Source: Pagrus major (lineage: Eukaryota > Chordata > Actinopteri > Spariformes > Sparidae). Taken from it: a DNA stretch of 64,000 nt. Under the pieces are notes generated by a model. That model was not told where the DNA came from. It saw only the letters and a program-made list of their open reading frames with translations, and ran no database searches. Position 1 is the first letter of the stretch. The number at the start of each line of letters is the position of its first letter. The stretch lies in assembly GCF_040436345.1 (NCBI RefSeq), contig NC_133221.1, positions 2,498,618 through 2,562,617 of the forward strand, written 5' to 3'. A program made the translations under genes and the position numbers. Shown here in pieces: positions 1-64,000 of this stretch.

Positions 1-740
1 CACACAGTAAATTATCTCATCACACAGTATATTATCTCATCACACAGTATATTATCTCATCACACAGTATATTATCTCATCACACAGTATTTTATCTCAT
101 CACACAGTAAATTATCTCATCACACAGTATATTATCTCATCACACAGTATATTATCTCATCACACAGTATTTTATCTCATCACACAGTAAATTATCTCAT
201 CACACAGTATATTATCTCATCACACAGTATATTATCTCGTCACACAGTATTTTATCTCATCACACAGTAAATTATCTCATCACACAGTATATTATCTCAT
301 CACACAGTAAATTATCTCATCACACAGTAAATTATCTCATCACACAGTAAATTATCTCATCACACAGTATATTATCTCATCACACAGTAAATTATCTCAT
401 CACACAGTATATTATCTCATCACACAGTAAATTATCTCATCACACAGTATATTATCTCATCACACAGTATATTATCTCATCACACAGTATTTTATCTCAT
501 CACACAGTAAATTATCTCATCACACAGTATATTATCTCATCACACAGTATATTATCTCGTCACACAGTATTTTATCTCATCACACAGTAAATTATCTCAT
601 CACACAGTATATTATCTCATCACACAGTAAATTATCTCATCACACAGTAAATTATCTCATCACACAGTATATTATCTCATCACACAGTAAATTATCTCAT
701 CACACAGTATATTATCTCATCACACAGTATATTATCTCAT
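1..740. repeat. 20-bp minisatellite, 37 tandem copies
   Basis: The unit is cacacagtatattatctcat with three main variants at bases 10-12 (aaa/ata-type, tat-type, ttt-type) and a rare ctcgt ending. I count 37 head-to-tail copies with no spacers, and the array probably continues left of the window. The same array, shorter, recurs at 18307-18578 and 37616-37766, each time at the boundary between 18-kb units. Open reading frames through it are by-products of the repeat. Confidence 0.97.
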
Positions 741-1061
741 CTATGTCAGGAAAGAGTGAATAAAGTCTGTTATAAGTTCCCACAGCCCAATGAGATCACT
801 TCAAATGTCTTGTTATAATCGACCAACAGTCTGAAACACAAAGATATTAAGTTTATGATCATATATGAGAAGAAAACATCAAATCCTCACATTGAAGAAG
901 CTTGAACCAGAGAATATTTGGTACGTTTAGTTGACAAATAACTGAAAGGATTAACTGATGATCAAAATAGTTCATGTGACTGATCAGTTCATCCACATGT
1001 TGCAGGTCTATTCTGACACATTACATGAGGACTTTGAGGAAAGACTCACACAAACTCAACA
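741..1061. other. 3' flank of lectin gene A, no gene seen
   Basis: This is AT-rich single-copy-like sequence between the minisatellite and the piggyBac-type MITE. It is repeated nearly unchanged at about 18579-18898 and 37767-38086. I see no exon, RNA gene or clear polyadenylation cluster in it. Confidence 0.6.
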
Positions 1062-1429
1062 TTAAAGGAGCATTCTGTAGTTTTGGTGAAGAAATGTTAA
1101 TGAGCAGAGAAAGATCTTCATTGGCTGATTTTTTTTTCTGCCTAAACAAACTAAATAAACAAACTCTTTGTTTTCATGACTGAATAAACAAACTGACCTT
1201 AAAGGACAACACAGTTTATACTGTTTTACTTTGTTTACATGTGGCGGACCCTGCCACCTCTCTAGCTTCAAACAGTGTTCTGGGACCTTATTCTCCTCTG
1301 AGAACAGCTTGTTTATTCACTGATGGAAAAGATAAATGTTTCTGAGTTTGTATTATTACCTCATTAATATTGTAAATATTAAATTCTGAGTTTGAATTTC
1401 TCCTCCAAAACTACGTAGTGCCCCTTTAA
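1062..1429. mobile_element. piggyBac-type MITE at the lectin stop codon (unit 1)
   Basis: The element is bounded by TTAA on both sides (1062-1065 and 1426-1429). Its inverted ends read AGGAGCATTCTGTAGTTTTGG and, from the other side, AGGGGCACTACGTAGTTTTGG. TTAA duplication is the known signature of piggyBac-superfamily insertion. It is an internally deleted relative of the longer copy at 5885-7170. The TAA stop of lectin gene A (1428-1426, minus strand) lies inside the TTAA, so the mRNA would run from the stop straight into the transposon. Confidence 0.8.
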
Positions 1430-4400
1430 AGCTCGCCCTTCTTCTTCTTCTTTGTCTCCTCCTCCTTGTGGAAGACCTTTCCATCCGACTGCTTCCTCCA
1501 GCTCAGTTTGACGTCTCCATCCACCCCCTGGTCCTTCAGCCTCTGTTTGAACTGACAAAACCTCCTCAGCATCATCACTCACATAGAGATATTACATTCT
1601 GCACTGTTCTTTATATTTTCCTCTATTTCAGGAGCGCTCTGCATCACATTTATATATTCACATGTTTTGTTCCCTAAGATGGCGTCGCCCTGTTGGCCTG
1701 CTGTCCTTTCTGACTTTCTCCTCCTCTTTCTTCTGTTGTAAAGGCTCTGGCTTTTCTAAAACTGATAGTAAAGTTTGTGCTGAGCGTCGACTCTTAACGA
1801 GTCACAGTTGTGCCTCAGTCAGGCCTGCAGAGTGGCACGACTACGCTCTTTAATCCTGCACATATGTACGTGCACAGCTTCCTACACAATGCTCAGGTCA
1901 TGTCATGTTTATCTGTTTCCTACCTCTTCACACTGTTTCTTGTTCTGCTGAGTTTTCCCTCGGGGGATCAACAAAGTCTGATTTTATTTGAATTTCTTCT
2001 GTTTGTGTATAAAATTAGAAAGGTCCAACATGATTTACCTCCTTCAACATTTGTTCCAACACAGCAGGGTCGTTGAGATCCAGAGAGGAGTCCTTTCTCT
2101 CCAGACGCACTTTGATCACTTGCCTTGTAGTCGTAGGGACTGTGAAAAAATATGTTCATATAAATATTGACTCATCAGTCTGAACAGTGACAGGGAACAT
2201 GTGGCTCTGTCCTCCATCTGTGGCATCTGTTTGCTGACTTTACAGATAATTTCATGTCAATGATAAACATCAGGAGTGTTTACATTTTATTTTCTGTCCA
2301 TAACTTTATGTTTTGTGTTGTTTTTGTTACATTATCATTGAGGACATTTGATGCTAAATTAAACCAAAATACAAATATTAATACAAGTTGAATAAAGAGT
2401 TAACACTCACGTAGGCTGTAGCAAACGAACGGTCTCTTCAGGTCACAGGGAACGTCCCACCATTTTCCATCTCTGCCCAAGTGTGCCACCACACAATCCT
2501 CTATCCCACCATCGTTATCAGGTTGACCTTGAGCCCAGTACCTAAATGAGGAGTTACTTCCATCCGACCACTTCCAGGAGTCTCTGAAAAGGCCGATCCA
2601 GGCTATTCCACCTGGAGGTATCAAGTCCTTTACCTCCTGGTTCTCTGCTGTGTTCCTCACACTGGCCAGGTCTGTGTGGTGATCTCTGCAGTAGCTCTGG
2701 GCCTCAGTCAAGGTCATGGAAGTATTGATGAGGACAAACGTCACATTCAGCCCTGAAAACAGAGCACAGTGCTGTGCAGAGGTACTATAACATACAGTTT
2801 ACCATCCATGCCGTGTCTGTGGCAGTATTCACAGCATTATAAATCCACTGAATTAATGACTTTGTAAAATAAAAATGGAAGACATGATCATCTTAATAAA
2901 TGTTACTGAGTATTTCTTCAGTCTCTCTCCATTAATAATCACATCCTTAAAATCTACATCTAATAGATTGACACATTATTTTTTCTACATGTGAATATTT
3001 CCTCAGATTTCTGAAACACAAACATACGGGCCCCTCTGAAGGGTCACCAGATACATCTGAGGGCTCGTCAGATGGTTGATGGGAGAGGAAAGAAAAGAAA
3101 AAAGTTCTGATGCACAAATCTGTCTTCAGTTTTTCTTTTCTTTAACTTTCCTCCAATATTTGCTTTCACATAAAATAAAATGGATCATCTGACTTCTTTG
3201 GACTTCACCATGTGAGAAGTTTAGTGGGGAAATGTTTCTTTGGTGGAACTAACAACACATGAACATGTGAAACATGACAAGAAGCTCCAGTAGACAGAGC
3301 TTTGTGTCAGAGGTCACCAGCACAAAGAAACAAGAAGGTTGGGAACTAGTTCAATATATAACAATGTGTTGTATTTTATAAGCTTCTCATATGTTTTTTA
3401 ATGTTTATATTCATCTGAACAGTAACAAGTAACTACAGCTGTTGAGTAAATGAAGTCAATTCAAGAATACATCATTTTCCCTCTGAGATCCAGTGGAGTT
3501 ATGAAGTTACACAGTAAATAAAGTAGCGTAGTAATAGAGTACATGTACTCAGTTGCTTTCATGTGGGGTGTGGAGCCAGATCTGCCTTTTATTATCTGAA
3601 ACAGCTAAATTGCGGCCACGTCTCCGTCTGAGTGACTCAGAGACTGCAGCATGTTTTTAAATCCAGCAGGATGGACTATTACAATGCTCTTCTATCTGCT
3701 CCACCCAAACAAGTCATTCATCACTGACAAGCTTCTTTTTCTCATTCTCACCTGCATCGCTGTCAAATCATCAATATTAATTGCTGCCTTATTGGCTTGT
3801 AAGTCATCTGTAAAGCTCTTTGAATTGTATTAACTTTGATGGAAGGTGCTGTAAATAAAGTTTGACTGACTGATCCTGTATCAGCCCAAATAATGAGGGA
3901 GAGCTCAAGAACCTGAACTGGTGTGTTTTAAACTTCACTGCTTAATATTCTCACCTCTGACATCCATGCAGACCGACTGAAAGCGACTTTCACAAGGGTA
4001 GTCATGCCATCGTCCACCTTCATACATCACTGTGCAGTACTCTCTACTTTTATAGTTGTCTGGTTGTCCAGTCCTCCACTGTCTGAACTCAGTCTCCCCG
4101 TCTTTGTAGAAACTGGTGTCTGACAGTGACCACCTCCAGCTGTTCACGTCATCATACAGCCCGATCCAGACACCCTGAAAGCAATATTTTAATATATCTT
4201 TCTTTAGCCTCACATTTATTACATGGCAACACAATATACACTCAGAAGTTAATCTGAGGCTTCAGCAGTCTGAGTGACACAGATCCAGTTCATATCCTCC
4301 AAAGTGACAGGCTTTCTAATACAACATTCCCTCCTTTTGTTTCCATCCACTGCAGCTCAACAGGGACACTCAGTCTGGTGAAACACAACGAGGGAGTTTT

Positions 4401-7400
4401 ATATTAAAAACACTTCACAGCCCGATTCTAAAAGAGTTGGGACGCTGTGTAGAATAAAGACACAATGCAAACATTTGCAAAGAACTGACTTCAGTCCTGC
4501 TGCTCCTGAGCTCATGTAGTAAAATCATTTATACAATCATGTGTTTGACGACCTCGCCCCATCCTTGCTTGTGAACGACTGAGCCTTTGGAGGACGCCCC
4601 TTTCATACCCGATTATGATACGATCACCTGTTACCGATGAACCTGTTCACCTGTGGAAGCTTCCAACACAACAACTTTCAGGCTTTTGTTGCCCCGTCAC
4701 AATTTGTTTGAAACGCGTCGCTTCAGAATAGACATATATTTACACAAATCAGTGAAGCTGAACATGAAATAAATAAATTGTCTTTGTACTGTTTTAAATT
4801 GAGTTTATGTCAAAAAGGATCAGCAGATTATCACATTCCCCGATTCTGTTTAATTTGTATTTTACACAACGTCCCAACTTCTTTGGAAAGAGCGTTGTAT
4901 ACATATATAGACATATGTAGACATATAGTCTATGAGTACATTTCATATTGTAAACAAATAAATATGAGGCGTTTTCTAGAGGTAGAGGTAGGAGTAGTTT
5001 AGATTCAAGCTGCACCTTAATCAGACACCAGATTAAAGTGCTGCTTACAATGTCCTTCTGAGAAGTAGTGGAGTAGAAGTACAGAGTGGCAGTAAATGGA
5101 AATACTCAAGTACAAGTACAGTACCTCAAAATGTTACTTCAAAATGTATCTACTGACTTTACACCAATGTGGAAGTGCAAAACTTTCAACCTGCGTGTCA
5201 TTTACATGTTTGTCAAAAATGGCTTTGAGACTAAAGAAAGACATCAGTGAACTCACAGTTGTTAAAAACACTTGGTTTTTATCTGCGGTGTCGTTCAGGA
5301 TCCTCACGTCCTCCATGTTGTCTATAGTTGCCAGGTCAGTGTATTTCTCTCTGCAGTACCTCTGAGCTTCAGTCATGTTCTTCCGGTCAGAAACAAAATG
5401 GTACTGACGAGGGACATGTGATGAGACAGCACTCAGCCCTGTAGAGACAGACATGCATACTGGTGACATTTGGGTGAAACATGACTTCTATGAATCATCT
5501 GGACTTTGTCACGTTGCATTTCAGTGTATTCAGGTGTGTCGTTGTCTCTGTCAGTAAAATCAGCTGTGGAATGTAACAAAGTCATTGACTTAAGTACTGT
5601 ACTTAAACTAGTGACAGGGTTGGGGGTGTCTGTTGACACTTTAAGGACAATTTGCAGTGTTTCTGTTTATGTAACTTTATATTTCTACTCCATTACATTT
5701 CACTGTAATATCAGACTTTTACTGCAGTACATTTAATTGTTATTCAGGTGAAGATTTTAGTCTAAAGACACATGACAACCTGAAATACAATAAAATACAT
5801 AGTTATATATTACACCAGTGGTTCTCTGGGACGTCCCAGTAACTCAAGTGGTAGAGCATGCGTCTCATGCACAGAGGCTGATCATTAAAGGGGCACTACG
5901 TAGTTTTGCAAAAGAAATTCTTTTAAAAAATAGATATTTACAATATTAATGAGGTAATAATACAAACTCAGAAATATTTATCTTTTCCATCAGTGAATAA
6001 ACAAGCTGGTCTCAGAGGAGAATAAGGTCCCAGAACACTGTTTGAAGCTAGAGAGGTGGCAGGGTCCGCCACATATAAACAAAGTAAACCAGTATAAACT
6101 GTGTTGTCCCAACCCTCCAGGCGCCAGAGTTTATTTAGGAAAATATTCCGTTTGGATTTTAAGATTTCAAAAGGCTGTAGCTTGGAAGTGGTGAGAGATA
6201 AATCCATAGTGTAAATGAGAAAAATATTCATAATGACCTAAAGTTTGTGATGGGAGTAAATTTAATCATCTAATTTGCATATTGTGACGTCACCAGGTGA
6301 CTGAAAGTAACTTTCAGTAAAACTGATTTTTGAACATATTTACACAGAAAAAAAATATTTCATCCTCAAAATGAAGGAACAGGAGTTTGATTGGAGTAAA
6401 TTTACTAATATAATTCGTATGTCACCAGGTAAAATTCAGTAAAACAGAATTCTGAACATATTTACACAGTAGATTTGTTTTCACTTCATTTCATTTTTTC
6501 ATAGATTTTTTTCATCCTCTCATCCTCAGAGTAAATAAACAGGAATCTGATTGGAGTAAATTTCCTAATCTAACTTGTAAAAAGAAAATAAAACTCTCGC
6601 AGTGATCAGCGTGTGTTGCTTGTGTGACAGTGTCTGCAGCTGCAGCATCGTCATCAGAGGGCAAATCGTCCCCTTCTGAATCGCGATCAGCAAAGATCTG
6701 TGCAAGCACCTCATCCGCACTGTAAAGTCTTTTGGGCATTTTGTTTTTTATTACAAAAGTCGCTGTCTGTCTCTCGATCTGTCCAGCACACTTCTGCCAC
6801 GGCTCCGCGGCTCTCTCCTCTCCCACTCTGCCGTTTAGCCGCTGCCGCTCCGACAGCTGGTGTCGGGTTTCAAACTTTTTTTTTCTCAGGTATTTTGCAT
6901 AGAAACACACCCACAACTGACGTCAGGATTGAAGCTGAATCTAGTGGCCATCTAGTGGTAGCAAGCAAGTAACAGCACAAGGCAGTAGATGTAAAGATAT
7001 GGGCTGTTTTAATGAGCAATGTTGCCTGTCGCAATAATGCCACTTTGTTTATTCAGTCATGAAAACAAAGTTTGATTGTTTAGTTTGTTTAGGCAGAAAA
7101 AAATCAGCCAATGAAGATCTTTCTCTGCTCATTAACATTTAATCACTAAAACTACAGAATGCTCCTTTAATGGATTCTGATACTTTAAGTCCATTGATCT
7201 GATAATACTTCCTATTACTAAAGATCCCGTCCCAAAGTTTTGGCTCGTCGGTGTATAAACTGTGTGTGTATAAATATATATACTGTATATATATATTAAT
7301 GAGTGCAGGTACAGAGTCTGACTACATTTTGATTGAATCATCCCTAATTGCATTTTTAAGAATAAATGAGAGCTGTGATTGGTTCCTGCTTTATTCAGAC

Positions 7401-7833
7401 AGAACCCAGTTTATTGTTTTTTGTTTTAAAAGTCAGTTCAGCGTCGAGAAATATTGAGGAACTCAGTGATGGTTTGTAAACGGCACACACCAAAGCTGGA
7501 CTGGAAAAAATAGAAAGCTAAAGACTGTAAGAGCTGCAGCCTGACCACAAAATATTTCAGGGTAAAAGAAATCAAATTCAGAGGATTCAGTTTGCATTAG
7601 TCTGTGCGTCAGTCAAAGGAGAAGGATTATATAAATGTGGGACATCATTTTTAATTCATTAGACATTTTAATTTATTTTATTAATTTAATTTATTAGACA
7701 TTTTTAATTTAGACTTCTGATGACAGTTTTGTCCCCACAAGGTTTTGTGCTGTAATAAAAGAATATAAACATCTATAAAACAAATAAACTACTGACCTGA
7801 TGCAGCCATGATGAGCAGCAGGACTGCGTCCAT
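1426..7833 (-). CDS. Two-CTLD secretory lectin, copy A (C-terminus KGEL)
   Basis: I assembled this gene from splice sites on the minus strand. Coding exons are 7833-7797, 5438-5257, 4174-3955, 2752-2411, 2139-2039 and 1551-1426, with exits in phases 1, 0, 1, 1 and 0; joined they encode 335 residues. Exon 1 is a signal peptide (MDAVLLLIMAAS, then G). Exons 2-3 form CTLD1 (about residues 24-143), with WIGL, QPD and a WHD where WND is usual. Exon 4 is CTLD2 (about 150-258), with QPD and WWD. Sequons such as NMT, NDT, NVT and NSS suit a secretory protein. The tail (261-335) has the NDPAV and SWRKQSDGKVFHKEE blocks I associate with teleost macrophage-mannose-receptor-1-like/CLEC20A-like predictions. 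The end is KKKKKGEL, one base from KDEL. QPD suggests galactose-type binding by family rule; the ligand is unknown. The 5' noncoding exon is uncertain. Confidence 0.85.
3631..3880 (+). mobile_element. LINE 3'-end fragment in intron of gene A
   Basis: The + strand carries a decayed reverse-transcriptase C-terminus (aggatggactattacaatgc reads as MDYYNA, a common LINE block), then a short 3' UTR ending in aaataaag and TGAC repeats. It lies between exons 3 and 4 of the lectin gene. Near-identical copies sit at about 21941-22190 and 40660-40907, so the insertion predates unit duplication. Confidence 0.65.
5829..5884 (+). repeat. tRNA-like 5' half (SINE or tRNA relic)
   Basis: The stretch has an A-box-like segment (agtggtagagcatg) followed by tgcgtctcatgcacagaggc, resembling a tRNA D-arm and anticodon arm. 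No T-arm or B box follows: the TTAA of the piggyBac-type element cuts in at 5885. The same half recurs at 29541-29592 and 42859-42914. It is not a functional tRNA gene. Confidence 0.5.
5885..7170. mobile_element. piggyBac-superfamily element, longest copy
   Basis: The element runs from TTAA 5885-5888 to TTAA 7167-7170. Its ends match the MITEs at 1062, 18899, 38087 and 54750, but it keeps about 900 bp of extra interior, including the start of a transposase-like ORF on the minus strand. It sits in intron 1 of lectin gene A, is absent from unit 2, and persists as a truncated left end in unit 3 (42915). Confidence 0.75.
6512..6739 (-). pseudogene. piggyBac transposase N-terminal remnant
   Basis: From the ATG at 6739 the minus strand reads MPKRLYSADEVLAQIFADR, then an acidic Asp/Glu/Ser run. 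This is the character of piggyBac-derived transposase N-termini (short basic start, then acidic low complexity). The resemblance fades within about 50 residues and the frame stops at 6512. The DDD catalytic domain is missing, so this copy cannot transpose on its own. Confidence 0.55.
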
Positions 7834-8102
7834 CTTCGTCGGCTCTCTGTTCGTTCTGATGTGAGACGTCAGACTTGTGGCTGTTGATGTAGCTCATTAA
7901 AGCTGACACTGCTTCAACACAATACATCACTGTCCACCTGTGATTTGCATTATTGGGAGCTGTAAACTTCGAGTACGCTGCTAAAACTGAACTTTACCCT
8001 TTATGCATGACATGGTTTGCATCCTTCATTTGGCTATCACAATGTTTATGACAAGGACACACACAAGAACAACATATTAATGGAACATTTCATTACACAA
8101 AC

Positions 8103-8165
8103 CTTAATGTTCGTGCCAGACTGGGTCCATGGGATTCTTTGCTGAGTCTCAGCCTCATCCCAGCG
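8103..8165 (-). other. Candidate 63-bp exon upstream of the signal exon
   Basis: On the minus strand a good acceptor (TTTTACAG) opens a 63-bp stretch with no stop in one frame, closed by AAG followed by GTTTGT (GTATGT in the other copies). The same segment lies about 300 bp upstream of every signal-peptide exon: 11995-12057, 30331-30393 and 32523-32585. I read it as a possible 5' UTR exon of the lectin transcripts; an alternative coding exon is possible. No homology recognised. Confidence 0.35.
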
Positions 8166-8701
8166 CTGTAAAACAACATAGAGATACTCTGTCACACGTA
8201 AAAGTCGTGTGTTCATAATTTTATTTGAGTAAAAGTAGGATTGAAATGTGATTAATGTATCAAAATAAGATACATGCTGGAATTATTCTATCAATCAATC
8301 AAAGTTAAGCTAACTCTTAATTGTTGTCAGGAATGTTAAAGGTGCTTCGGCTGCACAAACAGCCACAGACCGTTTGTTTGAAGAAATGCAAGGTTGTCAT
8401 GAATAACTGGACAAACAGGTGATTTTAGTGTTTCAAGAGACCAAACGAATCTGTAACAGAGTTTATCAAACACCTTCAGAGAGTGTAGGAATCTAGTGAA
8501 GCCATAAAAATGGACCATTGTGAAACAGAACAAACTCTAATGAATGGCTGATTGCCTATGATAGAGACTGTCTTTAAAATAAGAGATCTTATAGAGATCA
8601 GACAGACTTGAAGCCTCAGAGAAAAGTGCTCCTGATGAAGGAAGCAGCCCTCCTCCCCTCACAACAGCTCAGAGGACAGCAGAGGGACGAGCCCCACAAA
8701 C

Positions 8702-8741
<40 letters not shown>

Positions 8742-9044
8742 CACACACACACACACACAGAAAAGAGGAACTGTAGACCAGAATAGACGAGAGGATTAGA
8801 GATGATTTTCATACACTGAGGTACGTGTCAGGCAGCAGGTCTAACAGGTGTCAGGTGACCAGGCCGCTGTACCATCTTCTCTCACACCATGTTTAACACG
8901 TATAGAAATCTGACCAACGACAGGCAGAAATCCACATTACTTCTGTGGACAAACCACCAGAATAAAGTGAGTTTCAACCTGCCGGCCTGACGTTTACGTA
9001 ATCGTCAGAAATGTGTTTGAGATGAGAGAGAAAGGTGAACTCAC
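8166..9044. other. Unit-internal spacer with CA repeat
   Basis: No gene is visible. It contains a (CA)n tract at about 8703-8758. The part from about 8600 onward matches 12430-13045, 30960-31355 and 32985-33445, so it belongs to a roughly 3.85-kb subduplication inside each unit. Confidence 0.6.
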
Positions 9045-9190
9045 GTGGCTGTATTCAGAGTCCACCATTGAGCTTTAATCTGCCGTGTCGTTCAGGATCT
9101 TCACGTCCTCCATGTTGTCTGTAGTTGCCAGGTGTGTGTGTTTTTCTCTGCAGCACCTCTGAGCTTCAGTCACGTTCTTCAGGACATAAA
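9045..9190 (-). pseudogene. Vestigial CTLD1 first-half exon with stop
   Basis: The minus strand reads [20 protein letters not shown], then [13 protein letters not shown] followed by a TAA stop. This is clearly the first CTLD1 exon of the lectin family (compare 5257-5438). The donor GTGAGT at 9044-9039 is kept. The 5' part, with the LSAVSSHVPRQ region and acceptor, is replaced by unrelated sequence. It is the remnant of a further gene copy, probably once joined to the orphan signal exon at 11689-11725. Confidence 0.75.
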
Positions 9191-9285
9191 GAAAATGCTA
9201 TTTTCATTATCTTATGAAATTGTTGGCAATTGATTTTCATGTCTTACCTCTAAATGTTTAACTGTTTCACCCTAAATGTATTAAC

Positions 9286-9482
9286 AGATACAGTACTGTG
9301 CAAAAGCTTTAGGCAGGTGTGAAGGAATGCTGTAAACTAAGAATGCTTTCAAAAATATAAATAATAATTGTTTATTTTTATCAATTTACAAATTGCAAAG
9401 TGAGCGAACAAAAGAAAAATCTAAATCAAATCAATATTTGGTGTTACGACCCTTTGCCTTCAAACCAGCATCAATTCTTTGC
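9286..9482 (+). mobile_element. Tc1/mariner-type fragment
   Basis: It begins with the Tc1-type terminus cagtactgtgcaaaagc(t)tttaggcagg and continues as in 17784 onward, until cut by the minisatellite region. A sister copy is at 31604-31797. Only the end portion remains and there is no transposase ORF. Confidence 0.7.
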
Positions 9483-9574
9483 CGCCACGCCTCCCGCGAG
9501 GTGTGTTTGGAGTATAAGTATTGGATCCCCATTAAGTACTGGATTTCATTGGATTCCATGACTGGATTTATTGC

Positions 9575-11580
9575 ATGTGTGGATATGGGATCTACGGTAT
9601 GATTGGATATGGGATCTATTGGGACCTGGGATCTACTGCATGATTGGATCTGGGATCTATTGGGATCTGGGATCTACTGCATGATTGGATATGGGATCTA
9701 TTGGGACCTGGGGTCTACTGCATGATTGGATATGGGATCTACTGCATGATTGGATATGGGATCTACTGCATGACTGGATATGGGATCTATTGGGACCTGG
9801 GATCTACTGCATGATTGGATATGGGATCTACTGCATGATTGGATATGGGATCTACTGCATGACTGGATATGGGATCTATTGGGACCTGGGATCTACTGCA
9901 TGACTGGATATGGGATCTATTGGGACCTGGGATCTACTGCATGATTGGATATGGGATCTACTGCATGACTGGATATGGGATCTATTGGGACCTGGGATCT
10001 ACTGCATGACTGGATATGGGATCTATTGGGACCTGGGATCCACTGCATGATTGGATATGGGATCTACTGCATGATTGGATATGGGATCTATTGGGACTTG
10101 GGATCTACTGCATGATTGGATATGGGATCTATTGGGACTTGGGATCTACTGCATGATTGGATATGGGATCTATTGGGACCTGGGGTCTACTGCATGATTG
10201 GATATGGGATCTACTGCATGATTGGATATGGGATCTATTGGGACCTGGGATCTACTGCATGATTGGATATGGGATCTACTGCATGATTGGATATGGGATC
10301 TATTGGGACCTGGGGTCTACTGCATGATTGGATATGGGATCTACTGCATGATTGGATATGGGATCTATTGGGACTTGGGGTCTACTGCATGATTGGATAT
10401 GGGATCTACTGCATGATTGGATATGGGATCTATTGGGACTTGGGATCTACTGCATGATTGGATATGGGATCTATTGGGACTTGGGATCTACTGCATGATT
10501 GGATATGGGATCTATTGGGACCTGGGGTCTACTGCATGATTGGATATGGGATCTACAGCATGATTGGATATGGGATCTATTGGGACCTGGGATCTACTGC
10601 ATGATTGGATATGGGATCTACTGCATGATTGGATATGGGATCTATTGGGACCTGGGGTCTACTGCATGATTGGATATGGGATCTACTGCATGATTGGATA
10701 TGGGATCTATTGGGACTTGGGATCTACTGCATGATTGGATATGGGATCTATTGGGACTTGGGACCTGATGCATGATTGGATATGAGATCTATTGGGACTT
10801 GGGATCTACTGCATGATTGGATATGGGATCTACTGCATGATTGGATATGGGATTTATTGGGACCTGGGATCTACACTATGATTGGATATGGGATCTATTG
10901 GGACTTGGGATCTACTGCATGATTGGATATGGGATCTACTGCATGATTGGATATGGGATCTATTGGGACTTGGGATCTACTGCATGATTGGATATGGGAT
11001 CTACTGCATGATTGGATATGGGATCTATTGGGACCTGGGAGCTACTGCATGATTGGATATGGGATCTATTGGGACCTGGGATCTACACTATGATTGGATA
11101 TGGGATCTATTGGGACTTGGGATCTACTGCATGATTGGATATGGGATCGACTGCATGATTGTTTATGGGATCTATTGGGACCTGGGGTCTACTGCATGAT
11201 TGGATATGGGATCTATTGGGACCTGGGATCTACTGCATGATTGGATATGGGATCTATTGGGACTTGGGATCTACTGCATGATTGGATATGGGATCTATTG
11301 GGACCTGGGGTCTATTGCATGACTGGATATGGGATCTATTGGGACTTGGGATCTACTGCATGATTGGATATGGGATCTACTGCATGATTGGATATGGGAT
11401 CTATTGGGACTTTGGACCTGATGCATGATTGGATATGGGATCTATTGGGACTTGGGATCTACTGCATGATTGGATATGGGATCTACTGCATGATTGGATA
11501 TGGGATCTATTGGGACTTGGGATCTACTGCATGATTGGATATGGGATCTACTGCATGATTGGATATGGGGTCCAATGCAT
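9575..11580. repeat. About 2-kb composite minisatellite (24- and 41-bp units)
   Basis: The array is built from two interleaved units sharing gattggatatgggatcta. A 24-bp form ends ctgcat; a 41-bp form inserts a ttgggacctgggatcta-type segment. Point variants (acctgg/acttgg, gatct/ggtct) are scattered through it. The matching site in unit 2 (31880-32100) holds only about 0.2 kb, so length varies greatly between otherwise similar units. Open frames here are repeat artefacts. Confidence 0.95.
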
Positions 11581-11688
11581 GATGGTACATCATTTTTAAT
11601 TTAAACTTCTGATGACAGTTTTGTCCCCACAAGGTTTTGTGCTGTAATAAAAGAATAGAAACATCTATAAAACAAATAAACTACTGAC

Positions 11689-11725
11689 CTGATGCAGCCA
11701 TGATGAGCAGCAGGACTGCGTCCAT
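11689..11725 (-). pseudogene. Orphan lectin signal-peptide exon (unit 1)
   Basis: The 37-bp coding part is identical to exon 1 of gene A (MDAVLLLIMAAS plus one base, donor GTCAGT). The next lectin exon downstream on the minus strand is the broken one at 9190-9045, beyond the 2-kb minisatellite, so no intact protein follows. It might still be spliced into gene A as an alternative first exon. The matching exon in unit 2 is 32217-32253. Confidence 0.65.
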
Positions 11726-12527
11726 CTTCGTCGGCTCTCTGTTTCTTCTGATGTGAGACGTCAGACTTGTGGCTGTTGATGTAGCTCATTAAAGCTGACA
11801 CTGCTTCAACACAATACGTCACTGTCCACCTGTGATTTGCATTGTTGGGAGCTGTAAACTTCCAGTACGCTGCTAAAACTGAACTTTACCCTTTATGCAA
11901 GACATTGTTTGCATCCTTCATTTGGCTATCACAATGTTTATGACAAGGACACACACAAGAACAACATATTAATGGAAAATTTCATTACACATACCTTAAT
12001 GTTCGTGCCAGACTGGGTCCATGGGATTCTTTGCTGAGTCTCAGCCTCATCCCAGCACTGTAAAACAACAGAGAGATACTCTGTCACACGTAAAAGTCGT
12101 GTGTTCATAATTTTATTTGAGTAAAAGTAGGATTGAAATGTGATTAATGTATCAAAAGTAAAAGTACTCATACTTCTGAAAAACGCCCCTGTGAGGGATA
12201 CATTTTATTATTGATGCACACATACATGCAATATATTTATTTGTTGATTATATTTTGTATCAATCTGAATCTGATGGTCACTTAAAATTTAAAATATGTG
12301 TAGTACAGTGAAAAGTATAAACCCCTGAAATGTAGAGGTGTAGATGTTTACAGGTACAAGTGACACATGATGAAAGAAGCAGAGACCTTGAGATGTGACA
12401 AACTGAACTAAAAGCAGCCCAACTGAGATAAATTGCTACAAAAGAGAAAAGTGCTCCTGATGAAGGAAGCAGCCCTCCTCCCCTCACAACGGCTCAGAGG
12501 ACAGCAGAGGGAGGAGCCCCACACACA

Positions 12528-12528
<1 letters not shown>

Positions 12529-12558
<30 letters not shown>

Positions 12559-12608
12559 CACACTCACACACACACTCACACTCACACACACACACACTCA
12601 CACACACA
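12529..12608. repeat. CA/CACT microsatellite
   Basis: This is a mixed (CA)n and (CACT)n tract. Homologous tracts at 8703-8758, 31050-31068, 33055-33162 and 43157-43180 differ in length and interruption pattern. Confidence 0.9.
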
Positions 12609-12893
12609 GAAAAGAGGAACTGTAGACCAGAATAGACGAGATGATCAGATATGATTTTCATACACTGAGGTACGTGTCAGGCAGCAGGTCTAACAGGTGT
12701 CAGGTGACCAGGCCGCTGTACCATCTTCTCTCACACCATGTTTAACACGTATAGAAATCTTACCAACGACAGGCAGAAATCCACATTACTTCTGTGGACA
12801 AACCACCAGAATAAAGTGAGTTTCAACCTGCCGGCCTGACGTTTACGTAATCGTCAGAAATGTGTTTGAGCTGAGAGAGAAAGGTGAACTCAC

Positions 12894-13073
12894 GTGGCTG
12901 TATTCAGAGTCCACCACTGAGCTTTTATCTGCCGTGTCGTTCAGGATCTTCACGTCCTCCATGTTGTCTGTAGTTGCCAGGTGTGTGTGTTTTTCTCTGC
13001 AGCACCTCTGAGCTTCAGTCACGTTCTGCAACATGGTGCTGACGGTGAACATGTGATGAGACAGCACTCAGCC
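12894..13073 (-). pseudogene. Vestigial CTLD1 exon with 11-nt deletion
   Basis: Acceptor (ending at 13074), LSAVSSHV start and GTGAGT donor (12893-12888) are all kept. Compared with 5438-5257, about 11 nt are lost just before the [12 protein letters not shown] block, which throws the reading frame into a stop. It is repeated nearly unchanged at 33448-33627. I infer a second decayed gene copy fixed before the 18-kb unit duplicated. Confidence 0.75.
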
Positions 13074-13489
13074 CTGCAGGAACAACAGGACGACAACATG
13101 AGATTGTTGAAACGTCACATTTCTGTGTGTTCAGGTGTCGTTATAGGAAAATCAGAGGTGGAATGAAAAACAGTTGTGTAAACAACAATTTTGAGTATTT
13201 CTGATTGTTTTTGACATTTCACACTTCAGTGTCGTACTTTTACTGCAGCACATCTCCTTAAAAAATGCCTGAGGGCCTCCTGTGTGTGAGAGCGAGAGAC
13301 ATGATGCACATGAAGAGTCAAAGCTGACAGGGTTGTACACATTGTGTACTTACTCAAAAGGCTGTGTGGCCCTTTGACCTCCTGAACAATGAACAACAAG
13401 ACATCACCCACACAGCCTCATAAACAACTGGAGAACAAGTCATCAACTAGCAAAGTCATGATCTTGTTTCAAAGAGACCACAGAGCCGC

Positions 13490-14160
13490 ATTTAGCTCAG
13501 CAGGGAAACACAAGAGAGGAGCAAATGGTCACTAAGTGTCTGAAGCCAGCGCTGCTCGCTAACGCAGCCGCTGTGACCTGGATCTATACACACACACTGA
13601 TGTTATAACGCAGCTGCACAACTACACACGCTGTGATAACAAGTCAGCAAGCTCCCTAAATAATGTCCCCGACATAACTTCATCATGTTTGCTCCAGGCA
13701 GACAGGCGCAGTCCATCCACAGCCTCTTACCGCAGCTTCCGCTCTCCCTCCGCTGTCGCCGCCAGCGCCGTCATCTCTCTCTCGCCTCGGCCTCGCCTCG
13801 TCCCCCTCACGGTCACCTCCATCATCATCGGCCGCCAGTGCTGCCACAGGTGCGGAGGCTGCTCCACCTGTCCCACAACTTACTTTTAACCTGGATACCG
13901 GACAGACACTCACTCCGGAGACACCCAGCGGCGTCTCTTCCTCAGTGTCCCGCAGTGTCGGCAGCAGCAGGACGGTCAGCCGCCTCCCGGAACCTCGCGC
14001 TGCGCTGGAGGCTGAATGGGTCGGTCCAGCCTTCGGAGCGTTTCCTGGCTGCGTCACCAGGTGTTCATGCAGTAAAGTCTGTTCTGGTCCAAATCTATCA
14101 AACGTCTACATTTATTTGTGTGTGTACAATGTGTCAAATCTAAACTGAATGATCAACATT
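13490..14160. other. GC-rich CpG-containing segment with candidate first exon
   Basis: Composition changes abruptly to GC-rich with many CpGs between AT-rich flanks, and the segment is repeated at about 34044-34714. On the minus strand, ATGs at 13828/13825/13822 open a basic 98-nt frame that meets a good donor (GTAAGA) after 13731. That resembles a promoter with first coding exon of an unrelated gene, copied here without its other exons. I do not recognise the protein. The longer opposing ORFs (13685-14143 plus, 13683-14057 minus) look like side effects of GC content. Confidence 0.35.
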
Positions 14161-15261
14161 ACAAAACAAACATTAACCCATCGGTGAATAACAACTATAT
14201 TTACCATCGCATTACCAGCGTCACGTATTTTAACTGAAAGTTAAAATTTGGAGGTTTTATAGTCCCTTGAAGTTTAACACATCTGGCGTCGGATGTTCAA
14301 AAGAGTAAAAACCGAGTATAAACCCAAGACTCACACTTGAATGTCGTGTCTGCGCCACTTGATGTCGCCATTTTCTCTTTCTTTCCCGCTTCTGTTTCGG
14401 GACTGAGCGGCGGCGCGCAAAGGATCTTGGGATATGTGAGGTCGCGAAGGACAGTACATGGATCTATTATTAATGGATACCGGACCAAAAATGGCGGCCG
14501 TTGATTTCAACGGAGTTGCTCGCCTGGCGCATACGCCGAAAAAGTTTCTGACTTCCGGGTTTACTTCCGCGTTATGGGGCCCATAGAGCATGCGCAGTTG
14601 AGTCACCCCCCATGATGCTCTGGGGCCTCCCATCATGCCCTGGGGCAATGAGAACGAGCAAATCGCGTTCTGAACAAGCGCTGCGCGCTCATGAGAGCTT
14701 GTGGATGAGTTTGACCGGTAATGAAAAATCTACACAATCAAATGATGGATTTATAGGGCACATCAACCGGTGATGTTCTCAAAGTCATGGTTATAGACTG
14801 TACGTGGTTAATTTGTGTTGTTTTATGTTTTTAAGTAAGGATAAAACGTTGTTCTCCGCTGTTTTCCTCACCCTCCTCCCGGTCGTATGCATTTGTTTCC
14901 AGTGAAGTCAGTCGGTGGATCGATGGATTATCATATACATGTTATGTTGTGTGTATTTGTGTAGTCTGATCTGTCATAAACAACAGATCACATGTTGCGG
15001 GGCGCGTTTGTGTCGCGGACTCACGGTGCCACAGAGACGGGAGCTGAACCTGTGGACAGAGCGACTGTCTGTGACACCGCCCGGTCCCGAGGCTGAGCGC
15101 AGGGTTGGTCTTTAGCCACGATACGGAAGGAGCCTCCACTCTCCCAGTTACAAGTTACAAGTCATTTATCTACCATCACAATGAGTCTGAAGCTGTTTAA
15201 TGAAGGTAAAAATGAAACACAAGGCAAACACCCTGCAGAGTTCCTCTCTGTGCTACTCTGA
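14161..15261. other. GC-rich repeat complex, left flank
   Basis: A block around 14440-14600 contains ataccggaccaaaaatggcg, tttcaacggagttgctcgcc and acttccgggtttacttcc. The same blocks recur at 17340-17480 and 35160-35300, partly inverted, as expected for ends of a transposon. The stretch 14640-15200 is absent from unit 2; its atgagtctgaagctgtttaa near 15181 is followed by a possible donor but I cannot assign a gene. Confidence 0.45.
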
Positions 15262-15698
15262 CCAGAGTGGCGTCCTTAGCAACGGGCCTGGCAACCGACT
15301 GCAGGAGTCACTTTATCTGTTGCTGTGACTCCCATCTCTGGTCAATAGGTGGCGATTTTTCTGTTCACTCTCCATATTCAGCCTCTAACACACTGCTAAC
15401 TCCTAACACCCATGCAATATTTTAATACACCCACTCTTACTCCAAACAAAGATGAAGCTTTCCACCATCTACACAAGACATCTCTCACCGATATAAAGAG
15501 GCGTCTGGCCCCCGGGGAAGCCTTCTGGCCAAAAACCCTGGAGCACAGAGGACAGTTTAGTGTTTCATCCTGTACACAATGACTCAACTACATGCACACA
15601 CTTATGGCACCATATTCTACACATGTGAGCCACAGTAATTATGGCACATGTTCCACCAAATACTAACAAAGTGATCCACCATGTCCAGGATCCTGACT
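15262..15698 (-). repeat. Left arm of large inverted repeat
   Basis: About 437 bp are the reverse complement of 16905-17341 with very few differences: the same 63-codon frame appears on the minus strand here and the plus strand there. The arms enclose about 1.2 kb. Unit 2 has a single arm (36341-36777), so the left arm is an extra inverted copy in unit 1. Confidence 0.85.
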
Positions 15699-16904
15699 GT
15701 CTCCCTTTCAGGCGGAGCTGGTGTGACGTGTAAACAATGTTGTGTGCGAATCCAATAAAGTGCAAATATCTCTACCGAAGTGCAAGTGCCATTATTCATG
15801 TGCATTGTTTAGTTGATTGTGCATATATGTATAAAAATAACTGTAAAATATTTCCAAGGCTCAATCAAATCTGTCCCAAGTAAAAATTGTTTAATTTGTG
15901 ATTACAGTCTGCAAAACTGAGAATAGTTTGTAAGAGCCGAGTGAGAGTAAAACATGTGTAACTGCATGTTGACTGTTGTTTCTCACTTTCTTTAAATAGA
16001 GAATGCTTTGACATTATGTAAGTAAAATGTGCATTTCTTAATTAATTAATTTTATATTTTTATATTTTATTCATCTGTATTATTTATTGCGTTGTAGTTT
16101 ATACTTCATCATCATCAGTATGCTCTGCTGCAGATTGCATGTTTCCAGGTCATCAGACTGAGACGGTTCAAACCGTAATAAAAGGTCGTTATAGGATGAA
16201 AAGGATATTGAACATCAGTCAAGGTGAGACCGAGACCCTGGTGACACGTCACCGAAACTATCACATGCAGGTAAATAACTTGGACTTTTACACAGCAGTG
16301 GCACTGGCAGTAAGTGAACATGTCATTAAGCGGGTGATTTAACGCCAAAATACCTTTAGAGTTGCATTTAGAAATACATGCCGTTAAAATATGAAACTTG
16401 TATCACAACTCTGTCTCGAAAAAAACTCACCCTGGAGTCGTTTAATTCACTTTTCCGACCGCGTTTCGCCCCGTTCAGAGCCGTCATTAAGCCGACAGGC
16501 ATCCGCGCTCCCGAGACACAGCGGGACCGCGCTTGGGAGTTCACGCACACAGCTGTGACGTCACCATGGAAAATGAGACTTTGGGGGGGCTTTTCTGGCC
16601 TTTAGAAAACTTTTTGACGGTTTAAAAGTCCATGACTTAAAAATATGGAATACAAAGATTATCCATTAACAGTGGTTACAGCTGGAGGCGTCCTGAGAAC
16701 AGTTTTACAGGCTTCTCTTTTACTATTGCAGTCTATGGGAAAATGCTTTCTGGCCCCATGGGATTTTTTGTTGCAATACCACGAGTGGCCACTGGGAAAC
16801 ATCGGCGTGTCTGCTGAGAGGCTTCGTCATATCCAGGTAATATTATAGATCCATGGGACAGTAGCGGTGCGTCCATGGATCTATAATCAGACCTGGATAT
16901 GATA
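15699..16904. other. Core between inverted-repeat arms, flipped relative to unit 2
   Basis: The core (for example the tract around 16378-16450) is present in unit 2 at about 35395-36340 in the opposite orientation. Its right end carries a near-palindrome (tagatccatggg ... ccatggatcta, 16845-16885). Only short open frames are present and I assign no gene. Confidence 0.75.
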
Positions 16905-17341
16905 GTCAGGATCCTGGACATGGTGGATCACTTTGTTAGTATTTGGTGGAACATGTGCCATAATTACTGTGGCTTACATGTGTAGAATATGGTGCCATAA
17001 GTGTGTGCATGTAGTTGAGTCATTGTGTACAGGATGAAACACTAAACTGTCCTCTGTGCTCCAGGGTTTTTGGCCAGAAGGCTTCCCCGGGGGCCAGACG
17101 CCTCTTTATATCGGTGAGAGATGTCTTGTGTAGATGGTGGAAAGCTTCATCTTTGTTTGGAGTAAGAGTGGGTGTATTAAAATATTGCATGGGCGTTAGG
17201 AGTTAGCAGTGTGTTAGAGGCTGAATATGGAGAGTGAACAGAAAAAACACCACCTATTGACCAGAGATGGGAGTCACAGCAACAGATAAAGTGACTCCTG
17301 CAGTCGGTTGCCAGGCCCGTTGCTAAGGACGCCACTCTGAT
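16905..17341 (+). repeat. Right arm of large inverted repeat
   Basis: Partner of 15262-15698. It is followed at 17345-17480 by aacccggaagtcagacactt and aaaatggcgg, the GC-rich end blocks also found near 14460-14570 and 35190-35300. Confidence 0.85.
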
Positions 17342-17783
17342 CAAGTAAACCCGGAAGTCAGACACTTTTTCGGCGCATGCATGGATCATGGATGTCTTAT
17401 ATAACTGGATACCGGACCGGAAAATGGCGGTCGTTGATTTCAACGGAGTTGCTCGCCTGGCGCATGCGCCGAAAAAGGTTTCTGATCTAGTCATGTTATT
17501 TATTGATTGATTTAACTGTGTCACATAAAGGCTGAGGAACAGCTGCACAAGCTGAACAGTTTTCATGAATGTTGCGTTGTAAAAACAAAAAGAGAAGAAA
17601 AAACTCTAAATAAAATATGTTTGTAATATTTGAATTACAATATAAAGACAAGGAAGCAACCAAACTCAGCTGTGTGAGTCATCTTTATTTTCTAAATTGA
17701 GCAACAGGCATAAACAAACACCAGACTGTAACAAACTATGACATAAAAAGTCCAAATTACAGTTTGAGATACAAAAGTAAATA

Positions 17784-18300
17784 TACAGTACTGTGCAAAA
17801 GTTTTAGGCAGGTGTGAAGAAATGCTGTCAACTAAGAATGCTTTCAAAAATATTAATAATAATTGTTTATTTTTATCAATTTACAAATGCAAAGTGAGCG
17901 AACAAAAGAAAAATCTAAGTCAAATCAATATTTGGTGTTACGACCCTTTGCCTTCAAACCAGCATCAATTCTTATTTTGTAGGATTATAGTCAGGTGTAT
18001 GATCAGCCAATTATACCAGACAGGTGCTAATGATCATCAATTTCACATGTAGGTTGAAACACAGTGATTAACTGAGACAGAAACAGCTGTGTAGGAGGCT
18101 TAACACCGGGTGAGGAACAGCCAAACTCTGCTACCAAGGTGACGTTGTGGAAGACAGTGTCATGTCACAGGTCAAACACCAGGGCAAGACTGAGCACAGC
18201 AACAAGGCAGATGTTAAAGATTCTTCAAACATTAAAGCTCATCTTTTTAATGTTGTTTTCACTGCAGTTTCCTCCAGTCAGTTCTTATCTCATCTAACCT
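17784..18300 (+). mobile_element. Tc1/mariner-type nonautonomous element
   Basis: It starts with the widespread fish Tc1-like terminus cagtactgtgcaaaagtttt and runs through sequence typical of these elements into the next minisatellite. The 149-codon frame at 18147-18596 crosses the element end and the minisatellite and is not a gene. A duplicate lies at 37091-37612. Confidence 0.7.
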
Positions 18301-18306
18301 GCAGCC

Positions 18307-18578
18307 ATTTATCTCATCACACAGTATATTATCTCATCACACAGTCATTTATCTCATCACACAGTATATTATCTCATCACACAGTATATTATCTCATCAC
18401 ACAGTATATTATCTCATCACACAGTATATTATCTCATCACACAGTATTTTATCTCATCACACAGTATATTATCTCATCACACAGTATATTATCTTATCAC
18501 ACAGTATATTATCTCATCACACAGTATATTATCTCATCACACAGTATATTATCTCATCACACAGTATATTATCTCATC
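18307..18578. repeat. 20-bp minisatellite at unit 1/2 boundary
   Basis: About 13-14 copies of the cacacagtatattatctcat unit, mostly the tat variant, followed by the same ctatgtcagg sequence as at 741. Confidence 0.95.
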
Positions 18579-18898
18579 TATGTCAGGAAAGAGTGAATAA
18601 AGTCTGTTATAAGTTCCCACAGCCCAATGAGATCACTTCAAATGTCTTGTTATAATCGACCAACAGTCTGAAACACAAAGATATTAAGTTTATGATCATA
18701 TATGAGAAGAAAACATCAAATCCTCACATTGAAGAAGCTTGAACCAGAGAATATTTGGTACGTTTAGTTGACAAATAACTGAAAGGATTAACTGATGATG
18801 AAAATAGTTCATGTGACTGATCAGTTCATCCACATGTTGCAGGTCTATTCTGACACATTACATGAGGACTTTGAGGAAAGACTCACACAAACTCAACA

Positions 18899-19265
18899 TT
18901 AAAGGAGCATTCTGTAGTTTTGGTGAAGAAATGTTAATGAGCAGAGAAAGATCTTCATTGGCTGATTTTTTTCTGCCTAAACAAACTAAATAAACAAACT
19001 CTTTGTTTTCATGACTGAATAAACAAACTGACCTTAAAGGACAACACAGTTTATACTGTTTTACTTTGTTTACATGTGGCGGACCCTGCCACCTCTCTAG
19101 CTTCAAACAGTGTTCTGGGACCTTATTCTCCTCTGAGAACAGCTTGTTTATTCACTGATGGAAAAGATAAATGTTTCTGAGTTTGTATTATTACCTCATT
19201 AATATTGTAAATATTAAAATTCTGAGTTTGAATTTCTCCTCCAAAACTACGTAGTGCCCCTTTAA
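18899..19265. mobile_element. piggyBac-type MITE (unit 2)
   Basis: Copy of the element at 1062-1429, between TTAA 18899-18902 and TTAA 19262-19265. The latter contains the stop codon of lectin gene B. Confidence 0.8.
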
Positions 19266-22200
19266 AGCTCGTCCTTCTTCTTCTTCTTCTTTGTCTCCTC
19301 CTCCTTGTGGAAGACCTTTCCATCCGACTGCTTCCTCCAGCTCAGTTTGACGTCTCCATCCACCCCCTGGTCCTTCAGCCTCTGTTTGAACTGATAAAAC
19401 CTCCTCAGCATCATCACTCACATAGAGATATTACATTCTGCACTGTTCTTTATATTTTCCTCTATTTCAGGAGCGCTCTGCATCACATTTATATATTCAC
19501 ATGTTTTGTTCCCTAAGATGGCGTCGCCCTGTTGGCCTGCTGTCCTTTCTGACTTTCTCCTCCTCTTTCTTCTGTTGTAAAGGCTCTGGCTTTTCTAAAA
19601 CTGATAGTAAAGTTTGTGCTGAGCGTCGACTCTTAACGAGTCACAGTTGTGCCTCAGTCAGGCCTGCAGAGTGGCACGACTACGCTCTTTAATCCTGCAC
19701 ATATGTACGTGCACAGCTTCCTACACAATGCTCAGGTCATGTCATGTTTATCTGTTTCCTACCTCTTCACACTGTTTCTTGTTCTGCTGAGTTTTCCCTC
19801 GGGGGATCAACAAAGTCTGATTTTATTTGAATTTGTTCTGTTTGTGTATAAAATTAGAAAGGTCCAACATGATTTACCTCCTTCAACATTTGTTCCAACA
19901 CAGCAGGGTCGTTGAGATCCAGGGAGGAGTCCTTTCTCTCCAGACGCACTTTGATCACTTGCCTTGTAGTCGTAGGGACTGTGAAAAAAATATGTTCATA
20001 TAAATATTGACTCATCAGTTTGAACAATGACAGGGAACATGTGGCTCTGTCCTCCATCTGTAGCAGGGCCGGCTCTCGCCATTTTGGTGCCCGAGGCAAG
20101 ATTAGGAGTTGGATTTATGACCGCAGCTGAAGTAAAATATCTCATTATGTATGTAATGTAGACAATGCCCACAGTAACATACAATTAACAGAACTCACCG
20201 GCGTCAGGCTGCGTGGTGCTGGAGGTTGGTGGCGTGCTGGATGTGATGCTGGATGTGATGCTGGATGTGGTGCTGGATGTGATGCTGGATGTGGTGCTGG
20301 ATGTGGTGCTGCTGCTGCTTGTTGTCTGAACTGCAGCTGTATTCAAACACACAGTCGTTCATACTGTTACACCACTGCATTAAGTCCATTGTGTCATTCT
20401 ACAACTACAAAACATCTGTTCATATAAATGCCTTGTAGTCGTAGGGACTGTGAAAAAATATGTTCATATAAATATTGACTCATCAGTCTGAACAGTGACA
20501 GGGAACATGTGGCTCTGTCCTCCATCTGTGGCATCTGTTTGCTAACTTTACAGATAATTTCATGTCAATGATAAACATCAGGAGTGTTTACATTTTATTT
20601 TCTGTCCATAACTTTATGTTTTGTGTTGTTTTTGTTACATTATCATTGAGGACATTTAAATTAAACCAAAATCCAAATATAAATACAAGTTGAATAAAGA
20701 GTTAACACTCACGTAGGCTGTAGCAAACGAACAGTCTCTTTAGGTCACAGGGATCGTCCCACCATTTTCCATCTAAGCCCAAGGCTGCTCCCACACAAGC
20801 CTGATTCCCACCATGGTTATCAGGTTGACCTTGAGCCCAGTACCTAAATGAGGAGTTATGTCCATCCGACCACTTCCAGGTGTCTCTGAAAAGGCCGATC
20901 CAGGCTAGTTGTCCTGGAGGTACCACGTCCTTTACCTCCTGGTTCTCTGCTGTGTTCCTCACACTGGCCAGGTCTGTGTGGTGATCTCTGCAGTAGCTCT
21001 GGGCCTCAGTCCAGGTCATGGGAGTCTCGATGAGAACAAACGTCACATTCAGCCCTGAAAACAGAGCACAGTGCTGTGCAGAGGTACTATAACATACAGT
21101 TTACCATCCATGCCGTGTCTGTGGCAGTATTCACAGCATTATAAATCCACTGAATTAATGACTTTGTAAAATAAAAATGGAAGACATGATCATCTTAATA
21201 AATGTTACTGAGTATTTCTTCACAGTCTCTCCCCATTAATAATCACATCCTTAAAATCTACATCTAATAGATTGACACATTATTTTTTCTACATGTGAAT
21301 ATTTCCTCAGATTTCTGAAACACAAACATACGGGCCCCTCTGAAGGGTCACCAGATACATCTGAGGGCTCGTCAGATGGTTGATGGGAGAGGAAAGAAAA
21401 GAAAAAAGTTCTGATGCGCAAATCTGTCTTCAGTTTTTCTTTTCTTTAACTTTCCTCCAATATTTGCTTTCACATAAAACATTGGATCATCTGACTTCTT
21501 TGGACTTCACCATGTGAGAAGTTTAGTGGGGAAATGTTTCTTTGGTGGAACTAACAACACATGAACATGTGAAACATGACAAGAAGCTCCAGTAGACAGA
21601 GCTTTGTGTCAGAGGTCACCAGCAGAAAGAAACAAGAAGGTTGGGAACTAGTTCAATATATAATAATGTGTTGTATTTTATAAGCTTCTCATAAGCTTCT
21701 CATATGTTTTTTAATGTTTATATTCATCTGAACAGTAACAAGTAACTACAGCTGTTGAGTAAATGAAGTCAATTCAAAAATACATCATTTTCCCTCTGAG
21801 ATCCAGTGGAGTTATAAAGTTACACAGTAAATAAAGTAGCGTAGTAATAGAGTACATGTACTCAGTTGCTTTCATGTGGGGTGTGGAGCCAGATCTGCCT
21901 TTTATTATCTGAAACAGCTAAATTGCAGCCACGTCTCCGTCTGAGTGACTCAGAGACTGCAGCATGTTTTTAAATCCAGCAGGATGGACTATTACAATGC
22001 TCTTCTATCTGCTCCACCCAAACAAGTCATTCATCACTGACAAGCTTCTTTTTCTCATTCTCACCTGCATCGCTGTCAAATCATCAATATTAATTGCTGC
22101 CTTATTGGCTTGTAAGTCGTCTGTAAAGCTCTTTGAATTGTACTAACTTTGATGGAAGGTGCTGTAAATAAAGTTTGACTGACTGATCCTGTATCGGCCC

Positions 22201-25200
22201 AAATAATGAGGGAGAGCTCAAGAACCTGAACTGGTGTGTTTTAAACTTCACTGAATGTTCTCACCTCTGACATCCATGCAGACCGACTGAAGGCGATTTT
22301 TACAATCAGAGTCGTACCATTGTCCACCACCAGACATCGTTGTGCAGTGCTCTCTACTTAGATAGTTGTCTGGTTGTTGTGGGTGGGTTGTCTCCCACTG
22401 TCTGAACTCAGTCTCCCCGTCTTTGTAGAAACTGGTGTCTGACAGTGACCACCTCCAGCTGTTCATGTCTTCATACAGCCCGATCCAGGCACCCTGAAAG
22501 CAATATTTTAATGTATCTTTCTTTAGGCTAAATTTTAATATAAGCATTCGACCCTGCTCTAGCTTTTAGCTGCTAAAGGAAATGTTTTCACGTAACATTT
22601 TCAGTCTTGATACTGCCTCTACTTTACAATGACTTTGGCTCAACTCTCACAACAATTTGCAAAACCCTTAAGTCTTTCTTAAAACTATATCTAGGTGCCC
22701 ATATGTACACTGAAACAGGATACATGCTGTGATCATTCTTCCTGTTCATACTGGCCATATTATCCCCTGGTAATACTCTTTCAATATACTGTCAGTGACG
22801 GGAGTCAAAATCCACAGTCCTCATTCTGAGTAAAACTACATTCAAAAGTTAATCTGAGGCTTCAGCAGTCTGAGTGACACAGATCCAGTTCATATCCTCC
22901 AAAGTGACAGGCTTTCTAATACAACATTCCCTCCTTTTGTTTCCATCCACTGCAGCTCAACAGGGACACTCAGTCTGGTGAAACACAACGAGGGAGTTTT
23001 ATATTAAAAACACTTCACAGCCCGATTCTAAAAGAGTTGGGACGCTGTGGAGAATAAAGACACAATGCAAACATTTGCAAAGAACTGACTTCAGTCCTGC
23101 TGTTCCTGAGCTCATGTAGTAAAATCATTTATACAATCATGTGTTTGACGACCTCGCCCCATCCTTGCTTGTGAACGACTGAGCCTTTGGAGGACGCCCC
23201 TTTCATACCCGATTATGATACGATCACCTGTTACCGATGAACCTGTTTACCTGTGGAAGCTTCCAACACAACAACTTTCAGGCTTTTGTTGCCCCGTCAC
23301 AATTTGTTTGAAACGCGTCGCTTCAGAATAGACATATATTTACACAAATCAGTGAAGTTGAACAAGAAATAAATAAATTGTCTTTGTACTGTTTTCAATT
23401 GAGTTTATGTCAAAAAGGATCAGCAAATTATCACATTCACGATTCTCCTTTGCTCTCCGCTTCACTCTCTCTTTCTTTTTTCATTGCAATCTTTTCCTTT
23501 TGAAATTTATTTGTATTTTTTCCTGGATACCTACATATCACTGGGAGCCTAATTTATGATAGTTACTGGAGGCTACGACTGTTTTTTAAACTGTTTTACC
23601 CTGAGAGTGTGGCTTATCAGCAGCACAACCCGGCACTGTCGTGACCGGGATTGAGGAGCTCAGCTAACAGAAGCTAATTAGCAGCAAGATGCCTCCTTTT
23701 TCCACGGAGGACTACCACAAACTGCTCCAGAAGATAGCAGTACTGGAAACAAAAATGCATCGGCTCGAAGTGAACGTGGAGATAAATGGACAATATGGAA
23801 ATGATACTACTCTGCCGATATTCCAAAACAGTGAAAGGGAGCAGGCTAACACAAAGCTAACGGGCACAACCAAGGCACGGCCGGAGCCAGGTGTAAATGG
23901 GAGTAAATCAAACAGTCCTCCCTGGAACTCTCTTGGTGCTAAGCCAAAGCACCACAAAATACCTCCCTCAAACATGGGAAGACGATTATCAGGCAGAACC
24001 CAGCACTCGGAGATGGATTACGACACCGAGTGGCCTGCACTGCCATCACACAGGACTGTCTCCTCAACCCCAAAACCACGGAGAAAACAACCACGGACCA
24101 AGGCTACGAGCAAACTGCCCCAAGACACAGGGATTCTACTTGTGAACAGATTTGCTCCACTTTCACAGGACCCAGACTCCCCAAAAGAAGGCTCATCTCC
24201 CAGGACCAGAGAAAGGTATGAGGCTAAATCTGATGCTAAAGGGCTACAGAGAGAGCTAACCACTGGGCCTCAAACTCTGATAGTGGGTGACGGAGCTGTG
24301 TATGACATAAAATGCTTTTGCAGCAAGAACAACACCAAGGTACTGTGTTTTCCCAATGACATGGTGTCTGATGTTTCAAAAAAGATCCTGAAGATTGTTG
24401 CTGAGCATCCAACATTGAAATCGCTCATCATACACACAGGAGCCCTTGATGTTGTGAAGCAACAATCAGAGCTATTAAAACGAGACTTCATGGAACTGAT
24501 AAACAAAGTTCAGTGTTTAAATACTGAGGTGTTTTTCAGTGGACCTCCAACAGTTCGGCGAGGAGATGAGAGATTCAGCAGGCTGATGATGCTGAACAGA
24601 TGGCTTAAAGATACATGTACTGCTCAATCACTGAACTTTATTGACAACTTCAACATCTTTTGGGAACGCAGGCACCTCTTTAAGGCAGATGGATTTAGCC
24701 TTAACAAGTCAGGAGTACAGCTGCTAAGTGCCAACATCTTTTACTTTTTGCGTCAGGCACCAGCAGTCCCTGTCAAGGACAAGAGACAAAACAATCCAAA
24801 ACAGCAGATAAGACGGCGCTCTGGTGAGGGCGCTGAGATAAGGATTGACAGCGGAGGACAGCAGACTCAGAAAGAACCTGCAACATCATCATCTGCACCC
24901 CAGCAACTGGATTATCCACCAGCCTCAACAACGTCATCATCTGCACCCCAACAAGTGGATTATCCACCAGCCCCAACAACGTCATCATCTGCACCCCAAC
25001 AAGTGGATCATCCACCAGCCCCATCAGCTCAACACGAGGAGTCTCCCTTAGCCCCAAAAGCCCCAAAGGGGGAGTCTCCCCCGGCCCCAACAGGAGACTC
25101 CCAACATTCAACCCCCCGAACCCCATCCAGCCCCCAACTCTCTTCATCTAGTCCTGACTCCCCATTTCTGGATTTCCCTGACAGGATGAAGAGCTTTCTC

Positions 25201-28200
25201 ACTAGTGGAATCCAACTAACACCACGCCAGGGTCTCATATTTTTCCCCATTAACCCCCCACATCGTCCACCCCCTCGCATTCCACCGCGTCAGAAACAAC
25301 CCTCGACCAAAAGTCACCGAGCCCCCCCACTTCCTCGGAATCACCATATCATTGAGTCTGAATGATATGTGCCGGGTCCAGGCTGCAATACTGATATCAA
25401 GAATGTTCTTTCCCAGGAAAAGTCAGGGCCCTATGGAGTTCAGGCAGCTTTCTCAATCCCTGTGGTGATGGGTAACAGAAAAGTGATCAAACTGGTGAGA
25501 AATAAAAAGGGTTCAATTAAATCTACCAATCTAGTGAGTATAGCTTGTCAACCTCGAAACTCAACAGTGTCTCCTGTTATCTCCACAAGGTTAGCTCTAC
25601 TTAATAAGATCACTAGCCAACAAATCATTGTTAGTAAATGACATCATTATGACCTATAATCTAGACTTCTTACTTCTTAGTGAAACATGGCTGACTGAAT
25701 GTAGCTGTGCTACCATCCTCAATGAGGTTGCACCAACAAATTTCAGTTTTATGAATAAGTGTCGAAGTGGTAAGAAAGGCGGGGGAGTTGCTACCATTTT
25801 TAAATCTGTATTTCAGTGCAAGGAAACTATATTTGGTGATTTTAGCTCTTTTGAATATCTCTGTTTTTTAGTAAAGGGGGATCCAAAAGTTCTCTTCCTA
25901 ATTATTTACAGACCACCAAGATACCCAAGAAAATTCTTTGATGAGTTTGCCGAACTGCTGTCAGTTATCTGCACTGACCACAACTTTTTTATCATAACAG
26001 GGGATTTTAACATTCACATAGACAATAACATGGACACAAATGCCAAAGAACTTTGCTCTCTTCTTGACACTTTTGGCCTCTCCCAACATGTGAAAGGGCC
26101 CACACACACTCGAGGCCACACTCTGGATCTGATTATCTCTAGAGGTGTTGACATTACTTCTGTTGATATCAAGGACTTGGCTCTTTCTGATCATTTCTGT
26201 GTGTTCTTTGACTTACAGATAACTCCGGACATGCAGTTACCCTCTGTATCTGTTAGGAAAAGGTTCATAAATGAGAATACCAGTGTTAAGTTTATGGAGG
26301 CTATAGTCATGTCACCAACTGTGAGTGCAGAGACAGTTGATGAACTCCTGGATAATTTCAACTGCAAAATCTCAAATGTCATTGATACCATTGCACCTTT
26401 TAAAACTAAGATGACCTTGACCAGACAGAGAACACCATGGAGGAACACTTTGATGGTAAAGGCTCTGAAAACAGAATGCAGGAAAGCTGAGCGTAAATGG
26501 AGAAAAACTAAACTTCAAATCCACCATGACCTCTACAAACAAAGTCTTTGTAATTTTAACCATGGGTTATTCAAGGCTAGACAGCAACACTTTACTGAAA
26601 TGATTAATAAGAACATCAACAACACTCGTGCTCTGTTTGCTATGGTTGATAAGCTTACAACCCCCCCAAAAGAGATAGCTTCAGAACTCTTTTCCACAGA
26701 AAAATGCAATGAATTTGCTTACTTCTTCAATGAAAAAATCAAATCCATAAGGCTAAATATCAACACAAATCAGCAAAATAATACAATGATGCAATCCCTA
26801 AAATCACCTAGGAATAAATCAACGGTAATGTCAGAGTTTAATACAGTTGACCAAAAAACCTTAGAAGAAACAGTTCAGCATCTTAAAACATCGACATGTT
26901 GTCTTGACTCAATACCATCTGACTTTTTTAAAACTATTATAAGCTCTGTCCAAACAGATCTGCAACAAATAATAAATTTCTCACTTCAATCAGGCACGTT
27001 TCCTAAACCCCTGAAAGTAGCTGCCATCAAGCCACTCTTAAAAAAGAGAACATTGGATACTACCATTTTAACCAATTACAGACCCATCTCAAATCTTCCC
27101 TTTATAGCCAAGATCGTTGAGAAAGTGTTTTTTAATCAACTCAGCAACTTCTTGAACTCCAGTGGACTCTTCGACAAATTTCAATCAGGCTTCCGACCTC
27201 ACCACAGTACAGAAACAGCTCTTATTAGAGTGTTAAATGACATAAGGCTGAACACTGACTCAGGCAAGGTGTCAGTTCTGGTCATGTTGGATCTCAGTGC
27301 TGCGTTTGACACTGTGGATCACAGTATACTGCTGGACAGGTTGGAAACCTGGGCAGGACTCAGCGGGACAGTCCTAAAATGGTTCAGGTCCTACTTAGAG
27401 GAACGGAGTTATTTTGTGACCATTGGTAGTTATCAATCCGATCGAGTGGCTATGACGTGTGGAGTTCCTCAGGGGTCAGTCCTTGGACCCCTTCTGTTTA
27501 ACCTGTATATGCTGCCTTTGGGTCAAATTCTACAGAACTCTAATGTCAACTATCATAGTTATGCAGATGACACACAGATATATCTTGCACTGTCTCCAGA
27601 TGACTGCAGTCCAATAGAGTCATTATGTCACTGTTTAGAGCAAGTCAAAAATTGGATGAGCCAAAATTTCCTTCAGTTAAATCAAGAAAAAACTGAGATC
27701 ATTGTTTTTGGAAATAAAGAGAAGAGGGTTGCTATCAGTAAACATCTTGAGTCACTGTCTCTAGAAACTAAAGACCAAGTCCGAAACCTTGGCGTGCTGA
27801 TAGACTCAGATCTGACCTTCAACAGCCATATCAAATCAGTCACCAAATCAGCCTTTTATCAACTTAAGAACATATCCAGAATTAAGGGTTTTATGTCCCA
27901 AACTGATCAGGAGAAGCGGATTCATGCTTTTATCTCCAGTAGACTAGACTACTGTAACGGTCTTCTGACTGGTCTCCCCCAAAAAAGCATCAAACAGCTG
28001 CAGCTCATTCAGAACGCTGCAGCTCGAGTTTTAACCAGAACAAAGAGATCAGATCACATCACCCCGGTTCTTAAGACCTTACACTGGCTCCCAGTCAGCT
28101 ACAGAATAGATTTTAAAGTTCTGCTACTGATTTACAAATCACTGAATGGTTTAGGTCCAGAATACATGAATGACATGTTAGTAGAGTACAAACCCAGTAG

Positions 28201-30061
28201 AGCTCTGAGATCTACTGACTCAGGTCAGATAGTGGAGCTCAGAGTTCAGACCAGACATGGTGAAGCAGCATTTAGCTGCTATGCTGCACACAAGTGGAAC
28301 AAACTACCAGCAGAACTGAGATCAGCCCCAACTGTAAGCACTTTTAAATCCAGGTTAAAAACATTTCTCTTTTCACGTGCTTATAGCTGAGAACTTAAAA
28401 CTTTATCTATTTTCTTTTATTTTACTTTTATTTGCTCTTGCTTTTAACTCTGTTTTCAGTGTTTTGTTTGTTTTTATTTTGTCTTATGCTTCCTTTTTTA
28501 TGTAAAGCACATTGAGTTGCCTTGGTATGAAATGCGCTATATAAATAAAGATGCCTTGCCTGCCTTCTGTTTAATTTGTATTTTACACAACGTCCCAACT
28601 TCTTTGGAAAGAGCGTTGTATACATATATAGACATATGTAGACATATAGTCTATGAGTACATTTCATATTGTAAACAAATAAATATGAGGCATTTTCTAG
28701 AGGTAGAGGTAGGAGTAGTTTAGATTCAAGCTGCACCTTAATCAGACACAAGATTAAAGTGCTGCTTACAATGTCCTTCTGAGAAGTAGTGGAATAGAAG
28801 TACAGAGTGGCAGTAAATGGAAATACTCAAGTACAAGTACAGTACCTCAAAATGTTACTTCAAAATGTATCTACTGACTTTACACCAATGTGGAAGTGCA
28901 AAACTTTCAACCTGCGTGTCATTTACATGTTTGTCAAAAATGGATTTGAGATTAAAGAAAGACATCAGTGAACTCACATAGGGCACATTGCTTTTATCTA
29001 CGGTGTCGATCAGGATCCTCACGTCCTCCATGTTGCCTATAGTTGCCAGGTCAGTGTATTTCTCTCTGCAGTACCTCTGAGCTTCAGGCATGTTCTTCAC
29101 GTCATAAACAAAATGGTACTGACGAGGGACATGTGATGAGACAGCACTCAGCCCTGTAGTGACAGACATGCATACTGGTGACATTTGGGTGAAACATGAC
29201 TTCTATGAATCATCTGGACTTTGTCACGTTGCATTTCAGTGTATTCAGGTGTGTCGTTGTCTCTGTCAGTAAAATCAGCTGTGGAATGTAACAAAGTCAT
29301 TTACTTAAGTACTGTACTTAAACTAGTGACAGGGTTGGGGGTGTCTGTTGACACTTTAAGGACAATTTGCAGTATTTCTGTTTATGTAACTTTATATTTC
29401 TACTCCATTACATTTCACTGTAATATCAGACTTTTACTGCAGTACATTTAATTGTTATTCAGATTTAGATTTTAGTCTAAAGACACATGACAACCTGAAA
29501 TACAATAAAATACATAGTTATATATTACACCAGTGTTTCTCTGGGACGTCCCAGTAACTCAAGTGGTAGAGCATGCGTCTCATGCACAGAGGTAATACAT
29601 ACTAATTAACCGATTGAATCATCCCTAATTGCATTTTTAAGAATAAATGAGAGCTGTGATTGGTTCCTGCTTTATTCAGACAGATCCCAGTTTATTGTTT
29701 TTTGTTTTAAAAGTCAGTTCAGCGTCGAGAAATATTGAGGAACTCAGTGATGGTTTGTAAACGGCACACACCAAAGCTGGACTGGAAAAAATAGAAAGCT
29801 AAAGACTGTAAGAGCTGCAGCGTGACCACAAAATATTTCAGGGTAAAAGAAATCAAATTCAGAGGATTCAGTTTGCATTAGTCTGTGCGTCAGTCAAAGG
29901 AGAAGGATTATATAAATGTGGGACATCATTTTTAATTCAGACTTCTGATGACAGTTTTGTCCCCACAAGGTTTTGTGCTGTAATAAAAGAATATAAACAT
30001 CTATAAAACAAATAAACTACTGACCTGATGCAGCCATGATGAGCAGCAGGACTGCGTCCAT
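19262..30061 (-). CDS. Two-CTLD secretory lectin, copy B (C-terminus KDEL)
   Basis: Minus-strand exons are 30061-30025 (signal MDAVLLLIMAAS), 29153-28978, 22493-22265, 21054-20713, 19978-19878 and 19390-19262, an in-frame total of 337 residues. A phase 1-1 Ser/Thr exon (20330-20199) can be added without breaking the frame, giving 381. CTLD1 (exons 2-3) carries a three-codon insertion before its QPD and WYD in place of WND. CTLD2 keeps QPD and WWD. The tail has the NDPAV and SWRKQSDGKVFHKEE blocks, six lysines after ETK-type sequence, then DEL and stop, so the protein ends KDEL, the ER-retrieval signal read by KDEL receptors. The intron between exons 2 and 3 holds an antisense L2-like LINE, raising it from 1.1 to about 6.5 kb. 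All coding exons are open. Localisation is inferred from signal peptide plus KDEL only. Confidence 0.85.
19961..20061. repeat. Direct repeat, proximal copy (exon 5 boundary)
   Basis: This roughly 100-bp block (exon 5 start, acceptor and upstream intron) is repeated at 20430-20529. The two copies flank the Ser/Thr-rich exon. Units 1 and 3 have one copy and no extra exon. Confidence 0.85.
20199..20330 (-). CDS. Extra mucin-like Ser/Thr-rich exon of lectin copy B
   Basis: On the minus strand, acceptor CTGCAG (20336-20331) precedes 132 bp that end at donor GTGAGT (20198-20193). Entering and leaving in phase 1, it fits exactly between exon 4 (phase 1 exit) and exon 5. The frame reads about 44 residues of TTSS/ITSS repeats ending in TPPTSSTTQPDA, a typical O-glycosylated spacer. 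The nearby acceptor TTCAG would give a His/Gln-rich frame with a stop, so the CTGCAG site is preferred. It has no counterpart in copies A and C. Use in mRNA is inferred. Confidence 0.6.
20430..20529. repeat. Direct repeat, distal copy with truncated exon 5
   Basis: Second copy of 19961-20061. It contains the acceptor and first bases of exon 5, then breaks off into unrelated sequence at 20430, so it cannot replace exon 5. Confidence 0.85.
21941..22190 (+). mobile_element. LINE 3'-end fragment in intron of gene B
   Basis: Copy of 3631-3880 at the same intron position, with a few substitutions. Confidence 0.65.
22530..22845. repeat. Unit-2-specific insertion, unclassified
   Basis: About 310 bp next to exon 3 of gene B have no counterpart in units 1 and 3, where sequence passes directly from ctttctttagcctcac to actca(g/a)aagttaatctg. 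No ORF or clear terminal repeat is visible; the source is unknown. Confidence 0.55.
23689..25365 (+). CDS. LINE ORF1 protein with degenerate SGNH esterase fold
   Basis: 558 residues from ATG 23689. Residues about 6-30 form a short coiled coil (DYHKLLQKIAVLETKMHRLE). Residues about 195-355 match the SGNH-hydrolase-like domain of CR1/L2 ORF1 proteins. The active-site positions are changed: G-D-G at 200-202 where G-D-S carries the nucleophile, G-A-L-D at 251-254 where G-x-N-D is expected, and D-G-F-S at 334-337 where D-x-x-H is expected. About residues 400-445 hold three 16-residue repeats around SSSAPQQVDYPP, followed by a Pro/Ser-rich tail. In this family ORF1p is thought to bind RNA and membranes. 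The frame is intact although the esterase should be inactive. Confidence 0.9.
   Translation: MPPFSTEDYHKLLQKIAVLETKMHRLEVNVEINGQYGNDTTLPIFQNSEREQANTKLTGTTKARPEPGVNGSKSNSPPWNSLGAKPKHHKIPPSNMGRRLSGRTQHSEMDYDTEWPALPSHRTVSSTPKPRRKQPRTKATSKLPQDTGILLVNRFAPLSQDPDSPKEGSSPRTRERYEAKSDAKGLQRELTTGPQTLIVGDGAVYDIKCFCSKNNTKVLCFPNDMVSDVSKKILKIVAEHPTLKSLIIHTGALDVVKQQSELLKRDFMELINKVQCLNTEVFFSGPPTVRRGDERFSRLMMLNRWLKDTCTAQSLNFIDNFNIFWERRHLFKADGFSLNKSGVQLLSANIFYFLRQAPAVPVKDKRQNNPKQQIRRRSGEGAEIRIDSGGQQTQKEPATSSSAPQQLDYPPASTTSSSAPQQVDYPPAPTTSSSAPQQVDHPPAPSAQHEESPLAPKAPKGESPPAPTGDSQHSTPRTPSSPQLSSSSPDSPFLDFPDRMKSFLTSGIQLTPRQGLIFFPINPPHRPPPRIPPRQKQPSTKSHRAPPLPRNHHIIESE
25369..25641 (+). pseudogene. LINE ORF2 N-terminal piece, frameshifted
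   Basis: This frame opens right after the ORF1 stop and ends TRLALLN, then shifts. In related LINEs the segment continues as the IRSLxNK block at the start of the AP-endonuclease domain. Here aataagatcacta (25602-25614) looks two bases short, and the expected reading resumes in the frame of the next feature. The first metal-binding Asn of the endonuclease is thus separated from the rest. Confidence 0.7.
25628..28390 (+). CDS. LINE ORF2: AP-endonuclease and reverse transcriptase
   Basis: About 920 open residues. The endonuclease part shows SETWL, IYRPP, GDFNIHID and the C-terminal LSDHFCVFFDL. The reverse transcriptase shows NYRPISNLPF, QSGFRPHHSTETAL, LDLSAAFDTVDH, GVPQGSVLGPLLFNLY and the catalytic YADD near residue 646. 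A typical C-terminal region follows (SRLDYCNGLLTGLPQ, ARVLTRTKRSDHITPVLKTLHWLPV). The family role is target-primed reverse transcription. The 2-nt loss near 25606 removes the natural N-terminus, so the element is probably not autonomous although the remainder is uninterrupted. Confidence 0.93.
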   Translation: MLVNDIIMTYNLDFLLLSETWLTECSCATILNEVAPTNFSFMNKCRSGKKGGGVATIFKSVFQCKETIFGDFSSFEYLCFLVKGDPKVLFLIIYRPPRYPRKFFDEFAELLSVICTDHNFFIITGDFNIHIDNNMDTNAKELCSLLDTFGLSQHVKGPTHTRGHTLDLIISRGVDITSVDIKDLALSDHFCVFFDLQITPDMQLPSVSVRKRFINENTSVKFMEAIVMSPTVSAETVDELLDNFNCKISNVIDTIAPFKTKMTLTRQRTPWRNTLMVKALKTECRKAERKWRKTKLQIHHDLYKQSLCNFNHGLFKARQQHFTEMINKNINNTRALFAMVDKLTTPPKEIASELFSTEKCNEFAYFFNEKIKSIRLNINTNQQNNTMMQSLKSPRNKSTVMSEFNTVDQKTLEETVQHLKTSTCCLDSIPSDFFKTIISSVQTDLQQIINFSLQSGTFPKPLKVAAIKPLLKKRTLDTTILTNYRPISNLPFIAKIVEKVFFNQLSNFLNSSGLFDKFQSGFRPHHSTETALIRVLNDIRLNTDSGKVSVLVMLDLSAAFDTVDHSILLDRLETWAGLSGTVLKWFRSYLEERSYFVTIGSYQSDRVAMTCGVPQGSVLGPLLFNLYMLPLGQILQNSNVNYHSYADDTQIYLALSPDDCSPIESLCHCLEQVKNWMSQNFLQLNQEKTEIIVFGNKEKRVAISKHLESLSLETKDQVRNLGVLIDSDLTFNSHIKSVTKSAFYQLKNISRIKGFMSQTDQEKRIHAFISSRLDYCNGLLTGLPQKSIKQLQLIQNAAARVLTRTKRSDHITPVLKTLHWLPVSYRIDFKVLLLIYKSLNGLGPEYMNDMLVEYKPSRALRSTDSGQIVELRVQTRHGEAAFSCYAAHKWNKLPAELRSAPTVSTFKSRLKTFLFSRAYS
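29541..29592 (+). repeat. tRNA-like 5' half (unit 2)
   Basis: Same A-box-bearing relic as 5829-5884, here followed by different sequence because the piggyBac-type element is absent from this unit. Confidence 0.45.
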
Positions 30062-30330
30062 CTTCGTCGGCTCTCTGTTCGTTCTGATGTGAGACGTCAG
30101 ACTTGTGGCTGTTGATGTAGCTCATTAAAGCTGACACTGCTTCAACACAATACGTCACTGTCCACCTGTGATTTGCATTGTTGGGAGCTGTAAACTTCGA
30201 GTACGCTGCTAAAACTGAACTTTACCCTTTATGCATGACATGGTTTGCATCCTTCATTTGGCTATCACAATGTTTATGACAAGGACACACACAAGAACAA
30301 CACATTCATGGAAAATTTCATTACACATAC

Positions 30331-30393
30331 CTTAATGTTCGTGCCAGACTGGGTCCATGGGATTCTTTGCTGAGTCTCAGCCTCATCCCAGCG
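30331..30393 (-). other. Candidate 63-bp upstream exon (unit 2)
   Basis: Counterpart of 8103-8165, upstream of the gene B signal exon, with acceptor TTTTACAG and donor GTATGT. Open over 21 codons; may be 5' UTR. Confidence 0.35.
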
Positions 30394-31358
30394 CTGTAAA
30401 ACAACATAGAGATACTCTGTCACACGTAAAAGTCGTGTGTTCATAATTTTATTTTTTATAATTTTATTTGAGTAAAAGTAGGATTGAAATGTGATTAATG
30501 TATCAAAAGTAAAAGTACTCATACTTCTGAAAAATGCCCTTGAGATGTGACAAACTGTGAACTAAAAGCAGCCCAATTGAGATAAATTGCTATAATAAGC
30601 CGAATTTATCAAATAAGATACATGCTGGAATTATTCTATGCAAATCAAAGTTAAGCTAACTCTTAATTGTTGTCAGGAATGTTAAAGGTGCTTCGGCTGC
30701 ACAAACAGCCACAGACCGTTTGTTTGAAGAAATGCAAGGTTGTCATGAATAACTGGACAAACAGGTGATTTTAGTGTTTCAAGAGACCAAACGAATCTGT
30801 AACAGAGTTTATCAAACACCTTCAGAGAGTGTAGGAATCTAGTGAAGCCATAAAAATGGACCATTGTGAAACAGAACAAACTCTAATGAATGGCTGATTG
30901 CCTATGATAGAGACTGTCTTTAAAATAAGAGATCTTTTAGAGATCAGACAGACTTGAAGCCTCAGAGAAAAGTGCTCCTGATGAAGGAAGCAGCCCTCCT
31001 CCCCTCACAACAGCTCAGAGGACAGCAGAGGGAGGAGCCCCACAAACAACACACACACACTCACACACAGAGAGAAAAGAGGAACTGTAGACCAGAATAG
31101 ACGAGATGATCAGATATGATTTTCATACACTGAGGTACGTGTCAGGCAGCAGGTCTAACAGGTGTCAGGTGACCAGGCCGCTGTACCATCTTCTCTCACA
31201 CCATGTTTAACACGTATAGAAATCTGACCAACGACAGGCAGAAATCCACATTACTTCTGTGGACAAACCACCAGAATAAAGTGAGTTTCAACCTGCCGGC
31301 CTGATGTTTACGTAATCGTCAGAAATGTGTTTGAGATGAGAGAGAAAGGTGAACTCAC

Positions 31359-31500
31359 GTGGCTGTATTCAGAGTCCACCATTGAGCTTTTATCTGCCGT
31401 GTCATTCAGGATCTTCACGTCCTCCATGTTGTCTGTAGTTGCCAGGTGTGTGTTTTTCTCTGCAGCACCTCTGAGCTTCAGTCACGTTCTTCAGGACATA
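31359..31500 (-). pseudogene. Vestigial CTLD1 exon (unit 2, proximal)
   Basis: Counterpart of 9045-9190. It lacks the TAA seen there but has lost two bases in the AAACACACACC run, which breaks the frame. The 5' part of the exon is missing as in unit 1. Confidence 0.75.
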
Positions 31501-31603
31501 AAGAAAATGCTATTTTCATTATCTTATGAAATTGTGTGCAATTGATTTTCATGTGTTACCTCTAAATGTTTAACTGTTTCAACCCTAAATGTATTAACAG
31601 ATA

Positions 31604-31797
31604 CAGTACTGTGCAAAAGTTTTAGGCAGGTGTGAAGAAATGCTGTAAACTATGAATGCTTTCAAAAATATAAATAATAATTGTTTATTTTTATCAATTT
31701 ACAAATTGCAAAGTGAGCGAACAAAAGAAAAATCTAAATCAAATCAATATTTGGTGTTACGACCCTTTGCCTTCAAACCAGCATCAATTCTTTGCCG
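31604..31797 (+). mobile_element. Tc1/mariner-type fragment (unit 2)
   Basis: Same truncated end as 9286-9482, beginning cagtactgtgcaaaagtttt. Confidence 0.7.
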
Positions 31798-31879
31798 CCA
31801 CGCCTCACGCGAGGTGTGTTTGGAGTATAAGTATTGGATCCCCATTAAGTACTGGATTTCATTGGATTCCATTACTGGA

Positions 31880-32105
31880 TTTATTGTATGTTTGGATTTA
31901 GGATCTACAGTATGATTGGATATGGGATCTATTGGGACTTGGGATCTACTGCATGATTGGATATGGGATCTATTGGGACCTGGGATCTACACTATGATTG
32001 GATATGGGATCTATTGGGACCTGGGGTCTACTGCATGATTGGATATGGGATCTACTGCATGATTGGATATGGGATCTACTGCATGATTGGATATGGGGTC
32101 CAATG
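31880..32105. repeat. Short allele of the 24/41-bp minisatellite
   Basis: Only a handful of the gattggatatgggatcta units remain at the position where unit 1 has about 2 kb. Confidence 0.9.
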
Positions 32106-32216
32106 CATAATGGTACATCGTTTTTAATTTAGACTTCTGATGACAGTTTTGTCCCCACAAGGTTTTGTGCTGTAATAAAAGAATATAAACATCTATAAAA
32201 CAAATAAACTACTGAC

Positions 32217-32253
32217 CTGATGCAGCCATGATGAGCAGCAGGACTGCGTCCAT
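32217..32253 (-). pseudogene. Orphan lectin signal-peptide exon (unit 2)
   Basis: Identical in coding sequence to exon 1 of genes A and B, with donor GTCAGT. The next CTLD exon downstream (31500-31359) is broken. Confidence 0.65.
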
Positions 32254-33054
32254 CTTCGTCGGCTCTCTGTTCGTTCTGATGTGAGACGTCAGACTTGTGG
32301 CTGTTGATGTAGCTCATTAAAGCTGACACTGCTTCAACACAATACGTCACTGTCCACCTGTGATTTGCATTGTTGGGAGCTGTAAACTTCGAGTACGCTG
32401 CTAAAACTGAACTTTACCCTTTATGCATGACATGGTTTGCATCCTTCATTTGGCTATCACAATGTTTATGACAAGGACACACACAAGAACAACATATTAA
32501 TGGAAAATTTCATTACACATACCTTAATGTTCGTGCCAGACTGGGTCCATGGGATTCTTTGCTGAGTCTCAGCCTCATCCCAGCACTGTAAAACAACAGA
32601 GAGATACTCTGTCACACGTAAAAGTCGTGTGTTCATAATTTTATTTGAGTAAAAGTAGGATTGAAATGTGATTAATGTATCAAAAGTAAAAGTACTCATA
32701 CTTCTGAAAAACGCCCCTGTGAGGGATACATTTTATTATTGATGCACACATACATGCAATATATTTATTTGTTGATTATATTTTGTATCAATCTGAATCT
32801 GATGGTCACTTAAAATTTAAAATATGTGTAGTACAGTGAAAAGTATAAACCCCTGAAATGTAGAGGTGTAGATGTTTACAGGTACAAGTGACACATGATG
32901 AAAGAAGCAGAGACCTTGAGATGTGACAAACTGAACTAAAAGCAGCCCAACTGAGATAAATTGCTACAAAAGAGAAAAGTGCTCCTGATGAAGGAAGCAG
33001 CCCTCCTCCCCTCACAACGGCTCAGAGGACAGCAGAGGGAGGAGCCCCACACAC

Positions 33055-33055
33055 A

Positions 33056-33086
<31 letters not shown>

Positions 33087-33162
33087 CACACTCACACACA
33101 CACTCACACTCACACACACACACACACACTCACACTCACACACACTCACACTCACACACACA
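33055..33162. repeat. CA/CACT microsatellite (unit 2)
   Basis: Longer version of the tract at 12529-12608, with interrupted cacact blocks. Confidence 0.9.
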
Positions 33163-33447
33163 GAAAAGAGGAACTGTAGACCAGAATAGACGAGATGATC
33201 AGATATGATTTTCATACACTGAGGTACGTGTCAGGCAGCAGGTCTAACAGGTGTCAGGTGACCAGGCCGCTGTACCATCTTCTCTCACACCATGTTTAAC
33301 ACGTATAGAAATCTGACCAACGACAGGCAGAAATCCACATTACTTCTGTGGACAAACCACCAGAATAAAGTGAGTTTCAACCTGCCGGCCTGACGTTTAC
33401 GTAATCGTCAGAAATGTGTTTGAGATGAGAGAGAAAGGTGAACTCAC

Positions 33448-33627
33448 GTGGCTGTATTCAGAGTCCACCATTGAGCTTTTATCTGCCGTGTCGTTCAGGA
33501 TCTTCACGTCCTCCATGTTGTCTGTAGTTGCCAGGTGTGTGTGTTTTTCTCTGCAGCACCTCTGAGCTTCAGTCACGTTCTGCAACATGGTGCTGACGGT
33601 GAACATGTGATGAGACAGCACTCAGCC
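33448..33627 (-). pseudogene. Vestigial CTLD1 exon (unit 2, distal)
   Basis: Near-identical to 12894-13073, with the same 11-nt loss and kept splice sites, so the lesion predates the unit duplication. Confidence 0.75.
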
Positions 33628-34043
33628 CTGCAGGAACAACAGGACGACAACATGAGATTGTTGAAACGTCACATTTCTGTGTGTTCAGGTGTCGTTATAG
33701 GAAAATCAGAGGTGGAATGAAAAACAGTTGTGTAAAGAACAGTTTTGAGTATTTCTGATTGTTTCTGACATTTCACACTTCAGTGTCGTACTTTTACTGC
33801 AGCACATCTCCTTAAAAAATGCCTGAGGGCCTCCTGTGTGTGAGAGCGAGAGACATGATGCACATGAAGAGTCAAAGCTGACAGGGTTGTACACATTGTG
33901 TACTTACTCAAAAGGCTGTGTGGCCCTTTGACCTCCTGAACAATGAACAACAAGACATCACCCATACAGCCTCATAAACAACTGGAGAACAAGTCATCAA
34001 CTAGCAAAGTCATGATCTTGTTTCAAAGAGACCACAGAGCCGC

Positions 34044-34714
34044 ATTTAGCTCAGCAGGGAAACACAAGAGAGGAGCAAATGGTCACTAAGTGTCTGAAGC
34101 CAGCGCTGCTCGCTAACGCAGCCGCTGTGACCTGGATCTATACACACACACTGATGTTATAACGCAGCTGCACAACTACACACGCTGTGATAACAAGTCA
34201 GCAAGCTCCCTAAATAATGTCCCCGACATAACTTCATCATGTTTGCTCCAGGCAGACAGGCGCAGTCCATCCACAGCCTCTTACCGCAGCTTCCGCTCTC
34301 CCTCCGCTGTCGCCGCCAGCGCCGTCATCTCTCTCTCGCCTCGGCCTCGCCTCGTCCCCCTCACGGTCACCTCCATCATCATCGGCCGCCAGTGCTGCCA
34401 CAGGTGCGGAGGCTGCTCCACCTGTCCCACAACTTACTTTTAACCTGGATACCGGACAGACATTCACTCCGGAGACACCCAGCGGCGTCTCTTCCTCAGT
34501 GTCCCGCAGTGTCGGCAGCAGCAGGACGGTCAGCCGCCTCCCGGAACCTCGCGCTGCGCTGGAGGCTGAATGGGTCGGTCCAGCCTTCGGAGCGTTTCCT
34601 GGCTGCGTCACCAGGTGTTCATGCAGTAAAGTCTGTTCTGGTCCAAATCTATCAAACGTCTACATTTATTTGTGTGTGTTCAATGTGTCAAATCTAAACT
34701 GAATGATCAACATT
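34044..34714. other. GC-rich segment with candidate first exon (unit 2)
   Basis: Copy of 13490-14160 with very few changes. The candidate minus-strand exon maps to 34382-34285 with the same GTAAGA donor. No further exons of such a gene are seen. Confidence 0.35.
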
Positions 34715-35020
34715 ACAAAACAAACATTAACCCATCGGTGAATAACAACTATATTTACCATCGCATTACCAGCGTCACGTATTTTAACTGAAAGTTAAAA
34801 TGTGGAGGTTTTATAGTCCCTTGAAGTTTAACACATCTGGCGTCGGATGTTCAAAAGAGTAAAAACCGAGTATAAACCCAAGACTCACACTTGAATGTCG
34901 CGTCTGCGCCACTTGATGTCGCCATTTTCTCTTTCTTTCCCGCTTCTGTTTCGGGACTGAGCGGCGGCGCGCAAAGGATCTTGGGATATGTGAGGTCGCG
35001 AAGGACAGTAGCGGTGCGTC

Positions 35021-35135
35021 CCATAGACATATAGACATGTATATATGTCTATACATGTACATACATACATATATACATGTATATATGTACATGTACATAT
35101 ATACATGTATATATGTACATGTATATATGTCTATG
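35021..35135. repeat. Palindromic AT-rich repeat
   Basis: A string of catatagacatgtatatatg and acatgtatatatgtacatgt blocks is self-complementary along its length and could fold into a long hairpin or cruciform. It is present only in unit 2, in place of about 0.5 kb of unit 1 sequence. Confidence 0.85.
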
Positions 35136-35394
35136 AATAAGACCATCATGGCATCATGGGGTGACTCAACTGCGCATGCTCTATGGGCCGCGGAAGTAAA
35201 CCCGGAAGTCAGAAACTTTTTCGGCGTATGCGCCAGGCGAGTAACCAAACTCCGTTGAAATCAACGGCCGCCATTTTCCGGTCCGGTATCCAGTTATATA
35301 ATCCATCCATGCATACGCCTCACTGAAACGCTGAATCGTACGTCGACGTCGCCGCCATATTGGATGTGGCAGATCTGCCCCGTGAACTAACCAT

Positions 35395-36340
35395 GGATCT
35401 ATAATAAGACCTGGATATGGCGCCGCCTCTCAGCAGACACGCCGATGTTTCCCAGTGGCCACTCGTGGTATTGCAACAAAAAATCCCATGGGGCCCAGAA
35501 AGCATTTTCCCATAGACTGCAATAGCAAAAGAGAAGCCTGTAAAACTGTTCTCAGGACAGCTCCAGCTGTAACCACTGTTAATGGCTAATCTTTGTATTC
35601 CATATTTTTAAGTCATGGACTTTTAAACCGTCTAAAAGTTTTCTAAAGGCCAGAAAAGCCCCCCCAAAGTCTCATTTTCCATGGTGACGTCACAGCTGTG
35701 TGCGTGCACTCCCAAGCGCGGTCCCGCTGTGTCTCGGGAGCGCGGATGCCTGTTGGATTAATGACGGCTCTGAACGGGGCGAAACGCGGTCGGAAAAGTG
35801 AATTAAACGACTCCAGGGTGAGTTTTTTTCGAGACAGAGTTGTGATACAAGTTTCATATTTTAACGTCATGTATTTCTAAATGCAACTCTAAAGGTATTT
35901 TGGCGTTAAATCACCCGCTTAATGAACGCTGATGATGATGCAAGTATAAACTACAACGCAATAAATAATACAGATGAATAATAAAACAGAAAAATATGAG
36001 ATAAAATTAATGAATTAAGAAATGCACATTTTAATGTCAAAGCATTCTCTATTTAAAGAAAGTAAGAAACAACAGTCAACATGCAGTTACACATGTTTTA
36101 CTCTCACTCGGCTCTTACAAACTATTTTCCTCAGTTTTCTCAACAATTTTTACTTGGGACAGATTTGTTTGAGCCTTGGAAATATTTTACAATTATTTTT
36201 TATACATATATGCACAATCAACTAAACAATGCACATGAATAATGGCACTTGCACTTCGGTAGAGATGTTCGCACTTTATTGGATTCGCACACAACATTGT
36301 TTACACGTCACACCAGCTCCGCCTGAAAGGGAGACAGTCA
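35395..36340. other. Inverted core of repeat complex (unit 2 orientation)
   Basis: Reverse complement of about 15700-16860. It continues without a break into the single arm at 36341, which suggests this is the original arrangement. No gene assigned. Confidence 0.7.
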
Positions 36341-36777
36341 GGATCCTGGACATGGTGGATCACTTTGTTAGTATTTGGTGGAACATGTGCCATAATTACT
36401 GTGGCTTACATGTGTAGAATATGGTGCCATAAGTGTGTGCATGTAGTTGAGTCATTGTGTACAGGATGAAACACTAAACTGTCCTCTGTGCTCCAGGGTT
36501 TTTGGCCAGAAGGCTTCCCCGGGGGCCAGACGCCTCTTTATATCGGTGAGAGATGTCTTGTGTAGATGGTGGAAAGCTTCATCTTTGTTTGGAGTAAGAG
36601 TGGGTGTATTAAAATATTGCATGGGTGTTAGGAGTTAGCAGTGTGTTAGAGGCTGAATATGGAGAGTGAACAGAAAAAACGCCACCTATTGACCAGAGAT
36701 GGGAGTCACAGCAACAGATAAAGTGACTCCTGCAGTCGGTTGCCAGGCCCGTTGCTAAGGACGCCACTCTGATCAAG
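36341..36777 (+). repeat. Single arm of the inverted-repeat complex
   Basis: Matches 16905-17341 in the same orientation and 15262-15698 in the opposite one. Confidence 0.85.
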
Positions 36778-37090
36778 TAAACCCGGAAGTCAGACACTTC
36801 ATGTTATTTATTGATTGATTTAACTGTGTCACATATAGGCTGAGGAACAGCTGCACAAGCTGGACAGTTTTCATGAATGTTGCGTTGTAAAAACAAAAAA
36901 AGAAGAAAAAACTCTAAATAAAATATGTTTGTAATATTTGAATTACAATATAAAGACAAGGAAGCAACCAAACTCAGCTGTGTGAGTCATCTTTATTTTC
37001 TAAATTGAGCAACAGGCATAAACAAACACCAGACTGTAACAAACTATGACATAAAAAGTCCAAATTACAGTTTGAGATACAAAAGTAAAT

Positions 37091-37612
37091 ATACAGTACT
37101 GTGCAAAAGTTTTAGGCAGGTGTGAAGAAATGCTGTCAACTAAGAATGCTTTCAAAAATATCAATAATAATTGTTTATTTTTATCAATTTACAAATGCAA
37201 AGTGAGCGAACAAAAGAAAAATCTAAGTCAAATCAATATTTGGTGTTACGACCCTTTGCCTTCAAACCAGCATCAGTTCTTATTTTGTAGGATTATAGTC
37301 AGGTGTATGATCAGCCAATTATACCAGACAGGTGCTAATGATCATCAATTTCACATGTAGGTTGAAACACAGTGATTAACTGAGACAGAAACAGCTGTGT
37401 AGGAGGCTTAACACCGGGTGAGGAACAGCCAAACTCTGCTACCAAGGTGACGTTGTGGAAGACAGTGTCATGTCACAGGTCAAACACCAGGGCAAGACTG
37501 AGCACAGCAACAAGGCAGATGTTAAAGATTCTTCAAACATTAAAGCTCATCTTTTTAATGTTGTTTTCACTGCAGTTTCCTCCAGTCAGTTCTTATCTCA
37601 TCTAACCTGCAG
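37091..37612 (+). mobile_element. Tc1/mariner-type nonautonomous element (unit 2)
   Basis: Duplicate of 17784-18300, running into the third minisatellite. Confidence 0.7.
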
Positions 37613-37615
37613 TCA

Positions 37616-37766
37616 TTTATCTCATCACACAGTATATTATCTCGTCACACAGTATATTATCTCATCACACAGTATATTATCTCATCACACAGTATATTAT
37701 CTCATCACACAGTATATTATCTCATCACACAGTATATTATCTCATCACACAGTATATTATCTCATC
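37616..37766. repeat. 20-bp minisatellite at unit 2/3 boundary
   Basis: About seven or eight copies of the same 20-bp unit, followed again by ctatgtcagg. Confidence 0.95.
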
Positions 37767-38086
37767 TATGTCAGGAAAGAGTGAATAAAGTCTGTTATAA
37801 GTTCCCACAGCCCAATGAGATCACTTCAAATGTCTTGTTATAATCGACCAACAGTCTGAAACACAAAGATATTAAGTTTATGATCATATATGAGAAGAAA
37901 ACATCAAATCCTCACATTGAAGAAGCTTGAACCAGAGAATATTTGGTACGTTTAGTTGACAAATAACTGAAAGGATTAACTGATGATCAAAATAGTTCAT
38001 GTGACTGATCAGTTCATCCACATGTTGCAGGTCTATTCTGACACATTACATGAGGACTTTGAGGAAAGACTCACACAAACTCAACA

Positions 38087-38455
38087 TTAAAGGAGCATTC
38101 TGTAGTTTTGGTGAAGAAATGTTAATGAGCAGAGAAAGATCTTCATTGGCTGATTTTTTTTTCTGCCTAAACAAACTAAATAAACAAACTCTTTGTTTTC
38201 ATGACTGAATAAACAAACTGACCTTAAAGGACAACACAGTTTATACTGTTTTACTTTGTTTACATGTGGCGGACCCTGCCACCTCTCTAGCTTCAAACAG
38301 TGTTCTGGGACCTTATTCTCCTCTGAGAACAGCTTGTTTATTCACTGATGGAAAAGATAAATGTTTCTGAGTTTGTATTATTACCTCATTAATATTGTAA
38401 ATATTAAAATTCTGAGTTTGAATTTCTCCTCCAAAACTACGTAGTGCCCCTTTAA
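38087..38455. mobile_element. piggyBac-type MITE (unit 3)
   Basis: Copy of 1062-1429 between TTAA 38087-38090 and 38452-38455; the latter holds the stop codon of gene C. Confidence 0.8.
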
Positions 38456-41400
38456 AGCTCGTCCTTCTTCTTCTTCTTCTTCTTTGTCTCCTCCTCCTTG
38501 TGGAAGACCTTTCCATCCGACTGCTTCCTCCAGCTCAGTTTGACGTCTCCATCCACCCCCTGGTCCTTCAGCCTCTGTTTGAACTGATAAAACCTCCTCA
38601 GCATCATCACTCACATAGAGATATTACATTCTGCACTGTTCTTTATATTTTCCTCTATTTCAGGAGCGCTCTGCATCACATTTATATATTCACATGTTTT
38701 GTTCCCTAAGATGGCGTCGCCCTGTTGGCCTGCTGTCCTTTCTGACTTTCTCCTCCTCTTTCTTCTGTTGTAAAGGCTCTGGCTTTTCTAAAACTGATAG
38801 TAAAGTTTGTGCTGAGCGTCGACTCTTAACGAGTCACAGTTGTGCCTCAGTCAGGCCTGCAGAGTGGCACGACTACGCTCTTTAATCCTGCACATATGTA
38901 CGTGCACAGCTTCCTACACAATGCTCAGGTCATGTCATGTTTATCTGTTTCCTACCTCTTCACACTGTTTCTTGTTCTGCTGAGTTTTCCCTCGGGGGAT
39001 CAACAAAGTCTGATTTTATTTGAATTTGTTCTGTTTGTGTATAAAATTAGAAAGGTCCAACATGATTTACCTCCTTCAACATATGTTCCAACACAGCAGG
39101 GTCGTTGAGATCCAGAGAGGAGTCCTTTCTCTCCAGACGCACTTTGATCACTTGCCTTGTAGTCGTAGGGACTGTGAAAAAATATGTTCATATAAATATT
39201 GACTCATCAGTCTGAACAATGACAGGGAACATGTGGTTCTGTCCTCCATCTGTGGCATCTGTTTGCTAACTTTACAGATAATTTCATGTCAATGATAAAC
39301 ATCAGGAGTGTTTACATTTTATTTTCTGTCCATAACTTTATGTTTTGTGTTGTTTCTGTTACATTATCATTGAGGACATTTGATGCTAAATTAAACCAAA
39401 ATCCAAATATAAATACAAGTTGAATAAAAAGTTAAGACTCACGTGGGCTGTAGCAAACGAACGATCTGTTCCGGCTACAGAGATGGTCCCTCCATTTTCC
39501 ATCTCTGCCCAAGTTTGCCACCACACAAGCCTGATTCTCACCATAGTTATCAGGTTCACCTTGATCCCAGTACCTAAATGAGGAGTTACGTCCATCCGAC
39601 CACTTCCAGGAGTCTCTGAAAAGGCCGATCCAGACTATTCCTCTTGAAGGTATCACGTCCTTTACCTCCTGGTTCTCTGCTGTGTTCCTCACACTGGCCA
39701 GGTCTGTGTGGTGATCTCTGCAGTAGCTCTGGGCCTCAGTCCAGTTCATGTGAGTCTCGATGAGGACAAACGTCACATTCCGCCCTGAAAACAGAGCACA
39801 GTGCTGTGCAGAGGTACTATAACATACAGTTTACCATCCATGCCGTGTCTGTGGCAGTATTCACAGCATTATAAATCCACTGAATTAATGACTTTGTAAA
39901 ATAAAAATGGAAGACATGATCATCTTAATAAATGTTACTCAGTATTTCTTCACAGTCTCTCCCCATTAATAATCACATCCTTAAAATCTACATCTAATAG
40001 ATTGACACATTATTTTTTCTACATGTGAATATTTCCTCAGATTTCTGAAACACAAACATACGGGCCCCTCTGAAGGGTCACCAGATACATCTGAGGGCTC
40101 GTCAGATGGTTGATGGGAGAGGAAAGAAAAGAAAAAAGTTCTGATGCACAAATCTGTCTTCAGTTTTTCTTTTCTTTAACTTTCCTCCAATATTTGCTTT
40201 CACATAAAACATTGGATCATCTGACTTCTTTGGACTTCACCATGTGAGAAGTTTAGTGGGGAAATGTTTCTTTGGTGGAACTAACAACACATGAACATGT
40301 GAAACATGACAAGAAGCTCCAGTAGACAGAGCTTTGTGTCAGAGGTCACCAGCAGAAAGAAACAAGAAGGTTGGGAACTAGTTCAATATATAACAATGTG
40401 TTGTATTTTATAAGCTTCTCATCTGTTTTTTAATGTTTATATTCATCTGAACAGTAACAAGTAACTACAGCTGTTGAGTAAATGAAGTCAATTCAAGAAT
40501 ACATCATTTTCCCTCTGAGATCCAGTGGAGTTATAAAGTTACACAGTAAATAAAGTAGCGTAGTAATAGAGTACATGTACTCAGTTGCTTTCATGTGGGG
40601 TGGAGCCAGATCTGCCTTTTATTATCTGAAACAGCTAAATTGCGGCCACGTCTCCGTCTGAGTGACTCAGAGACTGCAGCATGTTTTTAAATCCAGCAGG
40701 ATGGACTATTACAATGCTCTTCTATCTGCTCCACCCAAACAAGTCATTCATCACTGACAAGCTTCTTTTTCTCATTCTCACCTGCATCGCTGTCAAATCA
40801 TCGATATTAATTGCTGCCTTATTGGCTTGTAAGTCGTCTGTAAAGCTCTTTGAATTGTACTAACTTTGATGGAAGGTGCTGTAAATAAAGTTTGACTGAC
40901 TGATCCTGTATCGGCCCAAATAATGAGGGAGAGCTCAAGAACCTGAACTGGTGTGTTTTAAACTTCACTACTGAATATTCTCACCTCTGACATCCATGCA
41001 GACCGCCCAAAGGCGACTTTTACAATCAACGTCGTTCCATCGTCCACCATCACCATAAATCGCTGTGCAGTGGTCTCTACTGTTTTGGTTGTCTGGTTGT
41101 CCAGTCTGCCACTGTCTGAACTCAGTCTCCCCGTCTTTGTAGAAACTGGTGTCTGACAGTGACCACCTCCAGCTGTTCACGTCATCATACAGCCCGATCC
41201 AGACCTCCTGAAAGCAATATTTTAATATATCTTTCTTTAGCCTCACATTTATTACACGGCAACACAATATACACTCAAAAGTTAATCTGAGGCTTCAGCA
41301 GTCTGAGTGACACAGATCCAGTTCATATCCTCCAAAGTGACAGGCTTTCTAATACAACATTCCCTCCTTTTGTTTCCATCCACTGCAGCTCAACAGGGAC

Positions 41401-44400
41401 ACTCAGTCTGGTGAAACACAACGAGGGAGTTTTATATGAAAAACACTTCACAGCCCGATTCTAAAAGAGTTGGGACGCTGTGTAGAATAAAGACACAATG
41501 CAAACATTTGCAAAGAACTGACTTCAGTCCTGCTGCTCCTGAGCTCATGTAGTCAAATCATTTATACAATCATGTGTTTGACGACCTCGCCCCATCCTTG
41601 CTTGTGAACGACTGAGCCTTTGGAGGACGCCCCTTTCATACCCGATTATGATACGATCACCTGTTACCGATGAACCTGTTCACCTGTGGAAGCTTCCAAC
41701 ACAACAACTTTCAGGCTTTTGTTGCCCCGTCACAATTTGTTTGAAACGCGTCGCTTCAGAATAGACATATATTTACACAAATCAGTGAAGTTGAACATGA
41801 AATAAATAAATTGTCTTTGTACTGTTTTAAATTGAGTTTATGTCAAAAAGGATCAGCAAATTATCACATTCCCCGATTCTGTTTAATTTGTATTTTACAC
41901 AACGTCCCAACTTCTTTGGAAAGAGCGTTGTATACATATATAGACATATGTAGACATATAGTCTATGAGTACATTTCATATTGTAAACAAATAAATATGA
42001 GGCATTTTCTAGAGGTAGAGGTAGGAGTAGTTTAGATTCAAGCAGCACCTTAATCAGACACCAGATTAAAGTGCTGCTTACAATGTCCTTCTGAGAAGTA
42101 GTGGAGTAGAAGTACAGAGTGGCATTAAATGGAAATACTCAAGTACAAGTACAGTACCTCAAAATGTTACTTCAAAATGTATCTACTGACTTTACACCAA
42201 TGTGGAAGTGCAAAACTTTCAACCTGCGTGTCATTTACATGTTTGTCAAAAATGGCTTTGAGATTAAAGAAAGACATCAGTGAACTCACAGTTTTGAACA
42301 CTTGGTTTTTATCTGCGGTGTCGATCAGGATCCTCACGTCCTCCATGTTGTCTATAGTTGCCAGGTCAGTGTATTTCTCTCTGCAGTACCTCTGAGCTTC
42401 AGTCATGGTCTTCAGGTCAGAAACAAAATGGTACTGACGAGGGACATGTGATGAGACAGCACTCAGCCCTGTAGAGACAGACATGCATACTGGTGACATT
42501 TGGGTGAAACATGACTTCTATGAATCATCTGGACTTTGTCACGTTGCATTTCAGTGTATTCAGGTGTGTCGTTGTCTCTGTCAGTAAAATCAGCTGTGGA
42601 ATGTAACAAAGTCATTTACTTAAGTACTGTACTTAAACTAGTGACAGGGTTGGGGGTGTCTGTTGACACTTTAAGGACAATTTGCAGTATTTCTGTTTAT
42701 GTAACTTTATATTTCTACTCCATTACATTTCACTGTAATATCAGACTTTTACTGCAGCACATTTAATTGTTATTCAGATGAAGATTTTAGTCTAAAGACA
42801 CATGACAACCTGAAATACAATAAAATACATAGTTATATATTACACCAGTGTTTCTCTGGGACGTCCCAGTAACTCAAGTGGTAGAGCATGCGTCTCATGC
42901 ACAGAGGCTGATCATTAAAGGGGCACTGCGTAGTTTTGGAGAAGAAATTCTTTTAAAAAATAGATATTTAAAAAACTAATGAGGTAATAATACAAACTCA
43001 GAAATATTTATCTTTTCCATCAGTGAATAAACAAGCTGGTCTCAGAGGAGAATAAGGTCCCAGAACACTGTTTGAAGCTAGAGAGGTGGCAGGGTCCGCC
43101 ACATATAAACAAAGTAAAACAGTATAAAACAGCAGAGGGAGGGGCCCCACAAACAACACACACACACACACACACACACAGAGAAAAGAGGAACTGTAGA
43201 CCAGAATAGACGAGATGATCAGATATGATTTTCATACACTGAGGTACGTGTCAGGCAGCAGGTCTAACAGGTGTCAGGTGACCAGGCCGCTGTACCATCT
43301 TCTCTCACACCATGTTTAACACGTATAGAAATCTGACCAACGACAGGCAGAAATCCACATTACTTCTGTGGACAAACCACCAGAATAAAGTGAGTTTCAA
43401 CTAGAGGTCGACCGATTAATCGGTTTGGCCGATTAATCCGCGCCAATAGGACGTTTTACAAACTATGGGAATCGGCGGAACTTGGCTCCGATAGTGGCCG
43501 ATGGCTGCAGTTTTTTCCACAGCGCCATAAACTGCTTCTTCCCTGCGCTGCTCTGTCTCCCTGTCGCTCTGATCCCTGAGGGGCGGGGCTGCTCTTCACA
43601 CAGAGAGAGCAGGGGAGAGAGAGAGACGGGCGTATGCAGCGGCAGAGAGAGGAGAGAAGTGAAGAAGATAACTCGAGACGACCACACGTGTTATTGGAAG
43701 TGCAATAAAACCTTCACGAGTTGAAAGTCAACAAACATAACCTCCTTGGCGGAGGCAATAAGTACCACTTGTTCAACAAGCACAAACGTGCATCATATTT
43801 CAGCATAAACAGCGACATTTCCACCGGCATGTTTTAGCCTACATGACCACAATTAACAGCTTGTTAAGAACACGCTCAAATGAAAGCTGTCTGTGTGTAG
43901 TCTGTTCAGCTTAGTTTGCCATGAATCTTAAAATTTGGCAATTTCTTGTAAACTTTAGCTGCTGGCTGAGACAAACCAGCCCCCCCCCCCCCCCCCCCCC
44001 CCCCCGATTTGTTTTCAGATATTACTGAGTTTATATAGTGACTTTGCTGTTGTAAACTTTACTGTTGCTGCAGTGGAAACAATATGTAGTTATATTTGAA
44101 ATATAAATGAATTCCTGTTCTGAATTTATTCTTTTAAAAAAAGACAATTAAAAATCAAACCATTCTTTAGTATTGATAAAGAACAGGACTGTTAAGAGTT
44201 TGGATAAGATAAAGATAAAATCCTAACATACCATCCCTATAGCTGGTTAGTGGTTACAGCCTGACTATGGGAGGATGAGAAAAATCACAGTTCAAATCCC
44301 TTCACTATACGCCTTGTTTAACCAGTGTTATTTTGTGATTATTATTTTTTATGGCACACAGTGCCATCACTCACAAAAATGTGAAGGATCACTTAATTTC

Positions 44401-45259
44401 CCCCCCATTAAAGTGCAACTTAAATCATCCATGTAGATTTGAATAGATATTGAATACATACAAGTTTAAATTAAATATATTAATATTATATAATATTAAT
44501 TATATATTAATCACATATAATAACATTTCCTGCTCCAAACTAACGTTATTATATCAGCCTTTAAAAATCCACTATCGGTCGACCTCTAATCCACACACCA
44601 TCCCGCACTCTCCGACCCTCTTCTACCATCCAGCGCTTTGCCCCATCTGCCAACCCAACCACCACGGGGTCAAGAGCTTTCAGCCCATCTGCCTCCAGCC
44701 TTTGAACTCTCTCCCACCAGACATTCACACTTCCGACACTATATATATGTATTATTGTACTACTGTATTATTGCACTATGTAATTGCATTTCATATTTAT
44801 TTATTTAACTTCCACACCAATGTTACCTGATTATATTGTCTGATGTACTGTTGTTATGTTATGTGTGTTTTGTAAGGTGTCCTTGAGTGCTATGAAAGGC
44901 ACCTTTAAATAAAATGCATTATTATTAATATTATTATTATTACATTTAAAGTACATTTAATTGTTTTTTAGATCAACATTTTACATTAAAGGATGATAAA
45001 CCTAAAAACAGAACACAACAATACATCATTATATATTAAACCAGGCGTTCCCAACTCTTTGGGCTCGTGACGTCTTTTTAAAAAAACTTCTGTGCTTCAG
45101 TTGTGAAGAGTCTTTTACCTTCTAAACTTCTCCCATCGTTTATCAAATCCACTCCTCTCCCACTAAAAAATATAAACACTATACATGAAATATATATATG
45201 TATATGTATAATCACTACTTGCCTGATGCAGCCAAGATGAGCAGCAGAACTACGTCCAT
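38452..45259 (-). CDS. Two-CTLD secretory lectin, copy C (C-terminus KDEL)
   Basis: Minus-strand exons are 45259-45223, 42468-42290, 41207-40985, 39784-39443, 39171-39071 and 38583-38452, encoding 337 residues in frame. The signal exon (MDVVLLLILAAS) is more diverged than in A and B and uses a GC donor (AG then GCAAGT, the consensus for rare GC-AG introns). CTLD1 has both QPD and a canonical WND. CTLD2 has EPD rather than QPD, and WRD with Leu before the third Cys. The tail ends with seven lysines, then DEL: a KDEL terminus. Exons 2-6 lie in sequence nearly identical to units 1-2, whereas exon 1 lies beyond a rearranged junction (43.1-44.9 kb), so linkage of exon 1 is less certain than the rest. 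Confidence 0.78.
40660..40907 (+). mobile_element. LINE 3'-end fragment in intron of gene C
   Basis: Third copy of the fragment at 3631-3880. Confidence 0.65.
42859..42914 (+). repeat. tRNA-like 5' half (unit 3)
   Basis: Third copy of the A-box-bearing relic, again cut by a TTAA at 42915. Confidence 0.45.
42915..43128. mobile_element. Truncated piggyBac-type element
   Basis: It starts like 5885 (TTAA, then AGGGGCACTGCGTAGTTTTGG) and ends abruptly where sequence jumps to the CA-repeat block otherwise found about 1.5 kb further on (compare 8690). This marks a deletion in unit 3. Confidence 0.75.
43402..44588 (+). mobile_element. hAT-type nonautonomous element with BED-finger relic
   Basis: Inverted ends TAGAGGTCGACCGAT (43402) and ATCGGTCGACCTCTA (to 44588) are typical of a fish hAT group. 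Around 43670-43790 decayed frames read CYWKCNKTF and, after a shift, GGNKYHLFNKHK, resembling a BED zinc finger of hAT transposases. A run of 26 C lies at 43980-44005. No 8-bp target duplication is seen: the left flank is lectin-unit sequence, the right flank is a LINE tail. Confidence 0.75.
44589..44945 (+). mobile_element. LINE 3' end (ORF2 C-terminus and tail)
   Basis: The + strand encodes NSLPPDIHTSDT, a common ORF2 C-terminal block. It then ends with cttgagtgctatgaaaggca, aataaaatg and a (TTA)n tail, which is the usual 3' structure of a CR1/Rex-like fish LINE. It is 5'-truncated. Confidence 0.7.
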
Positions 45260-45263
45260 CTTC

Positions 45264-46018
45264 ACTGGCTCTCTGTTCATTCTGATGTGAGCATTCAGAC
45301 TCGCATCTGTTGAAATAGCTTAAACAGCTCACAGCGCCTCAGAATCATTTGACGTCATGTGAACAACTATTTGCATTTCATGAAAAGAACACGTCTATTC
45401 TGCAGGTATTTTTCCAGGAAATGATTTGTTTAATAGGAAACATGGGAAAAACAGGAGTGTTGGCTGATCCGTCAAAAAAAACCCTCAGTTGTTGTCACGA
45501 AACATGTTTGTCACGCACCTTGAAGTCCGGCCTGAGGACTTTGGTGGCTGTAGCCTCGTCAGTGCTACCGTGGGTCATCTCGACAGGAATTATGCGCACA
45601 GCTCTTGATTCAAGCTCCAGTTTATTAGCTTGCACACTCAACACAAAGTACAACCACGAAAAGGGTCCGTCTACTGATGTCAATGATATTGACTCTGACT
45701 TTGACATCTTTTATCTGTCATTTTCAGATGCCTCCAAATACTGCAACACCCATGAGCCTCAGCTGCGGTTGCCATAGTGAAGAATCCAGTTGTGAACACT
45801 CGCCTATAAAGCATTGAGACTGTGACCGTGTTAGCATGGTGACAGTAGCATTTAGCTCAAAGCACTGCTGCTTATTTACAGCCTCTCGTATGCACTCACA
45901 ATCATTTGAAAGACAACGACTCTTCATTCTGTAGCAGCATAACAATGGTACCTACGATAATCATGGGAATTAAAGGAAGACTGCAAAATATTTCTGGAGA
46001 CAAAACTTTAGTTTTTTT
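45264..46018. other. Spacer between gene C and the fourth lectin relic
   Basis: No convincing gene. The 142-codon plus-strand frame (45349-45777) has no recognisable domain, repeat-free or otherwise, and is not supported by splice or promoter signals. Confidence 0.5.
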
Positions 46019-47134
46019 TTAAAGGACGAAGCAAAAACAATCTTTCAAGTAAACGGACGCAGTAATTCCATATTGAAGCTCGTACTCTTCTGGACGGGTC
46101 TTCTTCTTCTCTGTCTCCTCCTCCTCCTTGTGGAAGACCTTTCCATCTGACTGCTTCCTCCAGCTCAGTCTGATGCCTTCACTGACGCCCTGGTCCTTCA
46201 GCCTCTGTTTGAGCTGAGATACAAAACATTCACTGTCCTTAATATCTCCAAAACGCGCTTGTTGAGTTACGCCCTGCGTTCTGTGTTAGCAGCTCCCTGC
46301 ATCCCACGTGACTGATTCAACGATCAGCTTTTTTATAATAATGATGACACGCACGCTGCACTCTTACATCGTTCTCAACGGTCAGCTAAATCACCTGGTT
46401 GTTCTGTTTTTTAACGTATGAAATTAGAAAAATTCACCTGCTTCAAGATGTCCTCCATCACAGCAGGGTCGTCCAGATCCAGAGAGGAGCTCTTCTTCAG
46501 CAGCCCCACTTTCACCACTTGCTTTGAAACAGAAACTTTAAAAAAGAAAAAGTAAACTTTTGTCATTCTTTAACATGTGGAAGAGAAAAATATGGTCGCT
46601 GTTTTATGGTACAACAAAACCTTACTTCAGCTTAGTTTAGCTTAGCATGGACCAGTGTTTTATGAATGAGGCCAGCGCACTAACAACACAAACTACCTCC
46701 TGTAGTTGATCACTGCTGCCTGATAACTTCTTCAACGATTCCATGAACATTATCAACATTATGGATGTTGAAATGTATTTTCTATTCCCAGCTCTGTATT
46801 TATGGATGTTCATTTTCTCTTCATTTGCTGCTTTTGAGCAGTTTTTCTGCTGTATGTATAAAATAAGCCTAAATTTACATTTAAAAACAGCGTGAATGAA
46901 AAGTTACCACTGTAGCAAATGAACGCTCTCTTCAGGTGACAGTTCCAGTCCTCCCATTCTCCAGCGTTGGTAAAGTTCGCCGCCACACAAATCTCCTTCC
47001 CACGTCTGTTATTAGGTTCCCTTGGTGTCTGTCTCCAGAACCGAAATGAGGAGTTACGTCCATCCGACCACTTCCAGGAGTCTCTGAAAAGGCCGATCCA
47101 GAAGTGTTTTTCTCTGGGTACCAACTCCTTTATG
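46019..47134 (-). pseudogene. Fourth two-CTLD lectin copy, 5'-truncated and diverged
   Basis: Minus-strand exons are CTLD2 (about 47134-46908), linker (46535-46438) and last exon (46213-46019), with matching phases and donors. CTLD2 reads WIGLFRDSWKWSDGRNSSFR, then an EPN motif (mannose-type by family rule) and WED. The tail keeps DDPAV and SWRKQSDGKVFHKEE but replaces the lysine run and KDEL with TRPEEYEL and about 15 further residues. Homology stops at about 47134 within CTLD2, where other repeat-like sequence begins; no CTLD1 or signal exon is seen upstream. Probably an older paralog broken by rearrangement. Confidence 0.75.
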
Positions 47135-47354
47135 GAGGACAGGCACCGCCACAATCAAAAACAAATAAATGAATAAATAAATGGCTCAGTAAATAAATTA
47201 TTATCCCATTAAATGCACCAAAAATAATATTAAAAATAAACATAGTCATTAATTACTTTATTAAATCTGACATTCGCTTTTGTATTCACACTCATTTTTT
47301 CTTCATAAATTTTTAAATGTCTTTATTTGTATTTTCAGTCTTTATTACTGTATT

Positions 47355-47670
47355 TCCACAAACTTGTTACCTCCACCGAGAGGGTTATGTTTTTAAATAA
47401 CGTGTCCGTTGGTTGGTCTGTTGGTTTGTCAGCAGGATTACACAAAAACTACAGAACTGATTTCCACCAAACTTGGATGGAGGACAGGTGTCGGCTCAGA
47501 ATAGACCCCAGTAACTTTAATTTATCTTTAAATTCATTGAATTTCTCAGCGAATAACGAATCAATCAGGAGCGTTTTGTTGGCTGGTACCTCTGAGTGAG
47601 CACAATCTGATGTGAATAAAAGGGACTGTCGGGCCTTGACGGAGGTATGCGCTCTACTGGTTTATGTCTG
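47355..47670. repeat. MITE-like fish interspersed repeat
   Basis: It begins gttacctccaccgagagggt and ends gggccttgacggaggtatgc. The ends are imperfectly complementary, and the end block recurs at 59085-59115. The 90-codon frame inside is not a gene. Confidence 0.55.
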
Positions 47671-50600
47671 TGTTTTCTTTTTACATTTCTTTATGTGTTT
47701 CTGATTTGTTACATGCATGAGGTGGCTGTGATTCAGAGCCATTCACAGCACAGCAGGGCAGGACCAGGCGGGACAGTCTCAGGATCACCGGGCTGATTTA
47801 CAGACGCCCCGACCAGGATTCTGATCTGAATCATATTTTGGAGGCCGCTAACTACTTCTAACTGCAACTTTAGCTACCATTAGCTAGTTAGCCGTGTATT
47901 CAGCGGTGTTGTTCCCTGAGGGGAGAAGAAACAGCAGCTCTCAATCCTTCATTTCTTCTATCAGGCTACTAAACGCAGCCAGTCGTCTCTGAAATGACAT
48001 TATTTCAGACTGATCATTGATATGAGCCTCACCAAAATGTGTTTATGTATCGTTGTCTGTTATTGACCTGTCAGTCCAAAGCTCCTGTACCAGAGGTGTA
48101 AACAAGCTGTTGCCGGCCTGGCTCCGCTCTGTTGGACCTGACACAGTCAGCCCGGTGTGGCAGGGATTTGCATATCCAACTCTTCCTCCTCTCAGTGCTA
48201 TGGATAAACAGATGCTAAAAAAAGCTCCACTAGTTCAGTGGAAAACTTGTTTAATTTCCAATGAAATGAAATAGAGAGAGGGGAGGGTGTGAGCTGGGCC
48301 AGAGTGCAGCAGCAGGAAAAGAGGGCAGGTAGCAGCGACTTCAATGTGCAGTGGAGCCTCAGTTGTGGGTAAATAAAGCTGCAGCTTCTCAAGACCGAGC
48401 TGAAGTCTCCCACGAGCAGCTTCATTACTGCTGGTGAAAGCGAAGGAGTCGAGCACAAACAACTTTGGCCCAGGAGGAAAACACACATCTCCTCTGTTTC
48501 CTGACTTCGGTGTGGACACAGAGCAGGAAGAAACAAACGCACAAAGATTTAGTGAGAAGCTACAAAACCACTGAGAAAAACAAAACCAACTAAAAAGGCC
48601 TTTCTCTAAGGTTTCCTGCTCAGACATGAGTTGAGTCTCGCAACACAGGCTTGTTTGAGGGGGAGATGGGGGGTGGTCACGGGTCGGCGCAGCCCGCTTG
48701 GAGGTGGGCCGGCACACTGCGGCCCTACCAGGCGTGGTTAAACTGGTAATGCAAATCGGCGCTGCATGGATCGACTCAGCAACGCCCAAAGTGACAGTGG
48801 AAAAACCCCACAGCGCCCGGAGCTCCGAGTCAGAGCACAGTCACCTGAGAGGAGCTGAACGGCTAACTGAGCTACTGCTAACTACTGTTAGCTGAGCAAC
48901 AGTTAACGCTGTCAGTCAGGAAACTGTCAGTCTCAGAGTCACTTTCTCTGTGAAATATGAGTCAGTGGATAAAGTTGTATGTTATACAGTCATCAGTGAG
49001 GCCTCGCCCCCCCGACACACTCAGCTCTGTGCCGGCTACGGTTTTTTCCAGCCTCATTTGCTTCTCATTTGTGAACAGTTATGTCATCAAATTCAGTGCA
49101 TTACTCAGTGCATTACTCTATTTAATAATTTTATGAATAATTGTTAAATTGCTTTATACTCCAGCAGAGTGTTTGGTCAGTAACCCACGTCTCTCCTCCT
49201 CCTGCTCATGCCGTAAAAGAGAAAATACATTTCCTGGTATCCCTGCCCACACTTGTCATATTGTATCACATGTTGGGGGCAAGCTGGGGAAACCGTCATT
49301 AAACCACTGGAGTCTCTGTTTAAACAAACCTAAAAATCTATTCAATATCACCACAGTAGGATTTTGGGAAAAGCATAATCTTCTGAGCTTTGAGAGTTTT
49401 AAACTATTTGCAGATTTGTGCCTCATGTACAGAACTTTAAATGGTTTGGCGCCACCTCCGTTAGTAGATTCATCATGCAAGTGTGGTGACGTGAAGAGGA
49501 GGGAGGCGAACGCTAACTGCAGAACAGACAGGAAGTGGGCTTACAGCAGCTTTGACAAATGTTTTTCCTCATCGTTAGAAATGATCAGTTTTGTTTCACA
49601 TCAAAATACAAATGTGGCCTCAACACATAACTGTATACTTTTGAATTTACAAAGGCTGGGATTGTTTGTTTCAGCACTAGTACGTCAACCTTATGCAGAG
49701 ATATCTCTATATTTCAAAATGTTTACCATCATCTTCCTTTTTCACATCCAGACCACAGATAAGCCTCTGTGAGGTGAAACAGCCCAACATGGCCTCAGAG
49801 CTACTTACATTGGCATGTGTAGGCCACCTCCAGGTACTTATAGGTGCCGACATATTTGTTTTTATGACAGGTGTGTTGCACCAAATGGAACAAAAAACAA
49901 CATGATGTTGCTTCAATCAAAGATGCACGAGGACATTTTGGACTTTATTGTGCCTACCTCCTCCTGAGGACGTCCACAGTGCCCTGCTGAGAGCACTTTG
50001 TGTTGGTGAGCTGTTGTGGAGGTCTTCCCTCACTGCAGGTCTCTCTGTCTGCACGTCCATACAGAGCTGCCTGCACACCGATCACACCGCCATCTGTTAC
50101 AGACAGTGAAAGCAAAAAATAAGACTGAAAGAGTGACAGTATTTAGTGGATATAAGAAACTATGATCTATGACAATGGACTTGTTTTTGTCATAAAATAC
50201 GAAAATTAAAAGAACATTTTTGGTACGCAGCAACTTCCTTTATCCAACCCACAGAGCTCTGATCCTACATATGATCAGGAAAATAAATGTCACTGGGAAA
50301 TATTCAACTAGGTTCCTGTAGAAAGTCTCTGTATGCCTCGACATGGATTGATTGGTTTATTTAGGTCGTCCAACACCAAATGTACTGTTGGTTGTGGTTA
50401 GAAAGCTTTAGCATTGAGTCGTATCAGCACTTAGATTTACCATGACCCTGATGACTGAGAACCTTCATCAACAGTACTTTTTATTCCACTACATTTGTCT
50501 GGCAGCTGAGTTACTTCTCAGGTTACAATATTACATCCCCTTCCTGTCCAGTAAAAACCATGCATCTACAGATGTTCTGATTTTGTATGTTTGTGATAAA

Positions 50601-52325
50601 CTGAGGGTTGAAGTGATCCTTGATGAGTCCAGAAAATTCTCCTCTTATGGAGCTAAAAACCTCTTTAAAAACCCTCTAGATGAGCTGGAATCACCATCAC
50701 AAACTGAAAACAGGCTGCTTTTCTGACTTTTTCAGAAATATGTGGTTCTCAAAGGACAGGTTTATAAACTGTTACGTGTGTGTGGGTGGATTATTAATTT
50801 GCACTGCGCTGCCTTAGGCCCTCATTCATACAGAATCATTGTGTTTATGAAATTAACTTATTTAGAGAAAATACTTCAGTCAGAGTTGTGAATAAAAGCT
50901 TGTGATGTCAAAATTTGCATTTTAAATTACAACTTGGGCTATTTAAGACTATATGCTGTTTACAGCTAACAGGGGCAGTTACAGGTCATCTGCAGACTTA
51001 TGTTGAGTTAGAAAAATTAAGGTGAGATAAACAGATAAATAATTCAGTGTGTTCGGACTCGTATAGATCAATGACAGAAGCACTTGCAGAGCTTCTGACA
51101 GCTTGGGGGTAAAACAAAAATCAGGTTATAGCCTTTCAAAAGAGCCCAAAACCATGTCTGTACTCCAAATGGTTCAACAACAGCTTTGAATTAACTTTGG
51201 GCTAGACGGGGACCGACGTTTTAAGATAATACTACATCCATGTCCAGGAATGGTAACAGCTGAAGTGGATTTTAATGATAATACTGTAAACAGTACGTTT
51301 TGGATGCAGTACTTTTACTTGTAGTTGAAAATACTCACAGTGTGGTATTCATACTTTCACTTAAAGCCCCCTCCAGTCAGTTTTTATTCCTGTCTAAAGG
51401 TCGACGTTCTTCCTCAAACAGAGAATACGTGGTTAGCAGTCATAAATAGTTATCACCATCATAACCAGACTGCCCTTATAGCTACGTCAACATCACTAGC
51501 ATGGATTAGCAACAGCATCGATATTGGCATGGACAAGCAGCATGAGTATTAGCAGGGATAGTGCTCGCTGTCACTCAAACTGAAGTTCTTCTTGTGTATT
51601 GAGGAGCTGCAGAGTTTATTCATGGTCAAACTGTAACCTGTACTGTACATTTACTGCCACTAGACAACTTATCTGCTGAATATATTATTCCATATTAGCA
51701 ACAGCTTAAATTTAGTGACTGAGCACAAAATTATGTGATTTGTCTGAAAATATTTGCCTCATCAACACTGCCAAGAAAGGACTCAGAAATATCATAAAAA
51801 TATCAAAATACAATGGAGGGGGGCTGTAAGTTAAAAATACTTTTTACATCTCTGCTGTGAGTTTTGTCTGTCAAAGTGTGTCTGATAGTTTCACCTCTCT
51901 GACAGTAAGTGTGACAGTCTGGTCACCAAATACAAGTCTTCCACAAACACACACACACACAAACAACATTACAGAAACACGTTATGCTTAAAGATTATTT
52001 TTATTTCAGTGTATTTTTGTTTTTTGTATTGATTACGATTGAGATTAAAGATAGTGAATATATGACAGTAAATGAGAAAAATCACAAGAAAAATCATTTT
52101 GTCCCGCTCACTTGAGAGCAAGTTTTTAAATCATAGTTTAGTGAGGCAATTTCCTATGCTGCCATTTACTGATCTGGTGGTATTTTGATTTGAAACATTA
52201 AATGAAAAGTGAATCATCAGAGAAAGTTTGCTACTATTTAAGTGTAACATCAAAGAAAAGTAACGTCGTCGTGGTGGAAGTGGCATCATCTCGGTACACA
52301 TGAGGGCAGATGGAGGATGGAGGCA
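47671..52325. other. Gene-poor spacer
   Basis: I see no gene with intact exons here. A fragment at about 49390-49475 reads FKLFADLCLMYRTLNGLAPP on the plus strand, which resembles the region after the reverse transcriptase in fish LINEs. Other open frames (48235-48789 minus, 50442-50726 plus) lack recognisable domains. Confidence 0.5.
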
Positions 52326-54553
52326 TCAACGTCTCCTCACACAAACAGAAGGCAACCTGGAGCGACAATTTAAATCATTCCAATAGCGCCCTGTAAAAGG
52401 AAAAGAGTCGCTGAGTACAAGAGCACAAACGTATTTGCAGTTAATGACTTGTCGAACTGATCAGAGTGCATTTAAATATAATGCTTGTTCTGCAGAAAAA
52501 TTAAGAATACATGAAAACACAATTTTCATCCATGTTTCTTCTCAATAAAAAATACCATTAAGAAGTTTAGAAATAATATTCGTACCTCCGAAGTTGATGT
52601 TGGTACAGTCTTCTCTTCCCCATCTGTTGTTGGGCTCCGTGCGAGCCCAGCGACGGAAGACGACCCTCGACCCATCAGTCCACATCCACCTTCGCTCCTG
52701 GAAGAGAAAGCTGATTGCTGAACAGCTGCATTGATTGCAGGTTACAGATTTGTCTGTAGTCTACAAGTGTAAAAAGGACTCACCTGAATTGCATCAGTCA
52801 GCCCAATCCAGGCCCACACATAAGAGCGACAGGCTCTTTTAATCATTCTCCTAACTACTAAGTTTTCCCAGTAGCTGTGGATTGAGGCCAGGTTCCCACC
52901 AAGACGAATGCAGTTGCGCTGATGGAGGAGACGGTGGAAGAAAACAGAGACACAAAATCAATATGGAACATGTGAGAGCATGTACGCAGAGAAGAATAAC
53001 AGAGGAGAGAAATACAAACAGGTTCTGAAAAGCTAAAACGTGATCATCGACTACCTGAAGGCCAATAAAGAGCGATTAACTACACACCTCTGCATCAGCC
53101 ATCGTCAGTCTTCTGGTTTGAACGATGAAACAGCGCGAGCCAATCCGAGTCCAACGACGAGGACAGGCTGCAACACAGTTTTCATGTTAGACAGACTAAT
53201 ATAACAGGATGAGGCTCTAATCTGAGTCAGAAGTGTTACATCATATTCACTGGGGTTGACAAGACACTACAGGTGAATACGAAAATAATTTAACTGATAG
53301 ACATCACCATGAAACTTCCACAGTTGATTACTAACATTAACGTTGAAATATGTCAGAATTTTTGTTTTAAACCATTCAAATATTAACTAAAGTTATTAAC
53401 AGAAAGTGAAATAATGTTGACGGTTGTCTGGCTAGCTTCACGGCTAACTTAGCTAACACGGTAACAGTAGCTACAATCATGCATGTAACAGAATACAGTT
53501 AGCAGCAGTTAGCAGTAACTCTGGTTATATGCTGCCTGTATTTGTTTTGAGTATAAATTAAACAGGTGAACAATTCTTACATATTGCACCTTTAAGTCAA
53601 TTATTTCAGAGTTTTCAGAAATTGTAGACTTAAATATGCAAATAATAAAACTATTGTACAACTTCAGACATAAATAATGACACTTTGGGTAAATGGGTGG
53701 AATTATTTAAACTAATAAATATCACCATAAAACTTATTTTTTTGTATTATAAGTTTTCTGAAATTATATAGCCAATGAGGAACTATCTATTAAACATGTG
53801 ATAATTTGTATTTAAATGTGTAGAACAGAAATCTGGACTAAAATAGAAACATAAATGTGTATTTTAGTTGTTTTCTTGAGTCTGAAAGAAGACATGTTAT
53901 GGATTAATGCATGAATATATGATGGCTTCTCCTGTAGTGTCTCTCCTTTAAAAGAAATAAACTTTAACACCCTCCCACAACATCAGAATAACTAATAAAG
54001 ATGCTGTAATCACTTGGGCTGACGTGAAATAATTTGTGTCAGAGGTTCATATAAACAGTCTGATGACATTGAGTAATTTTATCGCTCCATCACAGAGTGA
54101 CAACAGCATTTTGTGCATTGATCAGAGTAGGTGGTGGTGTGTTGGTGAACTGCTCTGTGTAATGACTCGGGCAAACAAGATGATGTAATGTGTTCTGGAT
54201 GAACTTCTGCCACTGGACACAGTTGAAGGTTGCAGCTACCTACCTTTAGCAGTAGACACCTGTGAACATGAACAAGACATTCATTAAATCAGCTTGGAAG
54301 GTAGTTGTTGTAGTTAAATTAAGCAGTAGAGGTAGACGAAGAAGACTGATTATTATTGTGAAGAAGGGACATAAAGTGAGAATTTCATACTGCTGAGGAT
54401 GAAATAATAATGTCAGAGAAGTAGAAAGGGTTTAATGTAGGTCTTATGAATAAAACAAATGATTTAAAAACTCTTGCAAGATGCATCATCACTTACGTTC
54501 AACAGTCCAACGGTCAAACAGAGGAGCACAATGAGAGGAAGAGCTGATGCCAT
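52326..54553 (-). CDS. Secreted single-CTLD lectin (ladderlectin-like), complete
   Basis: Minus-strand coding exons are 54553-54497, 54259-54244, 53167-53088, 52918-52784, 52697-52586 and 52390-52326, giving 154 residues. Exon 1 is a signal peptide (MASALPLIVLLCLTVGLLN). A 16-nt micro-exon follows. The CTLD begins ACPRRWTRIGSRCF, continues through NCIRLGGNLASIHS and WAWIGLTDAIQ, then WTDGS, an EPN motif, and closes with YWNDLNC and SVCV before TGA. Four introns fall where they do in the plus-strand gene at 62494. Length and layout match teleost ladderlectin/type II antifreeze-like lectins. EPN with WND predicts Ca-dependent mannose-type binding; antifreeze function is not implied. Expected to be an extracellular innate-immunity lectin. 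Confidence 0.88.
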
Positions 54554-54749
54554 CTCTAGAAAGACATATTAAAGAAGTTATGTTGTTCAGAAATCAACTG
54601 ACAATCAGAACTACAGTAACTTATAGGTACTGGTTATATATACTTCAGTTTGTGAAAGTACACTATAAAGTACACACTCATTAAACTACAGGTTCTACTT
54701 TATACTGCAGGTATACTTGTTTTCTTGAAATGAACTCTATCAACATAGG

Positions 54750-55068
54750 TTAAAGGAGCATTCTGTAGTTTTGGTGAAGAATTTTAAATCAGAAGAGAAA
54801 GATCTTCATTGGCTGATTTTTTTTTCTGCCTAAACAAACAAGGACAACACAATTTATACTGTTTTACTTTGTTTATAGGTGGCGGACCCTGCCACCTTTC
54901 TAGCTTCAAACAGTGTTCTGGGACCTTATTTTCCTCTGAGAACAGCTTGTTTATTCACTGATGGAAAAGAAATCAATATTTCTGAGATTGTATTATTACT
55001 TCATTAATATTGTACATTTTACAATTGAGTTTGAATTTCTTCTCCAAAACAACATAGTGCCCCTTTAA
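54750..55068. mobile_element. piggyBac-type MITE (5' intron of ladderlectin-like gene)
   Basis: TTAA at 54750-54753 and 55065-55068, with the same terminal sequences and interior as 1062-1429 but more diverged. It sits in the first intron of the minus-strand lectin gene. Confidence 0.8.
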
Positions 55069-55565
55069 TATTTGTATATAGTATTTTGTACTTTAAAGTA
55101 CCACAGGGTGTTTATTTAGGTATAATTTTACATTCTTATATATAAAAATAAATGGATACAGTGAAACACACAAAAAAATTGATTAAGTTAATTCTTGAGC
55201 AAATATTAAGTAATATGTATGATCCAAATATTCTTAAACTCTTCTATACACTTGTCAGTATAAACCGTGTATACTTATGTATAGTTTTGTTACGTTTATC
55301 TCTGATAAGTGCATGAAAAATAAACTGAAAATATAAATAGCACACTCAAATAAACTTCTTTTTTGGAAGGGAAGGTAGAACTGTAAACAACTACACCCTA
55401 AAAAGAGATGGCCTCATTAAGTGGACACAATGCAATCAGCTGATATATTTTGTTTTTCTACGATTAACTGTAAATCAGCACTGGGTAATTGCAGTAATCA
55501 ATAGTAGAAGCAGAGTCTTTTCTGTGAAGCTGGTGCTGTGATGAAAGACAAAGTTAAAACCTTAC

Positions 55566-55613
55566 CGTGTTATGATGATCCGATGAAGTTGCTCGTGCAG
55601 TAGCAGGTTGAAG
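55566..55613 (-). other. Noncoding first exon of the minus-strand lectin gene
   Basis: About 25 bp downstream of the TATA box a short leader ends ATCATAACACG at donor GTAAGG (55565-55560). It would splice to an acceptor just before the ATG at 54553 (TTTCTAG). The transcription start is estimated from TATA spacing. Confidence 0.55.
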
Positions 55614-55637
55614 GATGTCTTGGCAAAGGGAACACGG

Positions 55638-55648
55638 CCTTTATATAG
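55638..55648 (-). promoter_or_regulatory. TATA box of the minus-strand lectin gene
   Basis: Reverse complement CTATATAAAGG, placed properly for a start near 55613 and a spliced leader. It is the best core-promoter match near this gene. Confidence 0.6.
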
Positions 55649-55699
55649 TTTTTCTGGGTGCTTGTTTCCTCATCTTGCTCGTCATCCACTGACCACGAG

Positions 55700-56620
55700 A
55701 CTGTCTATTGTATTAGTGAATATTGTTTTACATATTGCCACAGCCTTGAGTAAATTTTGAACTGTTCCTTAAACAATTTTAAACAAACATTCTGGTTACT
55801 TGAGACATCAGCTCCAAACGATACGCCGTCAAAACAATAGTGTTAACTGTCACAGTACACCTTCTACAGTTACACATAGTGGCGGTTCATATGAAATTTG
55901 ATTCTAGTATCAATATATTTGCGGAGAAAATAAATAAAGTTTCCTCCCAAAGGACAACCTGTCGCCTCTTTCTGGTAATGTGATCTTCACAAACTAATAC
56001 TAGAATTACTGCCTTGCGTTTGTTTGCCTCCACGCAACAGGAAGTAGCAGTATTGACCTGTGTGATTCCAGAGAATGACTTCCAGTCAGACACATGCCGG
56101 CTACACTTGGAGGCCATTTTTACAGAGGACTGATAGAGAGCTTCACCACATGGTGCAACAACAATCACCTAAAAATCAATATCAGCAAAACCAATGAGCT
56201 TGTGCTGGAATGCTGCCGTATGTCTGTTAGTATGTAAGTTCATTAGGAGAAAAAAAAACAGTCATAATCCTTGTATGTGATCACGTTTTCATCGATAAAT
56301 CTGACTGATAAAACATGAAGAAGCTACAAATTCTAAAATATGGATGCTTCACACATCTTCAACCGGACAGCACAGAAGATTTCTACAATTAGCACAATTT
56401 CAAGGTTAATGTCACTGATTCAGCACCTGACCGAATGTGAAACACAATCACCCCTTCTTTTCCTGAGTTATGGCACTGAATATGGATAGGGACTGGAAAT
56501 ACTCAAGTGAAGTACCTGGAAATTGTACTTAAGAACAGTACTTGAGTAAACTGTACTTAGGTTCATTTCATCACTGGTTATTTTACATTTTGACACAAAG
56601 AGTTATATCTTTAATGCAAA
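55700..56620. other. Intergenic sequence with LINE fragment
   Basis: At about 56150-56215 the plus strand reads WCNNNHLKINISKTNELVLE, a block found just after the catalytic motif of fish LINE reverse transcriptases. The 93-codon minus ORF over it is a shadow. At 56490-56580 lies a tactcaagtgaagtacctgg-type repeat also seen at 5100-5135. Confidence 0.6.
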
Positions 56621-56712
56621 TGAATATCGGTCCCAAATATCAGTTTTCAGTCTTCTTGATTTCCAATAATACGTATCGGCCCCGAAAAAGTCGTATCAGT
56701 CGACCACTAGAA
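56620..56712. mobile_element. Decayed hAT end
   Basis: The segment ends gtatcagtcgaccactaga, a degraded form of the terminal sequence of the element at 43402-44588, with an internal atatcggtcccaaatatcag. Only about 90 bp are recognisable. Confidence 0.5.
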
Positions 56713-57905
56713 TGAATAATGGCCAGAATAGTGTTTTAGCAGATTATTATGACGACACAGTGAAGTTGACCTTTTAGATATAAAATGCCACCACTTCATT
56801 TTATTCTAAGAGACATGTGTGGGAAATTTTGTAAAAATTTGCATTTGAAGTCTTGTGTTATTGCCAGAAACCTGTTTTGTGACGTCACAAAGACATTTGA
56901 CCACCAAAGTCAAATCAGTCCATCCTTGGGTCCAAGTGGACGTTTCTGCCAACTGTGGGGAAATTCCCTCGAGGTGTTCCTAAGATGTTGGGTTCACAAC
57001 ATCGGGACATACGTATATATGGAAAACCTGAAAACAAAACGCCTCCAGCCAGAGCGATCACCAGCGCAGGCATAAAACTACTTTCAAATGTCATTCTTCT
57101 GGCTTGTCATCATTGAATCTGCTGTCGTTATGCAGAATCATCCAAACATGCATCTACGGAATAAAAAAATAAATATAAAATATTTACTTTTAAGAAGCTG
57201 GAATCAGAAAACGTTGATGTTTTTTATACAGTGAACATTGTAACTCAATAAGACATTTTCAGCACTGTGTGTTACACTGCCAAGTTTGAGCCCGTAATCT
57301 AGCTGACTGAACCTTAACTGTCATCATTGCAGTCGATCACATGCTTCTGCAAACACATCATATGAACGAGAGCATGAAAAAGTCAACTATAGTCAAACAA
57401 AACAGGAGCTAGATCTGCTCATGCAGGACTACTGGCTGTTGACACACCCACTATACCAGAGAAAATGTACCTGAAAACAAATCTAAAACAAACACGTGTC
57501 TTCTGTCGTGGATTCGTTCCAAGCAGTCAAAGCTGTTGGCATACTGTCCTCCATTATCTCTTAAAGCCATATTTAATCTGCAGTTCAGTCGTGGTATCTG
57601 AAACGAGTCAAATGCCTACATGTGTGCCGTATTTCCAGTAACTGCCAACAATATACGCCTGTTTCAAATATGGAATATTTATTTATAAATATAATATATT
57701 ATTTATTTATTTATTTTTATTCTTAGGGAATATATATTGTCGAGAGGAGTTTGGGTCACTTTTTCTTCTTGTGTTTGTGTGTAGGCATGTGCAGATGGCA
57801 TGTATATAAATAAATATATGTGAAGGTAATGAATACTTCATACGATGTATATACAGTAGGTATGTGCACCACCATACTAACCTGTTATTTTTCTCATTTC
57901 CTGTC
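56713..57905. other. Gene-poor spacer
   Basis: No gene recognised. The plus ORF at 56785-57075 has no supporting domain or splice context. Confidence 0.5.
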
Positions 57906-58510
57906 TGTTACGGACCCTCTAACCTAAAGGCTCGCAGAGAGGGTGCAACATATCTAAAAGGACGCTCAGACACCAAACGAACAGTTGAACAAAAGTTTAT
58001 TTTAAATCATTCACTGAAGCTCAAGCAAAGTACCTACCAAAAGAGGATGGAGATCCCAGCTGAAATCAACAAAAGAAGGGGAAATCACTGAGCCAGCCAC
58101 GCAGTGGGCCGTCGCACCCAGCTATCCCCTCTAAACTATCAAAAAGGGAAAGGATAAAGTAATCTAACCCTAAATGAACCAAAGAAAACCAAAAGCTGGA
58201 CTACCGGTGATCTCCAACCCAAACTAAAAACAAACTAACAAAACAAAACCCCAGCACTGAAAAAACCTGCGGGGAAAAAGACAACAAAGAGAAGAAGGGA
58301 AGAATATCCCCCTTCTGATGTGAGCCGGGCAGCAGCTCCAGAGAGAGTGAGCTTTCCACTCAGTCCTCCTCAAATGCTGTCATCAGGTGATTGCAACACA
58401 CCTGGGCAGGTGTGTCTTCCTGGAAGATAAACACAGACAAAGGAAGGGAGGGCGCCAGAGAGCAACAGAGGGAGAGAGAGACAGAGAGAACAACCAGCCC
58501 ACAAGTAACA
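57906..58510. mobile_element. Solo LTR of an LTR retrotransposon
   Basis: A 605-bp segment starts TGTTACGG and ends AAGTAACA (short inverted TGTTAC/GTAACA). It is flanked by a perfect 5-bp duplication CTGTC at 57901-57905 and 58511-58515. There is no internal coding region, as left by recombination between two LTRs. The retroelement family cannot be told from the LTR alone. Confidence 0.85.
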
Positions 58511-58515
58511 CTGTC

Positions 58516-59129
58516 ATTATTTTAGATTTTTATCATCTTCATTGTTAATATTATTTTGTTATTAATTAAGATTTTTGCACGCTTACAATAAAGTATTAAA
58601 GAATAAAGCATGTAGAGGCTTTTTCTGAGCACACTGTGGCACATGAGTCCAACCCGTCGCTTGTGCAAATACACTGCTCAAGTACAAAAACTGTATAAAC
58701 TGACAAAACAATACAATTCCATTCTGATGATAGTGCCTAAATGAGTTAAACAACTTAAAAAGCAATGAAATCAAATGCATCATGTAGAGCGGACCTATTC
58801 AACTGGAGGCCCAGGGGCAAATGTGTCACTTTAACAACCTCATTCTGGCCCATAAATCATTTTGCTAGTAGGCTAATTAGCCCCTTTCATTAGTTATGTC
58901 TGTTACTAGGTGAAAAATACTCTTATTTTATAAAAGAGTTTTAACCCAGGCTGTTTAAGCAGAGGGAATATGCACACATTTTCAGAAGACTAAATAAATA
59001 AATTCATTATTGAACCAAGATTCATAAATGTTTGTCTGTCTGTTCGGTCTTGGTGTGCACTCTAACTGCTTGATTGAATTAAAGGGGACTGTTGGGCCTT
59101 GGCAGAGGTATGCACTCTAGTTTATTTGC
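58516..59129. other. Spacer, no gene seen
   Basis: AT-rich sequence. The block tgttgggccttggcagaggt (59088-59107) is the end of the same interspersed repeat as at 47355-47670. Confidence 0.5.
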
Positions 59130-60200
59130 CATTCTAGTTTATTTATTTATTTAGTCTAATGACAAACTGTAGCTCATTGTTAATATGCACTGATACATTA
59201 ACTGCCAACCTGAATGCTTTCAAAGGCAGGACACCTGTCAGGAGCTTCATTTTGTCCTGTAGCATGTTGACTGACACTAAAGTGTTTCCACACAACAAAC
59301 ATGACAACGGTTGTTGTGTGCTAATTCACAAAAGAGTTAATAATGCTTTCTCAAATCTTCTGGTCCATCTGGTTATTCCTCTGTTTTATTTTCACTCTTT
59401 TATTTGCTCCGTATACATAACTGACTGATACAGTAAACTTCACATATTGAGTAATTATGAATCTATTTAAGGTATTTCTTTGCTTAATAGGCATTTCAAA
59501 GAAGTCCTATTTGGCTTCCCTTACCACCATAAGATAAGTAAAATTAACACACAGGCAAATTAGGTTAAGATGCAGTTTGTGTAATACAGCTCAGTGTTTA
59601 CCACAATTATCCCCCGAGACTTGTCACAAGTCTTGAAGATCTGAGACTTAACTCCACCCTGTGCAACTGGATGTCCATCTTCCTGATTGGAAGACTCCAG
59701 GCGGTGCATATTGGCAGCCACACTTCATTCCTTCTCGCCATCAACACAGGAGCACCGCAAAAATGTGTACTTCCTCTACACACATGACTGTGGTCACCAT
59801 CATTAAATCTGATGATGACAGTGGTGTTCGAGTCATCTTTATTTTATTTATCTATTTGTGAGATTTGTTTTGGAGCTGGGCTCTGTGCATGATTGTATAT
59901 GTGGCATTTCAATTTGATTTGAATACATTTGAATAACACTTTAACGGGTGCCTTCTCAGTGCCATTCTAGTTTATTTATTTATTTATTTGTCTAATGACA
60001 AACTGTAGCTCATTTTCAATATGCACTGATACATTAGCTACTAACCTGAATGTTTAAAAGGCAGGACACCTGCCACGAGCTTCATGTCTGTCTTACTCGA
60101 AACACAAGGTAGTTACCTGAATTTACTGGATGAGTTAATAATGCTTTCTCAAATCTTCTGGTCCATCTGGTTATTCCTCATGCTCTGTTTTACTATTACT
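59130..60200. repeat. Local direct duplication with LINE fragment inside
   Basis: Two blocks repeat about 0.8 kb apart. One is tctaatgacaaactgtagct with its flanks (59153-59250 and 59991-60085); the other is gttaataatgctttctcaaa with its flanks (59335-59390 and 60135-60190). The region between includes a reverse-transcriptase fragment at about 59660-59800 (LCNWMSIFLIGRLQAVHIGS, then NTGAPQKCVL) with an in-frame stop. Confidence 0.7.
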
Positions 60201-60949
60201 CTTAGCGTTCTTGTTTTAATCGCTCCATGCACTTAATTGCTTCCAGATAAAAAATAAAGATTTTCAGTGCATCTGTTTAGCTTTTACATGTGTCCATAAC
60301 TGCCATTTTGCTTCAATATGTTTTCACTTACTATTCAACAATAATTTGATAAATTCATTATTTAACCAAACTTCATGAATGTCTTTTGTGACAAAGTAAT
60401 GTGTTCCACTCAATCCATCAAAGAAAAATTTGAGATGTAGAAATCACTGGAACTCAACACTCTCATGATATACATGTTGTGTATGTAAAATTTTACCACG
60501 ACTGCATATACTGGGATATATTGCAATTAATCTTCAGTTGGATGTTATTTGTCCAGTAACAGAGCACTTTATTTTGAAACTTGTTTGAGTGAGAGTGAGA
60601 GAAAGTCCTGTAACCTGGTGCAGTTTCTGAGAAAATGCAAGAGTTAGGCCTATTTAATATGAACATACAAATGTTTGTGCATGCTGTACATTTTTGTTCC
60701 TTGACAGAAAATTGGAAACGGCCAAAACCGGAATCGGTAGGTCGGCTTTAAAAAAAGACAAACATGGGAATCAGCAAAGAAGATTTGCAATTGGCGTTAG
60801 TCTTTTGAAAACACTTGCAGCACCAAACAGAAAAGCAAGACCACAACAGATCCAGCTTGTGTACGGAGGACCCCGGTGTATCAATGGAATCACTGACACC
60901 TCTTTGATGGGTTTTGGGATCTGATATAGCTGATATGAATAAAAGTTTA

Positions 60950-61320
60950 AAAAGGGAAAGTTAACCCCAAAACCAACAATACATATTGTCTCTCTTACCT
61001 GTAGTGCTATTTATCCATCTAGATTGTTTTGGTGAGAGTTGCAGAGTTTTGGAGATATCGGCGCAGAGACGTCTGCCTTTTCTCCAGTATAATAGAACAA
61101 GATGGTTCTTGGCTTGTGGTGCTCAAAGTGCTCAAACATTTGAAAAACTCAACTCAAGATAATCCACAGACCTTGTTGTGAGCAGTTTTGTGTTGGAACT
61201 ACTAAGGCATCCTCCTCAGCTGAGCTGCAACATTAGCTAGCTTAGTAAGGACCTGTGTCTACATAGGGGTTTTCTTTCCAGGCAGAAAAGCACTGAGATG
61301 AAGCGTTTTTGAGCGCTGGT
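60950..61320. repeat. MITE-like fish repeat
   Basis: The segment from gggaaagttaaccccaaaac through gagttgcagagttttggaga to the ctgagctgcaacattagcta block resembles an abundant teleost nonautonomous repeat. Exact ends are not resolved and it may reach about 61700. Confidence 0.4.
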
Positions 61321-61955
61321 GACGCACCAGCACCTTTCTGAATTAATGAGAGATTTTTAACTCGAAGCGGCCGCACAAAAAAGGCGTAGTGCTCAGGAAA
61401 AGGACACTGGACACTGTGCCTTTTCTCTGGGCAGCCGCCTGCTGCTGCAGATACTCATTCATCATTTTTGCACAATGCTGCACAAAAAAAAAATCCATAT
61501 TGGACAGAAGGCAGACACATCTACGGCTGATACCACCAAAACTAGATGTGAAAAATAGCACTCAATGTAGGAGAAAAAAATATGAAACTGAAATAAAATG
61601 AAATCATCTCCTAGAATTGATGTGACGCCGTCAGATAGATCATTTCTCCGGACAAGACTCGCCACTCTGGTGGTGACCAAACTAGGATAAAGCATGCTAA
61701 AAAAGAGAAACCTTCCATGTGATGTTGGCTAGATATCAAAAAAAGATTCAATGAGAGAGTGAGCCTCGGAGCGGAGCCAAAGTGGATATTTTGCCAAACA
61801 GGAACCAAAACAAAAGCAAAAAGCACCTCACGCACCTTCATACAAAAAAACTTGTTGGGTACGTTTTGCTTCTGGTAACAGGTGGAAAATCCCCATGTTC
61901 TACAAAACTGAGGTCGACATATTCAAGATTCCAGGTCAACACACCCTGGGTAGAT

Positions 61956-61965
61956 GTATATATAT
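61956..61965 (+). promoter_or_regulatory. TATA box of the plus-strand lectin gene
   Basis: gtatatatat lies about 30 bp before a probable noncoding first exon (about 61988-62044) that ends AGCAAAG at donor GTAATA. Confidence 0.5.
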
Positions 61966-62493
61966 GTAGTGACTGGTCTTCCTTTCGCTAGACAAACTGC
62001 AGTTTGCTCATCCTCTCTGCATCAGCTGCATCACTTCAGCAAAGGTAATATTTAATAGGTTAACTTCTTTCGACTCTCATGTGACAGTTACAGCTTAGTA
62101 AATCTGTAAATTAGATAATCGACAGAATATTAGTCTGCAACTATTCTGATAACTGATCAATTGCTTATGTCATTATCATGCATTATCTTTGTTTTATCAT
62201 TTTAAATTGACTATTTTTGGGTTTAGGGCTCTAAATATCTAGTGTTGAACTTGAATGTTTACTTCATATATATTGACGTCAGACATGGAGATGCTTTGTT
62301 AACCACAAATTTTAAAACTCAGCAACTTACAGTCCATCAATAGAATAAGATTAAATTCCTACACTGTCTATTTTGTAAGAACTACTTTGACAGAAATGAA
62401 GTCGGAACACTATTAATTTAAATCCTTCATGCTTACATACAATCCCTGATGTTTAAGGTGAGTACATTTATTCTATTTAATGCTTTTCCAAAG

Positions 62494-63870
62494 ATGGCAT
62501 CTGGTTTTCGCTTGGCTTTCTTCCTATGTCTGACCGGCGGACTGTTGATTTCAGAGACTGTAAGTACATTTTTTGTATTTTTTTATTAAACAGTTCTGTA
62601 CTAGACTTAAGACAAGATGTTTGACACTCATGTACATGCAAATTCTTTCTTTAATCAATGTTTTGTTCATGTTCACAGTCGCCCTTCAGATGGTTTCGTA
62701 GAGGTAGGTAGCTGTGACTTATTTATGCTGGGATGTTGCATGTTCAGTTCTGTCCAAAGGCAGAAGTTCATTCAGATAACATGACCTCATCACCTGGTTT
62801 GGGTTGTTAAAGTGTCTGTATGAACCTCTGGCGTTAATAATAGTAAGCAAGCATAATCAAAAGCATTATATTAGTCTTTAAATGTTAAGCATGTTTTTGT
62901 GATTACAGCATCAATTATTGGTAATGGTGTGGGAGGTTTGCTAATAAAGTTTCCAGTTTTATTCCTATGAAAATCTTTACTGATTTCTAATTTATATATT
63001 TATTTTATTCTCAAGGTTTTTACAGAGAGATTATGACATCTATTTAAATATAACATTTCTAACAGCTTGTAATACAAGAAACAATTTTCTTAACGTAAGT
63101 AATCAATCGAGGCAGTTTCATGGTAATGACTTTAAGTCGAAATTTTTAACCTATTCACGTGTAGCGTTTTACCAATCACAATGATTAGGAATTAAACTTT
63201 TTTCTCTCAGATTATAGCCATATCCTTTTAGTGTGTCTAATATAACAATGGTGTTGCAGCCTGCCCTCGAGGTTGGACTCGGTATGGCTCACGCTGTTTC
63301 ATCGTTCAAACCAGAAGACTGAGAATGGCTGACGCAGAGGTGCGTAGTTAATCGCTCTTTACTGGCTTCCAGTTACTCAGTGATCATGTTTTAGCTGTTC
63401 AGAACCTGTTTGTATTTCTCTCCATCTCATTCTTTTTGTGTACGTGCTCTCAGATGTTGATTTTGTTTCTCTGTCTCTCCCACTCAGCTCAGCTGTGTTC
63501 GTCTTGGAGGGAACCTGGTCTCAATCCGAAGCGTCTATGAAAACAACTTCATTAGGCGACTGATTTACAGAAGGTGTCGCTATTATGCACCTGCCTGGAT
63601 TGGGCTGTTTGATGCAATTCAGGTGAGACCGTTTTTGAGACTAGCAGACTTGTGCTCGTTAAACCTATGACCAACTGTTCCAAAACATTCTGTCATCCAC
63701 AAGCAAATAAGTAATCTGCAATTAGCGCAGGTGTTCAGCAATCAGCTTTCTCTTCCAGGAGGGAAAGTGGCTGTGGACTGATGGGTCGAACACTAGGCTG
63801 AGATGCTGGGCTCGCAGGGAGCCTAACAACCTCTACAAAAGGGAAAACTGTGTAGAGATGAACTTTGGAG
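62494..63870 (+). CDS. Secreted single-CTLD lectin (ladderlectin-like), 3' end outside window
   Basis: Plus-strand coding exons are 62494-62559, 62679-62703, 63260-63339, 63488-63622 and 63759-63870, the last in phase 1 with donor GTATAG. The final exon, which should carry the WND block and last Cys, lies past 64000. The signal peptide is MASGFRLAFFLCLTGGLL. The CTLD runs ACPRGWTRYGSRCF, SCVRLGGNLVSIRS, APAWIGLFDAIQ, WTDGS and an EPN motif (REPNN). Exon sizes 80, 135 and 112 bp are identical to those of the minus-strand gene at 54553, so the pair arose by duplication with inversion. Mannose-type binding is inferred from EPN. Confidence 0.87.
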
Positions 63871-64000
63871 GTATAGATATGACTTTTTAACTTTCTGATG
63901 GAATGTATAATTGAGAAAAAACATGGATACTTGAAAATTTGTAGGGAGCTGATAGATAGCTAGCTGATAAATCTAGCCGATAATACAAAGCCAAATTGCT

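Follow-up and report, generated by a model that had tools for sequence, protein, structure and literature searches.

Among the soluble residents of the ER that carry a C-terminal KDEL or KTEL, the group comprising AGR2, CDNF, POGLUT1 and calreticulin is encoded by conserved genes and not by a fast-changing cluster, and has thioredoxin, saposin-like or glycosyltransferase folds and not C-type lectin domains. Animal C-type lectins are known chiefly as surface receptors or secreted proteins. Among them, the mannose-receptor family (LY75, PLA2R, MRC1, MRC2 and the yolk-sac IgY receptor) consists of large membrane receptors with eight or more lectin domains, and the secreted lectins of fish plasma and mucus are small, soluble C-type lectins in expanded families, for which we know of no ER-retrieval end. 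Among the open-licence papers listed in our searches, judged by titles and the openings of abstracts, none describes a C-type lectin, from fish or elsewhere, that has KDEL or KTEL or is retained in the ER; searches on CLEC20A and on positive selection in tandem fish C-type lectins gave no lead. In the receptor-binding assay of PMC7803782, the signal obtained with KTEL reaches as much as 80% of that with KDEL. Here, we describe a locus whose sequence points, with reasonable probability, to a fish family that has expanded recently and whose soluble proteins combine two C-type lectin domains with a C-terminal KDEL-receptor signal, working as a whole in the manner proposed below.

Gene models and the C-terminal end

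The window, i.e., the whole stretch of 64,000 nucleotides analysed, corresponds to positions 2498618-2562617 of contig 7 in a host genome of 786 Mb in 25 contigs, which its genes suggest to be that of a teleost. It contains three closely similar genes, A, B and C, and a diverged relative, D, all on the minus strand of the window. The spliced models of A, B and C encode 335, 383 and 337 residues, respectively, each as one open protein with consistent phases, and splice borders are GT-AG with the sole exception of a GC donor in exon 1 of copy C. In all three, a hydrophobic leader is followed by two C-type lectin domains and a tail domain; the first lectin domain occupies two exons, the second a single exon, and the tail two exons. 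Copy B differs from A and C by an extra Ser/Thr-rich exon between the second lectin domain and the tail.

30025..30061, minus strand: copy B, start codon and hydrophobic leader (MDAVLLLIMAAS)
28978..29153, minus strand: copy B, first lectin domain, first half
22265..22493, minus strand: copy B, first lectin domain, second half
20713..21054, minus strand: copy B, one-exon second C-type lectin domain with QPD
20199..20336, minus strand: copy B, mucin-like exon of 46 codons, rich in Ser/Thr and unmatched in A and C
19878..19978, minus strand: copy B, tail exon 1 (VPTTTRQVIKVRLERKDSSLDLNDPAVLEQMLKE)
19262..19390, minus strand: copy B, last exon with tail domain part 2, K6, KDEL and stop TAA
45223..45259, minus strand: copy C, start codon and leader (MDVVLLLILAAS), followed by gcaagt, a GC splice donor in place of GT
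42290..42468, minus strand: copy C, first lectin domain, first half
40985..41207, minus strand: copy C, first lectin domain, second half
39443..39784, minus strand: copy C, second lectin domain, EPD motif
39071..39171, minus strand: copy C, tail exon 1
38452..38583, minus strand: copy C, last exon with K7, KDEL and stop
7797..7833, minus strand: copy A, start codon and leader
5257..5438, minus strand: copy A, first lectin domain, first half
3955..4174, minus strand: copy A, first lectin domain, second half
2411..2752, minus strand: copy A, second lectin domain, QPD motif
2039..2139, minus strand: copy A, tail exon 1
1426..1551, minus strand: copy A, last exon with K5, KGEL and stop

The first-pass annotation had called a lectin with a signal peptide, two lectin domains and a C-terminal KDEL; of these, the two domains and the KDEL hold, and the signal peptide is seen as a hydrophobic leader. 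Pfam Lectin_C matches copy B in two stretches (113.7 bits against a cut-off of 22.6, E 8.8e-33), and no other Pfam family scores above cut-off in this copy. Each domain has four core cysteines (Cys 41/121/135/143 and 169/234/250/258 in B), a pattern shared by A and C. For the tail domain, Pfam gives no match and the PDB only one at chance level (E 0.86). Hydropathy of A, B and C bears out the leader (KD19 of 1.8-2.0 at the N-terminus), and no membrane span follows it, the highest KD19 past residue 30 being 1.07.

The last exon of copy B (19390-19262) begins after a phase-0 acceptor (...ttttatcag, then TTC) and reads FKQRLKDQGVDGDVKLSWRKQSDGKVFHKEEETKKKKKKDEL up to the stop. The full gene models of A, B and C settle the reading frame of this exon: its borders are exact, and each copy gives one unbroken spliced frame that puts KDEL at the end of B and C. 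The lysine run has five, six and seven residues in A, B and C, as had been noted, so that B ends in K6-DEL, C in K7-DEL and A in K5-GEL; the single A-to-G change invoked for the KGEL of copy A is seen as GAC to GGC. B and C thus carry a KDEL-receptor motif in its KDEL form. The KGEL of copy A falls outside the PROSITE pattern as quoted in PMC7803782 and so, strictly, does KTEL, which works.

Such ends are rare. The window together with eight related loci contains 4721 open stretches of at least 20 codons, and the end [KRHQSA][DENQT]EL occurs in 10. Half of the 10 belong to the genes analysed here (B, C and the three KTEL genes described below); the remaining five, out of 4716 other stretches, are copies of one duplicated non-coding stretch that ends in RKEEL. 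An end of the form [KHR]DEL is found in B and C alone among the 4721.

Several further elements lie around the genes. Extra leader exons at 11725 and 32253 and half exons of the first lectin domain, some of them broken, at 9197-9066, 13074-12915, 31509-31380 and 33628-33469 are relics of partial duplications. A 20-base tandem repeat is present downstream of each gene copy (1-741, 18309-18578 and 37617-37766, with 37, 13.5 and 7.5 units, the first cut by the window edge), and a minisatellite with units of 24, 41 and 65 bases sits beside leader exons (9564-11583 and 31886-32108). Parts of lectin genes of another kind, with an EPN motif, occur at 52338-52957 on the minus strand and 63461-63872 on the plus strand, apparently outside the KDEL-tailed family. 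The mucin-like exon of B (20336-20199) has a match in another gene of the cluster (L081, 813-944); this gene also shows a lectin domain, and over 4 kb nothing in it matches the tail.

Relatives of the last exon and the element behind it

Genome searches that took the last exon, as well as three diverged forms of this exon, as queries gave 28 relatives, the ends of which were read. Three weak matches on contig 6 (E 1.1-7.7) were not counted; the one that was read (L066) shows an unrelated frame. Bacterial and archaeal contigs, searched for stray fish DNA, yielded no relative. Fifteen of the relatives form a cluster on contig 7 at 1.71-3.06 Mb, 13 of them ending in KDEL and two in KGEL. Because these copies are near-identical duplicates, the 13 KDEL ends are not independent evidence. 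Better evidence for the motif is provided by three two-domain genes that are diverged from the cluster and have KTEL at the matching place; contig 10 carries two of them and contig 11 the third. KDEL-type ends are thus present in more distant relatives within this genome.

The KDEL-type end is absent in 10 of the 28 relatives. These comprise D (YELQYG..., where the frame runs on), a gene at 22.45 Mb of contig 7 (NELKC, where the frame runs past ...EL), a frameshifted D-like copy, which is counted here although it still spells GACGAGCTTCAA, and genes or fragments on contigs 2, 3 (three), 10 (two) and 20. The following parts of D were recognised, its tail exon (from 46213) having the same acceptor phase and frame as that of B; the first half of its lectin domain has no match beside 46909..47133 in the window.

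46019..46213, minus strand: paralogue D, last exon, ...KKKTRPEEYELQYGITASVYLKDCFCFVL and stop, without a KDEL end
46438..46533, minus strand: paralogue D, tail exon 1
46909..47133, minus strand: paralogue D, part of a lectin domain, EPN motif

Two cluster copies appear to be mosaics, L014/L079 (contig 7, 2249388) and L015/L080 (contig 7, 2167290), in which the lectin exon starts D-like, continues array-like and is followed by a KDEL tail.

The KTEL tails of contigs 10 and 11 differ with a dN/dS of 0.26 over 72 codons, and the tails of B and contig 10 with 0.15 at a saturated dS (1.93); on these ratios, the KTEL tails are under purifying selection. The tails of B and D differ by 17 amino-acid and six silent codon changes in 60. 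Within the cluster, the two tail exons differ by 0.43% and 0.60%, compared to a mean of 0.33% in the intron between them (13 copies; two of the 15 are without an anchor, and the tail exon 1 anchor of L012 is wrong). Since the tail exons are about as divergent as this intron, conservation of the motif inside the cluster gives no test of selection. In a tree of the second lectin domain and tail, KDEL and KTEL genes do not group together, and a single clade is not rejected (p-AU 0.132), so that this tree is compatible with one origin of these ends as well as with two.

Directly behind the KDEL end lies a transposable element:

18899..19265, minus strand: MITE behind copy B, inverted ends TTAAAGGRGCAYT, TTAA flanks; corresponding elements at 1062-1429 (A) and 38087-38455 (C)

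This element of ∼370 bases provides the 3′ UTR of A, B and C together with an AATAAA 109-110 nt past the stop (110 in B), and the stop codon of the KDEL end sits in its TTAA border. The element starts directly after the stop in all 15 cluster copies. Elsewhere in the window, there are one more full copy and three partial ones (54750-55068, 5885-6109, 42915-43128 and 7035-7172). When the flanks of the element in copy B are joined in a script, KDEL followed by TAA remains. The motif therefore need not come from the MITE and, by this reconstruction, probably did not arrive with it. D cannot be taken as an empty site of the MITE, as the similarity between the sequence past the element and that of D is not significant (equally high scores are reached by 753 of 2000 shuffles and by 1040 of 3000 stretches of the window).

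These data bear on whether the KDEL end is an accident in which a purine-rich triplet repeat meets a stop codon, the proteins being ordinary secreted lectins of plasma or mucus. The end does lie inside a variable AAG run, and the relatives that end otherwise (D, the gene at 22.45 Mb, those on contigs 2, 3 and 20, and others), together with the two KGEL copies of the cluster, count in favour of an accident and against ER retrieval. A further point against retrieval is the mucin-like exon of B, for which O-glycosylation would be expected in the Golgi. However, three diverged genes keep KTEL at the matching place in tails under purifying selection, and the only such ends elsewhere among the open stretches are the copies of a single repeat. 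We therefore regard an accident as unlikely and the KDEL or KTEL end as likely to be a working retrieval signal.

Diversification of the lectin domains

The alignment of second-domain exons covers 13 of the 15 copies in the cluster (window 2411-2752, 20713-21054 and 39443-39784, and loci L069-L078), the mosaics L079 and L080 being dropped; the dN/dS set comprised 12 different sequences after removal of L075, the DNA of which is identical to that of B. Over the whole exon, dN/dS is 2.47, and 0.05% of 2000 bootstraps give parity or less. In the half that contains the ligand loops, it is 3.03, with no bootstrap out of 2000 reaching down to parity, and in the first part of the exon 1.88, with 8.5% at or below parity. 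The median difference between copies is 13.6% in the ligand-loop half and 5.2% in the first part. The first lectin domain of A, B and C shows the same tendency in a comparison of three sequences, with dN/dS of 3.03 and 1.54 (2.2% and 8.4% of bootstraps at or below parity, respectively).

Two introns close by hardly differ, the one in front of this exon by the median (0.4%) and the one between the tail exons by the mean (0.33%). In 11 of the 15 copies, the median divergence is 0.4% and the mean 7.0% for the intron that precedes the second-domain exon, and 4.2% and 15.8%, respectively, for the one that follows it; the means are raised by copies that differ or align badly in these introns. A sliding-window alignment without the two mosaics gives 7-12% divergence in the first 240 bases; as the divergence among A, B and C in this part is 0.4-0.8%, we read the higher figure as misalignment. 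The 250 bases before the third exon of copy B do not align to A or C (51% different), and this intron is much longer in B. The dS of the second-domain exon (0.04) exceeds the divergence of the intron on its 5′ side, suggesting that older exon diversity was probably kept or shuffled while gene conversion homogenised the flanks. Under gene conversion the copies are not independent, and simple dN/dS counting is thus a first test only.

A cluster of pseudogenes or an assembly artefact might be suspected from the half-exon relics between the copies and from the two mosaics. We consider this very improbable, given that frames are open and splice sites present in A, B and C, and that the exons differ more than most of the introns do, in the main by amino-acid changes.

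The putative sugar site has diversified as well. EPN is the mannose-type and QPD the galactose-type motif; the 13 second domains have QPD in five copies, EPN in four, EPD in two, QPN in one and a broken EP in one. None of the 13 has WND at its usual place before the cysteine, where WWD (nine), WFD (two), WRD (one) and WWN (one) are found; in L071, the WWN copy, WND is spelled one place nearer the cysteine. In the first domain, QPD is present in A, B and C, and WND in C alone. As a motif-based prediction, none of the 13 second domains has the full calcium site of sugar-binding C-type lectins, i.e., EPN or QPD together with WND in its usual position.

This pattern speaks against the part of the first-pass annotation in which the protein was taken for a sugar-binding chaperone or a loading factor for glycoproteins in the ER. 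Lectin domains combined with KDEL do resemble calreticulin, which, according to PMC3507924, retrieves MHC class I in a KDEL-dependent manner. A glycoprotein chaperone would nevertheless be expected to keep a conserved high-mannose-type site, and this family has hypervariable ligand loops, many recent copies, mixed motifs with QPD in five of 13 second domains, and no WND at the usual place. A chaperone or loading factor is accordingly improbable; the loops would better fit a recognition family under changing ligands than a housekeeping glycan chaperone.

Proposed working and comparison with known systems

We propose that the leader directs the protein into the ER lumen, where, according to hydropathy, it would be soluble. 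Following established biology, KDEL, or KTEL in the relatives on contigs 10 and 11, would be bound by KDEL receptors in the Golgi, and these copies would probably be returned to the ER, a step we hold with some confidence. The KGEL copies, and the paralogues in which the frame continues beyond the motif, would evade this retrieval and leave the cell by secretion. The ligand-contact loops have undergone more amino-acid than silent change, which suggests that the ligand is variable and foreign and makes host defence the most likely role, a suggestion toward which we lean only slightly. Defence could take two routes: foreign glycoproteins made inside infected cells may be caught, or the lectin may be stored in the ER and released upon stress or damage.

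More specific versions are less secure. In one, the diversifying two-domain lectins, retained in the ER, would form a tandem immune array inside the cell in which each copy is tuned to foreign glycoproteins, e.g., viral envelope proteins, that it would catch while these fold, and the signal-less copies would be the secreted arms; we offer this as speculation that is more probably wrong than right by a wide measure. In another, the lectin would be stored in the ER and undergo regulated release into mucus, the signal being leaky or masked on demand. The Ser/Thr-rich exon of B would suit such release, and there is precedent: KTEL retains AGR2 in the ER of CHO cells, and considerable amounts of AGR2 nevertheless reach gut mucus (PMC4128659), and selective secretion is possible for KDEL-bearing proteins (PMC9326092). 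The strong KDEL form in B and C argues against it, and we treat regulated release as a tentative option and retrieval to the ER as the preferred reading.

Of more interest than the KDEL end itself is that this family joins ligand loops that diversify to an ER-retrieval tail that stays fixed. If the proposal is correct, pattern recognition would be placed inside the secretory pathway, and the loss or gain of four residues would shift a lectin between the cell interior and mucus. KDEL copies, KGEL copies and a run-on paralogue in one cluster, together with KTEL paralogues on two contigs, form a natural comparison set.

Compared to known systems, the lectins described here, as predicted soluble luminal proteins with a C-terminal KDEL-receptor motif, resemble calreticulin as well as AGR2, CDNF and POGLUT1, all three of which have KTEL (PMC4128659, PMC7803782). 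In sequence, the second lectin domain is closest to the mannose-receptor family among solved structures (IgY receptor, E 2.1e-25; LY75, 1.1e-24; MRC1, 1.6e-20; best of 115 matches). In contrast to that family, the lectins have two domains, a tail domain and KDEL, and copy B is without many lectin domains, a fibronectin II domain or a membrane anchor. The cowpox virus protein CPXV203 is not a lectin. It is soluble and has a KTEL end through which its ligand is kept in the ER (PMC3507924), and so shows that the logic proposed here works, although, unlike the fish lectins, it is viral and acts against host MHC class I.
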